This document shows, piece by piece, positions 1 through 64,000 of a stretch of DNA of 64,000 nt. The position numbers and the translations under genes were made by a program. Location of the stretch: IMG/VR virus record IMGVR_UViG_3300017977_000066, positions 62,001 to 126,000 of that record; one strand, written 5' to 3'. A model generated the notes under the pieces. That model worked only from the letters and a program-made list of their open reading frames with translations. It was not told the origin of the DNA and did no database searches. The stretch comes from a virus. Within the stretch, counting starts at the first letter, position 1, and every line of letters starts with the position of its first letter.

Positions 1-1
1 C

Positions 2-73
2 TATGTAGAACCTTCTAGAGTAGGTATTAAAAGACTATTAGAGATATTGGATTTTGAAAATAATAAAAAGTAG
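2..73 (+). CDS. C-terminal end of a truncated upstream gene
   Basis: An open frame enters from the left edge and encodes about 23 residues ending DFENNKK before a TAG stop. Too little remains to name a family. It is followed directly by the class A promoter of the tubulin gene. The frame is plausible because it is the only one open up to that promoter. Confidence 0.5.
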   Translation, partial: YVEPSRVGIKRLLEILDFENNKK

Positions 74-78
74 ATAAC

Positions 79-122
79 CATAGAGATTATGACTTTATAT
101 TACTAATATGAGCCTAGAGCTT
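79..122 (+). promoter_or_regulatory. Class A promoter of the tubulin gene, with 5' stem-loop
   Basis: Core TATATTAC lies at 96-103, followed by TAATATGAGC. A CCA box lies 17 nt upstream of the core, although this copy lacks the T-rich box of the other copies. A short stem-loop GAGC-ctaga-GCTT occupies 110-122, at the expected transcript 5' end. The ribosome-binding site AAGGAG follows just before the ATG at 155. Confidence 0.75.
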
Positions 123-154
123 AAAATAAATTAAATAAACATAAGGAGCTACAC

Positions 155-1198
155 ATGACAGGTGTACTACATTTAATAGCTACTGGAGGTTGCGGTATCA
201 ATCTCTTAGCCGATATAAAACCAGAGCTAGAGAAATTAGGAGGATCTTTCGCTAAGATCAAATATAGTTACATAGATACTACAGATAAGACCATACAAGC
301 TCACGCTGATCTAGCTGAAGATTTTACTCTTATCAAAAGCAAAAGAGCTAGTGTTGACTCTATAGATGGTATGGGCGGAGAGAGAGCTTCCAAAGAAGCT
401 ACTATGGATATTAATGCCAACATCAAAGAGTATGTAGATAAACTAACTAATGATGCTCATGTATACTATGTAGTCATATCTTCTGGTTCAGGTGCAAGTG
501 GTAGTCTTATATCACCACTGCTAACTAAAGAGCTTTTAGCTAAAGGTTGTAATACAGTAGTAACACTTGTTGGTGATAGTAGTAACCTATTAGGTTTACA
601 TAATACTATTAACACTATCTCTACATTCCAATCTATAGTTAGTGTAAAGAAAGGTAGAAAGAATCCAAGTGCTGCTTCTTTACCTATGATATATTATAGC
701 AATACTGTAGATGGTAATACAACCCCATCTACTGAAAAAGCTGTTAACGATAGAGTATTTAAGATGTTATCTATCTTAGCTATGTATACTTCTGGTTCTA
801 TACAAAATATAGATAATACAGATATGGGATTGTTCTTTAGAGCATCTAACTATAAATCTGTGGATGTTGATCCAGGTTTATATACACTAGGTGTGGCTAT
901 AGGTAGTCTTGATGATAAATTAACAGTTATGGCCAGAACAGTTATAAGTGAAGATGAGTCTGTAGATGTTAAGATACCATTAGTACATAACAAGATAGGT
1001 ATAGCTGCTGATGACTTTAAAGAGTATTTTAAAGAGCTTCCTCTATACCTACTTTTAAGAACTGGTATCATGAATGTTGAAGTTAGAAAGCTTAAAGAGA
1101 CATTAGATAGTATGGAAGAGAAGCGCCATACTAACTATGAAGACATCGAGTCTTTAGATAGATCTGAACTAGATGATGATCTAGGAGTAGTAGTTTAA
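155..1198 (+). CDS. phuZ: PhuZ-like phage tubulin (spindle cytoskeleton)
   Basis: This 347-aa protein looks like a PhuZ-family tubulin/FtsZ-like GTPase. In phiKZ-like phages PhuZ forms filaments that centre the phage nucleus and carry capsids. The sequence shows an N-terminal glycine loop (ATGGCGINLL, residues 9-18), a tubulin-signature-like T4 loop (SSGSGASGS, 109-117), the following LVGDSSNLLG segment, and an acid pair spaced D-x-x-D at 220 and 223 where PhuZ has its T7 catalytic acids. The C terminus is acidic and ends DDDLGVVV, close to the acidic knob of known PhuZ proteins. The T4 loop departs from the cellular GGGTGSG consensus, as it does in PhuZ. The start has an AAGGAG site, and the gene is monocistronic between a class A promoter and a strong terminator. 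Bacterial TubZ is the main alternative, but the acidic tail and jumbo-phage context favour PhuZ. Confidence 0.85.
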   Translation: MTGVLHLIATGGCGINLLADIKPELEKLGGSFAKIKYSYIDTTDKTIQAHADLAEDFTLIKSKRASVDSIDGMGGERASKEATMDINANIKEYVDKLTNDAHVYYVVISSGSGASGSLISPLLTKELLAKGCNTVVTLVGDSSNLLGLHNTINTISTFQSIVSVKKGRKNPSAASLPMIYYSNTVDGNTTPSTEKAVNDRVFKMLSILAMYTSGSIQNIDNTDMGLFFRASNYKSVDVDPGLYTLGVAIGSLDDKLTVMARTVISEDESVDVKIPLVHNKIGIAADDFKEYFKELPLYLLLRTGIMNVEVRKLKETLDSMEEKRHTNYEDIESLDRSELDDDLGVVV

Positions 1199-1207
1199 TA
1201 TATAGGT

Positions 1208-1251
1208 AGGTGAAGCATAGGCTTCATCTGCTTAGTTTTCATTTCTTTTTT
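1208..1251 (+). terminator. Rho-independent terminator after the tubulin gene
   Basis: A nine-pair stem (AGGTGAAGC with GCTTCATCT, one G-U pair) closes a four-base loop and is followed by a T-rich tract. The same T-rich tract contains the TTTCATTTC box of the next class A promoter, so terminator and promoter overlap. Confidence 0.8.
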
Positions 1252-1295
1252 AGCTATATATTACTTATACGAGACTAAGATTATTTAATTAGCTC
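1236..1295 (+). promoter_or_regulatory. Class A promoter with bulged 5' stem-loop
   Basis: TTTTCATTTC lies 17 nt upstream of TATATTAC (1257-1264), followed by TTATACGAG. The 5' stem-loop is GAG(a)CTAA at 1271-1278 pairing with TTAGCTC at 1289-1295. The A bulge recurs at the same position in other copies. It drives the block of small genes from 1320 to 3834. Confidence 0.8.
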
Positions 1296-1319
1296 TAATT
1301 TAAAAAACAGGAGGCTAGG

Positions 1320-1361
1320 ATGCCGTTATATACCATTTATTACATGGTTTTAATAAAATGA
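1320..1361 (+). CDS. 13-codon leader ORF
   Basis: This tiny reading frame encodes MPLYTIYYMVLIK. It begins with ATG five bases after a perfect GGAGG and ends ten bases before the next gene. Its Shine-Dalgarno sequence is stronger than that of the following gene, whose site is only AAAGGA. It may be a translated leader that couples or tunes expression of the downstream operon. No homologue is recognised. Confidence 0.4.
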   Translation: MPLYTIYYMVLIK

Positions 1362-1371
1362 AAGGATCAGT

Positions 1372-1656
1372 ATGGTTAAGAAGTATAGAGCATATGCTAT
1401 ACTCGTTAGATGTGATAAGCCACCTACTAAAGTAGATGTAGTTAGAAGCATGTACAAGTTACAGCTAGCTATTGATTTCGATAGATACAAACACATGCTT
1501 TATGGTCACTATCAGAGAGAGTCTACTGATATAAAGGTTTACGATCTCCTACTTAAGATATTCCAACTAGAGGAGCAGGTAGTACTTACTAATATAAGTA
1601 TTATTAATAAGGTAGTGAGGGTTGAGTTTATTTCACATAAGGAAGAAGTAATATGA
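1372..1656 (+). CDS. Hypothetical protein, 94 aa
   Basis: A small mixed alpha/beta protein of unknown function. It is the first substantial gene of a five-gene plus-strand block and has an AAAGGA site. Its end overlaps the next start by four bases (ATGA), which suggests translational coupling. No motif is recognised. Confidence 0.7.
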   Translation: MVKKYRAYAILVRCDKPPTKVDVVRSMYKLQLAIDFDRYKHMLYGHYQRESTDIKVYDLLLKIFQLEEQVVLTNISIINKVVRVEFISHKEEVI

Positions 1657-2369
1657 ATGTAAAGTTATTAGAAGATGGTATGATTTTGAACACTAATAAG
1701 TTTAAGATAACCTCTGTTATGGTATTAGATATACATAAATACCCGTATCTAAAAGAGTTTAATGATTCACTTAGAGAGCTAAAGTATGGTAGTGAAGCTA
1801 TATATAGTAGGGATAGTGTATTACCACTAGTTAAGTTCGGAGAGTATATAGAGGTAAATGGCTACCAAAGGTATATCCATAGCTTAGATGATTTTATTGA
1901 GTCTATTAAAGATAGTAAAACAACAATAACTCTTAATGGCATAAAATTTAATAAATCTATGGTAAGGTATATGGGTAATCTTTTAAGTACTACACCTCCA
2001 TATGATATAGGGTTCAGTTTGTTATCTGAGCATATAGAATCTTATATAATGCTATATGAGCATATGGATAGTAGTCTAGTACTTGAAGATACATTAGGTA
2101 TAACTAGTACTACTGTATTAGTGAATAGATCAGCTGTTAACTATGAAGAGTTCTCTGACTACTTACAAGCACATATACATAACATTAGTAAAGAACTTCT
2201 AGATATGGGAGAGAGACTTTACCATAACATATTGACAGATATCATAAATAGTATAAGTGGTCTTCATAACCACTCTGTAGCTATAGATATCAGTGAAAAT
2301 AGAGTTTCGGTTACACTATATGCCTCTCCAGTAGAACGGAGATATCATCTAGCAGTAGCAGAGGATTAA
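1653..2369 (+). CDS. Hypothetical protein, 238 aa
   Basis: The start codon overlaps the stop of the 94-aa gene, with AAGGAAG upstream. The protein is soluble-looking, with no signal peptide or membrane segment, and its C-terminal third appears helical. No family is recognised. Position in a tight block with four other small unknown genes suggests a shared complex or process, which is inference from layout only. Confidence 0.75.
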   Translation: MNVKLLEDGMILNTNKFKITSVMVLDIHKYPYLKEFNDSLRELKYGSEAIYSRDSVLPLVKFGEYIEVNGYQRYIHSLDDFIESIKDSKTTITLNGIKFNKSMVRYMGNLLSTTPPYDIGFSLLSEHIESYIMLYEHMDSSLVLEDTLGITSTTVLVNRSAVNYEEFSDYLQAHIHNISKELLDMGERLYHNILTDIINSISGLHNHSVAIDISENRVSVTLYASPVERRYHLAVAED

Positions 2370-2384
2370 AAAAAGGTGAGTGGG

Positions 2385-2936
2385 ATGACATATAAGGAAT
2401 TAGGATTTGGCTTACCTAACAAGGATATAGCCATACATAAAAGCACTAAGTCCATAGCTACTGTAGACATAGCGTCTAACATACAGTTCAGATTAGCTAT
2501 GTTATATGTAGACTTAGATAAGATAGCCGCTGTTCATAAGGATGTCTTCAAGCAGCATGAAGTCATAGATGATTTTGTTAGACTAGTATCTAAACTTCTA
2601 ACTGATGCAGTATCGCATAGTGGTATAGGGTTAGACTCCATAGATTATACATGTCGTCTATTTACAGCAAGTATAGATGCCTATATAGCTAAAGATGCTA
2701 TACAATGTTATGTGCGAGCAGAAGACATAAACTATAACCAACTATATGCCCTCATTCATGAGTTAACGTCTAACATCATGGTTATGTTGCATAAGTTCGG
2801 TATAAGCAGAGAGGAAGCTATTTGTCTACCATGTAGTTTAGATGTAGAAACTGAGCCAGGTGGCTTCGAGTATTTTAGTGGTTGGATGACACATAAGACC
2901 ATAGGCATAAATGTTTTAGTATTATTAGAATTTTAG
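2385..2936 (+). CDS. Hypothetical protein, 183 aa
   Basis: ATG at 2385 is preferred because AAAGGTGAG lies at proper spacing. A GTG at 2376 in the same frame would add three residues but overlaps that site. The protein is largely helical, with three cysteines in the C-terminal half (residues near 110-150), and has no recognised domain. It lies 15 bases downstream of the previous gene. Confidence 0.72.
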   Translation: MTYKELGFGLPNKDIAIHKSTKSIATVDIASNIQFRLAMLYVDLDKIAAVHKDVFKQHEVIDDFVRLVSKLLTDAVSHSGIGLDSIDYTCRLFTASIDAYIAKDAIQCYVRAEDINYNQLYALIHELTSNIMVMLHKFGISREEAICLPCSLDVETEPGGFEYFSGWMTHKTIGINVLVLLEF

Positions 2937-2948
2937 GAGTAGAATATT

Positions 2949-3290
2949 ATGGTTGTAGAGAAAGAATTTAACATAGGACCTTTTAAAGCCTTCTTAGGTA
3001 AAGTTATCCTAAGGGAACCTACCGAATGGTTCTTTATAGAGAATTATTCGTTAAAAGATTTATCATTAGTACTGGATAAGTATTTTTATATAATAGGTAA
3101 AGAATATGCTGATACTCCTAACTTAGAGCATCTGTTTCATGTTCTATGTATATTTCACACAGCTTTAATAAGAAGAGCTCCTGAAGCTAGAGCAGTACTA
3201 AACAACATAGTAGTTATGGATAGGTATGTTAATGAAAATGGTAAGGATGTCATAAAGGTAAAATACTTTTATGATAAGGATGTAGAATAA
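2949..3290 (+). CDS. Hypothetical protein, 113 aa
   Basis: A short protein with a helical middle and charged ends, of unknown function. AGGAG lies ahead of the ATG. It is 12 bases from the upstream stop and 10 bases from the next start, so it is almost certainly co-transcribed with its neighbours. Confidence 0.7.
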   Translation: MVVEKEFNIGPFKAFLGKVILREPTEWFFIENYSLKDLSLVLDKYFYIIGKEYADTPNLEHLFHVLCIFHTALIRRAPEARAVLNNIVVMDRYVNENGKDVIKVKYFYDKDVE

Positions 3291-3300
3291 GGAGAATGTT

Positions 3301-3834
3301 ATGGAATTAGGTGACATCGTATATGATAAACTAGAAGTTAATCATATAACTACAGTCATGCTAGCAGATGTTCTAGATACAGTTATAACCCATAAGAAAG
3401 ACTTCAGTGGGTTCACTAAGACAATATTAGACATAAGCTACTTATTACCTAATATTAAAGAACTCATATCCATGCTTAAGATACCTGGAGAGTATGGGGC
3501 TGATGATATCATAAGTACTAGTATCATCATAGAGATACTATTTAATGTAGCTAGTGGTTTGGATGATGAAGTTGATGATGAAGCTATCATGTACGAGATA
3601 GAGAGTATGTTCATAGATAGTCTTATGACATATGGTAACTTCGATACTAATAGGTTAGATAGTAACCCTGCTGTATATGAGGCTTATACTTTATTAATAA
3701 GAGATATGGTTAATAGTCTTAAAGTTATCATAGATAGCTTAGCTTTTAACGAGCATACTGAGTATATCTTTATAGGTAAAAAAGTCATAAATTATGACAA
3801 GATGAGATTTATAGTTAATATAAACATAATTTAA
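3301..3834 (+). CDS. Hypothetical acidic helical protein, 177 aa
   Basis: The last gene of the block, with AAGGAGA upstream. The protein is acidic, with a cluster of D and E around residues 85-100, and appears mostly alpha-helical. No catalytic motif is seen. A strong terminator starts directly at its stop codon. Confidence 0.72.
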   Translation: MELGDIVYDKLEVNHITTVMLADVLDTVITHKKDFSGFTKTILDISYLLPNIKELISMLKIPGEYGADDIISTSIIIEILFNVASGLDDEVDDEAIMYEIESMFIDSLMTYGNFDTNRLDSNPAVYEAYTLLIRDMVNSLKVIIDSLAFNEHTEYIFIGKKVINYDKMRFIVNINII

Positions 3835-3878
3835 TAAAAGATAGGGTATTTAACTCTATCTTTTATATTTGTTTTTTT
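3835..3878 (+). terminator. Rho-independent terminator
   Basis: A perfect ten-base stem, TAAAAGATAG (3835-3844) with CTATCTTTTA (3856-3865), is followed by a run of seven T. It ends the small-gene block. The 40 bases between it and the next gene show no clear copy of either promoter class, only a weak GCTGAATATCC element. Confidence 0.85.
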
Positions 3879-3917
3879 CTTTTAAATTAGCTGAATATCC
3901 ATAATCAAGGAGTGTAA

Positions 3918-4319
3918 ATGTTATTTGAATTAAAGAAGACGTATAACTTTAATACAGTTAGTATGTCAGTATTAGATTTTAGTTATAAGAATTTAACAGT
4001 TTTAAGTTATTTAGGTTTTGACCAAGCTATAAAGTATTCAGGTGTCTACAATGATGTTGTTACTATAAGAGAACAATTAATAGTAGAGACATCTAAGTCC
4101 TTCATAGAGTCTAAGGATGCTATATATGTACTCTTCAAAAGCAGTGATGGTACTGAAGTACTTCTAGCAGAAGATTGGGTAGATGCTGACTCTATAGAAC
4201 TTGTACAGGACATAAGTCTTGCTCTAACTATAAAAGACATTACAACTAGCGATACAGCTATCATAATGGATACCTTAAGAGCTTTAGGATATAACGATAT
4301 AGATTCGCACATAATATAG
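3918..4319 (+). CDS. Hypothetical protein, 133 aa, paired with a virion-type gene
   Basis: A small protein of unknown function. AAGGAG precedes the ATG. It ends eight bases before the start of the 699-aa virion-type gene, so the two probably form one unit and may assemble together. No motif is recognised. Confidence 0.7.
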   Translation: MLFELKKTYNFNTVSMSVLDFSYKNLTVLSYLGFDQAIKYSGVYNDVVTIREQLIVETSKSFIESKDAIYVLFKSSDGTEVLLAEDWVDADSIELVQDISLALTIKDITTSDTAIIMDTLRALGYNDIDSHII

Positions 4320-4327
4320 GATAGGTC

Positions 4328-6427
4328 ATGTTACAGGATTTTATAAAAGAGAAAAGAAATAAGGATACTGTTATACAAGATGAAGTCCCTATTTTAGATG
4401 GTGATTGGGTTAGTACCGGCTTCTTAGTAAAAGCTGAAGACCTAGATGGCCTCTATAAGACTCTTAGGTTCAGTAGTCCTGCAGATAGGAAATTTGTAGA
4501 TACATCTATGGGAGGTAACATAAGCATCAACTGTTTTCCTCAGTTCACTAGGTATTGTGACATCCGTAGTAAGGGTATCCTAAATGGTCGTAATGATGTT
4601 AAAGTTAATGATTTAAATGGTAATGTAGGTATGGGTGAGTATTATGCTACAACTATAGATGATAACTCTACAGATGTGTTCTTTGAGTTTGGAGTACCAG
4701 AGTTTAACAATATAGCATTCTTTCTTCTTTCTTCTATAGACTATAAACAAGCAGTAGTTGCTAATAGCGGTAGAAGTCCTCTCTTCTATGATGCTGGTTA
4801 TGTATTTGGATTAGGTGCTTTATTCATGGCTTTCCCTTTAATAACTATAGGACTATTAGTAGCTAAAGCTGTATTCAGTGTTGCTACCAGTATATTAGGC
4901 GGTGGCGGTAAATTCGATCACTATTATTTAAAGCCTACTATGTTCACATATTGGTCTACTGTTAACAGTTTAGTAACTATGATGTCTACTGAACTAGGCA
5001 TATTATCCCCATCTATGATGAAAGATAAAGCTAGCCCTGATAATGTAGGTGTTCCTCTAAAAATAGATGAGGATCAGCTAGCTGGTATAAGAAAACTATT
5101 ACCAGGATTAGTAACAGCAGACAACAGTATAAATGTACATGCTATGGTAGCTAGAACACAAGTTACCTATAGTAAGTATCTTATAAAGCAAGCTGGTACT
5201 ATAAAGAATCTAAATGCTAGTATAACTGGTAGTGATGCTTTACCACATGTAGATCCGTTTAAAATGGATATGGTTACATCTGACGAGCTAAGTGGTGATA
5301 ATAGCCTTTGGGCTAAACTAAAAACAGATCTTAAGAAAGATAAGAGATATGAAAATGGTGTTAAGCCTAAAGACCTTAAAGGCATCACTGAGAAGATAAC
5401 TACTGTAGTTGGTAAAGATCAGAAAGTCACTACTACATTAAACGATGACGGCTCTGTTGTCAGAGGTACTCGTAATGAAGATGATAGTGCTTGGTTATCA
5501 GCTGCTACTGATACAGCAAAATCTGTTTTCAATGAGGGTGCTAGATATGCTGTATTCAGAGTTAACCATCTAGATAGTATATCCGAGACATTCTCTAACT
5601 CAACAACTGATACTGGCGTAGGTGATACTTTAAATGGTGTTAGTAAGAAATGGAAAGAACTCTCTTTTACAGCAGGTGGTATCGCAGGCGAAACTTTAAA
5701 GGGTGCTGCTAGTGCTGTTTTAGATGCCGTTGTAGGAGCTACAGATGGCCTTACATTAGGTCTTAGTAATGTTGTAGCAGGTTTCTTAGCAGGAGCTAAT
5801 ATAGAGGTACCTAAGAGATGGGAGTCTAGTAGTGCTTCATTCCCATCATTAAACTTTAGTATGCAACTAGTATCTCCTAGTGCCCACCCTATAGCACAAC
5901 TAAGGAATATCTATATACCACTAGCTTCTATCTTAGCAGGAGCTCTTCCGTTAGCTACAGGTCCTAAGTCCCATACATCTCCATTCATATGTAATATGTT
6001 CGTAAGAGGTAGACAGAGAGTTAATTTAGGTATGATAACATCCTTAACTATCACTAGAGGAGTTTCTAACCTACCTTATAACAAACAGAAGAGACCTTTA
6101 GCCATAGATGTTAGTTTTACAGTAACAGATTTCTATAGTGTAGTATCAGCACCAGTAGCACAAGATCTATTATCTGCTGGTAACACTATGTTCGATGATG
6201 AGGCCGGTATAAATCGTTATATACAATCATTATGTGCCAGAGATCTTTATTCTACTACACATGTTTTTGATAGAGCTAGGATTAAAACATCTAGACTATT
6301 ACAATCTGCGCATCTTGCAGTATCACCTGAAACAGTAGGAGCATGGGCTAGTGATAGTTTTTCATCTGGTACATTATTCTCTTTATTCGGTGATAATAAG
6401 AAAATTAACTACAGTGAATTATATTAG
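4328..6427 (+). CDS. Putative virion/baseplate protein with hydrophobic segments, 699 aa
   Basis: A large protein with a hydrophobic, glycine-rich stretch around residues 150-195 and a second small-residue stretch around 440-490. Its last 200 residues look beta-rich, including a segment around ITSLTITRGVSNLP and a following VSFTVTDF strand. Such segments recall tail-tube-like or baseplate inner-ring proteins of contractile tails, but this is resemblance only. The hydrophobic stretches could be membrane-active during genome delivery. The upstream 133-aa gene is close enough to be its partner. It is not a capsid candidate, because no HK97-like features are evident. Confidence 0.6.
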   Translation: MLQDFIKEKRNKDTVIQDEVPILDGDWVSTGFLVKAEDLDGLYKTLRFSSPADRKFVDTSMGGNISINCFPQFTRYCDIRSKGILNGRNDVKVNDLNGNVGMGEYYATTIDDNSTDVFFEFGVPEFNNIAFFLLSSIDYKQAVVANSGRSPLFYDAGYVFGLGALFMAFPLITIGLLVAKAVFSVATSILGGGGKFDHYYLKPTMFTYWSTVNSLVTMMSTELGILSPSMMKDKASPDNVGVPLKIDEDQLAGIRKLLPGLVTADNSINVHAMVARTQVTYSKYLIKQAGTIKNLNASITGSDALPHVDPFKMDMVTSDELSGDNSLWAKLKTDLKKDKRYENGVKPKDLKGITEKITTVVGKDQKVTTTLNDDGSVVRGTRNEDDSAWLSAATDTAKSVFNEGARYAVFRVNHLDSISETFSNSTTDTGVGDTLNGVSKKWKELSFTAGGIAGETLKGAASAVLDAVVGATDGLTLGLSNVVAGFLAGANIEVPKRWESSSASFPSLNFSMQLVSPSAHPIAQLRNIYIPLASILAGALPLATGPKSHTSPFICNMFVRGRQRVNLGMITSLTITRGVSNLPYNKQKRPLAIDVSFTVTDFYSVVSAPVAQDLLSAGNTMFDDEAGINRYIQSLCARDLYSTTHVFDRARIKTSRLLQSAHLAVSPETVGAWASDSFSSGTLFSLFGDNKKINYSELY

Positions 6428-6431
6428 CACA

Positions 6432-6458
6432 CTATAAGGATACCATGTATCCTTATAG
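6432..6458. terminator. Bidirectional hairpin between convergent genes
   Basis: A perfect 11-base stem, CTATAAGGATA with TATCCTTATAG, closes a five-base loop between two converging genes. There is no long T tract on either side, so it may work mainly as an RNA 3'-end stabiliser. Confidence 0.7.
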
Positions 6459-7454
6459 CTATGCTATCATACCTAATTTAAAACCGCTTGTATTCGCTAG
6501 TACTGATGACTTTAGCTTATCTATAACACTAAGCTTCTGTGAGTTATTAACAGCTGATAACAAGCTACTATTTTCATAGTTACTTATAGTAGAATCTAGC
6601 GTAGCATTATCAGCTAGCTTAGTTATGTCATTATTACCAGCTAGATCCGTTATAGAGCTATAGCCCATAGCTTCATCTACTACAGAGTTCTTCTCTATAA
6701 CACCACTCTTTTTCATAACATCAGATACATTCATATGCTTACCAGGATTACTCATACCACTAAAAGATGCCTTATAGAGGTTCTTAGTATCACCAGTAGT
6801 TATGGCATCCTTAGCAGCATCTATAGAGAACTTACCCTGTACATTACCTTTAACCACAGCTCCTAATAGATTAGTCTTAGCAGTAGCATCTAAACTATCA
6901 TCAGCCATGATAGACTCTATATCTGCGCTGGCTACCTTAGTAGCATCTTTACTACTCTTATCACAATTAGCAGCATACATAATTGACGACATCAGAGATC
7001 TAGATGCTGAATTATTATACGAGAAGTTAATAGAGTTACATCTAGCATCATTTAAGTCATATAAGCCTTTCTTAAAATCTAATCCTTTACCATGTGGATT
7101 TAAACTATCTATACCAAGACATTTGAAACTATCAAACATCCCACTAGTATGTAGATAGGATAACTTAAGCTTAGGTAGGTTAGACATATTAATACCGTTA
7201 AACATGCCTCCTAGTTTGTTAAGAGCATTAAGATTACCAAGTTTCCAATCTGGTACATCAAAGCCAAAATCTAAACCTTTTAGATGTGGTAGGCTAAAAT
7301 CTAGATCTGGTGTTGATCCAGAACATGATATAGCCGATTTAGCATTAGAAGACTTGATGCTGTTTAAAGCACTTGAAGCTGAAGACGATGTTGTTGTAGA
7401 AGATATTTTATTATTAGTACTAGCAACACTAGTATTAGGTATATTTAAACTCAT
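6459..7454 (-). CDS. Ser/Asn-rich putative virion protein, 331 aa
   Basis: A low-complexity N terminus rich in S, T and N (first 50 residues) is followed by a segment with repeated G-L-D-F/K-L patterns (residues 50-140). Function is unknown. A class B promoter lies immediately upstream, which fits a late virion gene. The gene stands alone between the convergent hairpin and the divergent class A promoter at 7542. The start ATG follows AAAGGA. Confidence 0.6.
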   Translation of the reverse strand: MSLNIPNTSVASTNNKISSTTTSSSASSALNSIKSSNAKSAISCSGSTPDLDFSLPHLKGLDFGFDVPDWKLGNLNALNKLGGMFNGINMSNLPKLKLSYLHTSGMFDSFKCLGIDSLNPHGKGLDFKKGLYDLNDARCNSINFSYNNSASRSLMSSIMYAANCDKSSKDATKVASADIESIMADDSLDATAKTNLLGAVVKGNVQGKFSIDAAKDAITTGDTKNLYKASFSGMSNPGKHMNVSDVMKKSGVIEKNSVVDEAMGYSSITDLAGNNDITKLADNATLDSTISNYENSSLLSAVNNSQKLSVIDKLKSSVLANTSGFKLGMIA

Positions 7455-7459
7455 AGCTT

Positions 7460-7481
7460 ATCCTTTATAATTTCAATCAAA
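7460..7481 (-). promoter_or_regulatory. Class B (late-type) promoter
   Basis: Read on the minus strand: TTTGATTGAAATTATAAAGG, directly upstream of the 331-aa gene. It matches the TTGAA plus ATAAGGA pattern found ahead of many virion genes in this window. Confidence 0.6.
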
Positions 7482-7524
7482 AAAAGCAGTTATGCTTAGT
7501 AGTATATATAAACTAATGCTAGTT

Positions 7525-7571
7525 CAAAAAAATTTTAACCTTATATTACTTATATGAACCTAGTAGTAGGT
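7525..7571 (+). promoter_or_regulatory. Class A promoter with ACCTA/TAGGT stem-loop
   Basis: A TTCA box lies 17 nt upstream of TATATTAC (7542-7549), followed by TTATATGAA. The 5' stem-loop is ACCTA (7558-7562), loop gtag, TAGGT (7567-7571). The stem differs in sequence from other copies but keeps its pairing, which is direct covariation evidence. Confidence 0.8.
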
Positions 7572-7605
7572 ATTAAAAAACACACAATGTTAAAAGGAGT
7601 CTCAT

Positions 7606-8055
7606 ATGAGCAAAGTAGAAGTTAGCCTTAAAGGCACGGAAGTAGAAGTTGAAAAGAACGGTAAGGCTGCTAAAGTAAAGATAGGTGATGAGAAGCTTTA
7701 TTTAAATAAAGCTAGTGAAGCTGGTATTGAAAAGAAAACATTAGAAACAGTCGCTCACTTCGATGAGGCATATATCAATGCTGCTGTAGACAATGCGGTT
7801 GCCGAAGCTGAAGTAGTTCTTGTTGGTGACAAAGAGATAGATGAGGTAAATGTTGTAACGCCATTCGGTATTAATAAGTCATCTGTAGCTACTACAAATG
7901 TAAAGCGTGCTATGACTAGTCCTATCCCAGGCACTGATAAAAAAGTTACTAAGTCTCGTATTAAAAACATAGTAACTACAACTCGTTATAATGTGTCTAA
8001 AGCTCATATCAAAAAGCTTGCTGATGCACTATCTGAAAAAGTTGTTAATGCTTAA
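7606..8055 (+). CDS. Small lysine-rich protein, 149 aa, likely highly expressed
   Basis: A charged protein rich in K, V, A and E, with a beta-prone first third and a basic helical end (residues 115-149). Function is unknown. It has its own class A promoter, a strong AAGGAG, a 15-bp terminator and several CGT arginine codons where most genes here use AGA, so heavy expression is likely. Candidates include a nucleic-acid-binding or capsid accessory protein, but no family signature supports either choice. Confidence 0.75.
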   Translation: MSKVEVSLKGTEVEVEKNGKAAKVKIGDEKLYLNKASEAGIEKKTLETVAHFDEAYINAAVDNAVAEAEVVLVGDKEIDEVNVVTPFGINKSSVATTNVKRAMTSPIPGTDKKVTKSRIKNIVTTTRYNVSKAHIKKLADALSEKVVNA

Positions 8056-8068
8056 GTGTTAACAAACA

Positions 8069-8127
8069 TATATACTACTAGGATATTATTCCTAGTAGTA
8101 TATAGTTAGTTGCTCTCTTTTTTTATT
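8069..8127. terminator. Terminator between convergent genes
   Basis: A perfect 15-base stem (8069-8083 with 8090-8104, core ACTACTAGGA) closes a six-base loop and is followed on the plus strand by a run of eight T. It ends the 149-aa gene, and read on the minus strand it probably also ends the tube gene. Confidence 0.85.
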
Positions 8128-9045
8128 TTATGCAGAAGGAGTTAGAGGAGCAGTTCTTGTACCTTCGTAGTTAACATCATCATCAGTAGGTGCATCTAAA
8201 GAAGCTTCTATCTTATCAGTAGGTAATAAAATATCTTCACTATCTACAGACCATAGTTTTAAGTTATTTAAAACAGTTACTGCTAGTTGTTTAACACGCT
8301 TGTTAGTAGAAGGGATAGCAAAACCACCAAGGTCTAAACTGATCTCTTTAACTTCTCTACCACTATTCTTATCTTTCTTACCAGTTATATCAGGGTTAGA
8401 TGTAGGGAATAGATTAGATACCAACCAAGCATGGATAGGAGTTCGGTATAATGGATCTGGTTCTATGAATAGAACAGTCATTGTATACCAATCTGCAGTC
8501 CAAGCTTTAGGAAGCACATCAGCAGCAGTTATACGAGTTATGAGAGGAGCTTTAAGATCTGGATCCATCATACCGTATCTGATCCAAGTATCTAATAGGA
8601 TCTCAAATGGTGTTCCATACTTCTCTGTTAATGTAATACTAACAGACGTAGTTTCTCTTTTAACATCAGCTATCTCTTTAAAAGAAGCACCTGATAGACC
8701 TAACTCATGTTCACTAGTCTCTACATTTAATGAAGCATTAAGCCCATCTATAGTTTTAGCATGTACTTCTACCATAGCTTTAACAGCAGTCTTCCAATCT
8801 TTAGGGTTAGCCAATAGATCGAACATTCTAGGTACTTGCATAACGATAGGTATAAGGTCTCGTTTAGAATAAGCTTGCTCATTCATCCACTCATGGATAG
8901 CAGCGTCATTATTAACACCACCTATCCTAGGAAGTAAACCCCACTGACCACCTTTATTAATATCTATGGCAGGAACCTCTGGATATGTCATACCAGAGTT
9001 TATTTCATTTGCCAAGTCTATGATTTTTACATTTTCAACAGCCAT
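8128..9045 (-). CDS. Tail tube protein, phiKZ-like
   Basis: A 305-aa protein lying directly downstream of the sheath gene, the same order and size as the phiKZ gp29/gp30 sheath-tube pair. The N terminus has a GGQWGLLPRIGG segment and an IHEWMNEQAYSKRDLIP segment. The middle carries SVSITLTEKYGTPFEILLDTW, with beta-strand character as expected of a gp19-like fold, then MTVLFIEPDP. The tube is the inner channel of the contractile tail. There is no promoter of its own. The 50-base gap to the sheath holds a TTTTA repeat, so it is probably translated from the sheath transcript. Confidence 0.78.
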   Translation of the reverse strand: MAVENVKIIDLANEINSGMTYPEVPAIDINKGGQWGLLPRIGGVNNDAAIHEWMNEQAYSKRDLIPIVMQVPRMFDLLANPKDWKTAVKAMVEVHAKTIDGLNASLNVETSEHELGLSGASFKEIADVKRETTSVSITLTEKYGTPFEILLDTWIRYGMMDPDLKAPLITRITAADVLPKAWTADWYTMTVLFIEPDPLYRTPIHAWLVSNLFPTSNPDITGKKDKNSGREVKEISLDLGGFAIPSTNKRVKQLAVTVLNNLKLWSVDSEDILLPTDKIEASLDAPTDDDVNYEGTRTAPLTPSA

Positions 9046-9056
9046 CTTAAAATCCT

Positions 9057-9085
9057 TAATTTTATTTTATTTTATTTTATTTATA
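9057..9085. repeat. TTTTA microsatellite between sheath and tube genes
   Basis: About five tandem TTTTA units lie in the sheath-tube gap, read as TAAAA on the coding strand just upstream of the tube ribosome-binding site. An A-rich leader may enhance translation of the tube, which is needed in high copy. Confidence 0.6.
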
Positions 9086-9087
9086 AG

Positions 9088-9107
9088 GAGGATACTTACA
9101 TATCCTC
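9088..9107 (-). promoter_or_regulatory. Small hairpin at the end of the sheath gene
   Basis: A seven-base stem, GAGGATA with TATCCTC, with a six-base loop overlaps the sheath stop region. No T tract follows on the minus strand, so it is more likely a partial attenuator or processing site than a full terminator. Confidence 0.35.
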
Positions 9108-11222
9108 TTTATTCCACGCCTCGATATAGTGTGTCATTACAGTTTTCATAACATTACCATAAAGTTTACTTGCTACAGTCCAGCTATAACCTCTTTGTTC
9201 ATCAAAGTCAGTTATCATTGCTTTAACAGAAGTCTCTATGATATAAGCGAATTTACCATCCAACTCATTATTCATCCAAGTCTCTACTTCGTCAATGAAC
9301 TCACTAGGAGTAGAACTAACATCACCAGTAAATTTTCTAAATGCAGCAGCTGCTACTTTTTCTGTAGTAGTTAAAGCTAAGGCCATGAAGATATTGTTAA
9401 GAACAGATGTATCATTATCATATACAGATTGCATAGCAGGGAATGAATAAGCTCTTAAGTCATATGGTTGTGCCCATATAAGACCTACATTCCATAGATC
9501 AGGTTTGATACCAGCTGGAATAAAAGACGGTTGGATGTTAGAATAGTTAAGAATGATATTTCTATCACCTCTATCGAACATAAGTTCTTTCTTCCATTTT
9601 TGTCCACCCATCATTCTAGCAGTCTTATAAGCTATATCCATGATTAAACCATAGCGTCTATTCTCAGGATCTAAGTTATCATTACCACTACCATTAACAA
9701 CCATACCTCTAGCAACAGGAGTACCAAAATATGTAGACTCAGGAGCTAAACTTAACGCAGCTTTAAGGTTAAGACCTATAGCTCTATCGGTTACTAGATC
9801 AACATACTTCTCATTCATATTGTCTTCTCTAGTACTAAGACCTACAAAAGTATCTTTTCTTACAGCGATAAAATCAACAAGAGATTTCTTAGTAGGTAAT
9901 GTAAAACCAGAATCATATGTAGCATTCTCTAAGTTAACAGCAGGATCCATAACTTCACTATTTTTATCTAGGAATTTCTCCATGATTCTATTAACACCAG
10001 CTTCTAATGTTGTCTCGTTAAGAGTACCATCTTTACCAGCACCAAGATATAGTGGAGTAGATTTACTCATATAAGTTTCACTTTGGCCAGCTGCTAATGT
10101 AACAGCAGTATCGTCCATCTTATATGTAAATGCAGGAACTCTTTTCGTAGACATAGCTGTGAATACATTAACGATACCAAATTGGTCATCTATATTAGAA
10201 GTAGATACGAAGTCTAACCATGTAGAAGTATTCATTACAGTACCGTCTAAAGTAGTTACATCGGCATTGATGAAGTCTTTTTCAACTTCTAAGATCTCTT
10301 TAGTTAATAGATCGAAGTTAGTTTGGTATACATAAGGATCTTCTATATTAGGATATACTAAGTCTCTTAATGGATTCTCAAGGTTGTACCAGTTATCAGT
10401 AACATCTTTTAAAGAGATAGGCATGTTAGTAACTGGATCTTTAGCACTCTTTTTAAATACGAATTGTTGTGATTCAGAACCGAAAAGGCTTTTGATAGGA
10501 ACACCAGTAGCAGTTTCATCAGCTCTCTTAAACATATAGAACTCGTATGGTAAAGATAGTGTACCTTCTATGTAAGAAGTATTAACATTATCAGCAGTAG
10601 GTAAGTTAAACGTAAAACCTATATTGTTATATGGTTTACCTTTATATTTAGCTCTTACTTCTACTAGTGGATACATAACAGATGTGTTACCATTAGCATC
10701 TTGCATATAACCTGGTTTACTCATCTTAGTCCCCATGTCGATATCTACATCTTCTTGGTTAACTTCAGTGATAACTTTTAATCTATAACCTTGTACTGTA
10801 GAAGCTACTATAGGGTCACCATTACCATCAATAGCGATGCTACCATCTAGGTTACGAGTATATACGTCAACATCGTCTTTAATGATATCTAAGTATGTAG
10901 TAACATTAGCGATAGTATCATTGTCATCAGGAACGATACGCCAGTACATCATGGCATTGCCAGCAGCTGACATCAATTCAGCAAGTCTTGTTGTGTGTGT
11001 GTAATATGGTTGATTTCTATCGAAAGTCTCTTTACCATATAGGCCTATTAACCTAGCACCATCTACTAGTTCCTTAGTTAAGTAAGGTCCTTTAGAAGCA
11101 AAACCCATTACCATAGGTAAGTGTGTAGGAATTTCTATAGGTCTGGGCGGGGTTGGTTTTAAACTCTTGTCATCAGTACCTAATTGTACTATTTGCGGTG
11201 AAGCATTAACTATCAAGTTCAT
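9096..11222 (-). CDS. Contractile tail sheath protein, phiKZ-like
   Basis: A 708-aa protein close in length to phiKZ gp29 (about 695 aa). Sheath-type features include the early segment PTHLPMVMGFASKGPYLTKE, and a conserved C-terminal half with ENRRYGLIMDIAYKTARMMGG, LIWAQPYDLRAYSFPAMQSV, a VLNNIFMALALTTTEKVAAAAF helix and a terminal SKLYGNVMKTVMTHYIEAW. These match the C-terminal sheath fold that mediates subunit contacts. It contracts around the tube during infection. The tube gene follows. Upstream there is no class B motif; a tandem CGATCAT repeat occupies the promoter region instead. A terminator separates it from the preceding 600-aa gene. Confidence 0.85.
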   Translation of the reverse strand: MNLIVNASPQIVQLGTDDKSLKPTPPRPIEIPTHLPMVMGFASKGPYLTKELVDGARLIGLYGKETFDRNQPYYTHTTRLAELMSAAGNAMMYWRIVPDDNDTIANVTTYLDIIKDDVDVYTRNLDGSIAIDGNGDPIVASTVQGYRLKVITEVNQEDVDIDMGTKMSKPGYMQDANGNTSVMYPLVEVRAKYKGKPYNNIGFTFNLPTADNVNTSYIEGTLSLPYEFYMFKRADETATGVPIKSLFGSESQQFVFKKSAKDPVTNMPISLKDVTDNWYNLENPLRDLVYPNIEDPYVYQTNFDLLTKEILEVEKDFINADVTTLDGTVMNTSTWLDFVSTSNIDDQFGIVNVFTAMSTKRVPAFTYKMDDTAVTLAAGQSETYMSKSTPLYLGAGKDGTLNETTLEAGVNRIMEKFLDKNSEVMDPAVNLENATYDSGFTLPTKKSLVDFIAVRKDTFVGLSTREDNMNEKYVDLVTDRAIGLNLKAALSLAPESTYFGTPVARGMVVNGSGNDNLDPENRRYGLIMDIAYKTARMMGGQKWKKELMFDRGDRNIILNYSNIQPSFIPAGIKPDLWNVGLIWAQPYDLRAYSFPAMQSVYDNDTSVLNNIFMALALTTTEKVAAAAFRKFTGDVSSTPSEFIDEVETWMNNELDGKFAYIIETSVKAMITDFDEQRGYSWTVASKLYGNVMKTVMTHYIEAWNKEDM

Positions 11223-11249
11223 CTTTAATCCTTTATATGTTTAGTTGTG

Positions 11250-11265
11250 CGATCATTACGATCAT
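11250..11265. repeat. Tandem CGATCAT repeat upstream of the sheath gene
   Basis: CGATCAT occurs at 11250-11256 and again at 11259-11265, a nine-base period close to one helical turn, about 30 bases upstream of the sheath start on the minus strand. It may be an activator or operator site for this highly expressed operon, which lacks the usual class B motif. Confidence 0.4.
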
Positions 11266-11275
11266 CATAGGATAA

Positions 11276-11323
11276 ATAAAAAAGCATATGTATAACATAG
11301 GGATTTTTAAATCCCTATGTTAT
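11276..11323 (-). terminator. Terminator after the 600-aa tail gene
   Basis: A perfect 13-base stem, ATAACATAGGGAT with ATCCCTATGTTAT, is followed on the minus strand by a T-rich run (plus-strand AAAAAAG at about 11279-11284). It isolates the sheath-tube operon from the upstream gene. Confidence 0.8.
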
Positions 11324-13125
11324 TATTGAAATTTAAAGAACTCTCTTTGATTGTTAACCATATCGTTAAGTAATAGGTATATCCTACCGTTCCTAGCCGA
11401 TATGAATTGTTGTAGTATAGCATCGCCATTATACCTTACTACTTTATTAGTTATCTTATAACCTTTCCTATCATAGATGAAGTAGTTAAGTCTATCAGTA
11501 GTATCTCCTAGCTTAAATACTACTACCTTATCATTTTTTAATCTAAAGCTTACTAAGTCTTTATTCTTAAAGTTAGTATGTATAGATAGTGCAGCCATTT
11601 TATAACCATCTAGTACATTAAAGAGCACACTCTTAAATGCATTAGTACCTTTAGGTAATATCACTACTTCAGTATCATTAACCTCAGATACAGAAACATC
11701 GGTTAGATCAGTATCACTAACATAAGTATTAACTAATGTAACTACCATAGCATCTAGGTCTAGTGTATAGAAGTTAACATTCTTACTATTAACTTTACTA
11801 ACACCTACTACATATAGGTTATCAGGCATCTCCATAACTTTCCTAATAACAGGAGTATCTATAACTATATCAGTAGTTAAGACAGTACCTAATGTTATAA
11901 TGTCTTTAAAAGGATCATAATCAAAACCAGTTAAAACTAATAAGCCATTACTATCTTTAGTTTGTATATAACCTTTAGTCTTAGTTACAAGTCTTAGAGT
12001 ATAATCTCCCGCGATACTTATGTTACTACCTTTTAATATAGTCATATGGTTATTCTGCTTATCGATGATATCGAATTCTAACTTATCGTCAGCCTGCTTG
12101 ATAGCTACTACGTTATTAAAGAACTCTTCTACATTAGCATTACCATCATAAATGTCGTTTTGATTATCACTTACTATAGATACAGGAGTTAGATTATTTT
12201 CATATACATAACCAAGATCAGGTATAAATTTCTCTTCTCTACCAGCTGTAGATATGAATATAAGATCAGTAGTAGTTTGTGTATTACCATTAGCATCAGT
12301 ATAGCTTAGATATAACTTAACTCTATATGACGAGTTTATAGATATGGTAACTGGTATAGTTAATGTATTACCAGCAGTATCTATATTAGCTAACTTAGTA
12401 CCATCTAAGGATAATAGTTCAGCACTATCTAAAGTAACAGCATATTCGGAAGTACTTAGTACTTTTAAAGTATTACTACCAGTGTAATCTAGGTCTAAAG
12501 TATTACCTTCTATGTTATAGAAAACTTTCTTAAGATAGTAAGCATCAAAAACAACTTTAGATAATGTAGAGTGTGAAGCTATGTTAACTGCCACTATGTT
12601 AAGTTTATAAATAGAAGCTAGGTCTACAGCATCAGAAGTTATAGTTATGATACCATCGTTATCATAGTAGTTAACTATCTCACCATACACTAATGTATTA
12701 CTATCATCATAGAGAGATATAGATGTACCTTCATATGCAACATTAGTCTTAGGCTCTGGTATAACTATAGTTATTTTCTCACCTGGTAAATATTCTACAT
12801 CTCTTATATACGGCTCCGAGATATTAAGCTCAGGTGTTAAGTAATCTTTAGTGTTAGACTCTTCGTTAAATATAGGTTTAGGTCCTATCCATACATCATT
12901 ACTTATACTAGCACCATCAGAGTCCTTAAGTCTCCTTAAAGATGATATATACCATATCTCACCTGTAGGGATTATTTTATCAACTTCCCAAAAGTCTAAA
13001 TAATCTGTACTTTCATCTATATTATCTTCTACTTCATTACCCTCTAGATCCCTAGTAAGTTTCCATGAGGTAGCATCATGTGTTAACTCACTATCATCTG
13101 GCCATTTAGGTATGTTAAATATCAT
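11323..13125 (-). CDS. Putative tail fibre/adhesin-type virion protein with Ig-like repeats, 600 aa
   Basis: A beta-rich protein with alternating hydrophobic strands and many T, S, N and D. Successive modules of about 90-100 residues between positions 90 and 400 look Ig-like (for example around EKITIVIPEP and NTLTIPVTISINSSYRVKL). The last 170 residues have repeated strand-turn patterns suggestive of a propeller or receptor-contact domain. It is probably an external tail or head fibre. A class B promoter lies just upstream, shared as a divergent region with the RecA-like gene. The Ig-like assignment is by eye and needs a profile or structure check. Confidence 0.5.
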   Translation of the reverse strand: MIFNIPKWPDDSELTHDATSWKLTRDLEGNEVEDNIDESTDYLDFWEVDKIIPTGEIWYISSLRRLKDSDGASISNDVWIGPKPIFNEESNTKDYLTPELNISEPYIRDVEYLPGEKITIVIPEPKTNVAYEGTSISLYDDSNTLVYGEIVNYYDNDGIITITSDAVDLASIYKLNIVAVNIASHSTLSKVVFDAYYLKKVFYNIEGNTLDLDYTGSNTLKVLSTSEYAVTLDSAELLSLDGTKLANIDTAGNTLTIPVTISINSSYRVKLYLSYTDANGNTQTTTDLIFISTAGREEKFIPDLGYVYENNLTPVSIVSDNQNDIYDGNANVEEFFNNVVAIKQADDKLEFDIIDKQNNHMTILKGSNISIAGDYTLRLVTKTKGYIQTKDSNGLLVLTGFDYDPFKDIITLGTVLTTDIVIDTPVIRKVMEMPDNLYVVGVSKVNSKNVNFYTLDLDAMVVTLVNTYVSDTDLTDVSVSEVNDTEVVILPKGTNAFKSVLFNVLDGYKMAALSIHTNFKNKDLVSFRLKNDKVVVFKLGDTTDRLNYFIYDRKGYKITNKVVRYNGDAILQQFISARNGRIYLLLNDMVNNQREFFKFQ

Positions 13126-13130
13126 AGCTA

Positions 13131-13156
13131 ATCCTTATAAACTAATTTTTTCAAAA
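13131..13156 (-). promoter_or_regulatory. Class B promoter of the 600-aa gene
   Basis: On the minus strand TTTTGAAAAAATTAGTTTAT is followed by AAGGA and then the ATG at 13125, a good match to the class B pattern. Confidence 0.65.
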
Positions 13157-13202
13157 GATACTCATGACCACACATATCCTTTATGGTTACTACTTCTTAT
13201 AA

Positions 13203-13219
13203 TGAAAATATAAAAGGAG
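13203..13219 (+). promoter_or_regulatory. Weak class B-like element and ribosome-binding site
   Basis: TGAAAATATAAAAGGAG leads into the ATG at 13225. The spacing between TGAA and AAGGAG is shorter than in typical copies. The AAGGAG decides the start of the RecA-like gene. Confidence 0.4.
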
Positions 13220-13224
13220 AAAAT

Positions 13225-14634
13225 ATGAATATTAAAGCACCTAACTTAATGTTCTCTAGACCACTTATAAATATAGGGATGCTGTCTGACATACCAACTG
13301 GTTCATTTATAACGGGTCCTAAGGGAGAAAGTATCTTGAATGGAGGTCTTTCAGGAGTTACTGGTATGGTTGGTACTGGTAATAGATTTAAGTCTACACT
13401 AGTTAACTATATGATGTTATCAGCTTCAGATAGGATGTCTGCATCTGGATTAGCAGCACCTATGCATACCTATGACACAGAAGACAACATGAGTCTTAAT
13501 GTGGATAGAATCAATAGTCTAGCAGAGAGATTCGTTAATATACCGGATGACCCACTCTATGACCAAGATGTATGGTCTTATATCTCTAAATCATCTATGA
13601 CAGCTGAAGAGTGGCTTAAACTACTTTATGAAGCTATAAGTAAGAAGATGGAAGATAAGAAACTACTTGTAACATATGACTCTTTTTACGATAGAGTTAT
13701 AAGAGCTAAGACTAAACTAATCAAACCTAGTTTTGTAGCTATAGATAGTTTAACAGAGTTAGAGTCAGCTACTACAGCTAATGTAGTTGTAGATGGTAAT
13801 ATAGAGTCTAGTAATACAGTATTCATGCAACAAGGATTATTTAAGACTAAACTTCTTAAAGATATGCCACGTATGTCTAATAAAGCTAATATCTATTTCT
13901 TCTTAACCGCACACGTTGGTAAAGAGATAGATATGGCTTCTGGTCCTTATGCTCCTAAACCTACAAGATCTCTACAGTTCATTAAGCAAGGAGATAAGAT
14001 AAAAGGTGTTAGTGACAAACTCTATTTCTTAACATCTCATTTGTGGCAATCTGCAGCTTCTAAACCTCTACTGAACCCATCTACTAAAGAACCTGAGTAT
14101 CCTCTTAATGAGAAAGACAATAAAACCGATCTTAACATAGTAAGTCTTATCATGCTTAGATCTAAATCAGGTCCTAGTGGTATAAGTATAGATGTTATAG
14201 TTAGTCAGAAAGAAGGACTATTACCATCGTTATCTGAGTTCCACTACATTAAAACTATGAAGTATGGCTTAGAGGGTAATCTTAGAAGTTATGCATTAGA
14301 GCTATATCCAGAATGTAAGCTTTCTAGAACTACAGTTAGGAAGAAGATAGATGCTGACATTAAGTTAAGAAGAGCTCTTAACATCACAGCAGAGTTATTA
14401 CAGATGACTGTCTATATGAAGCAGTATAGTAAATACTTCTGTACTCCTAAAGAGCTCTATGAGGGTATAAAAAGCAAAGGTTATGATTGGGATGATATCT
14501 TAGAGCATACAAGAGGCTGGTGGACTATCAAGAACTATGATACTGAAACTAAGTTCCTATCCACATTAGACTTATTAAAAATGAATGCTGATGAGTATAA
14601 ACCATTTTGGTTAAAAAATAAGAAAGGAAAATAA
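13225..14634 (+). CDS. RecA/UvsX-like recombinase ATPase
   Basis: A 469-aa P-loop ATPase. ATG at 13225 is preferred over an in-frame TTG-type start at 13183 because AAAGGAG lies ahead of it. Walker A is GTGNRFKST (residues 50-58), reminiscent of the T4 UvsX loop, and Walker B is FVAID (170-174) followed by SLTELES. The C-terminal 120 residues look like a helical DNA- or partner-binding domain. It is expected to form filaments on single-stranded DNA for recombination-dependent replication or repair. phiKZ also encodes a UvsX-like protein. A DnaB-like helicase is a weaker alternative. The following gene overlaps by one base, so at least those two are coupled. Confidence 0.65.
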   Translation: MNIKAPNLMFSRPLINIGMLSDIPTGSFITGPKGESILNGGLSGVTGMVGTGNRFKSTLVNYMMLSASDRMSASGLAAPMHTYDTEDNMSLNVDRINSLAERFVNIPDDPLYDQDVWSYISKSSMTAEEWLKLLYEAISKKMEDKKLLVTYDSFYDRVIRAKTKLIKPSFVAIDSLTELESATTANVVVDGNIESSNTVFMQQGLFKTKLLKDMPRMSNKANIYFFLTAHVGKEIDMASGPYAPKPTRSLQFIKQGDKIKGVSDKLYFLTSHLWQSAASKPLLNPSTKEPEYPLNEKDNKTDLNIVSLIMLRSKSGPSGISIDVIVSQKEGLLPSLSEFHYIKTMKYGLEGNLRSYALELYPECKLSRTTVRKKIDADIKLRRALNITAELLQMTVYMKQYSKYFCTPKELYEGIKSKGYDWDDILEHTRGWWTIKNYDTETKFLSTLDLLKMNADEYKPFWLKNKKGK

Positions 14635-15035
14635 TGAGTAAAGAAACAACAGAAGCAGAGTACATGAGACTTAATGATGAGTTATATGATAAGGTAGAGA
14701 AGATCTATTTGGATAATGATGCTAATGGGGAACTTATGTTCAAGTTCCTATCTGCATTAAGAAATAGTAGTGGAGATCTCTTTAATGAACTTATGAAAGA
14801 GCTCTATACTTTAGATAAAGATATAGATAGGCGTAACTCCTCCATGCAGAAGATAACTATAAATAGAGTACTTATTAAATACCTTATGGTTATATCTGTA
14901 TACTCTGGCTTAGATGTTAATGCCGTATTAGTTAACTGTGCTAACGACATCGAAGATGACACCTGGCTTAATGGTGTACTGACTACGGTAGTACCAGTTC
15001 TTTTGAATAATTTAGATTTTAACAAGGAAAAGTGA
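14634..15035 (+). CDS. Hypothetical helical protein, 133 aa
   Basis: The ATG overlaps the stop of the RecA-like gene by one base (TAATG), with AAAGGAAA upstream. The protein is helical and acidic. Tight coupling to the ATPase suggests an accessory or mediator, but no family is recognised. Confidence 0.7.
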   Translation: MSKETTEAEYMRLNDELYDKVEKIYLDNDANGELMFKFLSALRNSSGDLFNELMKELYTLDKDIDRRNSSMQKITINRVLIKYLMVISVYSGLDVNAVLVNCANDIEDDTWLNGVLTTVVPVLLNNLDFNKEK

Positions 15036-15763
15036 TGGATTTAACATATAAAATAAAGAAGAGTGGCGATAGCAATGCTACTACTGATGCATTAGTAAAT
15101 ATGTCTATAGGTGTTCATTTACCTATATTAACATTAACATCTACGTTTATAGACAGATGTATAGTTCATGAAGATAACGCGCCAAGTAACTCTAGTGATA
15201 ATGTATTATATAACAATGAAACTGGTAATGAACTAGATGTTATCTTAAATGCTTCATTAGGCTATACTACTAACGAAAGTGTATTGACTCTAGATAAAGA
15301 TACTAAGAGATTATATCTAGTACCTGGTATTAATGATATCAAACCCTCTCAGTTCTCTAATAGATCAGTAGTTTTACAATCTATGGCTGTAGGTGCTACT
15401 ACACAACATTATAACTCGGGTGAGAAGATATCTCTAGGTACTGATAGTAGACTTAATGATGTAGTATTTGACTCTAATGTACTAATGCCACTAACTGGTG
15501 CTAAAATAATAACACTAGCTATAAGAGGCATGGATGTTGGTAATGAGACTTTTAACTTAAGACAAGACCTTGCTGGACATAACCATAAAGTAGCATTAGA
15601 TGCTAGATTAGTTTCATTATTAGAACTAGATGTAGTTAACTCTGGTTTAGATATCAGCGAGATGGTTTTATATACTATCTTATCAGATGCTTTTTCTCAT
15701 CAGAGATTAAGATATGTAGGTAAAGATACTACTGTAGATAAAATCTATATCCCTCTCTATTAA
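15035..15763 (+). CDS. Hypothetical beta-rich protein, 242 aa
   Basis: ATG at 15035 overlaps the previous stop as TGATG. A GTG at 15032 is possible but sits too close to AAGGAAA. The protein appears beta-rich in the first 150 residues and helical at the end, with no recognised motif. It belongs to the four-gene operon starting with the RecA-like gene. Confidence 0.7.
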   Translation: MDLTYKIKKSGDSNATTDALVNMSIGVHLPILTLTSTFIDRCIVHEDNAPSNSSDNVLYNNETGNELDVILNASLGYTTNESVLTLDKDTKRLYLVPGINDIKPSQFSNRSVVLQSMAVGATTQHYNSGEKISLGTDSRLNDVVFDSNVLMPLTGAKIITLAIRGMDVGNETFNLRQDLAGHNHKVALDARLVSLLELDVVNSGLDISEMVLYTILSDAFSHQRLRYVGKDTTVDKIYIPLY

Positions 15764-15773
15764 GGTTTAGATA

Positions 15774-16439
15774 ATGGCTAAAAGAAAAGCAGCAGAGAAA
15801 TACATCATAGATATGATAACAGAGTTAACCGGTACAGATTTCAATAAGAATCTATATCTTAACTTGTTTAAATCTATGAATGATAAAGAGTTCCATGAGT
15901 TCATGGTTAAGCTTAGAGATGGTGACATATTGAATGTTATAGTACCACATGATAGAGGTGCTACTAAGATATCAGTAGAGCATAACTTCTCTATGTATAA
16001 GAAGCTAGGTAAAGAGTTCTTCCAACACCTTACTTATACCTCTAAAGATAAAGAGACTCCTGATATTAAAAGTAAGTATAAATACTATATGCTTTTATTA
16101 CCATTTAGAAGAACTAAACAAACCCATGAGAAAGGTTTAGCTGTAGCTGAAAATGATAAACAAACTGATGCTTTAACTGGGCAAGCTATTAATGGTAGTA
16201 AAACTACTAAGCTTAACTTTCAAGAGCTTCAGGTATTAAGTGGTATGGGTTTATCTAAATCTGCTTCTGAGCTATTTTCAGATAGAGGTGGTAGTACCTC
16301 AGGTAGAGTACTTAAACAGTCACTTATGAAACATGGTGTAGCCTCTAAAGCTACATTAGATAACTATGATAAAGATGTGCTTTCTACGTCTACACTTAAG
16401 TCATATTTTAATGGCATGCATTTAAAAATTAATCCTTAG
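15774..16439 (+). CDS. Possible RNA polymerase beta-subunit C-terminal fragment, 221 aa
   Basis: The middle of this protein reads YYMLLLPFRRTKQTHEKG, later LTGQAINGSKTTKLNFQELQ, then VLSGMGLSKSASEL. Order and spacing recall the end of bacterial RNAP beta, where a YMLKL segment is followed by a GGKA-type turn and then RFGEMEVWAL and a LxELL helix. phiKZ-like phages carry split RNAP subunits, so a separate C-terminal piece is conceivable. The resemblance is weak, and the gene sits with recombination genes rather than polymerase genes. Otherwise it is a hypothetical protein. It ends the operon at a hairpin. Confidence 0.4.
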   Translation: MAKRKAAEKYIIDMITELTGTDFNKNLYLNLFKSMNDKEFHEFMVKLRDGDILNVIVPHDRGATKISVEHNFSMYKKLGKEFFQHLTYTSKDKETPDIKSKYKYYMLLLPFRRTKQTHEKGLAVAENDKQTDALTGQAINGSKTTKLNFQELQVLSGMGLSKSASELFSDRGGSTSGRVLKQSLMKHGVASKATLDNYDKDVLSTSTLKSYFNGMHLKINP

Positions 16440-16464
16440 TACATAGAGACTTCTCTATGTACTA
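16437..16464. terminator. Hairpin between convergent genes
   Basis: TAGTACATAGAGA and TCTCTATGTACTA form a near-continuous palindrome around a short loop, covering the stop codon of the 221-aa gene. The minus-strand gene converges from the right nine bases away. Confidence 0.75.
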
Positions 16465-16472
16465 GGTGTTAG

Positions 16473-18866
16473 TTATTTTGTTGTCGCTATTATCTCTATT
16501 ATACCACTAACATCTTCAGAGTTATCTCCTACTGTAGCGGTGTTGCTAGTTTGTCTTATATCCAAGCTTACTTGGTCTTCAGTACTACTAACAGTAGATT
16601 CATTTATACCAGCACTTGTAAGTTGGGCACTATATTTTCTCTGTATGATATCTGTCCTACCTGTAACATCATAGCCATTATTGATACCATCATTATTACC
16701 TACTGTATATATAAGACCCTCATTCTTAACATCAGTATGTAATGGATTAGTCATAGTCTTAAGTTCTAAGTCAGTAAAGTTACTATGCTCTAGACCAGGA
16801 CTATATAAAGGATAGTTCCTAGATAATGAGCCGAATACATCATAGCTAGTATTAATGGTCTCCTCTCTAGCAAATAAAGGCATGGGACCAAAAGGTTTAG
16901 TAGTGAGTATATTAAGACTAGTGTTTATGCTAAGTCTATCATCTATAGTATAAGTCTTGTTTAGGACATCGTAGTCGGCTTCTTCGTATATTTTATACTC
17001 TGCATCCTTTATTTCTAGATAAGCCTTATAACCTAGGTTAATGTTATTCTTACAGGCATTTATAACTTTTGTATCTGAGAAATCAATATCCATAAGTAAT
17101 TGTACAGTATAAGAAGTATCTTTATTAAATATGTTTATGATTTTATTATATCTTTCTAATAATTCTTTTAAGCTATCTGTCTCTATATCTACTATGCTAT
17201 TAAGTAAAGGTTCTAATATTACACTATATGTAAATTTATTTAAGAACGAAGTGAGACCATAATCATCTAAGGCCTGCTCTATCTCTGTTATGTTATACTC
17301 CTCTATGTTACTAGAGAATAGATAGTTAGTCATGAGTATAGTATCTTTCTTAGCAGTGTTATCCACTAGGTTACTTATAAGGTACCATACTTTCTTCTCT
17401 ATATATATACACCCATCTATATATTTAGTTAAAGCTTCTTTACTATTTATACCATCGCGGCTACCTACATCAGCTACTAAATAATCAAATATATCACCAT
17501 TATCTAGTTTATACCAAGTAGACAATAGAGTTTCATTCCTATCTATGTTATTGTTAAATACAGCACCATACTTAATAGAGAAGTCATCTCCAGTTAGCTT
17601 GTTTATCTTATATAGTAAATATACTAATAACAATTTAACCTGCTGACCAGATAGATTATATAACATACTATCTACAGGGTTATAGAAATCTATACCATAT
17701 GATATCTTACCATCCGATATAAGACTTATGACATTAGAGATCAAGATGTTAAATAAAGACTCATCTGTTAGCTTTATCTTATTAGGTTTATCTATAATAA
17801 ACATCTTAGTCAGAGTGTTACTTAAGTAGTTATCATTAAGCAAACTCTTATAATATTCATAACTTATAGTCTTATACTCTGGTACGAGACTGTTTAGTTT
17901 AAACAAACTATTAATATCAGCTAGATCATAGTTACTACCTAAGATGTTATAAGCAGATGGGTTAGCTGACTCTATAGTAAGATCTGTAGCCTGGCTAACA
18001 TAAGGTAGGTCTATCTTATCATAGTTCCTGTCTATAGGCTCTAAAGCATTCCTCTTAAACACACCTTTACCTATCCCTATATACTCTTTATTAAATACAT
18101 CAAAAAGTACATTATGAAGGATATGGTTACCACCTACATTATGTTTCATCCTGTTTATATTACCATATAACCAGATATTAGTGCTTAGCTTAAGTATATC
18201 GGTATCATTAGCTAGATACTTATAAGATACCAGATGTAGATCTCTCTGGAATGAATCAGCTTTATTAGTTAGAACATTCTTTAATTTTAAAGATAATACA
18301 TAGTTAAATAAGCTAGTATATAGGATACCTAATAACCCTGGTAAATAAAGCTCATCACTCATATAACCTCTATTACTATAGTTAACCATAACCTTACTTA
18401 TATAAGCTTCTAGCTCTGGTATAAGATATGTTTCATTACTCTCTAATAGTGACATATCATAAGCTAGTATGGTATAGTTCTTACTAACAACAGCTCTATC
18501 TAGTTTTATGTTATAAAGTAAACCTTTTATATAATCAGACATACCAGGATTAAGTCTGATAGTATCCGTATAGTACTTATCGAACTTAAGTAGCTCATCT
18601 CTGATATTACTATTATTATTAAGTAGCTCATCAGTCAGCTCTATTAGATCAGAACCTTGTAACTGGTTTATATAAACTTTAGGATCTAAAATATTTTTCA
18701 TACCAGCGATGTTTTGATAATATTTACTATGTGGCTGTGTTGGCGGTGTTTTATCATACTTAACATAAAATTGATAATCCTGTTGTACTGATATTTCATT
18801 TATCTTAATTACTAAACTATTTATAAATCTTTTTACTGAATTATAATAAACTTGTAATGTTACCAT
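16473..18866 (-). CDS. Large putative virion protein, 797 aa
   Basis: A large protein, mostly helical with many Y, N, L and I, and no catalytic motif. The first residues read MVTLQVYYNSVKRFINSLV. The last 130 residues are looser and rich in N, T and S. A class B promoter lies immediately upstream, and it is divergent from the portal gene, which supports a head or neck/tail structural role. Function is otherwise unknown. Confidence 0.6.
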   Translation of the reverse strand: MVTLQVYYNSVKRFINSLVIKINEISVQQDYQFYVKYDKTPPTQPHSKYYQNIAGMKNILDPKVYINQLQGSDLIELTDELLNNNSNIRDELLKFDKYYTDTIRLNPGMSDYIKGLLYNIKLDRAVVSKNYTILAYDMSLLESNETYLIPELEAYISKVMVNYSNRGYMSDELYLPGLLGILYTSLFNYVLSLKLKNVLTNKADSFQRDLHLVSYKYLANDTDILKLSTNIWLYGNINRMKHNVGGNHILHNVLFDVFNKEYIGIGKGVFKRNALEPIDRNYDKIDLPYVSQATDLTIESANPSAYNILGSNYDLADINSLFKLNSLVPEYKTISYEYYKSLLNDNYLSNTLTKMFIIDKPNKIKLTDESLFNILISNVISLISDGKISYGIDFYNPVDSMLYNLSGQQVKLLLVYLLYKINKLTGDDFSIKYGAVFNNNIDRNETLLSTWYKLDNGDIFDYLVADVGSRDGINSKEALTKYIDGCIYIEKKVWYLISNLVDNTAKKDTILMTNYLFSSNIEEYNITEIEQALDDYGLTSFLNKFTYSVILEPLLNSIVDIETDSLKELLERYNKIINIFNKDTSYTVQLLMDIDFSDTKVINACKNNINLGYKAYLEIKDAEYKIYEEADYDVLNKTYTIDDRLSINTSLNILTTKPFGPMPLFAREETINTSYDVFGSLSRNYPLYSPGLEHSNFTDLELKTMTNPLHTDVKNEGLIYTVGNNDGINNGYDVTGRTDIIQRKYSAQLTSAGINESTVSSTEDQVSLDIRQTSNTATVGDNSEDVSGIIEIIATTK

Positions 18867-18871
18867 AATGA

Positions 18872-18900
18872 ACTCCCTAAAGTATTAATTTTTCAAAAAA
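18872..18900 (-). promoter_or_regulatory. Class B promoter between the 797-aa gene and the portal gene
   Basis: On the minus strand TTTTTTGAAAAATTAATACT is followed by GGGAG and ATG. On the plus strand the same bases give TTTTTCAAAAAAAGGAAG ahead of the portal gene. The element is partly palindromic and may serve both directions. Confidence 0.5.
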
Positions 18901-18910
18901 AGGAAGAAGC

Positions 18911-21292
18911 ATGCAAAAATCAATAAGTGAACCTAATATGTTCAAGTCTGTTAAGAGAGATCTAGTTACTAAAGCTATAAAATCTGCTAAGAGTAGAGAT
19001 AATAATTTAGACAATAATGTAATAAATAAATATACTGGTTATGCTAATGGTATGGATGAACTCATAGAGAATGTATTAGAGCTATTCCCAGATATAAGTT
19101 TAGCTATAGAGACTATGACTTCATTAGTAGCATCTCCTAATGATATGGATGACCCTAGCTTAACATATAGGCTAGACAACTCTTATCTACCTAGCGATGT
19201 TAAGAATGTTATACTTAACACTATAAGCAAGTATGTAGAGACTGAATATGATATCGTTAGCAAACTAGATGACATCATAACTGAAACAATGTATACTAAA
19301 GGCTCGTATATAGAACTCAACATCCCTCCTAAAAATATAGTAGATATACTAAGCATGATCGACAAGAACCCTAAAGCCGGTGTTGAATCGGCATTTAAGT
19401 CAAGTGCATTCTTAGACTTAGGTATATCTAAAGATGTTGTGGATACAAGATTTAACTTAGAAGTAACTGATAACCATAGCTGCTTATTTACTAGCATGAT
19501 GAATGAGACTAAAGTAAGCTCCATGGTATCATCTGGCCTATATAAAAAAGATGCCAATTTATCAGCTGGTATAGAGAGTTTAAAACTAACTGGACTTAAT
19601 ACAGCAGTTATGGATGCTGGTAACATAGACGGAGATAAGCCTATAGTTAAGAAGATACCTTCTAGTTCTGTTATCCCTATCTCTAGTAAAGATGATAACA
19701 CTAGACACTATGGTTATTTCATAGCTCTAGATGGCGATGGTAAAAGTATCAGTAACTCTAATACTAAATACAGTTTTGATGGTGCTAATGCCTTATTAGA
19801 AGACATCAAGAAGAATGTTAAAGGTGCTAAAGAGAAAGTTCCTGAGCTTAAGAATATGGAAGACATAAAAGAACTTATGTTAGTTCAGAATCTTAAAAAA
19901 TATCTTAATGATTCTATCTATAAAGACTTAGTTTCACTAGACATAGACATAGATGATGATGTTATGTATAACATAGCTACATATGCTCTTAATAAAACAC
20001 CTATTAAGATTATATTTGTACCTAGGGAACTAGTTAGCTACTATGCCATCAACTTCAGAAGTAATGGTACTGGAGAAGCTCTTCTAGAGCGTATCACCAA
20101 CCTAGCTTCTATAAGAGGGATCATACTCTACACTAACTTACTATCTTATATAAAAAGTTCTGTTACTAATACAGAAGTAAAAGTAGATCTAGATCCAGAA
20201 GATCCTAACTTCATCAAAACCTCAGAACAGATCATGGGACAGGTTATGAAAAACCGACAAGTAGAACTTCCTATAGGTATGATGAGAGCAGAAGACTTCG
20301 TAGACTGGACTAGAAAACTTGGTATCTCTTTTAATTTCAAACATCCAGGCTTACCAGATGTTAATATAGATATAAATGAAACTAATACTGAGATAACTCC
20401 TATAGAATCTGATCTTAAAGATACTATAGATAAACAGATAGTTACAGCACTCATGTTACCTCCTGAGATACTAGATGATAACTTCTCTCCTGAGTTCGCA
20501 ACTACCATCATAGCTAATAATAAGCTACTAGCTAAGAGGGTTAAGAAGACACAACGGAAGTTAAATGTTCTTATAACAGAAGATATCAAGAAGAAGCTAT
20601 TGTTAGATGGTAGGCTTAAGAGTGTTATAAGCGATATAATAGTATCTAATAAAGTTAAGATAAAACATAACCTTAAGAAGCTAGATCCTAACATAAATAA
20701 AAATATAGTATCTAAAGTAACTGATGATGTATTAGTAGAGTATGTTTTCACTAACCTATTCAAGAACTTTAGGGTATCATTACCTAAGCCAGAAGTAACT
20801 GATGATTCTAATGTTAATGATATGTTCTCTAATTATACCGATACACTAGATGATGTTATAGATAAGATATTTAGTTCAGACCTATTGAGTAGTGACCTTA
20901 TAGGTGACTTAAGTGATAACCTAGATGTAGCTAAAGATGCTATAAAAGTTACACTCATGAAACGATTCATAGATGAGAACAACATCTTACCAGACCTTAC
21001 TAAGATGCTTAGCCTTAATGAGGATAACGTACCTAACGAGGATCTCTTAACAGAATTCAATACTTATGTAGAAACCGTTAGTAAAACATTATTACCTTTC
21101 ATTAAGGAAAATAATAAGATACGAGATAAGACTGATGATAAGTTAGAGAAAATAGATGAAGAAGATAATAATGATGATAATGATGATAGTGACACAGGCG
21201 ATACTACTGATGACACTAATGACGATGGTACTACCGAGCCTAATGAGGATGAGGGTGAAGAAGAGCCAGATGAAAAAGAACCGACTGAATAG
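18911..21292 (+). CDS. Portal protein
   Basis: A 793-aa protein, comparable to the large phiKZ portal (about 870 aa). The order of features is portal-like: an N-terminal helical region with FPDISLAIETMTSLV, a central FVPRELVSYYAINFRSNG strand-turn region, a long helical stem region around VDWTRKLGISFNFKHPG, and then IESDLKDTIDKQIVTALMLP leading to PPEIL, recalling the wing/stem/clip transition seen in T4 gp20-type portals. The last 60 residues are extremely acidic (D/E runs with T and N), which may face the packaged DNA or motor. It forms the dodecameric DNA gate of the capsid. AAGGAAG precedes the ATG. Confidence 0.72.
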   Translation: MQKSISEPNMFKSVKRDLVTKAIKSAKSRDNNLDNNVINKYTGYANGMDELIENVLELFPDISLAIETMTSLVASPNDMDDPSLTYRLDNSYLPSDVKNVILNTISKYVETEYDIVSKLDDIITETMYTKGSYIELNIPPKNIVDILSMIDKNPKAGVESAFKSSAFLDLGISKDVVDTRFNLEVTDNHSCLFTSMMNETKVSSMVSSGLYKKDANLSAGIESLKLTGLNTAVMDAGNIDGDKPIVKKIPSSSVIPISSKDDNTRHYGYFIALDGDGKSISNSNTKYSFDGANALLEDIKKNVKGAKEKVPELKNMEDIKELMLVQNLKKYLNDSIYKDLVSLDIDIDDDVMYNIATYALNKTPIKIIFVPRELVSYYAINFRSNGTGEALLERITNLASIRGIILYTNLLSYIKSSVTNTEVKVDLDPEDPNFIKTSEQIMGQVMKNRQVELPIGMMRAEDFVDWTRKLGISFNFKHPGLPDVNIDINETNTEITPIESDLKDTIDKQIVTALMLPPEILDDNFSPEFATTIIANNKLLAKRVKKTQRKLNVLITEDIKKKLLLDGRLKSVISDIIVSNKVKIKHNLKKLDPNINKNIVSKVTDDVLVEYVFTNLFKNFRVSLPKPEVTDDSNVNDMFSNYTDTLDDVIDKIFSSDLLSSDLIGDLSDNLDVAKDAIKVTLMKRFIDENNILPDLTKMLSLNEDNVPNEDLLTEFNTYVETVSKTLLPFIKENNKIRDKTDDKLEKIDEEDNNDDNDDSDTGDTTDDTNDDGTTEPNEDEGEEEPDEKEPTE

Positions 21293-21297
21293 TGTAA

Positions 21298-21329
21298 ATA
21301 GATAAGATAGTTTATGCTATCTTATCTAT
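21298..21329 (+). terminator. Terminator after the portal gene
   Basis: A perfect 13-base stem, ATAGATAAGATAG with CTATCTTATCTAT, closes a six-base loop and is followed by a short T run at 21339-21343 that is shared with the next class A promoter. Confidence 0.8.
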
Positions 21330-21330
21330 C

Positions 21331-21390
21331 ATCCATACTTTTTATAACCTTATATTACTTACATGAGCCTAGAGTTATCATACTTTAGCT
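21331..21390 (+). promoter_or_regulatory. Class A promoter of the Q/N-rich gene
   Basis: A CCATACTTTTT box lies 17 nt upstream of TATATTAC (21351-21358), followed by TTACATGAGCCTAGAG. The 5' hairpin is weaker here (AGC with GTT, or a longer pairing to TTTAGCT at 21385-21390). Confidence 0.75.
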
Positions 21391-21415
21391 TTAATAAAAA
21401 AAACAGGAGTAGTAA

Positions 21416-21952
21416 ATGTTACAACCTTTAAAATACGATCAGGTTACTGGACAACCAGTTGTCTTTAGAGATGACCAGACTGGCAGGCTCTATATGTTGG
21501 ATCAAATGGGTAACCCATATGAGATAGACCGTAATGGTAACCCAATGCAGCAGCAACAACAACAAATGCAGATTAACCAGGGATATGGTCATCTGCAACA
21601 AAGACAACAACCAAATATACCGCGTTATAACAATGGCGGCTACAACCAGAACCAAAGTGCTGGTATGGTAGGTTTAGGTAATAGTATACCGCGTACTGAC
21701 ACAAGTGATTTAGTAGGAACTAACTCTCCAGCTTCTTATAGAGGTAGAGAACAAGTTAAAGAACCGGAGACGGTTTTTAACCAACCAGCTAAAGAGCGAC
21801 CTAAGGTAGATGAAAGTAAGAGTCTCATCAACTATGAACCAGAGCCAGGTTCTGAATTAGAACCGCTCATAGATACCAGTGTTAAACACATAGATGTAAT
21901 CGTCAATGATGATGCTAGAACATATAAAATCTTAACAGTTAACAAAGGATAG
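21416..21952 (+). CDS. Q/N/P-rich low-complexity protein, 178 aa
   Basis: The first 30 residues contain repeated tyrosine/asparagine motifs (YDQVTGQPVVFRD, then RLYMLDQMGNPYEIDRNGNP) that look like short YD-type repeats. Residues 43-85 are prion-like, with runs of Q and with G, N, Y and R. The last 80 residues are acidic and proline-rich, ending in a beta-prone motif. No enzyme motif is present. A disordered, multivalent protein with its own class A promoter suggests a scaffold or condensate role in the infected cell, which is inference. A strong AGGAG precedes the ATG. Confidence 0.75.
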   Translation: MLQPLKYDQVTGQPVVFRDDQTGRLYMLDQMGNPYEIDRNGNPMQQQQQQMQINQGYGHLQQRQQPNIPRYNNGGYNQNQSAGMVGLGNSIPRTDTSDLVGTNSPASYRGREQVKEPETVFNQPAKERPKVDESKSLINYEPEPGSELEPLIDTSVKHIDVIVNDDARTYKILTVNKG

Positions 21953-21954
21953 TC

Positions 21955-22761
21955 ATGGAAAATTTAGATATTAACGAGGAACCTTTTGAAGTTATAGAAT
22001 CGCCTTTAGAAGTTAACAGTCTTACGGATGCCCGTATTATAGCTAAGTCGTCTTATATCATAGACAACAGAAGTATTATACAGAATGTTATCGTCAAGAA
22101 TGTCAACATGGTAGAGAGAGGTGATCTTCATATAGACCGGATTAGAATTTCTGAGATATTAGTAGGAGATAGAAATCTTCGTAAGCTAAAGACATCTACT
22201 CGTATGGATGTATTCAAGTTCTTTAACATGGAGCTAACTAACTTCATTAATAGGAAGCTTAGGAATACTGTTAGTGATAAAGCTATCAAGCATGGTGTCT
22301 TAAAAAGTAACCCTCCAGGGTTCGATGACTATAGCGATCAGTATGACGATATAGCTAAGATGGCTGTATCTAAATCTAACTATATAGAAAAGAGTATAGC
22401 AAGTTTTGATACTCGTCTATTAACAGCTGGTGATGCTGTTGCTTATGATGAGATACCAGATGGTGTGTTAGCTTTAGAGTCTGGTACTGATATAGACTTC
22501 ATGTACACAGAGTTCATTAACCTGCCAGATCATAACAATGTTACTAAAACAAAGTCTGTGTTAGTAGGTAAAGAGTTAGCCATCAATAACGATGTCGTTA
22601 TCACTACTAGGCCTAATAGTAATAATACATATCATGTAGTAACTAAAGAGCTAGTTGTGGCTACTAATGACACATTCTACATCATAGATAGAACAGTTAA
22701 TGATAATCTAACATTAAGGGAGCTGGACATATTAGAGTTCAATCTCTTAATGATAAAATAA
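21955..22761 (+). CDS. Hypothetical protein, 268 aa
   Basis: It begins two bases after the Q/N-rich gene stop, with AAAGGA overlapping that stop, so the two are coupled. The protein is mixed alpha/beta with basic middle helices (residues 70-110) and no recognised domain. It likely partners the low-complexity protein upstream. Confidence 0.7.
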   Translation: MENLDINEEPFEVIESPLEVNSLTDARIIAKSSYIIDNRSIIQNVIVKNVNMVERGDLHIDRIRISEILVGDRNLRKLKTSTRMDVFKFFNMELTNFINRKLRNTVSDKAIKHGVLKSNPPGFDDYSDQYDDIAKMAVSKSNYIEKSIASFDTRLLTAGDAVAYDEIPDGVLALESGTDIDFMYTEFINLPDHNNVTKTKSVLVGKELAINNDVVITTRPNSNNTYHVVTKELVVATNDTFYIIDRTVNDNLTLRELDILEFNLLMIK

Positions 22762-22763
22762 CA

Positions 22764-22810
22764 TATATACATATGGAATGTTCCATATGTATATACATTT
22801 CTTTTTTTTA
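22764..22810. terminator. Terminator between convergent genes
   Basis: A perfect 15-base stem, TATATACATATGGAA with TTCCATATGTATATA, is followed by TTTCTTTTTTT on the plus strand. It separates the Q/N-rich operon from the minus-strand tail operon. Confidence 0.85.
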
Positions 22811-23314
22811 GTCTATGATAGGATAGTCTGGCAATGTTAATGGTGTGCCATCTTTCTTAGAAACCATCAATGCCTGCTTACAATCTATGACCCAGTTAAG
22901 TCTTATACCGCATTTAACCAGCTGGCCTACTTGTTCTCTAGTAGCTTCTGACTCATTAAGCATTATATCTGAATACTTAGTACCAGTATAAACAAAACTT
23001 TGTATATAACCTACTACAGTTTTATCAAGATCTACATAACCCTGAGCTTTTAAGATAGGCTCCCAAAAAGATTTATCAGTGTTATCACTATTTTGTTTTG
23101 CTAATGGATAGTTAGTTAATATCCACTCTTGGCAAGCTATATCTTTAAGATAGTTATCATATATAACTTTTATCTCATCATAGGCTGCTTGTATGTCACC
23201 ATCAGTAGGCATGCTTCTAGTATCGTTCCATACTATAGTATCTCCGTTTAGAACAGAGAAGTCAGCATCATACATGATATGTTTTATGGATTCTATTTTT
23301 TGATAAATTTCCAT
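22808..23314 (-). CDS. Putative tail-fibre assembly/structural protein, 168 aa
   Basis: Last gene of a six-gene minus-strand operon. Two ATG codons are adjacent (23317 and 23314); the inner one has the better distance from AAGGAG. The sequence contains a segment with W, P and D residues around VWNDTRSMPTDGDIQAAYDE that recalls tail-fibre assembly proteins. Its position directly after a fibre-like gene agrees, but no firm family match is claimed. Confidence 0.5.
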   Translation of the reverse strand: MEIYQKIESIKHIMYDADFSVLNGDTIVWNDTRSMPTDGDIQAAYDEIKVIYDNYLKDIACQEWILTNYPLAKQNSDNTDKSFWEPILKAQGYVDLDKTVVGYIQSFVYTGTKYSDIMLNESEATREQVGQLVKCGIRLNWVIDCKQALMVSKKDGTPLTLPDYPIID

Positions 23315-23323
23315 CATAACTCC

Positions 23324-23941
23324 TTATTTAACACGTTTAACACAAAGGTATGTTGTATAGCTATATGCAGCACGACCATCATTGTACCATATAACATTAC
23401 CATCATTATCATAACTTATACCTAGATAGGCATTAGCTTTATAATCACCATTAGGTTCAGTTACGGTAGCTAGATCACTAGCCCACCAAACTTTATTACC
23501 ATCTTTAACCTTCCAACCTTTCTTACCCATATGTTTACTATTTAGAGGAGTACTACTACACCAACCATTAGCTATATAATTAGTAGGACCACCAGGACCG
23601 TCATCTGGGTAATAGATGCCCAACGGACCCATAGCCTTAGGTTTTTTATTAGCTATGAGATATTTTCTAGCATGGTCATACTCATTGCGATCATGTGGAC
23701 AGAATAACTCATAACCGTCATCTATCAGACTTTGATTTATATCATCAGTACTATATCTTAATCTACTACCATTCTCAACAAGTTTGAACTCTGTTATGGT
23801 ACCAGATGCTAATACAGCATTCTTCTCATCTATAGTAGTAGATACTACATTCGGTAATTTATTTAAAACATTATCATATTTCTCTAATAGAGCAGATGTT
23901 TTATTATTAAGATCACTTATGGTTTCAAAAATATCGGCCAT
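23324..23941 (-). CDS. Putative tail fibre/receptor-binding protein, 205 aa
   Basis: The N terminus (1-45) is a coiled-coil-like helix, suitable for trimerisation. The rest is beta-rich, with many W, Y, G and D, including PLGIYYPDDGPGGPTN and the closing WYNDGRAAYSYTTYLCVKR. This is typical of short tail fibre tips, where exposed aromatic residues bind surface glycans. It overlaps the upstream gene by 17 bases. The receptor-binding role is inference from composition and operon position. Confidence 0.5.
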   Translation of the reverse strand: MADIFETISDLNNKTSALLEKYDNVLNKLPNVVSTTIDEKNAVLASGTITEFKLVENGSRLRYSTDDINQSLIDDGYELFCPHDRNEYDHARKYLIANKKPKAMGPLGIYYPDDGPGGPTNYIANGWCSSTPLNSKHMGKKGWKVKDGNKVWWASDLATVTEPNGDYKANAYLGISYDNDGNVIWYNDGRAAYSYTTYLCVKRVK

Positions 23942-24431
23942 TATTTTTTCCTTTTATCTTTCTTTGTCTTTTCATGTAGTCAGTATCTTCCATGAACTGT
24001 ACCCTATCAGACATATCCATGATAACACTCTCTAATGTAGTAACCCTGTTCATTAAGCTAAGTATGGTAGATAATATAGGCGACTCATCACTATCCAATT
24101 TATAAACACTGAATGTATTATTACCTATATATGTAGCTATGTAAACATTATTTATATCTAAGAAGTAGTTAGCAAACACACACTCAAATACCTTATTACG
24201 AATATTTAAATAATACTTGTTATCACTGCTCTCTATATACTTGTCTACAGTGAACATAAACGTACCATTTATCTTAATGACATCATCTATGTTTTTATAT
24301 ATAATGGTACCAGCTTTAGCCATGATATTACTACCAGTAGTATTTACAAGGTCACTTATTACATTACCTTCATTTATACCTCTCTTAGTAACAGAACTCA
24401 TGCCTGCTAAGTTATAACTTATCTTACTCAT
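23925..24431 (-). CDS. Putative fibre-associated virion protein, 168 aa
   Basis: A beta-rich body (residues 1-115) followed by a helical coiled-coil segment (120-150) and a strongly basic tail ending KGKNNGRYF. It overlaps the start of the receptor-binding candidate, so they are translationally coupled. It is possibly an adaptor linking the fibre to the baseplate. Confidence 0.5.
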   Translation of the reverse strand: MSKISYNLAGMSSVTKRGINEGNVISDLVNTTGSNIMAKAGTIIYKNIDDVIKINGTFMFTVDKYIESSDNKYYLNIRNKVFECVFANYFLDINNVYIATYIGNNTFSVYKLDSDESPILSTILSLMNRVTTLESVIMDMSDRVQFMEDTDYMKRQRKIKGKNNGRYF

Positions 24432-24440
24432 AGCATAGCC

Positions 24441-25241
24441 TTATACATTAGGATTAATCATAGCTTTTATAAATCTACTATAATTAACATTATCGTTCAT
24501 AAAACTTATTTTAGCCCATTTCTCTTTTAGATAGGTTTTATAATCGTTATACGCATCTGCATAATCAGATACTATGTCTCCTACCTTACTAATATCATGC
24601 CCATAATATAAAGCTCCTTTATCTAGCTCTATAACTAGCTCATTATAGATATAGGATTTAGTAGCTAATGTAACTAGTTCACTGAAACTAGGATATGATG
24701 GAGGTTGTATGTTACTAAGATTCTTATTATTCTCTACTATAACATTAAGATACCCATTAGTGAGTATTAATGCATTATCATGTAGTAGTATAGTATTGGG
24801 ACCTATAATCTCTAAGTTAGTATATACCTGAGACTCTGTATTCTTACCATCATTCTGATACTTGTTAAGAGCAAGCTTATTAAGCTCACCAGATGTACTA
24901 TTATACCTAGATTCTATACCAGTGTTACATACCACACTTAGAGCATTTATAATACGTTTATTATTAGTGATAGTATATGGAACATTGATAACTATATTAA
25001 TATTAGTATAGTTTAATTCATAGTGGGTGATACTACAGTTATTAAGAGGTACTGATAGTGACATACCTCCTATTAAATTAATATCGGTAAGTACTATAGG
25101 CTCTAAGACCTTGTTCTCTATTTGTTGGCTGATATTAGTGTTTACTTTAAACACATCAGCTTTCCTCATGAACGCTAAATTTAAAACATACATAGGGATC
25201 TCTAAGAGAACCCTATCTATGGCATATTTTATGGCAGACAT
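24441..25241 (-). CDS. Putative baseplate/tail structural protein, 266 aa
   Basis: It begins MSAIKYAIDRVLLEIP, then YVLNLAF, followed by a beta-rich middle and a helical C-terminal region (185-266). It lies in the fibre operon, nine bases upstream of the 168-aa gene. Function is inferred only from neighbours. A class B promoter upstream of the operon supports late expression. Confidence 0.5.
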   Translation of the reverse strand: MSAIKYAIDRVLLEIPMYVLNLAFMRKADVFKVNTNISQQIENKVLEPIVLTDINLIGGMSLSVPLNNCSITHYELNYTNINIVINVPYTITNNKRIINALSVVCNTGIESRYNSTSGELNKLALNKYQNDGKNTESQVYTNLEIIGPNTILLHDNALILTNGYLNVIVENNKNLSNIQPPSYPSFSELVTLATKSYIYNELVIELDKGALYYGHDISKVGDIVSDYADAYNDYKTYLKEKWAKISFMNDNVNYSRFIKAMINPNV

Positions 25242-25250
25242 ATCGTATCC

Positions 25251-25493
25251 TTAAGCAAGTGGTACCAAGACTTTTCTTTTTACGATAGCCTCTAGTATAC
25301 CTTCTCGTTCTATAACATCTCTGCTAAAACTCATATTCATAACATTAGTATTTAGACGCTCTGGTATAAATATACCTGATAAAAGAAATATCTCTTTTAA
25401 ACTGTTATTAAATCCAATAGAATCACCTAGTTTTCCTAGATTACCAGAAGAACTTAAACCGCCCATAAACACCTTTACTGGAGAATCACTCAT
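25251..25493 (-). CDS. Small protein in the tail-fibre operon, 80 aa
   Basis: A short protein with a glycine/serine-rich N-terminal half and a helical C-terminal half. It overlaps the upstream gene by four bases (ATGA). No family is recognised. Confidence 0.6.
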   Translation of the reverse strand: MSDSPVKVFMGGLSSSGNLGKLGDSIGFNNSLKEIFLLSGIFIPERLNTNVMNMSFSRDVIEREGILEAIVKRKVLVPLA

Positions 25494-26533
25494 ATATCAT
25501 CCTTTAACTTTTTGGTTTTTTCATTAAGTATATATCTAACATTAAGATTAGGTACATCAAAATATCGTTTTCTTTTAGCTAACCCTAACCATATCTTAAG
25601 TTCGTTAATGAGATCATGGTTCATCCTAGCATCTCCTATCCCTAATAGAAAGCTAAAATAACTAACTCTAGATAATAGTAATAACCATGAGCCTTTAACA
25701 CCTGTATAAACATTAGGTATCTTATAAGTATCTAACATGTTACCATTAAGTAGATCTGGTAATATACTTAGTAGTTCTTGATAGTCTATCTTCTTATTCT
25801 TGTTGATTTCATCTATGTACCAAGATTGTATACTAGTCACTAACTTACTTATATCCTTAACAAAGAAAGGATTAAAGTTAACGAAGCTAGATAACTCCTT
25901 ACCCTCATAGATAGCATTATACCTATTAAACATACTATGCCTAAATATGTCTGGTATAAGGTTAGTGATAACCTCTTCATATATAAACTTAGCTGGATCT
26001 ATACTAAAGGTATCTGGATGCTCTTTCATATTCCTATTAGCCCATCTATGATAATCTCTTACTAGGTTAACTATATTTATAGCATAGGTATTAAAATCAT
26101 CAGCATCAAATTCTACATTGTATCTCTTAGGATGTGTTAAGAATAGCATGTCCATAGTACTATATATGCAAGTACAAGTAGTGTCTTTATCTTCTGTTAT
26201 AATAAAGAACTCATCCATATTATCAAATACTGTATCTCTAAAAGGCTTACTATTAAAATCTATACCAGTATTGAAGCCTAATGTATTAGCTAGCCTCATG
26301 TACTTCTCTTGTGCAGAGAACATGGCTGAGCTTTCAGTATCATGTATATTTATCTCTAACGACTCTAGTAATGTAACTAGTATATTAGGTCTTCTAACAT
26401 AGAAGCCACTCTGCTTATAATAGTTATCTAGAACACTGATAAGATTCTCTATGAGACTTGTAGCATAGTTTAACTTATAATGTTTTATCTTACCTACCCT
26501 AACTTCATAATCTTGTGTTAACATTCCTATCAT
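25490..26533 (-). CDS. First gene of the tail-fibre operon, 347 aa
   Basis: A helical, aromatic-rich protein without catalytic motifs, with two possible starts (26533 and an ATG nine bases inside). It is directly downstream of a class B promoter and leads an operon ending in fibre-type genes, so a baseplate or fibre-attachment role is likely. It is otherwise unknown. Confidence 0.6.
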   Translation of the reverse strand: MIGMLTQDYEVRVGKIKHYKLNYATSLIENLISVLDNYYKQSGFYVRRPNILVTLLESLEINIHDTESSAMFSAQEKYMRLANTLGFNTGIDFNSKPFRDTVFDNMDEFFIITEDKDTTCTCIYSTMDMLFLTHPKRYNVEFDADDFNTYAINIVNLVRDYHRWANRNMKEHPDTFSIDPAKFIYEEVITNLIPDIFRHSMFNRYNAIYEGKELSSFVNFNPFFVKDISKLVTSIQSWYIDEINKNKKIDYQELLSILPDLLNGNMLDTYKIPNVYTGVKGSWLLLLSRVSYFSFLLGIGDARMNHDLINELKIWLGLAKRKRYFDVPNLNVRYILNEKTKKLKDDI

Positions 26534-26540
26534 AGTTACT

Positions 26541-26562
26541 TCCTTATGTTATTTTTCAAAGA
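26541..26562 (-). promoter_or_regulatory. Class B promoter of the tail-fibre operon
   Basis: On the minus strand TTTGAAAAATAACATAAGGA runs into the ATG at 26533, one of the best class B matches in the window. Confidence 0.7.
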
Positions 26563-26712
26563 AATATTGGTATGTCTAAAAGATAGATAAAAATAAATAT
26601 TTTTATTTGTACATTATATATACTGAATAAAAACAAAAAAGAAGTTTTGCTTAGGCGAAGCTTTTAGTAATGTAGGGAAAACCTTATTTTACTAGATGGT
26701 GGTAATTTGTGT
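26563..26712. other. Non-coding region upstream of the ChmA promoter
   Basis: About 150 bases without a credible gene. It contains an AT-rich inverted stretch near 26590-26608 and a small GCTT-aggcg-AAGC hairpin at about 26650-26662 followed by T residues. These could be a terminator or binding sites controlling ChmA. No other feature was recognised. Confidence 0.4.
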
Positions 26713-26760
26713 GTTTCATATATTTTTTACACCTATATTACTTACATGAGCCTAGAGCTT
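26713..26760 (+). promoter_or_regulatory. Class A promoter of ChmA
   Basis: TTTCATATATTTTTTAC gives the upstream box, with its C 17 nt from TATATTAC (26734-26741). TTACATGAGC and a GAGC-ctaga-GCTT hairpin (26748-26760) follow. AAGGAG precedes the ATG at 26792. Confidence 0.82.
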
Positions 26761-26791
26761 AAATTAATTTAAACCCTATAAGGAGTCTGGA

Positions 26792-28600
26792 ATGAGACGA
26801 GGAATAACAATAGACGACAATGTTAATAACACGGGTCTTGATGACCTGCTAAACAATGAAGAAGTAGGTAACACAAGTACCGGTACTGCTGATGATGGCC
26901 AACTGCAAGTAGTAGGTCTATCTGGTATGGATTCGTTAATGCTTGAAGATAGTGACCAAGAGTCACTTGGTAAATATGCAGTAAAATCTGCAGAGATACT
27001 AAAAGAGGGATACTTAGATATCCGTGTTATGAAGATGGATAAAGAGAAGTTCGGTCTTGGATTTAGCTTCGTACTTTATAGTACTAAAGACAATGCTGGT
27101 AAAGTATACTACTTCTTAGCTCTTTTAGAGAAAACAGGTAGACAACCATTAGAAGTAAAACAAATCGTAAATGAGTTAAATGTTAAGAACAACACATCTA
27201 TCTTAGTTACAAGTGATGCTTTTGATGATACTGTTTATGCTATTGCTGAGACTATGCTTAAGAAAGCATATAAAGATATTACATCTCTTAGAAACCTAGA
27301 GGGTGTTGTTATCCCTAGTAGTTCAGATGTAGAAGCTACTGCTGAAGTTATGAGTAGATATGTTCATAACCGTATGGTAGTTGAAAGTGAGATCACTTCT
27401 GGTAAATCAGCAGACCTTAACTTTAAAGCATTGAGGGCTATTGGTAGAAATAGCAATACTAACTTAGACATTGCTTTCAATACTGGTTTAACTATTAATA
27501 CTGCAGGTAGATCTATTAGATCGGATTTCAATATCGAATCTAATATCGCATCTAATAGTTATGTTAGAAGTATGCATGATATCTCTGGTAAGAAGCGTAT
27601 CGCTACCGTATCTGGATACCTAGAGTATTTAGTATCTGATAAAGTTAATGAGTATACGATGCAGTCCACTAAAGTTGCAACACCTATCCTTATCTTAAAC
27701 GAGTTCATGGGTAAAGCTAGTTCACTTAATTATGTATTAACTTCTATTGTTAACTCTACTATCTTTAGTAGCAGACCTATCCTTAGAAACTTAATCGTAG
27801 AGAAAGATGCTGGCCCATTAAATGTACTATTTAACTATGGTGGTGATGCTTCTAAGCCTGGTGACAAACTAAGCTTCAAAGATGAAAAAGCTAAGCCTGA
27901 GATAGTTAATGATATCATCAGACAACATGTTACATCTACACCTATCGTTGCTATCGAGGTAGAGTTATTCGGTTCTGACTATTCACACATGGCTCCATTC
28001 GTAGCATTAGCAAGTGATGAAACTCGTATGGCTGCTACTGAAGACATCTTAAAAGGTGCTAGTGAGTTGGTTGGTTCTAAAATGGAAACATCAAGTGTTC
28101 TGGGTGATGAGTCTTCACTAGTTCCTATCGGAGAGTATCTAGATGCTGATGGTAATGTTAGAGATCTTCGTGAAATCGACTTAGCGTTCATCTGTACTTA
28201 TAGTAACGATCAAGCACTTATCTTTGATTGGATCTACTCTACTTTAACTCCTGCTATGTGTAGAAGTATAACTAGTAAAGATCCGTATCTACTTAAACTA
28301 GAAGTGATTAACAAACTTGCAAGTATGTTAAACTTCAAACCTGTTATCACTGGTAAAGCTGTTCGTATCCCGCTAAGTGGGATGTTCGTAGAAGAGTTAA
28401 CTCGTAAAGCTATGCAAGCAGGATATAACCCAGCTCCAACGAATGATGCTATCGGTTACAATGATTTCAATAATCTACAAATCGTAAGCCAAGCATACAA
28501 TGGTTCTACATTAGCTAATACTGGATTTGGTATGGGTAACTCATATTCAAATGGTAGAAGCCAAATGCCTGGTGTATATACTGGTTATCAACGCCGCTAA
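26792..28600 (+). CDS. chmA: Chimallin-like phage nucleus shell protein
   Basis: A 602-aa protein interpreted as ChmA, which self-assembles into the proteinaceous shell around replicating jumbo-phage DNA (201phi2-1 gp105 is about 631 aa). The layout fits: a disordered acidic N-terminal segment (about 1-60), a folded core (about 62-545), and a disordered G/N/Q/Y-rich C-terminal tail (about 546-602). Disordered ends of this kind mediate lattice contacts in known chimallins. The C-terminal core contains GEYLDADGNVRDLREIDLAF, a following ALIFDW, and ITGKAVRIPLSGMFVEEL, which agree in order with recalled chimallin sequences. CGT arginine codons, a class A promoter and a strong terminator indicate abundant, non-late expression. 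The main alternative, a major capsid protein, fits less well because of both disordered ends and the promoter class. The assignment rests on recalled similarity, not a search. Confidence 0.75.
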   Translation: MRRGITIDDNVNNTGLDDLLNNEEVGNTSTGTADDGQLQVVGLSGMDSLMLEDSDQESLGKYAVKSAEILKEGYLDIRVMKMDKEKFGLGFSFVLYSTKDNAGKVYYFLALLEKTGRQPLEVKQIVNELNVKNNTSILVTSDAFDDTVYAIAETMLKKAYKDITSLRNLEGVVIPSSSDVEATAEVMSRYVHNRMVVESEITSGKSADLNFKALRAIGRNSNTNLDIAFNTGLTINTAGRSIRSDFNIESNIASNSYVRSMHDISGKKRIATVSGYLEYLVSDKVNEYTMQSTKVATPILILNEFMGKASSLNYVLTSIVNSTIFSSRPILRNLIVEKDAGPLNVLFNYGGDASKPGDKLSFKDEKAKPEIVNDIIRQHVTSTPIVAIEVELFGSDYSHMAPFVALASDETRMAATEDILKGASELVGSKMETSSVLGDESSLVPIGEYLDADGNVRDLREIDLAFICTYSNDQALIFDWIYSTLTPAMCRSITSKDPYLLKLEVINKLASMLNFKPVITGKAVRIPLSGMFVEELTRKAMQAGYNPAPTNDAIGYNDFNNLQIVSQAYNGSTLANTGFGMGNSYSNGRSQMPGVYTGYQRR

Positions 28601-28610
28601 CAAATACTTA

Positions 28611-28650
28611 AGAGGGATGGTCATAACGACCGCTCTCTTATTTTTTTATT
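28611..28650 (+). terminator. Terminator of ChmA
   Basis: An outer stem TAAGAG/CTCTTA and an inner stem GGTC/GACC enclose an ATAAC loop, followed by seven T residues. Confidence 0.8.
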
Positions 28651-28671
28651 GTTTTACTACTGTTAAGGATA

Positions 28672-28694
28672 TTTTGAAAAATACATATAAAGGA
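28672..28694 (+). promoter_or_regulatory. Class B promoter downstream of ChmA
   Basis: TTTTGAAAAATACATATAAAGGA closely matches class B. It sets the start of the next gene at ATG 28701, six bases after AAGGA, rather than the long upstream extension overlapping ChmA. Confidence 0.7.
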
Positions 28695-28700
28695 ATGGTT

Positions 28701-29651
28701 ATGTTAGATGATGTTTATACTGGTACATTAGGTACCTTTTTTAATAGAGAAGAACTTGTATTTAAGCTTAATGAGCTTATGACTAAAGTAGGAGGTAGCT
28801 TATCTTACGAAGTAGTAGAGCAGAGGACTAAAGTAGTTATATTAACTGGTGTTAATGATACGGAGCAAGATGTACCTAGTTTCCAACACCCCTTAATATT
28901 TAAAACTATCAGAGGTGAAGATGCGGTAGCTATAGATATGAGACCATTTATGAAGTCTAAACTAGTAGACATGATAACTGTTAGAGAGAAGCTACAAGAT
29001 AAGTATAATGGTATGCTCATGCTCTATAGGCTTATATTAACTAAGTTATTATTAGATGGTGAAACATTCTTGTTAGGGTCTCTACATAACCCTACCATGG
29101 AAGCTTTTAGTTCTATAGTTAAAACTACAACTTCTATGTTACTATATGACGAAAGTATTAAAGAGCCTGTAGAGTTAGTATCTGATCTACATTTTATATC
29201 TATGGATATGACTGAAGATGTTAAGGATAAAACTAAGATCATAGAGTTATTACCTAGAGATAAAGTAGCTAAGATACTAAAAGGTGATTATAGCTATATC
29301 TATAATAAAATACTAGATGATACTATAACACTACCTAGTACTACTATAGGTAGTTTAACCACTAATATACGAGAAGCTATAAATAATAAGAGAGCTAAGG
29401 GTTTAACAGCTGATATTCTTATGCAATCTTTATCTAGAGGGTTCTATAGTCTAGATAGTAGAGATCTTGCTATAGCTATGGTAGAAGATAAACCTACTTT
29501 AACTGCATTACTATATATGACTATAACTGAAAGCATTAATTCTAAAGGTGCATTTAATAAAGTTATACATGGTAATAGTAGATTTATTAAACCAAAAGAG
29601 TTCGCTAAATCTTTTTTAAATATTGTAAATTCACAATTAGTAGATGGGTAG
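28701..29651 (+). CDS. Putative late virion protein, 316 aa
   Basis: The frame is open back to 28527 inside ChmA, but the class B promoter and AAGGA place the start at 28701. The protein is helical in its C-terminal two thirds, with no known motif. Insulation from ChmA by a terminator and a different promoter class suggests a late structural or assembly role. Confidence 0.65.
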   Translation: MLDDVYTGTLGTFFNREELVFKLNELMTKVGGSLSYEVVEQRTKVVILTGVNDTEQDVPSFQHPLIFKTIRGEDAVAIDMRPFMKSKLVDMITVREKLQDKYNGMLMLYRLILTKLLLDGETFLLGSLHNPTMEAFSSIVKTTTSMLLYDESIKEPVELVSDLHFISMDMTEDVKDKTKIIELLPRDKVAKILKGDYSYIYNKILDDTITLPSTTIGSLTTNIREAINNKRAKGLTADILMQSLSRGFYSLDSRDLAIAMVEDKPTLTALLYMTITESINSKGAFNKVIHGNSRFIKPKEFAKSFLNIVNSQLVDG

Positions 29652-29669
29652 CTTATGCTACTTGTCTAT
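29641..29669 (+). terminator. Hairpin after the 316-aa gene
   Basis: GGTAGC and GCTACT pair around a ttat loop, with TAGA/TCTA flanking, covering the stop codon. A T-rich stretch overlapping the next class A promoter follows. Confidence 0.6.
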
Positions 29670-29670
29670 A

Positions 29671-29717
29671 GTTCCATTTCTTTTCAGTTACATATTACTT
29701 ACATGAGCCTAGAGTTC
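29671..29717 (+). promoter_or_regulatory. Class A promoter
   Basis: GTTCCATTTCTTTT lies upstream, with its CATTTC 16 nt from CATATTAC (29691-29698). A hairpin GAGC-ctaga-GTTC (29705-29717) retains four pairs through a G-U wobble. Confidence 0.75.
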
Positions 29718-29744
29718 TAATAAAAACAAAACAAGGAGTTGCAA

Positions 29745-30119
29745 ATGTTAGATTTTACATCACTGGTTGAAGAAGCTCTTTTTTCAAGAGCCTCTGATGT
29801 CAAGCAAGAGTTTTTTATTGATGTTGGTTATTCTAATCTTATAAAGGTTTCTTTTGCGACTGAAGGATATATCTTAACTTTAGTTAGAGATGATGAAAAC
29901 TTATCAACACTGATTAGATGTGTTCATAATGAGATAGAGTTAAACTATCTCTTAAAAGAGTTATTTGGAGTAGAGTTAGCAGATGATATCGCTCGTACAC
30001 TTGGTCTTATAAGCCAAGGTTTAAACGGGATGTATTTAGCTACCAGAGTGGTTAGCCGAAGGGCATTAAATTCAACTCTTAAAGAAAACTATATAAAGGC
30101 TTGGGAAAGAGTAGCTTAG
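29745..30119 (+). CDS. Hypothetical protein, 124 aa
   Basis: ATG at 29745 follows AAGGAG. A TTG two codons upstream is less likely. A small, mainly helical protein with a basic C terminus. It is expressed from a class A promoter just upstream of the DNA polymerase gene, which suggests an infected-cell role. No family is recognised. Confidence 0.7.
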   Translation: MLDFTSLVEEALFSRASDVKQEFFIDVGYSNLIKVSFATEGYILTLVRDDENLSTLIRCVHNEIELNYLLKELFGVELADDIARTLGLISQGLNGMYLATRVVSRRALNSTLKENYIKAWERVA

Positions 30120-30135
30120 GCTATTATTTTTTTTA
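30113..30135 (+). terminator. Terminator overlapping the stop codon
   Basis: TAGC-ttag-GCTA forms a short stem over the stop codon, followed by a run of eight T. It is short, so readthrough into the polymerase gene is possible, and that gene has no clear promoter of its own. Confidence 0.6.
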
Positions 30136-30184
30136 TTTACTTTCCTATCTATCGTTCTTACCATGAGAATATTAGGAGGATGAT

Positions 30185-32365
30185 ATGGAATTAAAGGAAG
30201 ATGCCACAGAGTATTTTAAGTTTAAACCAGAGGAGTATAAGAGAGATGTTAGCCCTTTAAAACACTATATGGATATCTCTAGTTTTGTATTAGAGAAGAT
30301 GAACCATACTAGAGAACCTAAGGCTAGTATAAAAGAGTATATAAAAGAAAAACAGAGATTTAGTAACCCACTAGTATATTTCAAGCAGAGAGATATGGAT
30401 GGCAAGATAAGTAAACAAGCAGTTGGACTTAAGGATTATCTAGATGATGTTGTAAGAGATAAGAATATCATAGTGCCATCATTCACTGTCTACTTCCCAC
30501 CATCTAAGAAACCCTCACTTCACTCTGAGTTCATGGATGTGAATACTAAAGAGAGATCTGTACATAAGAAGCTAGCCTTTAAGTATAAGATGGGTAAGAT
30601 GTGGGATAAGTTTAATTACCACAATACCATACAGAAGACTAAGAAGATATTTAATAATAGTTTATCAGGAGCTTATGCTTCAGCAGGTACTATATTAAAT
30701 AACCCTAGTAGTCACTATACTCTAACTAGTATAACAAGAGCTATCTCTGGTATAGGTAACGCAGTATCGGAATCTCTTATCATAGGCAATAGACACTATA
30801 GGAACCCTGATGTCATGATAGCCCACCTAGCTACTATAGCTCAGAATGCAGATCTTACTAAGATAGAGTATGTTGTTAATAAATATCATTTAGCAACACC
30901 AGATGCTCCTGAGGTTATGAACTACTTATTAAGAAGTAGTGCTAAGTACTGGAAAGATACTGAAAAAGAACTTGTTATTTTTAATTTCTTAAAATCACTT
31001 AGTAAATATGAAAGAGCTGCTGTACTATACCATATAGATCTTAATGCGATTAGAGAGTTCAATGATACTTTCATGAGGAGAGTTATAGGTAAGTTCCTTA
31101 ACTATGAAGATAAGCATCATGACGAAGCTACTTCTAATAAGATCATAGATGCTGCTTCAGAGATGACTCGTAGTATATCTATCTATAGTTTATCAGATAG
31201 CCTTAAAGGTAAGGTTAAGGGTAAAGGTGATTATACTAAAGAAGATCTATCTAGTCTAGCTTCTCTTATAGAGCATACTGAACAACTTCTAAAATACCTA
31301 GGAGAGATCGTAAATGCATTCTTCATAACAGATGTAGTACCTGCTAATATATCTAGGATAAAAGATATGGTTAGAGAGGTTATCGTATTATCAGATACAG
31401 ATAGTACATGCGCTAGTTATGAAGACTGGCCTACTTGGTATTTTGGTAAGAGAACATTAGACTCTAAAGCTATCTCTATAAGTAGTCTTATACTATTCAT
31501 TAACTCTGAAGTTATGGATCACTTCATCAAACTCTTCGCTGTTAACCTTAATATCAGTTACGAGAAAGCCCAGATACTAGAGATGAAGTCAGAGTTCATG
31601 TTCAAACTTTTTGTTGCTACTAATGTAAGTAAACACTACTATGCAACTACTGATATACAAGAAGGTAATATCTTTGATCCTGAATCCCTACATGATATCT
31701 TAGAGAAGAAAGGTGTTAATCTTATCGTACCTAATGCATATGGTCCTATAAGGAAACTCATAGATGATGTTATGGTAGGTATCATGCATGATGTAGGTAC
31801 CTTAGGTACCATAGAGCTTACTAAGTATCTTAAGATAGTATTAGGGGCTGAACAACTTATCATCAGTAAGATTAAAGATGCCTCTCCAGATATATTTAAG
31901 ACAGAGAAGATCAAAGATGGGAGTGTTTATAAGAACGAACCAGCTAAGTCTCCTTTCTTACATTATCTATTTTGGAATGATATCTTCGGTAGTAAATATG
32001 GTAAAGCTCCTGACCCTACTTATATGGCTATTAAGGTACCACTTAAGATCAACACTAAGAAAGATATGTCTGACTTCATAGAGAACTTAACCGACCCTGT
32101 ATTAAGGGATAAGATAAAAGAGTTCTTAAAAAAATACAATAAAGACTATATAGGTGTTCTAAGGCTACCTCTTATAAAGGTATACGAGCATGGTATACCA
32201 CCTATCTTCAAAGACTGGATAGATATAAAACGAGTTGTTAAAGATAACTGTAATGCACTTTATATAGTACTAGAGACCATAGGGTATTTTATTAAGCCTG
32301 ATGAGATACTGAGTGACCGTGAGTTAAAATTAATAGAGCATAAGGAAATAATAGATGAAAGATAA
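30185..32365 (+). CDS. B-family DNA polymerase, C-terminal half (motifs B and C)
   Basis: A 726-aa protein carrying the fingers and palm end of a family B DNA polymerase. Motif B is visible as KKIFNNSLSGAYAS (residues 153-166) and motif C as LSDTDST (402-408), with the DTDS catalytic aspartates. SKHYYATTD (482-490) corresponds to the KKRY-type motif before the thumb. The exonuclease domain and palm motif A (DxxSLYPS) are absent, so the other half must come from another gene outside this window, giving a split polymerase. About 235 residues separate motifs B and C, much longer than usual, including a GNRHYRNPD segment. AGGAGG precedes the ATG. The dNMP-kinase-like gene overlaps its end by 11 bases. 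Confidence 0.75.
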   Translation: MELKEDATEYFKFKPEEYKRDVSPLKHYMDISSFVLEKMNHTREPKASIKEYIKEKQRFSNPLVYFKQRDMDGKISKQAVGLKDYLDDVVRDKNIIVPSFTVYFPPSKKPSLHSEFMDVNTKERSVHKKLAFKYKMGKMWDKFNYHNTIQKTKKIFNNSLSGAYASAGTILNNPSSHYTLTSITRAISGIGNAVSESLIIGNRHYRNPDVMIAHLATIAQNADLTKIEYVVNKYHLATPDAPEVMNYLLRSSAKYWKDTEKELVIFNFLKSLSKYERAAVLYHIDLNAIREFNDTFMRRVIGKFLNYEDKHHDEATSNKIIDAASEMTRSISIYSLSDSLKGKVKGKGDYTKEDLSSLASLIEHTEQLLKYLGEIVNAFFITDVVPANISRIKDMVREVIVLSDTDSTCASYEDWPTWYFGKRTLDSKAISISSLILFINSEVMDHFIKLFAVNLNISYEKAQILEMKSEFMFKLFVATNVSKHYYATTDIQEGNIFDPESLHDILEKKGVNLIVPNAYGPIRKLIDDVMVGIMHDVGTLGTIELTKYLKIVLGAEQLIISKIKDASPDIFKTEKIKDGSVYKNEPAKSPFLHYLFWNDIFGSKYGKAPDPTYMAIKVPLKINTKKDMSDFIENLTDPVLRDKIKEFLKKYNKDYIGVLRLPLIKVYEHGIPPIFKDWIDIKRVVKDNCNALYIVLETIGYFIKPDEILSDRELKLIEHKEIIDER

Positions 32366-32903
32366 ACGAGTTATAGCATTAGCAGCATATGCTAGATGTG
32401 GTAAGAACTATGTAGCTTCTAAGTTAAAAGAAGTTTACGAACAACAAGGGTTAGTAGTAGAAGAAATAGCATTTGCGGATTCTTTAAAAACTATAACAGC
32501 TGGTATAGTTGATGAGGATGTTACCATATTGGACACTATGAAAAATAATGATGAAAAGATTTGCATACATTATGAACAAGTGCTAGTTAGAGACATGCTT
32601 ACAAGAGTAGCAGCTGGTATTAAGAAGGTAGATGAAAGTTTCTTTGCTAGAGAGACTTTAACCAGGGTTAACAATTCTACTGCAGATATTATTATCATAA
32701 CTGACCTTAGATTCCTAATAGAAGAGGACATGCTTAAGACTAGTTATCCAGCATCTAAGATCATAAAGATAACTAGAGATAGTAAAGCTTGTAAAAAGAG
32801 ATCTGGTGATGTAGAGGTAGATCTTTTAAAACACGATATGGTTTACATTAACGATAGTACTGTTAATATTGGTGAGCTTATAGCCAGTATAGAAAATAAT
32901 TAG
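32355..32903 (+). CDS. Deoxynucleoside monophosphate kinase-like protein
   Basis: A 182-aa P-loop protein. The N-terminal RVIALAAYARCGKNYVASKL resembles the first strand and P-loop of phage dNMP kinases such as T4 gp1. FADSLK and a later IIITDLRF, with an arginine typical of the LID/substrate region, fit the same fold. The P-loop is unusual in having N where S or T normally follows the lysine. The enzyme would supply dNDPs for replication. Overlap with the polymerase gene points to co-translation and a shared replication role. Confidence 0.6.
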   Translation: MKDKRVIALAAYARCGKNYVASKLKEVYEQQGLVVEEIAFADSLKTITAGIVDEDVTILDTMKNNDEKICIHYEQVLVRDMLTRVAAGIKKVDESFFARETLTRVNNSTADIIIITDLRFLIEEDMLKTSYPASKIIKITRDSKACKKRSGDVEVDLLKHDMVYINDSTVNIGELIASIENN

Positions 32904-32904
32904 A

Positions 32905-32962
32905 TTCACATATTTTATAATTTTATATCACTAATACGAGACTAAGGTTAAATACTTAGCTC
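32905..32962 (+). promoter_or_regulatory. Class A promoter with long bulged stem-loop
   Basis: A TTCA box lies 17 nt upstream of TATATCAC (32924-32931; one change from the consensus). The stem is GAG(a)CTAAG at 32938-32946 with CTTAGCTC at 32955-32962, eight pairs with a single bulged A. Confidence 0.78.
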
Positions 32963-32985
32963 TAATATAAACAAAGGGATTACCT

Positions 32986-33468
32986 ATGAGACAATTTGAT
33001 GCTAAATTAGAAATAAACGGAAGTAGTTTTAAAGTGAGAACTTTAGATACAGTTTTACTAGCAAAGGCTACATGTGGAAACAAAGAAGAGCTGGAGGAGA
33101 AGATAAGTGAAGAGACTATCGAACATTGTACTGATGAACAGATAGTTATTAGGATAGCTTTTAACATAATACCATATATCCAGCTAGATGTATCTGAAGA
33201 AACTACTCTTAGAGTATTTAACCTCATGATCGATGTCATTAATATCCTTATGAAAGGCGATGGTGCTACTTTAGCTGAGACTAAAGAGTGTAATAATGTA
33301 CTAGACCTTATAGAATGCTTCGTATTGAGATTACAACACATAGAAGATTCTGATATCTATGATGATAAAGCTGAAGAAAGATACCTACCTAACTACTTAG
33401 AAGCAGCTAGAGCTTTTGATGAGAAGAGAGATCTTGAAAGCTACTATGAGGTAACTAAACATTTCTAA
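32986..33468 (+). CDS. Hypothetical acidic protein, 160 aa
   Basis: AAAGGGA precedes the ATG. The protein is acidic, with a beta-prone N terminus (DAKLEINGSSFKVRTLD) and a helical remainder. No motif is recognised. It is monocistronic, between a class A promoter and a perfect terminator. Confidence 0.72.
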   Translation: MRQFDAKLEINGSSFKVRTLDTVLLAKATCGNKEELEEKISEETIEHCTDEQIVIRIAFNIIPYIQLDVSEETTLRVFNLMIDVINILMKGDGATLAETKECNNVLDLIECFVLRLQHIEDSDIYDDKAEERYLPNYLEAARAFDEKRDLESYYEVTKHF

Positions 33469-33470
33469 CA

Positions 33471-33507
33471 TACATAGTAACCCATGGGTTACTATGTACA
33501 TCTTTTT
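33471..33507. terminator. Terminator between convergent genes
   Basis: TACATAGTAACCC and GGGTTACTATGTA form a perfect palindrome around AT, followed by TCTTTTTT on the plus strand. Confidence 0.85.
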
Positions 33508-33884
33508 TAGTATTCTATATGGTAACCATCTTCACTATCATCATATATTATCTTACATATCTTATTACCAGTGTTGTCTATAAGATAGTTCTCTTTGATA
33601 ACAGTATCGTTAAGCTTAGCTATATACCAATCACTATCGTAAACTTTACCCATGTTCTCACTATGTATCTTACACCTAACATATAGCTTAGTATTCTCAT
33701 CATACATACCAGGACCATCTATCCTATATAGGGAACTGAACCATACTTCTACATTATCTCTATATTCAGATACTTCATCTACCATGATAGTAAACTCTTC
33801 ATCTAGTGCTACTTGCCAACTAACAGCTACTACACCACTAACATCATTAGCCTTCACATAATCCTTCACATAGAACTTAGCCAT
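33507..33884 (-). CDS. Putative late small protein, 125 aa
   Basis: A beta-rich, acidic protein with several W and Y residues, of unknown function. A class B promoter lies directly upstream, so a small virion component (decoration or fibre-associated) is possible. It is monocistronic. Confidence 0.65.
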   Translation of the reverse strand: MAKFYVKDYVKANDVSGVVAVSWQVALDEEFTIMVDEVSEYRDNVEVWFSSLYRIDGPGMYDENTKLYVRCKIHSENMGKVYDSDWYIAKLNDTVIKENYLIDNTGNKICKIIYDDSEDGYHIEY

Positions 33885-33889
33885 ATGAT

Positions 33890-33915
33890 ACTCCTTATTT
33901 TAAGTTCAAGTTAAA
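33890..33915 (-). promoter_or_regulatory. Class B promoter of the 125-aa gene
   Basis: On the minus strand TTTTAACTTGAACTTAAAAT is followed by AAGGAG and ATG. Confidence 0.6.
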
Positions 33916-33929
33916 ACTACTCATATATG

Positions 33930-33978
33930 TTTCCATTTCTTTTTTCAGTTATATATTACTTATGTGAACTTAGAAATT
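33930..33978 (+). promoter_or_regulatory. Class A promoter of the structured-RNA locus
   Basis: TTTCCATTTCTTTTTTC lies upstream, about 18 nt before TATATTAC (33952-33959), followed by TTATGTGAA. The usual 5' hairpin is not clearly kept here. No long gene follows; the transcript covers the structured region to about 34140. Confidence 0.75.
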
Positions 33979-34140
33979 TAAAGGAGTATAAAATGCTAAA
34001 AAATACTATAGGAAGAACTCCATAACCCAAGTGAGGAGTTAGTATGTGAGGCTACTAAGCCGTACTTATCAGATCCAACTTGGCAAAATCTTAAGAAGGT
34101 AGCGGTTGTTTTCTAACACTGCCCTTAAGGGGTTTTTTAT
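33966..34140 (+). ncRNA. Candidate structured RNA with pseudoknot potential
   Basis: This region lies between a class A promoter and a T-run terminator but contains no gene longer than nine codons. AACTCC (34016-34021) pairs with GGAGTT (34035-34040). Within that loop CCAAGT (34027-34032) can pair with ACTTGG (34078-34083), giving an H-type pseudoknot that encloses a GGCT-acta-AGCC hairpin (34050-34061). Downstream, GGTAG (near 34099) can pair with CTGCC (near 34128), competing with the CCC-ttaa-GGG hairpin of the terminator. It could be a phage small RNA or a leader regulator. It does not fit a tRNA or tmRNA. Confidence 0.5.
33993..34025 (+). CDS. 10-codon mini-ORF within the structured RNA
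   Basis: It encodes MLKNTIGRTP after a good AAAGGAG with ordinary spacing. Its last codons form the 5' arm of the first stem, so a translating ribosome would disrupt the pseudoknot. That is the arrangement expected of a translation-sensing leader, though functional translation is unproven. Confidence 0.4.
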   Translation: MLKNTIGRTP

Positions 34141-34167
34141 TTAATAAAAACACTCTACTATTTTTTT

Positions 34168-34190
34168 CTTTGAAATATATATAAAAAGGA
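34168..34190 (+). promoter_or_regulatory. Class B promoter
   Basis: CTTTGAAATATATATAAAAAGG runs into the ATG at 34197, a close class B match. It lies just after the terminator of the structured RNA, so the next gene can be expressed independently. Confidence 0.65.
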
Positions 34191-34196
34191 TACCGC

Positions 34197-35663
34197 ATGC
34201 TAAAAGCAGGAACAGAGAGCATTATGTTACAGAAAGATACTAGGTTCTTAAAGAGCCTAGAAAGAGATATAGAAGAGACCAATGATATCATTAACATAAG
34301 CTTACCAGACATAGTAGCTAGTAATGAAAATGATAGTAAGTCTTTTAAAGAGTATGATGCCTATAAGAGAAGCCTTAAAGCCAAGTTATTCGATAAGGTA
34401 ACTAAGAGTATGTCTAAGACTCTAGGTAGTAGATTCGGCATCACATTTGAGCTAAAGAATACTTATAGTACTGGAGACTTAGTTAAGATAAACATACCAC
34501 CTCTTAATAGCAAAGTCTTAAGTTCAGCTATGAGTGATCTAGATAGTTTATTCCCTAAGAAGCAAACTAGTTCCATACTATGGAATGTAGTAGCTAATAA
34601 AAATGAACAGATGCTATATAGTAACCTAAAAGATATTAAAGAAGCTATACAAACAAACAAGTTCCAGTTAGACCTTAAGCATGCTAAGATAAAAGGATTA
34701 GACCATACTACTATAAGTATTAAAGTAAACTTCTTAAGAGCTGCTATGTTAAGACTTAATCCAGGCGAAGTAGCTTCTCTTATACTACAGAAGATAGGTG
34801 TTCTATTTACTCATCTAGAGTACATGTATACTACTACTAACAATAACTTTGTATTACTAGATACATTCTTAACAGAGAGATTTACTAAACAGACTCCAGC
34901 TTTAGATGCCATTAAGATAGCTATAGATAAAACAGATGCTGATGTTAAGGTAGATACCAGTTCTCCAGTAGCATTCTTAAATACCCTAGATATCTATATG
35001 CTAAGGACTTATAGATTCGATGCTAGTAAGAAAAGTATTAAGATAGACTATGAAACTTTAAGTGATCAATTTGTATCACTATTTGGATATGGCTCTGATC
35101 TAGCTAATGCTATTATAAAAGCTAAGACATCTGCAACAGTTGCTCCTGATGGTAATACTAACTTGGGTATAACTACATTAGTATTCTTACTTAAGACATA
35201 TATTTATCTAAGCATGTTCATCATGAGTCTTTTATTTTTCTCTGTATTTGGTTTAGTAGCTATCTTAATAGCAGCAGGGTTAGTAGCTTTCAAGATGGTT
35301 ATCTCTTTTATCTTAGACATCATAGCCTCCATACTAAACGCTTTCTTCTCTACTGATGTAGAAACTGATGTTACTAGTAATGAGATGGTAACTAGACTTA
35401 ACAGAATAAAGCTAGATGTTATAAAGCAACTAAGAACAGAAGCTGATGGGAGTAAGGCAGACCAAGCTATATTAGTATCACAGATAGATGAGATCAAGCA
35501 TAGTATAGATTTCGTTAAAGAGAAGACTGGGTTGCTATATGAGTATGGCGAAAAGACAGCTAACTATAAGAATGAAGATACTATGCAACTACAAAATGAA
35601 TTCATTGAACAGCTCTCTGAGAACGAGCTACACTTCTTTAAAGCTAAATTTAAAAACACATAA
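34197..35663 (+). CDS. Putative internal virion protein with membrane-like segment, 488 aa
   Basis: It starts MLKAGTESIML, sharing an AGTES motif with the internal-head candidate at 44477. Residues about 327-383 form a long hydrophobic region with glycine/alanine-rich helices (two potential membrane passes), followed by a D/T-rich turn and coiled-coil-like helices to the end. This resembles head-packaged proteins that might breach the host membrane on injection. A class B promoter supports late expression. Function is inferred. Confidence 0.5.
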   Translation: MLKAGTESIMLQKDTRFLKSLERDIEETNDIINISLPDIVASNENDSKSFKEYDAYKRSLKAKLFDKVTKSMSKTLGSRFGITFELKNTYSTGDLVKINIPPLNSKVLSSAMSDLDSLFPKKQTSSILWNVVANKNEQMLYSNLKDIKEAIQTNKFQLDLKHAKIKGLDHTTISIKVNFLRAAMLRLNPGEVASLILQKIGVLFTHLEYMYTTTNNNFVLLDTFLTERFTKQTPALDAIKIAIDKTDADVKVDTSSPVAFLNTLDIYMLRTYRFDASKKSIKIDYETLSDQFVSLFGYGSDLANAIIKAKTSATVAPDGNTNLGITTLVFLLKTYIYLSMFIMSLLFFSVFGLVAILIAAGLVAFKMVISFILDIIASILNAFFSTDVETDVTSNEMVTRLNRIKLDVIKQLRTEADGSKADQAILVSQIDEIKHSIDFVKEKTGLLYEYGEKTANYKNEDTMQLQNEFIEQLSENELHFFKAKFKNT

Positions 35664-35674
35664 AGGAAAAGTAA

Positions 35675-36130
35675 ATGATAAAGTATAAAAACATGGAGCT
35701 AGATATTAACTCCATTAGCGAGGACTTCACTAATATGTTCCTAGGTGCATCTAAGATGCTTAAATCCAACCACCCTAACTTAGACGTTATGCCTGTAAGT
35801 AAAAGTAAGAGTGTGTTAACAGGAGTTGTATTAGCTATCGTAGATAGTATAACTATAGATGCTACTGACATAGTTGATATGGAGGTGTCTACAGCTAGAA
35901 GATTAACTAACATGTTAAGTAACTCTATAACATTAGCTATATTAGAAAGAAATGTTATAGATACTAAGTTTGTTAATACATTAACAAAAGATACTCTTAT
36001 GCTTAAGCTAGATATGCTATTAGGTAACACTAGAACTGTAGATATTACTATGGGATATAAAACAAAACCCCAAGATGAAGATATCGTTAGAAATATTGTT
36101 CTAAAAGAGTACAATGAGTTCTCGGATTAA
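35675..36130 (+). CDS. Hypothetical late protein, 151 aa
   Basis: It starts 12 bases after the internal-virion candidate, with AAAGGAAAA upstream. The protein is helical with conserved-looking hydrophobic spacing and no motif. It is probably co-expressed with its neighbour and may be a packaging or assembly partner. Confidence 0.65.
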   Translation: MIKYKNMELDINSISEDFTNMFLGASKMLKSNHPNLDVMPVSKSKSVLTGVVLAIVDSITIDATDIVDMEVSTARRLTNMLSNSITLAILERNVIDTKFVNTLTKDTLMLKLDMLLGNTRTVDITMGYKTKPQDEDIVRNIVLKEYNEFSD

Positions 36131-36137
36131 AATAAGT

Positions 36138-36180
36138 ACATGTATACCTAGCTATAGCTAGGTATACATGTTTTATATTT
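36138..36180. terminator. Terminator between convergent genes
   Basis: A perfect 15-base stem, ACATGTATACCTAGC with GCTAGGTATACATGT, loop TATA, followed by TTTTATATTTT. The right T tract overlaps the end of the minus-strand 948-aa gene. Confidence 0.85.
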
Positions 36181-39019
36181 TCATTACTACGATATCAACA
36201 TCGGAGGCTACTACAAGAGTACCATCAGCTTGCTTAATAAGTTTCTTATTGATGATGAACTTAGAACTATCTTTAACATAGTTAAGAACAGTTATAACAT
36301 TATCTGGAGATATGTCAGTAAGCTTAACTGATAACACATCAGTACCTATGACAGTTTGTATCTCGTTCTCTATACTAGCTATAGTAGTTGGCTTTAATAA
36401 CTCTTTCTGTAGTGTAAGGGTTATAAGTTTCTTTATAGCAGTAGTTATGACAAAAGTAACTTCTTTATGTATATATAATATAACCTTAGGTTTTATGAAG
36501 TTATCGAAGGCTACATTAACATAGTTAATATTAAGAGTAACTTTATCTAAGTTGTTATAAGGCATGTACTTAATAGTAGTGTTGTCTAAAAGATAATCAT
36601 TAGCGACATCTAACTCATCAGTTATGACATTAGTAAGTTCTTTAAAATAACCTATCCTATACTCTTTATAGACCCTATCTGTAACTCTTAAGAAGTAATC
36701 CTCTATAAGTAACATATTAGGAACATGGATGATGCCATAAGTGTTGTCTATGATAGGAGTTTGATTCTCATCTAACATGACCTCACCTTCTTTATGTAAC
36801 ATTATAACATCGCCCTGATCATCTAAGACAGGATCTCCTTTAGTATGTTTAACTACCAACTCTACGTCATCATTAGTACCATCATTATTAGTATCTATAT
36901 AGTTAAGCTTAACAGTACCATCATCATCTAACTCATATACTGTCTCTGTATAGGTTAGTATAACATCAGCATCATAAGTCTTGAACTTCCTAGAGGTATA
37001 GTCTAGTCTATAGTTAGAGAATAAATGTTTTAAAGCTATACCGAATGTTAATGTAGCTGACTCTTGATAGAATACTGTCTTAGGAGTCTCTAAAACTACT
37101 AGTGTGTTATCTACATTAGTACTGAGCCCATCTTCTGTACTATAGAACACTGCAGTTAATGAAGAATCTAAAGCTAAGGATACTCTTAATAAATCACCAC
37201 GCATAGTAGTGAATGTTACCTTATCATCAGCATCTATATAGCCATCTGTATATAGATCATACTTAACAAAGATCCTACCATTAAGTATGCTAGTATTTCC
37301 TTTTATAACGAACTTACTACCATTAAGAGTAGTATACACTAGTTCGGAAGAGAACTTGCTTAGGTCTAGGTTAAATAGCCAATCGTCAGGCTGTAGTTCA
37401 TATGTTAGTACATACTTGTCTAGCTCATATGTTAGACTTCTATCTAATATGGTTAAGAAGGTATCTAGTAGATCATTAATATATAATGTATCAGCGTTTG
37501 TTATACTTAACTGGTTAACATCATAAGCTCTTATAAACAATCCATTTTTATTATCTAGAACATATTTATAGATATTAAAGAAATACTTATTTTTATTATA
37601 CTCTACGATATCGGTACTGGCTACATCTTTTATAGTAGCTGCTTCACTAGTAGTCATAGCTACTGTAGAACCATTTATATATTTAAAGAACTGATAAGGC
37701 TCTATAATAACATGTGTATCATTACTCTTGATCTTCTCACTGTTGATAGTAGGTAGGTATAACTTAACATCATCATAGAACTCATCCATAGATGTAAATA
37801 GATCGTAGTCTAGACTACCTAGAGTCTTATTAACCATAAGCTCTCTTTCAAATATAGTATTAAATGTACCAGTATAGTTAAACCCGTATTTCTTTATCTT
37901 CTCTTTTATCTCATATGTAGTTATAGGGAGCTTGTTATCTCCAGTACTACTATCTATGACCCTATCTTTAAGCTCTTGAAATGTTATCTCATCTCGTCCA
38001 CCATATGTATATGTACTAGCTGTTATAAGGTAGTTGATGTTCTTTATACCAGTTATCCTAGGATCTTCTGTATCAGGAAGTGTTATAGTAAACGTGAACT
38101 CAGAGCTACTACTCTTAACCAGAGGTTCTACTATGTTACCTAGTGAAGTATAAATATCAGATTCTACATAACTAGAGATCATGTTGTTGAACATATATAT
38201 AGATGGTACTTCTATAAGAACTCTGTTATCTAGAGGTTTGATTAGCATAGTAGGAGTACTAGGATTATAAACGAAGTTACTATATGTCTTATCAAGCTCT
38301 ATGATAGAACCATCAGGAGTACTTATAGTTTTAGATGTTAGATATACATATCTCTCAGCATCATTAAGCACTATCTCAGAAACAAAAGGAGAGCCTTTTA
38401 TGATAGTTTCGTTATGGGTATACTTCTTGATCTGCTGTAGTTCCATATCTAAGAATACCCACTCTTGCCCATCATCGTCAGTTACTAGATTACTGTTAAT
38501 AACTTCACCACTATTATAGCTTATGTCTAATGTGTTAAACATGAACTTAGCAAATGTCTTACCATTAGCATAGCTTCTCACTAAGATATCATTCAGTAAT
38601 GTAAATGTTATATCGTTAATAAGTATAAAGCTATACTTAGGTAATATGATATCAGTAAAGTTATTTCCATTATGACCAAATGTTAGCATATCTTTTTTAT
38701 TTATCATGAAGTTAAATTTAGCTTTACTAGGTATAGCAAAAACATCATTAAGCTCATCATTAGTTAGATGGTGATAAAGTTCTTCTTTACTAGTAGCCAG
38801 ATAGGGATACATGTTCCTCATACTTGCACTTACTTCATTAGTTATGGCAGAGCTTAAAGCAGCCATGTTCTCTTGTAAAAATGTAAATGGGTTACTAGGG
38901 TCAGGTAACTCTACAACTCCATTTAAACCTTTATCTATACGATCCATACTATCTACCATGATGAGATTGGGATCATAGATGTATTTAGTTAATTCTTTCT
39001 TTTCAGTTTCACTTAGCAT
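36173..39019 (-). CDS. Large baseplate wedge-like virion protein, 948 aa
   Basis: The largest protein in the window, with long beta-rich regions and repeated D/N/T turns. The N-terminal 130 residues are helical. The middle includes DGSIIELDKTYSNFVYNP and the C terminus ends in beta and helical segments. Size and composition fit a baseplate wedge or gp6-like component of contractile tails, though no signature motif proves it. It is the second gene of a minus-strand operon with the 389-aa virion protein, driven by a class B promoter. Confidence 0.5.
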   Translation of the reverse strand: MLSETEKKELTKYIYDPNLIMVDSMDRIDKGLNGVVELPDPSNPFTFLQENMAALSSAITNEVSASMRNMYPYLATSKEELYHHLTNDELNDVFAIPSKAKFNFMINKKDMLTFGHNGNNFTDIILPKYSFILINDITFTLLNDILVRSYANGKTFAKFMFNTLDISYNSGEVINSNLVTDDDGQEWVFLDMELQQIKKYTHNETIIKGSPFVSEIVLNDAERYVYLTSKTISTPDGSIIELDKTYSNFVYNPSTPTMLIKPLDNRVLIEVPSIYMFNNMISSYVESDIYTSLGNIVEPLVKSSSSEFTFTITLPDTEDPRITGIKNINYLITASTYTYGGRDEITFQELKDRVIDSSTGDNKLPITTYEIKEKIKKYGFNYTGTFNTIFERELMVNKTLGSLDYDLFTSMDEFYDDVKLYLPTINSEKIKSNDTHVIIEPYQFFKYINGSTVAMTTSEAATIKDVASTDIVEYNKNKYFFNIYKYVLDNKNGLFIRAYDVNQLSITNADTLYINDLLDTFLTILDRSLTYELDKYVLTYELQPDDWLFNLDLSKFSSELVYTTLNGSKFVIKGNTSILNGRIFVKYDLYTDGYIDADDKVTFTTMRGDLLRVSLALDSSLTAVFYSTEDGLSTNVDNTLVVLETPKTVFYQESATLTFGIALKHLFSNYRLDYTSRKFKTYDADVILTYTETVYELDDDGTVKLNYIDTNNDGTNDDVELVVKHTKGDPVLDDQGDVIMLHKEGEVMLDENQTPIIDNTYGIIHVPNMLLIEDYFLRVTDRVYKEYRIGYFKELTNVITDELDVANDYLLDNTTIKYMPYNNLDKVTLNINYVNVAFDNFIKPKVILYIHKEVTFVITTAIKKLITLTLQKELLKPTTIASIENEIQTVIGTDVLSVKLTDISPDNVITVLNYVKDSSKFIINKKLIKQADGTLVVASDVDIVVMKI

Positions 39020-39033
39020 AACTTATCCTTATT

Positions 39034-40203
39034 TTAATTTAGTGCGAAAGGGTCTTGGTTAAGACCTAAGACATCGTTGAGATTATCACTTTGTGTGTTA
39101 TCCGTGAGACCGAACTGTGATGGCGGTGCTATAGGCTTATCCTCTTTAAGAGCATCCTCTTTACCAGCATCTATGAAATTCCTATAGCTAGCACTATCTT
39201 TACTTATCAACCATACCAATTCAAATGTCTCTAGATTTATGACGGGATAGCCTCTAAAATCAAATGTCTTAAGCAGGTCATATGCTATAGGAACCATCCT
39301 AGTAGGACTACCAGTTAAGAAGTTCTTAACATCAGGATGAAAAGTAGCTGCTAGTTTATTAAAGTCTAAGAGATATCTACTGTAGTTATATCTAGCTCCC
39401 ATACAAGTAAAATTAATATTAATGTCATTAGTCTGCTCGTTATATGGCTTATCTCTACTATAGTCAGCATACTTACCACTAGGCCATGTATTAGGAAAAC
39501 TAGCCCCTGTTACAAATGACTTAATTATGAATCTATTAGACTTGTCTAATGTGAACTTATATATCCTAGTGTTATAATCAAACTCATTCTCAGTTATGAA
39601 GTCTAGATATGGATATACCATACCCTCAAATTCTAGTGATGAGTATTGGCCCCATTTTTCAAAGAGTGTAGATATAGGTTCGTTAATGAAGTTCTTAAAT
39701 GTAGCACTTAATGAGAAGACATCGTTTATCTCGAACGTACCATCTATCATGGCTATCTGTTCTTTCCTTAACCCAGCTTTAGAAGTAAAAGTAGGAACTG
39801 TACTATCTGGCCATCCAGACAGGTTAGTTAAGGTGTTGGTTAGTATAGGTATAAAAGGCATATGCTTATCTACAAAAGGACAGTCTATTTTTTCTGTACT
39901 ATAGAACTCACTATTTAGCTCATAAGGGCATCTTGGATCTAATGTAACCCTAACGAATCTGTTAACAGTGTTAGGATTATCATCTAGGAGATTCTCTAAA
40001 AAATTACTATTCCTTATATTACTAGTCTGCATGTTTAGCTGTGGCCTAGTAAAGAACACTATACCTTGGCTCTCTTGGTTAGATTCTAATGATGGTAGTT
40101 GTTGACCATGACTAAAACCATATAGTGCATTACCTACTACTTTATCATTAGGTTTATTCTCAGAGGTATCCATAACCTCATTAATATTAATACGTTTTTT
40201 CAT
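39034..40203 (-). CDS. Putative virion structural protein, 389 aa
   Basis: ATG at 40203 is preferred over a TTG six bases upstream, given GAGGA at good spacing. A disordered N terminus (1-60) with N, Q and S leads to a beta-rich body, containing GIVFFTRPQLNMQ, RFVRVTLDPRCP and later FLTGSPTRMVPIAYDLLKTF. Such proteins occur in jumbo phage tails, but the exact role is unknown. It heads the operon with the 948-aa protein. Confidence 0.55.
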   Translation of the reverse strand: MKKRININEVMDTSENKPNDKVVGNALYGFSHGQQLPSLESNQESQGIVFFTRPQLNMQTSNIRNSNFLENLLDDNPNTVNRFVRVTLDPRCPYELNSEFYSTEKIDCPFVDKHMPFIPILTNTLTNLSGWPDSTVPTFTSKAGLRKEQIAMIDGTFEINDVFSLSATFKNFINEPISTLFEKWGQYSSLEFEGMVYPYLDFITENEFDYNTRIYKFTLDKSNRFIIKSFVTGASFPNTWPSGKYADYSRDKPYNEQTNDININFTCMGARYNYSRYLLDFNKLAATFHPDVKNFLTGSPTRMVPIAYDLLKTFDFRGYPVINLETFELVWLISKDSASYRNFIDAGKEDALKEDKPIAPPSQFGLTDNTQSDNLNDVLGLNQDPFALN

Positions 40204-40211
40204 ACTCAAAT

Positions 40212-40232
40212 CCTCATTTTTTTCAAGTTAAC
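40212..40232 (-). promoter_or_regulatory. Class B promoter, minus strand
   Basis: AACTTGAAAAAAATGAGGA on the minus strand leads into the ATG at 40203. Confidence 0.6.
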
Positions 40233-40263
40233 ATCTCCCATATAAAAGATAGGCTCAAGCATT

Positions 40264-40290
40264 TGTTTGAAAAATGAAATTCAGCAAGGA
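40264..40290 (+). promoter_or_regulatory. Class B promoter, plus strand
   Basis: TGTTTGAAAAATGAAATTCA followed by AAGGAG. Divergent from the minus-strand copy at 40212-40232. The motif contains an ATG in frame with the next gene, but AAGGAG favours the ATG at 40298. Confidence 0.62.
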
Positions 40291-40297
40291 GTTAACC

Positions 40298-41557
40298 ATG
40301 ACGGGTAATGCTTTAAGTAAAAGCCTATTAGTTATAGGTAATGTAATCAAAAACACAATCAACGACGAAGAGGATCTTTTAAAACTAGAACCCGATGTAG
40401 TTACATCTGGTAAAATAACTAGACTTATGTCTAAGTTCATCATGACACCTAACATCATCATAGATAAAGACCTTAGTTATATCGACCAGTCTAACCTAGA
40501 TAAGGTTATTAAAACAGAGATAAACTTATTCACAGGTATCGTTACTAATGCTTTCCAAGTACTAGCTAGTGTATATGGTTCAGAACCTAGTGTTATAATA
40601 GAGAAGTTAGGTAGAGACTCTAATAAAGATTATCTGTCTGATATCAACCGTGTTAGAGATTTGATAGATGGCATAGAAAGCTTCGATTATGTAGCTGATG
40701 CTCTTTTCAATACCGATGGTATCTTGCCTATAGCTGGTGTAGAAGCTACCCAAGGGGGTAGAAACGTTAGACGTAATAATGGTAAAGGTGGAGCACATGT
40801 GCATATTAAGCCTAACATTAATGTTAAACCTAACATTAATATAGCTGCTAATAAAAAAGAGGGTGGTAATAAAAAAGACCCTATCAATAACACTGGTGAT
40901 GTTACTGCTCAGAAACTTCATAAAGATGCTAATGGCTTTATGAATGTCTATAATATAGAACTTAACCTCACTACCGCTAAAGGTGAACAGAGAGTTATAA
41001 CCATCCCTATCATCATTTATCCTAACATCACTTATACAGATGCTAATACATTAGTAGGTAACATGTTAGATTCCGATGTAGATAAAGGTTTCTTAGATAG
41101 AATAGACCAATACAGAGCTGGACTAGTTTCACTTTCAGATATTATATTCGCTACAGATTTAGTTAAGAAATATAGAGATAAGAAAATAACTAACCAAAAT
41201 GAGGTAGCTTCTTATCTTAATGCTGTTGATAAAACAACTACAGTTAAAGAACTCTTACATAATAAGAAAAGCTTCTCTAGAAACTATAATATCTACATCT
41301 TCGATATAAACAAGAAACCTCTTGTAGAGAAACAAGTTAAAGGTTCTCTATTTAAGAACAGGTATAAAGATAAACTTATGAATTCACTTTCGGCCTTCTC
41401 TATTTGTTTTGTAGATGATGCTAAAGAAGAAGTAGTTAACTATGTAGATGACATACCTGGTTTTAGTGCATTAAGTTATAAGATGCTATCTAAGGATAAA
41501 AATGATGATGTTAACAGTATCATGAAAGATCTTTTCAATGGCAAACAACCTTTTTAA
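40298..41557 (+). CDS. Putative virion protein, 419 aa
   Basis: The N-terminal half is helical. Residues about 155-210 form a low-complexity linker rich in G, N, K and H, including a tandem KPNIN repeat. The C-terminal half is mixed alpha/beta. The linker suggests two domains joined flexibly, as seen in tail or head accessory proteins. It is first in a plus-strand late cluster reaching about 44.3 kb. Confidence 0.55.
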   Translation: MTGNALSKSLLVIGNVIKNTINDEEDLLKLEPDVVTSGKITRLMSKFIMTPNIIIDKDLSYIDQSNLDKVIKTEINLFTGIVTNAFQVLASVYGSEPSVIIEKLGRDSNKDYLSDINRVRDLIDGIESFDYVADALFNTDGILPIAGVEATQGGRNVRRNNGKGGAHVHIKPNINVKPNINIAANKKEGGNKKDPINNTGDVTAQKLHKDANGFMNVYNIELNLTTAKGEQRVITIPIIIYPNITYTDANTLVGNMLDSDVDKGFLDRIDQYRAGLVSLSDIIFATDLVKKYRDKKITNQNEVASYLNAVDKTTTVKELLHNKKSFSRNYNIYIFDINKKPLVEKQVKGSLFKNRYKDKLMNSLSAFSICFVDDAKEEVVNYVDDIPGFSALSYKMLSKDKNDDVNSIMKDLFNGKQPF

Positions 41558-41568
41558 TGGAGTAAAAG

Positions 41569-42522
41569 ATGAGCAAACATGTAAAGAAAAAATTAGAAAC
41601 ATTGTATATAGAAAGAGATCAGCTTCTAGAGGTACTTAATGAGGTAGAGAAGAACATAGGTACTTCTACTATACCTACTTTAAAAAGCACTCTAGATATA
41701 GTTAAGGGAACTAAAGTTCTTAAAGAGAGTATTTTATTTTCAGAAATGAAATTAAGAAATGATGAGGATTTCTTTAAGAGACTCATTAGTGTTACTATTA
41801 AGTACTCCAAAATACTTCCTGTATTAAAGAATAAGGTTAATGAAGAGTTACCTGATACATTCGGTTCTAATACTAGTAATGTTAATATTAAGATAGCCTT
41901 ATCATTAGTTAGTGAAGGTATCTTCTTAGCTGATAATGTAACAGACATAGTATCCTATATCATAAATACTTACTATACTAAGTCTGGTACTGAGCTAGAG
42001 TCTGGTTATAATCATAAGCTAGGGCATACTCTCATAAACCTTATAAAGCTTATACCCGAGTTAGAAAAAGCTAATCTTAGTGAGATAGTAGATATCATCG
42101 GTAATGTACCTACTATAAACACATTAAGAAAAGAGACTAAGTCAGTTATACCTACTGATGTAGTTATAGGTTTTATTAGTAATACTTTTAAAATAAAAGG
42201 TGCTTATACTCTAACTTACATTAAGAGATCATTACGTTTTATTAATTTTAAAAAAGAGAATAAGACTAGAAAGATAAGTATAGCTGGTAAGAGTTTTATA
42301 GGTAATCCTGTTTATCACATAAGACTTTTTCTAATCGACTTAGAAGAGTTAAGATTTGAAAGACTTAAAGATAGTAGAAGACTTATGGAACTTAGAGTTT
42401 TAGAACTTAGACAGAAACAGCAGTCTGGGGTTACTGATGAAAAAGTTACAACAGCTATAAAGTATTATGAAGAAAAACTTAATAAGTTAGATATGAAAAT
42501 AGAGAGATACCTTAGAGGGTAA
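41569..42522 (+). CDS. Hypothetical helical/coiled-coil protein, 317 aa
   Basis: Both ends are coiled-coil-like (residues 1-35 and 250-315), with a hydrophobic helical middle. It starts 11 bases after the 419-aa gene and ends 30 bases before the internal-head candidate. No motif is recognised; probably a structural or assembly protein. Confidence 0.6.
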   Translation: MSKHVKKKLETLYIERDQLLEVLNEVEKNIGTSTIPTLKSTLDIVKGTKVLKESILFSEMKLRNDEDFFKRLISVTIKYSKILPVLKNKVNEELPDTFGSNTSNVNIKIALSLVSEGIFLADNVTDIVSYIINTYYTKSGTELESGYNHKLGHTLINLIKLIPELEKANLSEIVDIIGNVPTINTLRKETKSVIPTDVVIGFISNTFKIKGAYTLTYIKRSLRFINFKKENKTRKISIAGKSFIGNPVYHIRLFLIDLEELRFERLKDSRRLMELRVLELRQKQQSGVTDEKVTTAIKYYEEKLNKLDMKIERYLRG

Positions 42523-42552
42523 TCTCTTTATTACATTTTTAAGGAGAAATAA

Positions 42553-44301
42553 ATGTATGTGGTAACAAAAGAAGATGGTAATAATAGTAATTTTACTAGT
42601 ACATGTGAAGATGGTTATAGTTGTGACCCTTCTACTATGTATGAGGAGATAACTAAGGTAGATGTTATGGTTAACACACTGAATGTTAAGAAGCACGCAT
42701 TAGAGTCATCATTAGCGCTATTTAACAGAGTAGATGATGATGAGGAATATGTTAACATGTATGCTGCTTCTGAAGCTATGGTATATGCTAGGTTAGCAGA
42801 TGTGGCTGATGATATAACAGTAGGTGCTGAAGGGTTCTTTAATGTTGTCTATAAGGTCATAGCAGCTATATTTAAATCTATCATATCCCTTATATCTAAG
42901 ATCATAAAGTTCATAAGCAGCATCTTTAAAGCTATCTTTGGTTTTCTGAACCATGATGATGTAACAACTTCTAAAGGTAGAGAAGATAAATTAGACATCG
43001 TGAAGGATAAGTTTAAAGATACTATAGACGAGTTCGTTAAGCTTAAATCTGAAGGTTATAAGGTATCTGAAATCTATACTAAGAGCCAAGAAGCAGTTAT
43101 AGAAGCTTCTATAGCTAAAATAATCGATATGGTTAATAAAAACCTACCTTTAAAAGCTTATAAAAATGGCATAGGTGCTGATAACACAGTCAGTCTAACA
43201 TCTGTTATATCTGCATATCAGAAGTACATTAATGGTATAGATAATGTATCTAACCTACTAGGTAACAAAACATTCATAGACACATTAAGTATAGGTGTAC
43301 TAGAGTTCAAGCATAAGAGTAAAACTGATAGGATAAGTAGTACTAATATATCCGATATCGTTAAAAACATTATGGAGGCTATACATAACGTTGACCTTAA
43401 CAATCCTAATTTAAGTGATGATCACGCTTACCCTGTAACTTCTCCTGATATAGCTAGCTTGCATACTCTTGTAGAAGCTGTTACTGAAAAGATAAATATC
43501 GTTGCTAAAAATCCATTCGCTGGTCTGTCTGCACATGTAAATTTACATACTACAACTGAGCTTAGAAAAGAGGTTATTAATGAGCTTTTCATAGATGACA
43601 AAAACACTAATGCTGCTTTAATAGCTATAACTCCTAAGAAGGCTTATGTATTAAGTACTACAGAGAAAGATAAAGCTACTCTAGATGATATCGTTAGACA
43701 ACTAAAAAAGGCGTCTGAAGATCTAAGTGAGCATGTACATGATAATGATAGTACGATGCTAGAGATACTAAGTGAGCTAGCTTCTATCATTAAACTTATA
43801 GCTGATAATGTTACTGTAAAATTAGAAGTCATTGCTATGGATAATATAGTAGCCCTAGATGATGTTAATGCTACTGGCGTTAATACCGATGACTTAGATT
43901 ATATAGACTCTACATTCACCATGAAAGGTAATACCATTATAGCAGATGCGTTTAGACTATACACTAGAGAGCTTAATCTTACTAACACATTAAAAAAAGC
44001 TAAAGATACTATGGAAGCATTAGAATATGGATTCAAAGCTGAAGAGAAGAAATTAAAAGCTTTAGAAAAAGATATTAAAGATATTTTAAATAATGGCGAT
44101 AAGAAAACTAGTTTAGGTAATAGTGTTAATAGTTTAGTAAATAGTGTAAACTTTGTATCTACTGCATATGCCCATAATGTTAAATCATTAACTACTCTCA
44201 TAGGCGATGCTACTATTAGTTATAATAACTCTAAGTTCACTGACATCTGCTCAGAGATATTAAAGTTATATCGTAACAGATTAGTTAACATACAACTATA
44301 G
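42553..44301 (+). CDS. Putative internal head/injected protein, 582 aa
   Basis: The N-terminal 90 residues are acidic. Residues 93-134 (starting GAEGFFNVVYKVIAAIFK) are a long amphipathic to hydrophobic helix, and the remainder is helical. A GAE|GFF-type site just before the helix resembles the S/A/G-x-E sites cut by phiKZ-type prohead proteases. The architecture (acidic propeptide, cleavage site, membrane-active helix) resembles the neighbouring 478-aa protein. It may be packaged in the head and delivered to the host membrane. This is inference. Confidence 0.5.
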   Translation: MYVVTKEDGNNSNFTSTCEDGYSCDPSTMYEEITKVDVMVNTLNVKKHALESSLALFNRVDDDEEYVNMYAASEAMVYARLADVADDITVGAEGFFNVVYKVIAAIFKSIISLISKIIKFISSIFKAIFGFLNHDDVTTSKGREDKLDIVKDKFKDTIDEFVKLKSEGYKVSEIYTKSQEAVIEASIAKIIDMVNKNLPLKAYKNGIGADNTVSLTSVISAYQKYINGIDNVSNLLGNKTFIDTLSIGVLEFKHKSKTDRISSTNISDIVKNIMEAIHNVDLNNPNLSDDHAYPVTSPDIASLHTLVEAVTEKINIVAKNPFAGLSAHVNLHTTTELRKEVINELFIDDKNTNAALIAITPKKAYVLSTTEKDKATLDDIVRQLKKASEDLSEHVHDNDSTMLEILSELASIIKLIADNVTVKLEVIAMDNIVALDDVNATGVNTDDLDYIDSTFTMKGNTIIADAFRLYTRELNLTNTLKKAKDTMEALEYGFKAEEKKLKALEKDIKDILNNGDKKTSLGNSVNSLVNSVNFVSTAYAHNVKSLTTLIGDATISYNNSKFTDICSEILKLYRNRLVNIQL

Positions 44302-44307
44302 TATATA

Positions 44308-44476
44308 CTAAGTACTCTAGGGTACTTGGTAGCTTTATTTTGCATAGTTAATATATTATGAGATAGAACTATAAAGAAAATAAAGTGGAACTATACCTAT
44401 ACGGGCATACATATAACTATGCGAGTGTACTGCACTTAAAACATTTTATAAAAATAAAAATATGAAGGATTTCATT
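44308..44476 (+). promoter_or_regulatory. Structured leader region of the internal-head gene
   Basis: A non-coding gap of about 170 bases. AAGTAC-GTACTT (44310-44327) with trailing T residues could terminate the upstream gene. GCATAGTT (44342-44349) pairs perfectly with AACTATGC (44415-44422), enclosing two GAACTATA direct repeats. No class A or B promoter is clear, so this region probably holds an unrecognised promoter or leader for the abundant protein that follows. Confidence 0.45.
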
Positions 44477-45913
44477 ATGGGTTTCAAAATTGACTTAGGT
44501 TTAAATGAAAAAAGAGAAAGAAATACAACTGTAGATGTGGTTGCTGCTGCTGAGGCTATGAATGCTGCTGAGATGAGTCTTGTTAAATGTGAGACTGAAA
44601 AGGCTATCGTAGTTGCTGCTGCTGAGAACCTTGAGAGAGGTGTTCAACTTTCACAAGCTATCGCTGAAAAAACACAAGATGAAGGTGTTGCATTGGCTGT
44701 TGGTAATGAAGCATTAGTTGCATCTATGAGAATGTTAGGTCAAGCATCTGTTGGTGAATCACTTACTGCTGGTACTGAATCATTTACTGCTGGTGTAGAG
44801 GCTTCTGAGGGTATGCTTAAGAAGATGATCGATAAAGCTAAAGAGTATGCTAAAAAAGTATGGGATTTTATCCGTAACTTAATTGCTAAAGTTGTAAAAT
44901 GGGTTAAGGCTCTTTTTGGTAAAGGTGATGATACTGCTACACAACTTAAAGAACTTCTTAAAAAAGCTAAAGATGACAAGCGCACTAAGCTTAATACTAG
45001 CGAGTTCGATACTACTACTGCAACTAGACTTATTAAACAAGTTAAATATATCGCTAAACTTCGTGGTGACAAAGGTGTCGATGAGACTGCAGTTATGGAT
45101 AATCTAGGTGTCCTTTCTAAAGGCATATCTGCGGTTAAAGAGTTATCACTTAAAGATGCTTTAGGTGGGACTATGATAACAGAGGCTACTGCTGCTATTG
45201 AAAACGCTGATGATAACATTACTTTAGATTCTTTAAAAAATAGTATTATTAGTGATATAGATATTCTGGATGAGAAAAATCAAGGTAAAATTCAATTCAC
45301 TGATGAACTTAAAAATGACCAAGATATGATTGAAGAAGAGTTAGATTCAGATATTGAAACTGCTATGGTTATGCCTTTATTTTTGGGTGCTGATTCTTTA
45401 TCTGTTCTAGTTATCTACACTAATATCGATGATGCTACTATGTCTGATTTTAAAGCTGCTACTAAAATTGGTAAAGAAGCTGTTGATGTTGCTAAAAAAG
45501 CAGTCGATGGTATTAAAGTTAAAGTTATTACTATATCTCCGAGTTATGATGATGTAAAAGAGTATGAAGGTAAAATGGAGCCTATCCCATTTAACTCTGC
45601 TGATAACATCGTTAAAAAATTAGAAAAAGTTACTAAAAATGCAGATACGATAGCTAACAAATTAGAAAAAAATGCTGATAAAGTAGCTAAAGAGTTTAAT
45701 AAAGCTTTAGATGATCTTGAAAAAACTGAGGCTGTTAAAAATAACACACCAGGTGTTAAAGGTTCTTTAGTACAACTTACTCGTTCACTAATTAATCTTG
45801 CTGAAAAATCAACACAAGAAGTTGCTAAACACATGGCTTCACAAATTAGAGAAGCTGCTCGTCCTAAATGGGGTGATATCGTTAAAGAGTCTATTAGACT
45901 ATACGAAAAATAG
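44477..45913 (+). CDS. Putative major internal head protein, 478 aa
   Basis: ATG at 44477 is preferred because GAAGGA fits it better than the ATG at 44462. The N-terminal 110 residues are alanine-rich helix with repeated AGTES and AGVEAS motifs, likely sites for a prohead protease cutting after glutamate. A basic amphipathic helix follows (113-150, with WDFIRNLIAKVVKWVKALFG). The C-terminal part is helical and charged. CGT arginine codons indicate strong expression. It resembles phiKZ-type inner-body proteins that are processed and packaged with DNA. It lacks HK97 features, so a major capsid role is unlikely. Confidence 0.55.
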   Translation: MGFKIDLGLNEKRERNTTVDVVAAAEAMNAAEMSLVKCETEKAIVVAAAENLERGVQLSQAIAEKTQDEGVALAVGNEALVASMRMLGQASVGESLTAGTESFTAGVEASEGMLKKMIDKAKEYAKKVWDFIRNLIAKVVKWVKALFGKGDDTATQLKELLKKAKDDKRTKLNTSEFDTTTATRLIKQVKYIAKLRGDKGVDETAVMDNLGVLSKGISAVKELSLKDALGGTMITEATAAIENADDNITLDSLKNSIISDIDILDEKNQGKIQFTDELKNDQDMIEEELDSDIETAMVMPLFLGADSLSVLVIYTNIDDATMSDFKAATKIGKEAVDVAKKAVDGIKVKVITISPSYDDVKEYEGKMEPIPFNSADNIVKKLEKVTKNADTIANKLEKNADKVAKEFNKALDDLEKTEAVKNNTPGVKGSLVQLTRSLINLAEKSTQEVAKHMASQIREAARPKWGDIVKESIRLYEK

Positions 45914-45927
45914 TCTTAGCTATTAAT

Positions 45928-45962
45928 AAGTCATTAGCCTTATGGCTAGTGGCTTATGACTT
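45928..45962 (+). terminator. Hairpin terminator
   Basis: An outer stem AAGTCAT/ATGACTT and an inner stem TAGCC/GGCTA (loop TTAT) form an interrupted hairpin after the internal-head gene. Only short T runs follow. Confidence 0.65.
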
Positions 45963-45983
45963 TAATAAGTTTTACAGATTTTC

Positions 45984-46004
45984 TTTTGAATTTAATTATA
46001 AAGG
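45984..46004 (+). promoter_or_regulatory. Class B promoter
   Basis: TTTTGAATTTAATTATAAAGGA precedes the ATG at 46014. Confidence 0.65.
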
Positions 46005-46013
46005 ATATATACT

Positions 46014-46544
46014 ATGGTAAATATAACACTAAATAAGGAAGAGAGAGTAGGAACTGATATCAGATATTACGATACTGCATTATACAACATGCTAGTAGGT
46101 ACAGGAGACATCCCTAGTGGGGTAGATGGTCTTAACCTAGTTAACCAGTATAAGAACAAAACTATAAGCAATGATAACACTATGTTATCAGACGTACTTA
46201 AAGAAGCTAATAGTACTACTAGAGTTCATGAGGGACGATACTATGCTATCAGAACCGTATCTCTATTAGTAGACTTCTTTAATACTAAACCTAACTATAA
46301 GGCTAATGCCGATACTTATAAATATGGATTAGCAGAACTTGTAAGAGAAAAAATGGCTGGTTATTACGTAGATGAGGAAGAAGCAGATGGTATCGTACTC
46401 AGAGGTAAGATAGATTTTAATAAGACATTACAGCCTCATGCTGATATGGATATCTTAACTGCTATCTCTATACTATACTCTACCATAGGTTTCCCAGCAG
46501 CTATTTTACTTATTAGATCCATCCATACCCTACATAGGGGTTAA
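46014..46544 (+). CDS. Putative tail/baseplate protein, 176 aa
   Basis: First gene of a late cluster. The protein is alpha/beta with a hydrophobic C-terminal helix (about 150-172). No motif is recognised. It is followed after two bases by the 459-aa gene. Confidence 0.6.
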   Translation: MVNITLNKEERVGTDIRYYDTALYNMLVGTGDIPSGVDGLNLVNQYKNKTISNDNTMLSDVLKEANSTTRVHEGRYYAIRTVSLLVDFFNTKPNYKANADTYKYGLAELVREKMAGYYVDEEEADGIVLRGKIDFNKTLQPHADMDILTAISILYSTIGFPAAILLIRSIHTLHRG

Positions 46545-46546
46545 CC

Positions 46547-47926
46547 ATGCTTACAAGATTAGTTATGGTAGACGGTATAGAGCAGACTATCATAGCTCCC
46601 ATAGTTAAAGATGTTGTTAAGGACATACAAGATAAGTTCATCAAAGACGAGCATGTTAAAGTGTATACTAGTAGCTTCTATGAAGAAGATAATGTAGAGG
46701 TAGGCGATCATGTCACTACTAATGAGATAGGTAAATCTAAATTATTCGTTAACTTCGAGTATGAGGATAATGAAGAGATGTCTTATAGCCCTAGCATGTA
46801 TCGAGCTAAAGATAAGATAATCTTATTAGATAAGCAGACAGGGTTTAGTTTAAGACCTATATCTACTAATACTACTCTTACACTTACATTTAGCTATAAG
46901 AATAAATCTAAAGTATCTGTACAGAGAGTTATTAATAAGCTTAAGAACTTCTTTAAATTTACAGGGCATACATTAGTACATAGTCTTACTTATAGCTATC
47001 TGTTCCCTGATGTACTTATGAGTCTTATGAGTAATGTATCTTCTTTAAAAGGTAACAGTAATGTCTTTGATTTTATAGACGATGCTGCTGTATATAACTT
47101 TGATTATGCTGTTAAGAGAGGTTCTGATTTTAAGGTACCTAGTTTTAGAGGTAAGGCTGCCGGAGTTATGGGTGTTATGGAAGGTGATGGTTCTTCTCTT
47201 AAGATAAGTAAAGAAGAGGAGTTATATACCCTAGAGTTCTCTTATAACATAACATTCGATAAGCCTAATGCTTTAGCTGTGCATTATCCTATAACAGTTA
47301 ACAACTTACCCATAGATAATAGTTGGCTTCCTAAGGAGTCTATAGTTAAATCTAGAGAGAGAAGCTCTGGAGCTTTTGATATTAATAGGATCATAAAGGA
47401 TAAGTTCCGCACTGGAGATATTCAGAATGATATACTTATAAGAGTACCAGATTATGATCAGTTCACACCTAGTCTGAATCACAATGGCACTATGCTAACT
47501 TTACTATCCATATTAATACAACTAGATCCAGATGAGCCTGAACTCTTATTAGACTTAAACGATCTTGCTTATATAGGGATACCTGATTTCGTTATAGTTT
47601 ATATGAAAAAAGCTGGTATAAAAGATTTCTTTAAACTAGGTTCTTCATTATTCTATTTCATGCTTTTTGAAAACAACTATATAAAAGATAAAGATATGTC
47701 CAAGAATGCTGATGATCAGATAGTAGCTACTAAGCCACTAGATACTACTAAGACTTATCACTTAGTAGCTAATGTCTTAGTTAACAGAAGATTCTTAAGA
47801 TTCTCTCATCATCCTGAAAGTATCGCTATGGTTGAAGCTATAGAGGTTATGAGGAAGATGGGTATAGAGTTCAAAGATGATACATTTGCCTTAGTACAAG
47901 ATGGTAGAAATACGAATGATTTTTAA
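46547..47926 (+). CDS. Putative virion structural protein, 459 aa
   Basis: A beta-rich protein with a FRPISTNTTLTLTFSYKN-type strand region (about 100-125) and a LYTLEFSYNITFDKPNALA segment (about 225-245), then helical at the C terminus. The strand pairs suggest a tail-terminator or connector type protein, but the identification is uncertain. It is coupled to the 176-aa gene. A hairpin follows. Confidence 0.55.
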   Translation: MLTRLVMVDGIEQTIIAPIVKDVVKDIQDKFIKDEHVKVYTSSFYEEDNVEVGDHVTTNEIGKSKLFVNFEYEDNEEMSYSPSMYRAKDKIILLDKQTGFSLRPISTNTTLTLTFSYKNKSKVSVQRVINKLKNFFKFTGHTLVHSLTYSYLFPDVLMSLMSNVSSLKGNSNVFDFIDDAAVYNFDYAVKRGSDFKVPSFRGKAAGVMGVMEGDGSSLKISKEEELYTLEFSYNITFDKPNALAVHYPITVNNLPIDNSWLPKESIVKSRERSSGAFDINRIIKDKFRTGDIQNDILIRVPDYDQFTPSLNHNGTMLTLLSILIQLDPDEPELLLDLNDLAYIGIPDFVIVYMKKAGIKDFFKLGSSLFYFMLFENNYIKDKDMSKNADDQIVATKPLDTTKTYHLVANVLVNRRFLRFSHHPESIAMVEAIEVMRKMGIEFKDDTFALVQDGRNTNDF

Positions 47927-47935
47927 AATAGAAGT

Positions 47936-47955
47936 ATATAGGTTTTTACCTATAT
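47936..47955 (+). terminator. Short hairpin
   Basis: ATATAGGT-tttt-ACCTATAT, eight perfect pairs, followed by a weak T run. Probably a terminator of the preceding pair of genes. Confidence 0.6.
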
Positions 47956-47976
47956 GCTTTCTTGAACTCTAATTTT

Positions 47977-47999
47977 TGTTTGAATAATAAATATAAGGA
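47977..47999 (+). promoter_or_regulatory. Class B promoter
   Basis: TTGTTTGAATAATAAATATA followed by AGGA and the ATG at 48006, close to the class B consensus. Confidence 0.68.
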
Positions 48000-48005
48000 T
48001 ATGTC

Positions 48006-49268
48006 ATGGCTATTTTCGGTGTTAATAAAGAAATAAATAGTAATATAGAAAGAAAAGAAGAATCATCCATAGTACCGCATTATGAATCAGATGCTGTAGA
48101 TACTAGGCTGGTAGCTACCGTAGCAGGTCAAGCTTGGCCAGTTACATATTTTCATAGGTTGGTAGATGACAACATGAGTGTGACAGCTTATGACCCTAAC
48201 CTTAATATAACACTACAGGATTATAACAGGATAGATGACTTCATCATTAAAGTTGATTCTGCTATACCAGTAGGTACTCCAGATGGCATGTCTGGTGATG
48301 GTATCATAGATGTTAATTTTGTACCTAACCCTAATGATCTGTTCTTAGTTAAGTCTCCAGATGGTAGAGTTTTTATATATGTCATAAATGCTATCAGTAG
48401 GATCAACTACAACGAGAGTTATCTGTTTAAGATAGAATATAACATACAGTCAGAAATAACTAATCCTAGTGATCCTATACTAACTAAACTTATGGGTGCT
48501 ACTACTAATGAATTTGTTTATAATAAAGATTTCAGGATCAATGATGATAAGCCAGTTTATAGTAAAGCAGAATTTGATGTAAGAGAGAGATACCTATTAT
48601 ACATAGAGACACTCATGAATGACTGGACCGAGAACTTTATAGTACAAGATAACAAATCCTATATGTCTTATAAAGCTGGTGATAATATAATATTTGATCC
48701 TAATATGGAAGCCTTCATCAAGAGCACTATAGGTATCAGTAACTTACCGTCTATAGTTAAATTATTATCTCTAGATGTTGATGTTAGTATCTTAGATACG
48801 TTCCTTAGGAATGATGTTATCTTTAATAGGATAAAACAGTATACACTTCTAAACAAGATAGGAAGCTATGGTAACAACCCATACCTATTTACTATATCAT
48901 ATACTGGTATAAACAAAGTCTTAGCTTTAACTAGCATAGAAGATGATACTAATGTTAGTAACAATGAAGTTGTTAATGAGTTGTTCCCTAAGGTAGACAA
49001 TAAGTTCTATATATTTAGAGAGTATATCTATCTAGTATTAAGAGGTAGCGATATAACACTATTTAAAGATAACCTAACAACATTTGAAAATATGGTGTTA
49101 AGTATGGTTACTGGTAATATATTAGCAGATGCTGATATAGAGCTTATCTATAAAAATATCATGCAGCTAGATGAACAAGAGAGATTTTACTTCATGCCTA
49201 TATTTGCTTATATGCTTAGATATACATTAGAAGTTCATACCGTAGAGTTCATAAGTAGTAGGAGTTGA
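48006..49268 (+). CDS. Putative tail/neck structural protein, 420 aa
   Basis: The N-terminal 150 residues are beta-rich, with the segment FVPNPNDLFLVKSPDGRVFI, and the C-terminal half is helical. It leads a plus-strand cluster of four genes ending with a baseplate-hub candidate, so it is likely part of the tail or its connector. No specific family is certain. Confidence 0.55.
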   Translation: MAIFGVNKEINSNIERKEESSIVPHYESDAVDTRLVATVAGQAWPVTYFHRLVDDNMSVTAYDPNLNITLQDYNRIDDFIIKVDSAIPVGTPDGMSGDGIIDVNFVPNPNDLFLVKSPDGRVFIYVINAISRINYNESYLFKIEYNIQSEITNPSDPILTKLMGATTNEFVYNKDFRINDDKPVYSKAEFDVRERYLLYIETLMNDWTENFIVQDNKSYMSYKAGDNIIFDPNMEAFIKSTIGISNLPSIVKLLSLDVDVSILDTFLRNDVIFNRIKQYTLLNKIGSYGNNPYLFTISYTGINKVLALTSIEDDTNVSNNEVVNELFPKVDNKFYIFREYIYLVLRGSDITLFKDNLTTFENMVLSMVTGNILADADIELIYKNIMQLDEQERFYFMPIFAYMLRYTLEVHTVEFISSRS

Positions 49269-49269
49269 T

Positions 49270-49881
49270 ATGGATGCTTCTACACTAACCTTTAATAGAG
49301 TAACTGTACAGTCTATCATAGAGGATCTACATGGTAAGAAGATAACGGTCATCGTACCTGCAGCAGCACTCTATAGTGATGATGAACTAACTGCTCAAAA
49401 TGAGCCTACTATGTTCATGGATAATGCTCCTATAAGATCTAAATCTAGCATGGGTAACGAAGTAACATATACTGGTACTAGTGCTAGTATAGTAGACAAT
49501 GAGATTAACAATAACTCTTCTAACAATAAGACTACTGTTAGGCTATCATTATCAGTAGTTATAGACCTTTATCATAAGCAGTTCTCTATTTATATACCTA
49601 AGCATAATAATGACCTCATCAAGCTTGTAGACTTCATCAACGACATATTAAACAGATTAGAGAATAGTAGTGATGGCAGAGCTAATGAGATGTTCGAGTA
49701 TATAGATGAGTTTTATAAAGTAGTTATAAAGAATCAGAAATCTAATATATCTAAGAAACTATCTTTAGATGCTATGTACCTACCAGACATGAAACCTGTA
49801 GTAGGATTCACTAGTAACACATTAGAAGAGGATGCTATCAATACTGCTACTTTTATAGATATAGACAGCATAACAGTTTAG
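49270..49881 (+). CDS. Putative tail protein, 203 aa
   Basis: It starts one base after the previous stop, with AGGAG overlapping that end. The protein has a beta-rich N-terminal region and a helical middle. There is no known motif. Strict coupling implies joint production with the neighbouring structural proteins. Confidence 0.6.
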   Translation: MDASTLTFNRVTVQSIIEDLHGKKITVIVPAAALYSDDELTAQNEPTMFMDNAPIRSKSSMGNEVTYTGTSASIVDNEINNNSSNNKTTVRLSLSVVIDLYHKQFSIYIPKHNNDLIKLVDFINDILNRLENSSDGRANEMFEYIDEFYKVVIKNQKSNISKKLSLDAMYLPDMKPVVGFTSNTLEEDAINTATFIDIDSITV

Positions 49882-49889
49882 GAGTTAGC

Positions 49890-51200
49890 ATGGCTAAAAC
49901 ATTACCCATAACATTAGACAACGAAGTAAATGATCTCTTAACCAAGTCTAAAGAGTTCATCATGCCAGAGCCAACACTTATCATACATACAGAAGATGGT
50001 GATGTGACTATAGTACATTTTAATAGCATAGATGTAGAACGTAACTACACTACTAACTTATCAGATATAATATATGTTAACTTTAATGCAGGTCTTGGTT
50101 TTGCTAGTAAGGTTCTATATAAGCATAGAGATAAACTAGAAGCTACCGTTAAGCTAAAGTTCTCTAATAAGAAGATACAACAGAGAAGATTCAAATTTGT
50201 ACTCATGACTAAGTTCGAGGATATACATGATAGCTCCATGAGTAAGATAAGTCAAGAAGACCTTGATACCCAGGATTATATAGAGATAAAAGCACAATGT
50301 ATAGATACTAAGCTTCTTAAGTTCAAGAATGAATATGTAGAAGGTATCTTCCATGATATGGATCTCAGGAAAGTAATGAAGAATATTTTCAGTAAGAAGA
50401 TGAGAGAGGCTGGTACTGATAGCTACATCAATGTCTATGTTCCTAAGAATGTGAAGAGCTATGAGAATATCTTCATAGAGCCATTCACTAAGTTTGTAAG
50501 ACTACCATTTATATTTCAGAATGATAAGTATGGTCTTTATGATCATGGTGCTGGTATATACTTCAGTAATATCTCAGAAGCTAGCGAGTCTAAATATGAT
50601 GTAGATATATTCCCTATATTTGATTATGAGAGGTTCGATGCTGAGGCTAAGAGACCTAAGCTTATTATCATAAATCCTACTAAGTCACATATGAGTAAAC
50701 ATGAGATAGATTTCTACTATAAAGATGGCATCTATAAATCATTAGTATCTAATGTTAAGTTCCAGCATGATAGCGAGGATAAGAGATATGATACTGGTAA
50801 TGGTTTCATCATAGAGGATTCTGGTAACACCATCAACCAGAGTCTACTTGATATAAAAGACGATATAGTAAAATATGCAAATGACCAATCTTTCTCTATA
50901 ACCAAGCTAGATGAAACTAGGAGTTATAATAATCTAGTAGAGACAGGCGGAGATGATAATCTCTATAAATATAATAGCACTCTTAATAGGCTACAAGGTG
51001 TTATAGGTAGTGTCATGTTACCTAAGGTTAATCCCGAGATCATTTATCCAGGCATGCCTTTTAAATACATGTTCAACAAGGATGGTAAGGTTGCTTCTAC
51101 TACAGGAGTCGTACAAGGATTACAATATAGCTATGACTTCATCAATAAGACTACAGTTGTCATGCTGGTATGTATATTTAAGAGATTAATAAAGGAATGA
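49890..51200 (+). CDS. Putative baseplate hub protein (gp27-like), 436 aa
   Basis: A beta-rich protein with features reminiscent of T4 gp27/VgrG-type hub domains: an early VERNYTTNLSDIIYVNFNAG strand-turn region, a DMDLRKVMKNIFSKK helix at about 157-171, EPFTKFVRLPFIFQNDKYG (about 195-213), and a terminal IYPGMPFKYMFNKDGKVA, a pattern seen near the end of hub-like proteins before an OB-type strand. The hub joins tube to spike. The assignment rests on fold-level resemblance. Confidence 0.5.
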   Translation: MAKTLPITLDNEVNDLLTKSKEFIMPEPTLIIHTEDGDVTIVHFNSIDVERNYTTNLSDIIYVNFNAGLGFASKVLYKHRDKLEATVKLKFSNKKIQQRRFKFVLMTKFEDIHDSSMSKISQEDLDTQDYIEIKAQCIDTKLLKFKNEYVEGIFHDMDLRKVMKNIFSKKMREAGTDSYINVYVPKNVKSYENIFIEPFTKFVRLPFIFQNDKYGLYDHGAGIYFSNISEASESKYDVDIFPIFDYERFDAEAKRPKLIIINPTKSHMSKHEIDFYYKDGIYKSLVSNVKFQHDSEDKRYDTGNGFIIEDSGNTINQSLLDIKDDIVKYANDQSFSITKLDETRSYNNLVETGGDDNLYKYNSTLNRLQGVIGSVMLPKVNPEIIYPGMPFKYMFNKDGKVASTTGVVQGLQYSYDFINKTTVVMLVCIFKRLIKE

Positions 51201-51201
51201 T

Positions 51202-51534
51202 ATGTTAAAATTTGTAGGTGATAATAGACACTTTACCATCATAGTTAAGAGTGAGAAGGAACTACTTGATGTTATGAATCTTAAGCTAAGCATGCTTCTT
51301 AACGAAGATAATATGGATATATATAGTAAGGTCTATAAGACTAAGATGTATGAGACTATCTTAGAGAACATCATCATGGAAGAGCTAGCTAAAGCCAATG
51401 TAATAACTGAGAAGAATAAGTCCTATATATTTTCGCTATTACTACAGGATGAGAAGTATCAGTATCTGGTAGCTAATCTAGAACTAGGAGACCAAGATAA
51501 AGGTCTTATAATAAACAAAACGTTACAAAACTAA
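51202..51534 (+). CDS. Hypothetical small tail protein, 110 aa
   Basis: It begins one base after the hub candidate, with AAGGAATG overlapping its stop. A helical, acidic protein that ends the tail cluster. A hub-associated chaperone or structural subunit is possible; no motif is seen. Confidence 0.6.
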   Translation: MLKFVGDNRHFTIIVKSEKELLDVMNLKLSMLLNEDNMDIYSKVYKTKMYETILENIIMEELAKANVITEKNKSYIFSLLLQDEKYQYLVANLELGDQDKGLIINKTLQN

Positions 51535-51535
51535 T

Positions 51536-51561
51536 CATATGGTAGAACTTTCTACCATATG
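51536..51561. terminator. Hairpin between convergent genes
   Basis: CATATGGTAGAA and TTCTACCATATG form a perfect 12-base stem with a two-base centre. Minus-strand coding begins within three bases. Confidence 0.8.
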
Positions 51562-51563
51562 TA

Positions 51564-52166
51564 TTAAAATTCTAATTCGTCTAGAAAGTCATCATCGTTG
51601 CTGTTGATGCTGTTAGTTTCAGTAGCTTCTTTAATACTACTATCTTTATTTATTCTGTTTTTATAGTACTCATAGAACTCAGTACTATATTTTCTATATT
51701 CAGCTAGCTTCTCACCATCTTTAGACATACCTTTTACAACAGCCTTAGTTACTGCTTTTAAATTAATGTCAGCTGCTCTAGGATTGGATTCTTTTACCTG
51801 CTCGAACGAAACTATAGCATTCCTTAGTTTAGCCTTTTCTAGCCCCTCTATGTTAGTACTAGTTATCATAGGAGGAAGTTTGAAGATAATTTTACTAGCA
51901 TCATTATCATCTACTACTAAAATCGTAGTCCTATATCCACCTACAAGATCTTTTAAGTTATTAATGAATACCATGTTATTAGCATCATTATGTTCTAGCT
52001 CTTTTAGTATATAAGGGAGTAGATAAATTTCAAAAGTAGATAAGCTTATTTTAGCTTCATCTATATCTATGTCTTTGAAGCTCTTACTAAGTTCAGCTAT
52101 CTCAGACATCTCCTCTGCTTGATTGTTCTCTACTATTTGTTGCATCTCTTCGTCTGGCTTAAACAT
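51564..52166 (-). CDS. Hypothetical acidic protein, 200 aa
   Basis: Helical and acidic, with a D/E-rich end (DDDFLDELEF) and a central beta-prone segment TTILVVDDND. It overlaps the next gene on the minus strand by eight bases, indicating coupling. No family is recognised. Regulatory or assembly-chaperone roles are both possible. Confidence 0.65.
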   Translation of the reverse strand: MFKPDEEMQQIVENNQAEEMSEIAELSKSFKDIDIDEAKISLSTFEIYLLPYILKELEHNDANNMVFINNLKDLVGGYRTTILVVDDNDASKIIFKLPPMITSTNIEGLEKAKLRNAIVSFEQVKESNPRAADINLKAVTKAVVKGMSKDGEKLAEYRKYSTEFYEYYKNRINKDSSIKEATETNSINSNDDDFLDELEF

Positions 52167-52581
52167 TATCTGCTCCTAAGAAATATTCTATTTTTTTATC
52201 TATATTGGTTATATCGCCTTTATCTACTAACGCTGATTTAGATAACGTATGTACGATACCATCTACTGTAATTTTTATGTCTATGTTAACTCTGTAGTTA
52301 GTTTTATCAACTGTTTTGTTAGTAGTTTGTACACTAGTTATAACTTCAACTTCTTTCCAGTACCTACCATACATAGTAACTAGTGTATCTCTTACACTAA
52401 CCTCTAACTTCTCCATATCAGGACCAGCATCTCTTATAAGATATGGTAAGCTAGATATCTCTGTATAAAATAGTTTGGTCTGCGAATATTCTGATAATAA
52501 GAAGTACTCGAATAACTTATTTATCATGAGGTCTACATCAGCCACATAACCGTCTAATGTTAGTGTTGGTACTTGCTTCAT
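52159..52581 (-). CDS. Hypothetical protein, 140 aa
   Basis: First gene of a two-gene minus-strand operon under a class B promoter. The protein is mixed alpha/beta and includes a VNIDIKITVDGIVHTL beta hairpin region (about 98-113). Function is unknown. Confidence 0.65.
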   Translation of the reverse strand: MKQVPTLTLDGYVADVDLMINKLFEYFLLSEYSQTKLFYTEISSLPYLIRDAGPDMEKLEVSVRDTLVTMYGRYWKEVEVITSVQTTNKTVDKTNYRVNIDIKITVDGIVHTLSKSALVDKGDITNIDKKIEYFLGADNV

Positions 52582-52586
52582 TAATA

Positions 52587-52608
52587 ACTCCTATTATAAA
52601 TTTCAAAA
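52587..52608 (-). promoter_or_regulatory. Class B promoter, minus strand, in a divergent region
   Basis: TTTTGAAATTTATAATAGGAG on the minus strand. The plus strand reads AATTTCAAAACAAAGGA ahead of the nuclease gene, so the element is nearly palindromic and may serve both. Confidence 0.55.
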
Positions 52609-52620
52609 CAAAGGATATGC

Positions 52621-53709
52621 ATGTTAAAAGCATTGATATTATCAGATATACATCTAGGGCATGATGTTAATAAAACAGAAGATATTATATTTAATCTTAA
52701 GAGGTTTTTTATAACTTATGATAAAGATATAAAACTACTAGATGTTATATTCATCTCAGGAGACATATTTGACCAATTACTTCCTAGTAATGGTATTGAT
52801 ATGCAGATTATATATTTATGGCTTGTAGAGCTTGTGAAGGGGTGTGAGAAGTATGGTATAAGTTTAAGGATACTAGAAGGAACTCCAGGGCATGATTGGA
52901 AACAGTTTAATCTATTCTATAGTATGCTTAAGAAATTACTTCCAGAGGCTGATATCAAGTATTTCGATACACTATATATAGACTACGATGATATAACAAG
53001 AAAACATATACTCTATATACCAGATGAGTGGAAACCTACTGCAGAAGAGATATTCCAAGCAGCTAAACAAAAGCTACAAGATGAACATCTAGATAGTGTA
53101 GACATGATTATCATGCATGGAGCTTTTAGTTACCAGTTACCAGACTTCATAGAGAACACATTAGACCCTGAGAAATTTCTCTCACTAACAGATGGGCCTA
53201 TAGTAGTAGGACACGTACATAGACACTCTAAGTATAAGAACATTATAGTACCAGGAAGCTTCGATGCGTTAACACATGATGATGATTATAGGAGAGAGAA
53301 GAAAGGGGGGTTACTTCTTAATATCAAAGAGGATAACAGCTATACCTTTAAGTTCCTACAGAATAAGCATGCTTTAAAGTTCATAAGCATAAATGTTAAA
53401 GATAAGACTATAGATAAATTAACTAAAGAATTAGATAAGTTCAAGAACACTACCATAAGGGTTAGGCTACTAGTAGATAATGATAGCCAGCTGACTAAGA
53501 ACCTAGAAGAGCTTAAGTATAAGTATCCAGAGCTTAACCTCGTGATCAAGAAGGCTAAAGGTATGAAAAAAGATGATGTTGTTAATAAGGTAGTTAAGAA
53601 GCTTAATATCATCAAGCTTGATAGAGAAGCTATATCTAAGTATATAGATGATAAAGATAAGAATCCTAAGGTTACTGCTACTCTTATGGAACTTATGGAT
53701 TCTTTATAA
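52621..53709 (+). CDS. Mre11/SbcD-type metallophosphoesterase nuclease
   Basis: A 362-aa protein with the ordered metal-binding motifs of the family: SDIHLG (8-13; D9, H11), SGDIFD (46-51; D48), GTPGHD (87-92; H91), MHGAF (165-169; H166) and GHVHRHS (197-203; H198, H200). The third motif has GTPGHD where cellular Mre11/SbcD proteins have GNHD. The C-terminal third is helical and basic, suitable for DNA or Rad50-like partner binding. It corresponds to T4 gp47 and would process DNA ends for recombination and packaging. No SbcC/Rad50-like gene is in this window. Confidence 0.8.
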   Translation: MLKALILSDIHLGHDVNKTEDIIFNLKRFFITYDKDIKLLDVIFISGDIFDQLLPSNGIDMQIIYLWLVELVKGCEKYGISLRILEGTPGHDWKQFNLFYSMLKKLLPEADIKYFDTLYIDYDDITRKHILYIPDEWKPTAEEIFQAAKQKLQDEHLDSVDMIIMHGAFSYQLPDFIENTLDPEKFLSLTDGPIVVGHVHRHSKYKNIIVPGSFDALTHDDDYRREKKGGLLLNIKEDNSYTFKFLQNKHALKFISINVKDKTIDKLTKELDKFKNTTIRVRLLVDNDSQLTKNLEELKYKYPELNLVIKKAKGMKKDDVVNKVVKKLNIIKLDREAISKYIDDKDKNPKVTATLMELMDSL

Positions 53710-53739
53710 TATATACTTTTTAACATCTCTTAACTGTAA

Positions 53740-53762
53740 TGAAAATAAAAAACATAAAAAGG
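53740..53762 (+). promoter_or_regulatory. Weak class B-like promoter
   Basis: TGAAAATAAAAAACATAAAA followed by AGGA, ahead of the ATG at 53770. It lacks the T-rich upstream stretch. Confidence 0.4.
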
Positions 53763-53769
53763 ATAGAAA

Positions 53770-54414
53770 ATGAATGTAAATGTATTATTAAGCAGGTTAG
53801 CTTTATATAGGGAAGTAGATAAAAATACTCTACATGCACTAGGACTAGGAGTTTATAAAAATACTCTTAGAGTTTATATTAAAGAGTCTCCTAAAGAAAA
53901 TGTTAGAGATAACAAGTTAGTGTTTAACTTCGGTCTTGTGCATATGAATGCTAGGCTCATAGCTGCTGAGTTACAGACTCTTAATGATCAAAAAGAGGGT
54001 TACAACAAAGCTTTTGCTCTATATGGTAGGAAGTTCGAGAACAACCAACCAGTTGAGAATGAGAGAGTTCTTACAGCTACCATAGGTGTTGCTAGATCTA
54101 AAAACAAAGAGGGTGATGTTGTTAATATCTTATATGTTACTAACACTGCTGGTACTAAGTATATCTTCACTCTTTTACCAACTCCATATGTAGATGTTAT
54201 AGAAGATGGCAAGCTAGTATCCGATAAGAAAAAACTTAGTGTCATATGGACTAAAGCTTATAGTGATACATTTAATGCTGTATTAAACAAGATACCTGAG
54301 GCTATAGCACAAGAGAGACCTAGTACATCTAACAATAGCTCTTATGGTAACCAATCTAACCCTAATGCTAAACCTACATTAGTGAGCGGTACCGATCTAC
54401 TTGATGACCTATAA
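53770..54414 (+). CDS. Possible single-stranded DNA-binding protein, 214 aa
   Basis: A beta-rich body (residues 1-150, OB-like strand pattern by eye), followed by a low-complexity S/N/G/Q linker (about 180-205) and a terminal acidic/hydrophobic tip, DLLDDL. Body plus flexible linker plus acidic tip is the architecture of bacterial and phage SSB proteins, whose tip recruits partners. The neighbour is the Mre11-like nuclease, supporting a DNA metabolism role. No direct sequence signature of SSB was recognised. Confidence 0.45.
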   Translation: MNVNVLLSRLALYREVDKNTLHALGLGVYKNTLRVYIKESPKENVRDNKLVFNFGLVHMNARLIAAELQTLNDQKEGYNKAFALYGRKFENNQPVENERVLTATIGVARSKNKEGDVVNILYVTNTAGTKYIFTLLPTPYVDVIEDGKLVSDKKKLSVIWTKAYSDTFNAVLNKIPEAIAQERPSTSNNSSYGNQSNPNAKPTLVSGTDLLDDL

Positions 54415-54417
54415 CAC

Positions 54418-54467
54418 ATATAGATGGACTCTATGAGTCTGTCTATATACTTTCATACTTTTTTTAC
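54418..54467 (+). terminator. Terminator after the SSB candidate
   Basis: An interrupted stem (54418-54431 pairing with 54435-54448, GACTC/GAGTC at its core) is followed by CATACTTTTTTT. The T run also belongs to the next class A promoter. Confidence 0.7.
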
Positions 54468-54497
54468 TTGTATATTACTAATATGAGCCAAAAGCTC
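54451..54497 (+). promoter_or_regulatory. Class A promoter with perfect GAGC/GCTC stem-loop
   Basis: TTTCATACTTTTTTTAC lies 17 nt upstream of TATATTAC (54471-54478). The stem is GAGC (54485-54488), loop CAAAA, GCTC (54494-54497). It drives the 54.5-56.9 kb operon. Confidence 0.82.
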
Positions 54498-54522
54498 TAA
54501 TAAAAATTAAGGAGGCTGATAA

Positions 54523-55029
54523 ATGCCTAATGTAAGAGAAAAATTCGATATCATCAAGCCTGTAAAACTATTTTCTATAGACAATGACTCTGGTAAAGAA
54601 CGATATGTTTTTAAGGGTCTAGACGGTAGAATATATTATGTGGACAGAAAAGATCCAGGAGTAGCTTGTGGTAGACTTAAGCTAGGGGATGTTATCTTAG
54701 TATGGGTTATAAAAGAGTTAACTACTTATGGGTTCATCCGTGTAGAGGTAAATGGTATGTTCATCAGTGAGTATATAGCAAGCTTCCCTAATCTGAGTGC
54801 AGATGATCTGTTCGATGAAGATGGTAAGAGAACAGAGTTACTTTATATATCTAACTATGTTAAGTTCTCTGATATAAGCTATGAGCAAGACATCATCAAG
54901 AACCATAAGCACATAGATACATTATCTAACTTTGAAGGTACTGAGCAGTCAGAGCAAGTTGTAGGTGCTACTAGAGCATTATCATATTTATACTATAAAC
55001 ACATAGAAGGAGTAGGCTATGGAAAATAA
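54523..55029 (+). CDS. Hypothetical protein, 168 aa
   Basis: AAGGAGG precedes the ATG. The protein has a beta-rich first half, with KERYVFKGLDGRIYYVDRKD, and a helical second half. It overlaps the next gene by 11 bases. First gene in a four-gene class A operon; function unknown. Confidence 0.7.
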   Translation: MPNVREKFDIIKPVKLFSIDNDSGKERYVFKGLDGRIYYVDRKDPGVACGRLKLGDVILVWVIKELTTYGFIRVEVNGMFISEYIASFPNLSADDLFDEDGKRTELLYISNYVKFSDISYEQDIIKNHKHIDTLSNFEGTEQSEQVVGATRALSYLYYKHIEGVGYGK

Positions 55030-55465
55030 GAAGATCATGAGTGACCAAGCTATAACAATAGGGGCTATATTACATAACCTCATGTTCCAAACAGATAAGA
55101 GTGAGCCTAAAGCTAAGATACCTAGAAAAGCTATCATACGTTCAGTCAAAACTACATTGGCTACAAGAAGATCTGTAGAGTATGAGAAGTTCAATGAGCT
55201 AGTATATGGTTCGGCTCCTATTATGGGTGAGGCTAGAAACAATATGCTCCTAGGTGGTAAGCTTTTAGATCCGTTCATGTCACCGGATATCTTCTTGAAG
55301 TTCCTTAAATTCCGTTATCCTCATATCTTCAATGAGCTCGGTGTTAAAGAGTCTGACATACATAGATATAGTGCTGAGATATCTGAAAATGTACCAGTCA
55401 TGGCTACTATAGTTTTCGTTAACAGGATCTTTGACGCTATGGATAAATATGGCATCAGTGCTTAA
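55019..55465 (+). CDS. Hypothetical protein, 148 aa
   Basis: The start lies within the end of the previous gene, with AAGGAG inside that coding region. The protein is helical and basic in its first half (around KAKIPRKAIIRSVK). No family is recognised. Coupled to both neighbours by overlap. Confidence 0.68.
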   Translation: MENKKIMSDQAITIGAILHNLMFQTDKSEPKAKIPRKAIIRSVKTTLATRRSVEYEKFNELVYGSAPIMGEARNNMLLGGKLLDPFMSPDIFLKFLKFRYPHIFNELGVKESDIHRYSAEISENVPVMATIVFVNRIFDAMDKYGISA

Positions 55466-56288
55466 ATTACAAACCGAAGCTATCAGCACTGGCTTCGGAT
55501 GTAACATATCATCTGGTATCATACTGGAGAAACTAGTAGAGGATAAACCTAAGAAGCTTCCTATTTATTTTAATGTAAAAACATTATTCAGGAACTACAT
55601 AGGATGTTTAGACGGTAATGCTGATGCTAAGATAAAAGCTCTTAAGAATCATGTAAGCGCCAGACCTGTTATAAATGGGTTTATAGACGATACTAAACTG
55701 CTCATCAATGGGTTCCTAGACTCAGGCTTCGAGTTACACTTCTATAACATAGATTATAAGCCATTCTTAAAGAATGTTTTAAATGCTAGGAAAGAAGAAG
55801 AGTTCAAGGGTCTAAAGTCAGTAGTTAGGAAGATAGAGAAGTTCGCTATAACAGAAGTTAAAAGGAACTTCCCTGGTATATATATAGAGTATAAAAACCC
55901 TAAGCTAAAAGGTAAAGTACCTAAAGAGATCTATGTGGTAACCCATATAGGTATAGAATTATTAAACTTCGTAGGTAATGTTAAAGTAAAACTTATAGAG
56001 TCTCATACCGGGGTTATAAAAGAGTCTACCGAGTGGTATTCTAAGTATGCTAAAATAGGTAACAGGAAGATGTCCGTATTTCCACTAGATGAATTACTAT
56101 ATAATATACTAGGTGATAATGATTATGTTAAGCAGGGTGATATTAAGCTAAGGAAACATCTTTATAACATAGCTGTCGAGATGGCCTGGAGTGGTTTTAT
56201 GCTACCTAACGAGATAGAAGTTAATTTAAGAAATAAAGATCCTTTACTATTAAATGGATTGAAATCTAGGTACAAAAAATATTTCTAA
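55449..56288 (+). CDS. Hypothetical protein, 279 aa
   Basis: ATG at 55449 overlaps the previous gene by 17 bases. An in-frame TTG at 55431 is less likely. The protein is alpha/beta and strongly basic in the middle (around NARKEEEFKGLKSVVRKI), with no catalytic motif. Nucleic-acid binding is possible on charge alone. Confidence 0.65.
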   Translation: MASVLKLQTEAISTGFGCNISSGIILEKLVEDKPKKLPIYFNVKTLFRNYIGCLDGNADAKIKALKNHVSARPVINGFIDDTKLLINGFLDSGFELHFYNIDYKPFLKNVLNARKEEEFKGLKSVVRKIEKFAITEVKRNFPGIYIEYKNPKLKGKVPKEIYVVTHIGIELLNFVGNVKVKLIESHTGVIKESTEWYSKYAKIGNRKMSVFPLDELLYNILGDNDYVKQGDIKLRKHLYNIAVEMAWSGFMLPNEIEVNLRNKDPLLLNGLKSRYKKYF

Positions 56289-56304
56289 TCAAAAAGGAAA
56301 GTAA

Positions 56305-56919
56305 ATGTCATTATTCATCTGTAACAACTGTGGGTGTGTTGAAAACTCTGCATTAATACATAGTGGCTTAGATGCTACGAGAGCTGATATGTTATGTAGT
56401 GAGTGCGAAAGTGGTAGCTGGCATGGAGAGTTTGATAAGCGAGCTGCTAAGCCTATCGAACTCTTAGTTAGTAAATTCTCTCCATTAGGCTATATAACAC
56501 CATATGACCATGTTGTTAAACTGGTTAAATCTGAATTAGTCCCATCTGGCTATAATGTAGACCCTGTCATCTATGAGTTCATATCACAGTCCAAAGGACA
56601 TATACTAGAGCATCCGTTATATAAAACTTATGTACAGAATAAAGATACATTTGTTTATGATGTAGTAGGTACACTATATGTTATAGAAGATCTTTTAAAT
56701 CCTACTGAAACTGAAGAGAAGATAATAAGAGAAGCCAGGATAAATGCTACTGGTAAAGCTCTTGTAAATACTGGAGATGACTCATTACTAATGATGACAG
56801 AACCTAAGCCTTCTGTAAGAAGAAGAGATCTCTTAAGTCAAGAAGAGCAAGATGATAGAATAGAAGCTGCTAAGAAGAAGAGAGAGAAACGAGAACTTAA
56901 AAGAAAAAAACCAGGATAG
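56305..56919 (+). CDS. Zinc-ribbon protein, 204 aa
   Basis: Two CxxC pairs are present: C6-x2-C9 (with C11 nearby) and C31-x2-C34, in a short N-terminal zinc-ribbon-like domain. The C-terminal 30 residues are strongly basic (repeated KKR/REKR), fitting DNA or RNA binding. The rest is helical. It closes a class A operon, so an infected-cell regulatory or polymerase-associated role is plausible. No specific family was identified. Confidence 0.68.
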   Translation: MSLFICNNCGCVENSALIHSGLDATRADMLCSECESGSWHGEFDKRAAKPIELLVSKFSPLGYITPYDHVVKLVKSELVPSGYNVDPVIYEFISQSKGHILEHPLYKTYVQNKDTFVYDVVGTLYVIEDLLNPTETEEKIIREARINATGKALVNTGDDSLLMMTEPKPSVRRRDLLSQEEQDDRIEAAKKKREKRELKRKKPG

Positions 56920-56951
56920 GGTACTCCTATCTTGGTATATATTTTTTTTTT
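56911..56951 (+). terminator. Terminator overlapping the stop codon
   Basis: CCAGGATAGG and CCTATCTTGG pair around GTACT, followed by TATATATTTTTTTTTTT. The stem includes the end of the zinc-ribbon gene. Confidence 0.8.
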
Positions 56952-56995
56952 CATTTCTTTTATAATCATATATTACTCATATGACCAAATAGGTC
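56948..56995 (+). promoter_or_regulatory. Class A promoter with GACC/GGTC stem-loop
   Basis: TTTCATTTCTTTTATAATCA lies upstream, with its C 17 nt before TATATTAC (56969-56976). The stem is GACC (56983-56986), loop AAATA, GGTC (56992-56995), compared with GAGC/GCTC elsewhere: a two-sided compensatory change. Confidence 0.85.
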
Positions 56996-57018
56996 TAATA
57001 AATATAACAGGAGATATA

Positions 57019-58620
57019 ATGGAAACATATACTATAATCAACAATGACATAGATGCGGAAGTCATAGTTAAAGATAGTAAAGGTAATGAAGTAGATCTAT
57101 GGCTAGAGACTATAGTTAATAGAAGACTTCGTACTGGATTAGAGCCAGGTGGTATGTTCGTCATCTTGAATAAATACATAGATCATAAAGGTAAAGATTT
57201 TAGAGATAAACTTTATCGCTTAAATGCAGAGGGTAAGAATATCATAGTACCATATCTGACTAAGGATACTGACATAGTTCCCTTTAAGGTAGTACATAAC
57301 ATCTTAGATATGTTTAATATCAACGATGTAAAAGATTTCATTAAAAAATCTGGTTTAGTAACATCTCCTACAACTCTACCAGATGTCTATGATATTAACA
57401 TAGAGATAGATGAGAGAGGTAGTAGATCTCAGACTTATCTAAAAGAGGATTACTATGACCTTATAGCTCTTATAACTATCTTAAAAGCTACTATAGGGTT
57501 AGTAGGAGAGTATGCTAGTGTTAGAGATACTGTACTTAGTAAGACTACTTATAAAGAGTACATACTTCTTAACTTCTATAGATCACACCCTATCTTTAAT
57601 ACAGATCCATTTGTTAAACTACATAGCTCCATTAATAAGCTAGTAGATAGGCTTTTCAAAGATACTGAGAAGACAGCTGTAAGGGTCATAGACACTGGGC
57701 TAAGTAAAGAGAACATGCCACTACACATACTAGCTTTAGTTACTATACAGAAGTTATTAGTGAATGATGAGTTAACTGACGATGATACTAAACATACCGT
57801 TACTAAGATATATAGCTATGCTTCTGATAAGCTTAAGCTAAAAGATAACAACAATAGTAAGTATAGGATCAAATACTTTTCTGAAGAGGAGGCCGATGGT
57901 TCTGAATCAGAGTCCATCTTAGAGAGTTATCGTAAGAACTCTGATGTTACTCCTGGCCATGTGGAAGAGTTTGAATCTGCTGTATCTGATATGTATCATA
58001 TGGCTAGGCTAATAAATATAAAAGCTAGTGATAAAGAACTTACTACTCTTAGACATGCTATGGAAGAGCTAAATGATAAATTACCTATATACCAATGTGC
58101 AGTCATGGCTTCTTGGGTTCTAAAAGGTGTAGTTGAAGTCAGATCCCTTAAACACTTAAGTCTTAACAGTGTCATCAACATCATCACCCTAGCCACCATG
58201 TGGTGTATAGAGAATGATAACAAAGACATGGCATTAGTATTATCTTGTTATAGCATCGAGTCTAATGCTACTAGAGTTAACTTCTCATTAAGGAATAAGA
58301 TAACTGTGGAGTATAAAGAGAAGTTAAAAGAGTTATTCCCTTATGAGAGAGTTGCTGTTATTAATGGCTCATTATCTACTATAAACTTTGTAGAAGAGAC
58401 ACTTAATAATGTCAGTAAGAAACTCATGGGGTACCGTATGATGTCAGTACTTCCTGATGAGACATTAGAAAGAATAACTGGTAGTAACTTAAGGAGTATA
58501 AAAGTTCCTGAAGCTATAAGAACCATCTCTGCTAAATATGTAGTAGATATAGAAGAGCAGTATAAAGAGAGATTGAAAGCAAGAGCTTCTGTTCTAGAAG
58601 AGTTAGGTTTTAATGTTTAG
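57019..58620 (+). CDS. Hypothetical class A-driven protein, 533 aa
   Basis: The ATG at 57019 follows AGGAG. Open frame upstream of it lies within the promoter, so it is not coding. The protein is largely helical, with a disordered acidic stretch around 300-320 (EEEADGSESES). Length and class A expression are similar to the nonvirion RNAP fifth subunit of phiKZ (gp68, about 521 aa), and an RNAP beta gene lies about 4 kb downstream. This is a conjecture from size and context, with no sequence motif seen. It is otherwise unknown. Confidence 0.6.
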   Translation: METYTIINNDIDAEVIVKDSKGNEVDLWLETIVNRRLRTGLEPGGMFVILNKYIDHKGKDFRDKLYRLNAEGKNIIVPYLTKDTDIVPFKVVHNILDMFNINDVKDFIKKSGLVTSPTTLPDVYDINIEIDERGSRSQTYLKEDYYDLIALITILKATIGLVGEYASVRDTVLSKTTYKEYILLNFYRSHPIFNTDPFVKLHSSINKLVDRLFKDTEKTAVRVIDTGLSKENMPLHILALVTIQKLLVNDELTDDDTKHTVTKIYSYASDKLKLKDNNNSKYRIKYFSEEEADGSESESILESYRKNSDVTPGHVEEFESAVSDMYHMARLINIKASDKELTTLRHAMEELNDKLPIYQCAVMASWVLKGVVEVRSLKHLSLNSVINIITLATMWCIENDNKDMALVLSCYSIESNATRVNFSLRNKITVEYKEKLKELFPYERVAVINGSLSTINFVEETLNNVSKKLMGYRMMSVLPDETLERITGSNLRSIKVPEAIRTISAKYVVDIEEQYKERLKARASVLEELGFNV

Positions 58621-58660
58621 TCTATCTCGACTAAACAGATCTGATTTTCATTTCTTTTTT
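58615..58660 (+). terminator. Terminator after the 533-aa gene
   Basis: GTTTAGTC and GACTAAAC form eight pairs around TATCTC, followed by TTTTCATTTCTTTTTT, which is also the upstream box of the next promoter. Confidence 0.75.
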
Positions 58661-58705
58661 AGCTTTATATTACTTATAAGAGTCTAAGACAATTATACTT
58701 AGCTT
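58645..58705 (+). promoter_or_regulatory. Class A promoter with bulged stem-loop
   Basis: TTTTCATTTCTTTTTTAG lies 17 nt upstream of TATATTAC (58666-58673). The stem is GAG(t)CTAAG (58680-58688) with CTTAGCTT (58698-58705), with the bulged base at the same place as in two other copies. Confidence 0.82.
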
Positions 58706-58728
58706 AAATAATAAAAACAGGAGAAAAC

Positions 58729-60276
58729 ATGTATCGTAATGGTAATGCATATGGTAATACACAAGCCACTAATGTGGTGATGAAGAAGTTTTTCTTGATA
58801 GAATCAGATGGCTATCAAGACCAATATATAAGACCTTATAACATGGAAGCTGGTTATGAAGATCTCAATAAGGTTAAAGATATAGTTACAAGATCAGTAC
58901 AGCTTAACAGTGTAGGTAATATAGGACAAGAGGTTAGCAATAGTATCTCTAATATACTTACACCATCTAGTATGGTTATAGGTGCGGCTAATATAGCTGG
59001 TGAGGGCTGGGGTTCTAAGAGATTTAAATTTGTGATGCTCATAGAGGAGTCTAGTAATACTAGTAACTCAGTCATCATCAACTATGTACAAGGTTATACG
59101 GATCAGTTAGGCATCAGCTATAAAGATACACTAGATCCTAACATGAGATTCTTTGTTAATACTGTTAATGTATTAAGGAAGACATTTGATAGGAATACTG
59201 GTGGGTTTAGTATCGTACCTGTAAAATCCTATAACTCTGTACATGATGAGTTAAACATGCTGGATTATGCGGATACAAGATTCGTTCCTAACTCAGGACC
59301 ATCTTATACACCAGATCATGAAGCATTAAAGTTAGCTAGACCCGAAGATATCTTAGTTAATGCATCTACTCTATCGGCTGCAGATAGCGACACCATGATA
59401 TTCTCATCAGTGGGTACTGTTAATAACTTTAACATAGTAGATAATGAAGACATATTGCCAACTCAGCATCTATCCAAAACTATCTCTAGCGCTGTTAGTA
59501 ACTCTATGAATGATTCTGCATTTACAGATGATGTAGATATGTATGGTAATCTACAGAATAGTAATGTTATTAATGCTATGTTAGGTGATACACTAAGTTG
59601 TAGTGCAGAGCAGATAACCATCTTCAAAATGATCTTAAGGACTACAGGCTCGCTTAGACCTAATATGTCACTGTCAGAGATCAACGATATGTTCGCTCCG
59701 GCTCCAGTAGTACCAGATGTTATGCTTGGTAACGATGTGGCTATAAGAACTGGTGGTACAACTACACCCTATGAGCTATCTGGTACTGAAACTGAAAATA
59801 CATATGGTGCTGATATAGAGACTAGAAAATCTGTCTTAGTACATGAAGCTGTTATAACAACTCTTAACGATTCGCTACTATCACATATAGTGTTCGAGAT
59901 AGACAACATGACAGGCCAGCCTTTGTGTAACATCTTACATGCTGGTTCAGAGATAGAAGGTCTTAATACTATAGCATATAGTAATAAGTTCACAAGCATG
60001 TTCATGAGTAGGATATGGAATAGCTTATCTGAGAACAATATGATACAAGTTAAGATATTAGTTTCATCATTGTTAGTATCCGATACTACCATCTCTATAT
60101 CTATAGATGGTAGACCTCCAGTGGTATATAGATATCCTACATTTGCTAATAGTAAGTATCTACCTATTATCATGAATAACGAGAACCTAGACGATCTTAG
60201 TAGATCTTATACTACAGTTATATCTGAAGCTATAACCTCTAGTAAAGAAGCTATGAGTAATGCTTCTAGATTTTAA
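58729..60276 (+). CDS. Conserved-looking jumbo-phage protein, 515 aa
   Basis: It contains the segments GWGSKRFKFVMLIEESS and NYVQGYTDQLGISYKD, then LDPNMRFFVNTVNVLRKTFD, a combination I associate with hypothetical proteins of other jumbo phages. Residues 215-330 are low in complexity and rich in D, S, N and V. The C-terminal part is alpha/beta. Its class A promoter sets it apart from structural genes despite a structural-looking composition. Function is unknown. Confidence 0.68.
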   Translation: MYRNGNAYGNTQATNVVMKKFFLIESDGYQDQYIRPYNMEAGYEDLNKVKDIVTRSVQLNSVGNIGQEVSNSISNILTPSSMVIGAANIAGEGWGSKRFKFVMLIEESSNTSNSVIINYVQGYTDQLGISYKDTLDPNMRFFVNTVNVLRKTFDRNTGGFSIVPVKSYNSVHDELNMLDYADTRFVPNSGPSYTPDHEALKLARPEDILVNASTLSAADSDTMIFSSVGTVNNFNIVDNEDILPTQHLSKTISSAVSNSMNDSAFTDDVDMYGNLQNSNVINAMLGDTLSCSAEQITIFKMILRTTGSLRPNMSLSEINDMFAPAPVVPDVMLGNDVAIRTGGTTTPYELSGTETENTYGADIETRKSVLVHEAVITTLNDSLLSHIVFEIDNMTGQPLCNILHAGSEIEGLNTIAYSNKFTSMFMSRIWNSLSENNMIQVKILVSSLLVSDTTISISIDGRPPVVYRYPTFANSKYLPIIMNNENLDDLSRSYTTVISEAITSSKEAMSNASRF

Positions 60277-60300
60277 AAAAAAAAACAAAAGGAATTAAAA

Positions 60301-61683
60301 ATGGTTAAAGTTGAGAAATTTTATGCAGGTCTATTAGACATGCTTAATCTTAAGATGGATAACAGCGGTACTATCATGATAAATCATGGTGGCGTGGATA
60401 CACCTATATTAGTAAATGGGCTAGAGATGGTTCTACCTACTACTATGAATATTAAAGAGGCTGTAGTTATTAAAGATGGTGTACCTACTCCAAATAAGTA
60501 TATATTCAACCCTCTAAGTGAGTCTGTAGTAAGTGGGAGTAACGAGTCTCTTAATAAGTTCAAGATGATACTAGAGCTTAAGCTACTAGGTACTATATTT
60601 GCTATAGGTGAGAACCTGTTTAGCATACTATCTGATAAAGATGTTGAAGTTAACGATATCATCATCAGCAAGTACTTAGTGAAGCTTAACAGATTCAAGA
60701 CTTCAGGTGTTAGACAGATGATAGATGGTAAGACAGTTAGTGTTTGGGCAGACCTCTATAATAATGTCATAACTAAATTTGATAAAGATAAGTTCCTATC
60801 TCTTTATATTAAGAAAGGTGGGCTCTTAGACTCTGTTAAATATAATCGTTTAGGTGTTATAACATTCCCATTTATAGAGGCTTTAGATAAACATGCTGTT
60901 AAAGATGGTAAGTTCATGGATGTTAGTATCAGAAATAAAGATAAGAGTGCTATCGTAAGTCTCTTCGAGTTCCTATTCTGGGATAAAGAAGAGTTATTAA
61001 ATGGTAAACAATATGGTAGCCTTAATAAGATATCTCCTAGCATGCATACATTACTCATGATGTATAATGATATCTATGACTCGTTAAAAGATATATTAGC
61101 CTCACTAGGTGAGTTAGACATGGATGCCAATATCAAAGAGATGATAACACTTAAACCTTTGCCTTTTAACATAGCTACTCTATCTGACATCATAGAAGAT
61201 CTAAGCACTGATGTTAAACAGATACCAGCAGTTGGTGATGTAACAGCTATGCAGAACTTCGGTAAAACACAAGAGCCTGTTAGTAACCAACAAGCTATTA
61301 CACAGCAAGTTGAAGAAGCCCCTAAGAGTTATAGTAACCCATGGGATAAGTTAGCTTCTGAAGGTAATAGAAGACCTACTGCACAGGCTAACCCATTACC
61401 ACTCATGCAAGGCACTCCCATAAATGCTAGCTCTCCAGTTATGCAGACACCTGTAACACAACCAATGACCAACCCTCCTTTATATGGACAACAACAAATA
61501 GGTTATGGTAACCAACAACCTGTATATATGAACCAACAACAGCAACAACAACAGTATGGCGGACCATCAGTTAGACAGATCAACCCTATGAGCAACCAGC
61601 CAGTTTATGGTAACAACACGGGCATGCAGCAACATGTACCCATGATGCATGGACAACAAATATCTTCAGACCCTTGGGTATGA
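60301..61683 (+). CDS. Protein with prion-like Q/N-rich C terminus, 460 aa
   Basis: The first 310 residues are folded and mainly helical, with no known motif. Residues about 320-460 are low complexity, rich in Q, N, P, M, Y and G, including an eight-residue Q-rich run, and end SSDPWV. Such tails drive condensation or mediate multivalent contacts. It follows the 515-aa gene by 25 bases and shares its class A promoter. A second Q/N-rich protein is encoded at 21416, and the ChmA tail has related composition. A role in organising the phage replication compartment is conceivable. Confidence 0.68.
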   Translation: MVKVEKFYAGLLDMLNLKMDNSGTIMINHGGVDTPILVNGLEMVLPTTMNIKEAVVIKDGVPTPNKYIFNPLSESVVSGSNESLNKFKMILELKLLGTIFAIGENLFSILSDKDVEVNDIIISKYLVKLNRFKTSGVRQMIDGKTVSVWADLYNNVITKFDKDKFLSLYIKKGGLLDSVKYNRLGVITFPFIEALDKHAVKDGKFMDVSIRNKDKSAIVSLFEFLFWDKEELLNGKQYGSLNKISPSMHTLLMMYNDIYDSLKDILASLGELDMDANIKEMITLKPLPFNIATLSDIIEDLSTDVKQIPAVGDVTAMQNFGKTQEPVSNQQAITQQVEEAPKSYSNPWDKLASEGNRRPTAQANPLPLMQGTPINASSPVMQTPVTQPMTNPPLYGQQQIGYGNQQPVYMNQQQQQQQYGGPSVRQINPMSNQPVYGNNTGMQQHVPMMHGQQISSDPWV

Positions 61684-61686
61684 TGC

Positions 61687-61725
61687 ATGATAGGTTAGCA
61701 TATGCTAACCTATCATTTTTTTTTT
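61687..61725 (+). terminator. Strong Rho-independent terminator
   Basis: A 14-base perfect stem, ATGATAGGTTAGCA with TGCTAACCTATCAT, followed by a run of ten T. Confidence 0.9.
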
Positions 61726-61769
61726 AGTTCAGCTTCGATGGCTTGAATAACCAATCACTAGGAGTTAAC

Positions 61770-62120
61770 ATGGCTTCCGTTTTAGAACTGTTAGATAGCG
61801 ATACTATGGGTATCAGTAAAGATAATATACATGATGTCCTTTCATTAATAAAAGGTAGTGGTTTTAGTAGCAACCTTATAACTACTATGGTAGACCCAGT
61901 AGATGCTAGGAGATATAAAGGTAATTTCTTTGGTCTCTTAAAGAATGTCTTAGGTGTACCTAACTCTGCTATATACATGAACATTATATTAAATGGCTAT
62001 GACTCATCACTAGACTATGAAGGTAAACTACACATCAGCCTTCTCAGTAACGATGTAGCACAGAGTATCATGATCTACCTACAAGAAGAAAAAACAATAA
62101 AAGCTAACATAGGATTTTAG
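61770..62120 (+). CDS. Hypothetical small protein, 116 aa
   Basis: ATG at 61770 follows AGGAG. A TTG at 61743 is less likely. The only promoter-like signal is TTGAATAACC at 61743, a weak class B match. Alpha/beta protein of unknown function. It converges on the coiled-coil gene, with a shared hairpin. Confidence 0.65.
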   Translation: MASVLELLDSDTMGISKDNIHDVLSLIKGSGFSSNLITTMVDPVDARRYKGNFFGLLKNVLGVPNSAIYMNIILNGYDSSLDYEGKLHISLLSNDVAQSIMIYLQEEKTIKANIGF

Positions 62121-62134
62121 TCCTATGTTAGCTT
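62101..62134. terminator. Hairpin covering both convergent stop codons
   Basis: A perfect 14-base stem, AAGCTAACATAGGA with TCCTATGTTAGCTT, loop TTTTAG. The plus-strand stop lies in the loop and the minus-strand stop in the right arm, so a single structure ends both transcripts within their coding ends. Confidence 0.85.
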
Positions 62135-62643
62135 TCTAATCTTGTAACGTTGTTTTCTAGTTTTTCTATATCTTTTCTTATATGTGTTAACTCATATGTA
62201 GCTATACTCTTAATCTCATTCTCAAGACTCATTAACTTACTAGCATTATCAGAACCCACATCTCTAACATCATCTACTTTACTATATACCTTATCAAGGG
62301 CCTCAAAATTATCTTTTCTAACAGCCTCTAGTTTAATACTAAGTTTTTCAGAATAGCTACTCTTTAAAGTAGATAGCTCATTAACTAGGTTTTTAACTTC
62401 ATTTTGTAATTTTGTATCCAGTAAAACAACCGTATCAGCTACTTCTTTATTTCTAGAGTTAACTTCTTTCTCATACTCTTTTTTTAATGTATTTATTTCA
62501 CTATATAAGGAATCTATGTTAGAACTGTTTTTCTTAGCTATTAATGTATTTTTCTCAGAGTCACTCTTAACTTTAAAAAATACAGCTAACCCAGATACTA
62601 CTGCTACTATTATAGATATAAATGTACTACTCTCGAATACCAT
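62128..62643 (-). CDS. Membrane-anchored coiled-coil protein, 171 aa
   Basis: A single N-terminal transmembrane helix (about residues 8-25, FISIIVAVVSGLAVFF) with a short exterior N terminus is followed by a continuous charged coiled coil to the end. Topology resembles i-spanins and other lysis or envelope proteins, although no partner lipoprotein gene is seen adjacent. The class B promoter supports late expression. A virion or nuclear-shell tether role is also possible. Confidence 0.6.
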   Translation of the reverse strand: MVFESSTFISIIVAVVSGLAVFFKVKSDSEKNTLIAKKNSSNIDSLYSEINTLKKEYEKEVNSRNKEVADTVVLLDTKLQNEVKNLVNELSTLKSSYSEKLSIKLEAVRKDNFEALDKVYSKVDDVRDVGSDNASKLMSLENEIKSIATYELTHIRKDIEKLENNVTRLES

Positions 62644-62651
62644 GTTATCCC

Positions 62652-62680
62652 CCTCTTATATTTATTTAATTCAACAAATT
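62652..62680 (-). promoter_or_regulatory. Class B promoter, minus strand
   Basis: TTTGTTGAATTAAATAAATA then TAAG and a purine-rich GAGGGGG site before the ATG at 62643. A good match to the class B pattern. Confidence 0.65.
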
Positions 62681-62707
62681 AAAGCATCTGCTTATACTTT
62701 TTTTATA

Positions 62708-62767
62708 CTTTCATTTCTTTTATAATCATATATTACTCATATGAGCTCAGGACTTAAAACCCTAGCT
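62708..62767 (+). promoter_or_regulatory. Class A promoter of RNAP beta
   Basis: TTTCATTTCTTTTATAATCA lies upstream (identical to the promoter at 56948 over this stretch), 17 nt from TATATTAC (62729-62736). The stem is AGCT(c)AGG (62744-62751) with CCTAGCT (62761-62767). Confidence 0.85.
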
Positions 62768-62791
62768 ATAATAAAAAAACAGGAGTAATAA

Positions 62792-64000
62792 ATGTTAGAA
62801 CAAAACATACCGTATCTAAATGAAGTAAAACATAACTTCATAGAGCAAGATCCGAACTACCAGTTAGATGCTAAATATTTTAGTGCATCAGCTATGAACT
62901 CATTCGCAGATCACTCTAGTTCATCAAGATCAGTGATGTTCTCATCTCACATGTCACAACCAGTAGTTATAGACGACCCAGATATCAACATGGTGCAGTC
63001 AGGATTAGAATATGACTTCGCTAAGTATACCATATCTAAGTATGTAGATAACCCATCTGAAGTAGTAGCCATAATAAAGAGATATAGATCTCTAGATAGG
63101 AACGATGAGTCTAGTACCGCAGAAACTATTGTTATGTTCAAAGATTTAACTACGGGTGTACTAGATGCTTTAGAGATACCTACCTTTAATAAATTACACC
63201 CATATTTTGGATATAAGTTCAATACTGAGAAGCTATCGGAGTTATCTATAGGTGATACTATAACTAGTGATGATAAACTAGGAGCCTCACCTTCTAACAT
63301 AGGTGATCATGACTATGGTTATGGTAAAGACTTAAATGTAATACAGATGACCATACCAGCTGTTGATGAAGATGGTTTTGTTATAAGTGAATCTTGTGCT
63401 AAGAAATTCCAGTTCAGTGTTTTTGATACTAGAACCATAGAAGTAGGTGAGTCTAGTTTTCTACTAAACCTGTATGGAGAAGATGGTGAGTATAAACCAT
63501 TACCAGATATAGGTGAAAAGATAAGTGATACTGGAGCTATAGCCGTTATAAGGAACTATGATGAAGATTTCTCACCTGTAGCTATGGGTATAGAAGATGT
63601 TAAGAAGTTTAACCCTATATTCGATAAGGCTGTATATGGTAGACATCCTAGATCTACTATAGTTGACATCAAGATCCATAAGAACAACAAGAGGAAGAAA
63701 ACACTTCCTACTGGTACTGAGAAGTATTGTGAGGAGTATAGCGATAAGCTAGTTAACTTCTACCAGCAGATCATCAACACCTATGATAGTATTAATGATG
63801 CTAACAAAAGATCGTTAGGTAGAGAGGTGGAAGTTGGTAATACTTTATACACACTATTATCAGAAGCATATGGTGTAACTGAAGCTAGTAAACCAAATTC
63901 AAAACTACGTTATAAATATAGAAAAGATAATGTAGATCTGTATAGAATAGAAGTCACTACTGAGACTCATTTCGATAGGCTGTTTATAGGAGCAAAGATT
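62792..64000 (+). CDS. RNA polymerase beta subunit (C-terminal-half type), 3'-truncated by the window
   Basis: 403 residues are visible, and the frame continues past the right edge. SRSVMFSSHMSQPVV (about 45-59) aligns with the beta segment NRALMGANMQRQAVP near the rifampicin region, and NVIQMTIPAVDEDGFVISES (182-201) with the NVLVAYMPWxGYNFEDAIxISE segment. It begins close to those motifs, so it represents the C-terminal half of a split beta subunit, as in phiKZ-like phages. Its class A promoter suggests the nonvirion (infected-cell) polymerase rather than the packaged one. AGGAG precedes the ATG. Catalytic beta-prime motifs are not expected here. Confidence 0.8.
   Translation, partial: MLEQNIPYLNEVKHNFIEQDPNYQLDAKYFSASAMNSFADHSSSSRSVMFSSHMSQPVVIDDPDINMVQSGLEYDFAKYTISKYVDNPSEVVAIIKRYRSLDRNDESSTAETIVMFKDLTTGVLDALEIPTFNKLHPYFGYKFNTEKLSELSIGDTITSDDKLGASPSNIGDHDYGYGKDLNVIQMTIPAVDEDGFVISESCAKKFQFSVFDTRTIEVGESSFLLNLYGEDGEYKPLPDIGEKISDTGAIAVIRNYDEDFSPVAMGIEDVKKFNPIFDKAVYGRHPRSTIVDIKIHKNNKRKKTLPTGTEKYCEEYSDKLVNFYQQIINTYDSINDANKRSLGREVEVGNTLYTLLSEAYGVTEASKPNSKLRYKYRKDNVDLYRIEVTTETHFDRLFIGAKI

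What the first reader, a model, noticed from the sequence alone, without database searches (positions are those of the whole stretch)
26792..28600. Candidate chimallin with a divergent Q/N/Y/G-rich C-terminal tail
The folded core and the order of late motifs fit chimallin. The C-terminal 55 residues are unusually rich in N, G, Q and Y and end in RR. In known chimallins the terminal segments bind neighbours in the lattice, so a different tail could mean different lattice geometry or a different partner.
Basis: partly seen in the sequence, partly recalled or inferred. Interest (0 to 1): 0.78.

Follow-up and report, generated by a model that had tools for sequence, protein, structure and literature searches.

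The report
Ordinary-tailed chimallin from unsampled phage lineage
The gene encodes chimallin, the protein that builds the 'nucleus' some large phages put around their DNA; its Q/N/Y/G-rich tail, flagged as odd, is what chimallins in general have, so the news is the deeply branching phage lineage rather than the tail.

Summary
The ORF at 26792-28600 (+, 602 aa, good ribosome-binding site) is a true chimallin (ChmA). PHROG 'nuclear shell protein' matches at E=8e-24. A profile of the window protein and seven relatives matches a profile of 14 known chimallins (probability 100%, E=6e-40). An AlphaFold2 model (pLDDT 74, pTM 0.75) matches only solved chimallins (E=7e-23; TM to 0.77).

The tail is real: N+G+Q+Y is 45% of the last 55 residues, against a mean of 19% for ORFs in the window. 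But it is not divergent. Fourteen known chimallins have 31-49%, half have a basic residue among the last six, and all 22 examined have an aromatic among the last five. Within the clade the tail has the family anatomy: a conserved block (554-579, CTS1-like), a variable linker, and a short aromatic/basic end (CTS2-like). Nothing supports a different lattice or partner; sequence alone cannot prove docking.

What is less ordinary is the phage. This chimallin and seven from IMG/VR contigs form a fully supported clade outside all 14 known chimallins sampled (13-17% identical to the window protein). The window's contig encodes PhuZ, PicA, multisubunit RNA polymerase, DNA polymerase and terminase homologues.

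The parts
26780..26785 (+). Shine-Dalgarno AAGGAG, 6 nt before the ATG
   Evidence: sequence
26792..28600 (+). chmA, chimallin (major nuclear shell protein), 602 aa
   Evidence: PHROG 4795 E=8.4e-24; hhalign clade vs known chimallins E=6.3e-40; Foldseek vs PDB chimallins E=7e-23
26792..26905 (+). N-tail, residues 1-38, poorly conserved, predicted disordered
26906..26956 (+). NTS-like segment, residues 39-55 (QLQVVGLSGMDSLMLED region), aligned with the solved NTS (GGINSQF...) of 201phi2-1; positional inference
   Evidence: MAFFT alignments
26957..28429 (+). folded two-domain core, residues 56-546
   Evidence: model pLDDT mostly 80-95; TM 0.64-0.77 to solved chimallins
28451..28528 (+). CTS1-like block, residues 554-579 (IGYNDFNNLQIVSQAYNGSTLANTGF), as conserved in the clade as the core; functional equivalence inferred from position
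   Evidence: no significant letter match to solved CTS1
28529..28564 (+). variable linker, residues 580-591
28565..28597 (+). CTS2-like C-terminal end, residues 592-602 (last 11 residues, ...PGVYTGYQRR), aromatic/basic
25490..26533 (-). homologue of phiKZ gp52, the gene upstream of chimallin on the opposite strand in known phages
   Evidence: phmmer E=1.9e-12; PHROG 3938; phiKZ order
30185..32365 (+). phage DNA polymerase (phiKZ gp50 homologue)
   Evidence: PHROG 2927 E=1.4e-167
155..1198 (+). PhuZ tubulin
   Evidence: PHROG 4733 E=4.7e-38; phiKZ gp39 E=1.1e-9
58729..60276 (+). PicA (nuclear protein importer, phiKZ gp69 homologue)
   Evidence: phmmer E=1.2e-27; PHROG 3141
62867..64000 (+). RNA polymerase beta subunit part (phiKZ gp71 homologue), runs past the window end
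   Evidence: E=9e-41

Best explanation
The gene is chmA of a nucleus-forming phage. Shown here: the protein has the chimallin two-domain fold, sits in a chimallivirus gene neighbourhood, and has disordered termini with a conserved block, a variable linker and a short aromatic/basic end. Inferred from the solved 201phi2-1, Goslar and phiPA3 lattices: protomers form tetramers held by the N-terminal segment, and the C-terminal tail crosses to neighbouring tetramers, its first block (554-579) and last ~10 residues (592-602) docking on two further protomers. The N/G/Q/Y richness is the loose, low-complexity linker chemistry common to chimallins, which lets the sheet bend; it is not a special feature. 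The shell would enclose the replicating phage DNA, with PicA importing proteins and PhuZ positioning the nucleus.
For: PHROG 4795 'nuclear shell protein' E=8.4e-24 over residues 86-584. Profile of 8 clade sequences vs PDB: phiPA3 PhuN 3e-13, Goslar 2e-8, 201phi2-1 1.3e-5. hhalign clade vs 14 known chimallins: probability 100, E=6.3e-40, 494 columns. Model pLDDT 74.1, pTM 0.75, residues 1-54 and 551-602 disordered. Foldseek: all PDB hits with E<=0.001 are chimallins, best 7.0e-23, TM (target) up to 0.77; named BFVD hits include chimallins of cultured phages such as Eowyn and Noxifer. Tail anatomy: block 554-579 identity 0.42 and BLOSUM 2.25 in six close members, like the core (0.38-0.45); linker 0.22. 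Aromatic in the last five residues in 22/22 chimallins vs 15/38 window ORFs. Neighbours PhuZ, PicA, gp52, DNA polymerase in the window; nvRNAP beta', gp71, gp80-like RNAP subunit and terminase homologues in the same contig. One copy only in the contig. Roles of NTS/CTS: PMC9365700, PMC9938867; PicA a core gene conserved in all known ChmA phages: PMC11087766.
Against: The tail does not match the solved CTS1 by sequence better than shuffled tails do (989 of 3000 shuffles score as well), so two-site docking rests on position, conservation and family precedent. The same test also fails for most other known chimallins, so it has little power. No multimer was modelled. ChmB (phiKZ gp2) was not found in the contig, but ChmB diverges fast (PMC10643120) and the contig may be incomplete.
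Confidence: 0.9

Rival explanations
1. One reading: a chimallin whose tail is so different that it builds another lattice geometry or binds another partner.
For: CTS2 is known to differ between Goslar and 201phi2-1 (PMC9365700). The tail has no significant letter match to the solved CTS1, and the clade motif NLQx[VI]xxAY is not seen in the solved proteins. A weak short helix is predicted at 562-570 (pLDDT < 50).
Against: Composition, aromatic/basic end and block-linker-end layout are those of the family. Most known chimallin tails also fail to match the phiKZ-type CTS1 profile, and Goslar keeps the same architecture despite a different CTS2 (PMC9365700).
Confidence: 0.07
2. Not chimallin: an HK97-like capsid protein or other virion protein with a low-complexity tail.
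For: Single-sequence search of the PDB gives only E=0.063 and Pfam gives nothing.
Against: PHROG, profile, hhalign and fold tests all give chimallin only; no HK97-like protein among the PDB matches listed.
Confidence: 0.01
3. A chimallin paralogue or decayed copy rather than the shell protein of this phage.
For: None found.
Against: Single copy in the 155 kb contig; intact frame with a good ribosome-binding site; orthologues with conserved cores in 7 other contigs.
Confidence: 0.02

Closest known systems
Chimallin of Pseudomonas phages 201phi2-1 (gp105), phiPA3 (PhuN) and phiKZ (gp54)
   Same: Fold (TM up to 0.77), length, disordered termini, N/G/Q/Y-rich tail with aromatic end; gp52 homologue upstream of chmA as in phiKZ
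   Different: About 14% identity; NLQx[VI]xxAY block in the tail; in the window and its two closest relatives, genes other than the nvRNAP beta' subunit follow chmA
Chimallin of Escherichia phage Goslar (solved)
   Same: Best fold match by E-value (7e-23); a group I intron is annotated at the nvRNAP beta' gene in Goslar and one is found in a clade relative
   Different: About 14% identity; tail ends in NLF without terminal arginines
Chimallins of Burkholderia phage FLC9, Klebsiella phage Eowyn, Erwinia phage EaH1
   Same: Among the best tblastn hits in annotated phages (22-29% over part of the protein); G-rich tails with arginine near the end
   Different: Outside the clade in the tree; 16-17% identity over the whole alignment
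IMG/VR contigs 3300002242_000758, 3300026518_000007, 3300026512_000005, 3300026382_000006, 3300026488_000011, 3300003873_000049, 3300026488_000012
   Same: Same clade (100/100 support); 57-29% identical chimallin. Of nine clade records (window's own included) six carry PhuZ and seven PicA
   Different: Contigs of uncertain completeness; hosts unknown

Membership tests
Chimallin (ChmA) | Two-domain chimallin fold | tested here: met
   Foldseek E=7.0e-23 to 7sqt, TM (target) 0.77 to 7sqs; hhalign E=6.3e-40
Chimallin (ChmA) | Extended, flexible N- and C-terminal segments outside the core | tested here: met
   pLDDT < 50 for 1-54 and 551-602; conserved block, linker and end in the tail
Chimallin (ChmA) | NTS/CTS1/CTS2 dock on neighbouring protomers | not testable with these tools
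   Only single chains can be modelled; sequence match to the solved CTS1 not significant
Chimallin (ChmA) | Self-assembly into tetramers and a square lattice | not testable with these tools
   Needs purified protein or tomography
Chimallin (ChmA) | N/G/Q/Y-rich tail with aromatic residue near the end (a trait observed here across the family, not a published definition) | tested here: met
   45% vs 31-49% in 14 known; aromatic in last five in 22/22
Chimalliviridae (nucleus-forming phages) | Encodes chimallin and PicA (picA conserved in all known chmA phages, PMC11087766) | tested here: met
   PicA 58729-60276, E=1.2e-27
Chimalliviridae (nucleus-forming phages) | Phage-encoded multisubunit RNA polymerases | tested here: met
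   homologues of nvRNAP beta' (E=1.6e-59), gp71 (9e-41) and gp80 (2.4e-38) in the contig
Chimalliviridae (nucleus-forming phages) | PhuZ tubulin (accessory, about two thirds of members, PMC10299810) | tested here: met
   155-1198, E=4.7e-38
Chimalliviridae (nucleus-forming phages) | Conserved order of core genes within blocks (PMC12908238) | tested here: inconclusive
   gp65-gp71 order mostly kept at 52621-64000, gp52-chmA kept, but nvRNAP beta' is ~75 kb away from chmA
Chimalliviridae (nucleus-forming phages) | Genome over 200 kb | tested here: inconclusive
   Contig 154,896 bp, possibly a fragment; longest clade contig 186,213 bp
HK97-like capsid protein | HK97 fold | tested here: not met
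   No such protein in the PDB matches listed

The most novel reading that the evidence does not exclude
In this deep clade the C-terminal tail docks by a different structural solution (a short helix built on the NLQx[VI]xxAY block and a basic end) from the solved chimallins, giving a shell with other inter-tetramer geometry or permeability.
Probability: 0.08. Interest if true: 0.6.

Novelty: new member of a known kind. Interest (0 to 1): 0.32.

Why it matters
It turns a supposed oddity into a family rule: the low-complexity N/G/Q/Y tail with an aromatic near the end is general to the chimallins compared, and in a distant clade one block of it is conserved as strongly as the core. That narrows which parts of the tail to test in assembly work. 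The clade also adds distant homologues; adding two of them raised the structure model from pLDDT 51 to 74. It shows nucleus-forming phages well outside the cultured lineages sampled here. That chimallin phages are diverse beyond cultured ones has been reported (cited in PMC13282480), so the lineage may not be new to specialists.

Tried and rejected
HK97-like identity: rejected by fold search. Pfam: no match. Single-sequence PDB search: too weak alone. Matching the tail to the solved CTS1 by a letter profile: not significant for the window or for most other known chimallins, so it cannot decide. GTDB genomes: no relative of chimallin or DNA polymerase found, so no host lead (few patterns were used, so this is weak). 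Search for papers naming the metagenomes: none held. The first structure model with six sequences was poor (pLDDT 51) and was replaced by the eight-sequence model. ChmB: phiKZ gp2 not found, uninformative. Rfam on the window: nothing. A cited paper on chimallin diversity (PMC12625630) is not held, so its overlap with this clade could not be checked.

Full report
WHAT IS THERE. The ORF at 26792-28600 (+) is 602 codons with an ATG start, preceded by AAGGAG at 26780-26785. Its last 55 residues, APTNDAIGYNDFNNLQIVSQAYNGSTLANTGFGMGNSYSNGRSQMPGVYTGYQRR, are 45% N+G+Q+Y. The same measure over 46 ORFs of the window averages 19% (sd 8%); this tail ranks second, after 60301-61683.

IS IT CHIMALLIN? Yes. 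hmmscan gives one PHROG family, 4795 'nuclear shell protein', E=8.4e-24, residues 86-584; Pfam has nothing and a single-sequence PDB search gives only phiPA3 PhuN at E=0.063. Relatives were collected from IMG/VR, giving eight sequences in alignment A7. A profile of A7 finds phiPA3 PhuN (3e-13), Goslar (2e-8) and 201phi2-1 chimallin (1.3e-5) in the PDB. Profile-profile comparison with 14 chimallins of cultured phages gives probability 100% and E=6.3e-40 over 494 columns, residues 50-558. The AlphaFold2 model from A7 has pLDDT 74.1 and pTM 0.75, with residues 1-54, 551-602 and two short inner stretches below 50. Foldseek against the PDB lists nine entries with E<=0.001, all chimallins, best 7.0e-23, TM normalised to the target up to 0.77; named BFVD hits include chimallins of cultured phages such as Eowyn and Noxifer.

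IS THE TAIL DIVERGENT? No. Chimallins of 14 cultured phages (phiKZ, phiPA3, 201phi2-1, Noxifer, Goslar, RAY, SA002, Proteus 10, LucasX, FLC6, FLC9, Eowyn, EaH1, BONAISHI) have tails of 31-49% N+G+Q+Y, mean 41%, sd 5%. Half have R or K among the last six residues. All 22 chimallins compared have F, W or Y among the last five residues, against 15 of 38 window ORFs over 200 aa (the 22 are related, so this is not a p-value). Within six close clade members, residues 554-579 are as conserved as the core (identity 0.42 vs 0.38-0.45), the linker 580-591 is not (0.22), and the last 11 residues are only partly conserved (0.27). This block-linker-end layout is that of 201phi2-1 chimallin, where CTS1 is residues 590-611 and CTS2 622-631, with unresolved linkers, and both bind other protomers (PMC9365700; phiPA3: PMC9938867).

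LIMITS. A profile of five solved or aligned CTS1 segments scores the window tail no better than shuffled tails (989 of 3000), but it also fails on most other known chimallins. The equation of 554-579 with CTS1 is thus by position and conservation, not by proven homology of letters. No multimer could be modelled.

THE PHAGE. The window is 62001-126000 of a 154,896 bp IMG/VR record. It encodes PhuZ (155-1198), PicA (58729-60276), the gp52 homologue next to chimallin, DNA polymerase, SbcD, tail sheath and UvsX. Elsewhere in the contig are nvRNAP beta' (12184-13512), gp71 (124867-126018), a gp80-like RNAP subunit (148537-149652) and terminase (49954-52056). PicA is a core gene conserved in all known chmA phages (PMC11087766). 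In the tree the window protein and seven IMG/VR chimallins form one side of a 100/100 branch, separate from the 14 known ones, with 13-17% identity of the window protein to them. Of nine clade records eight carry chimallin, six PhuZ, seven PicA. In most cultured phages whose downstream region was displayed, nvRNAP beta' is the next gene or nearly the next after chimallin; in the window it is about 75 kb away, and in the two closest relatives (L018, L002) other genes follow chimallin. In one distant clade member (G004) it lies about 1.4 kb behind, so the separation is not shared by the whole clade.

MECHANISM. Shown: fold, disordered termini, conserved tail block, gene company. Inferred from the solved lattices: tetramers through the N-terminal segment, inter-tetramer links through the tail, flexible linkers allowing curvature, DNA enclosed, PicA-mediated import. 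The tail's composition is best read as linker chemistry plus an aromatic anchor.

VERDICT. A genuine chimallin with an ordinary tail, from a deep and little-sampled branch of nucleus-forming phages. New member of a known kind.

Noticed in passing
L052:398-773 (contig 3300026488_000011) and L051 (contig 3300026382_000006): The nvRNAP beta' gene is split at the same point in two clade phages; L052 has a group I intron there (RF00028, E=2.8e-19) and L051 has a 445-aa ORF in the gap that looks like an HNH homing endonuclease (by eye). Goslar's record also annotates a group I intron at this gene, and phiKZ has an HNH gene just behind it.
   Followed up: partly
all chimallins compared; window 28583-28597: 22 of 22 chimallins have an aromatic residue among the last five, a possible general C-terminal anchor.
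   Followed up: partly
window 60301-61683 and 21416-21952: The phiKZ gp70 homologue next to PicA has a Q/N/G/Y-rich stretch (64% over 55 residues), and so has the 178-aa ORF 21416-21952; both are richer than the chimallin tail.
   Followed up: no
window 28695-28701: The ORF listed from TTG 28527 overlaps chimallin probably only because of a false start; homologues and the PHROG match begin about residue 57-59, so the gene probably starts at 28695 or 28701.
   Followed up: partly
G000:C1:12184-13512 vs window 26792: nvRNAP beta' lies ~75 kb from chimallin, unlike in the cultured chimalliviruses examined, where it follows chimallin closely.
   Followed up: partly
L002 5793-7394: In this relative two genes that look like a MazG-type protein and a ThyX (by eye, not searched) sit between chimallin and the next conserved gene.
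   Followed up: no
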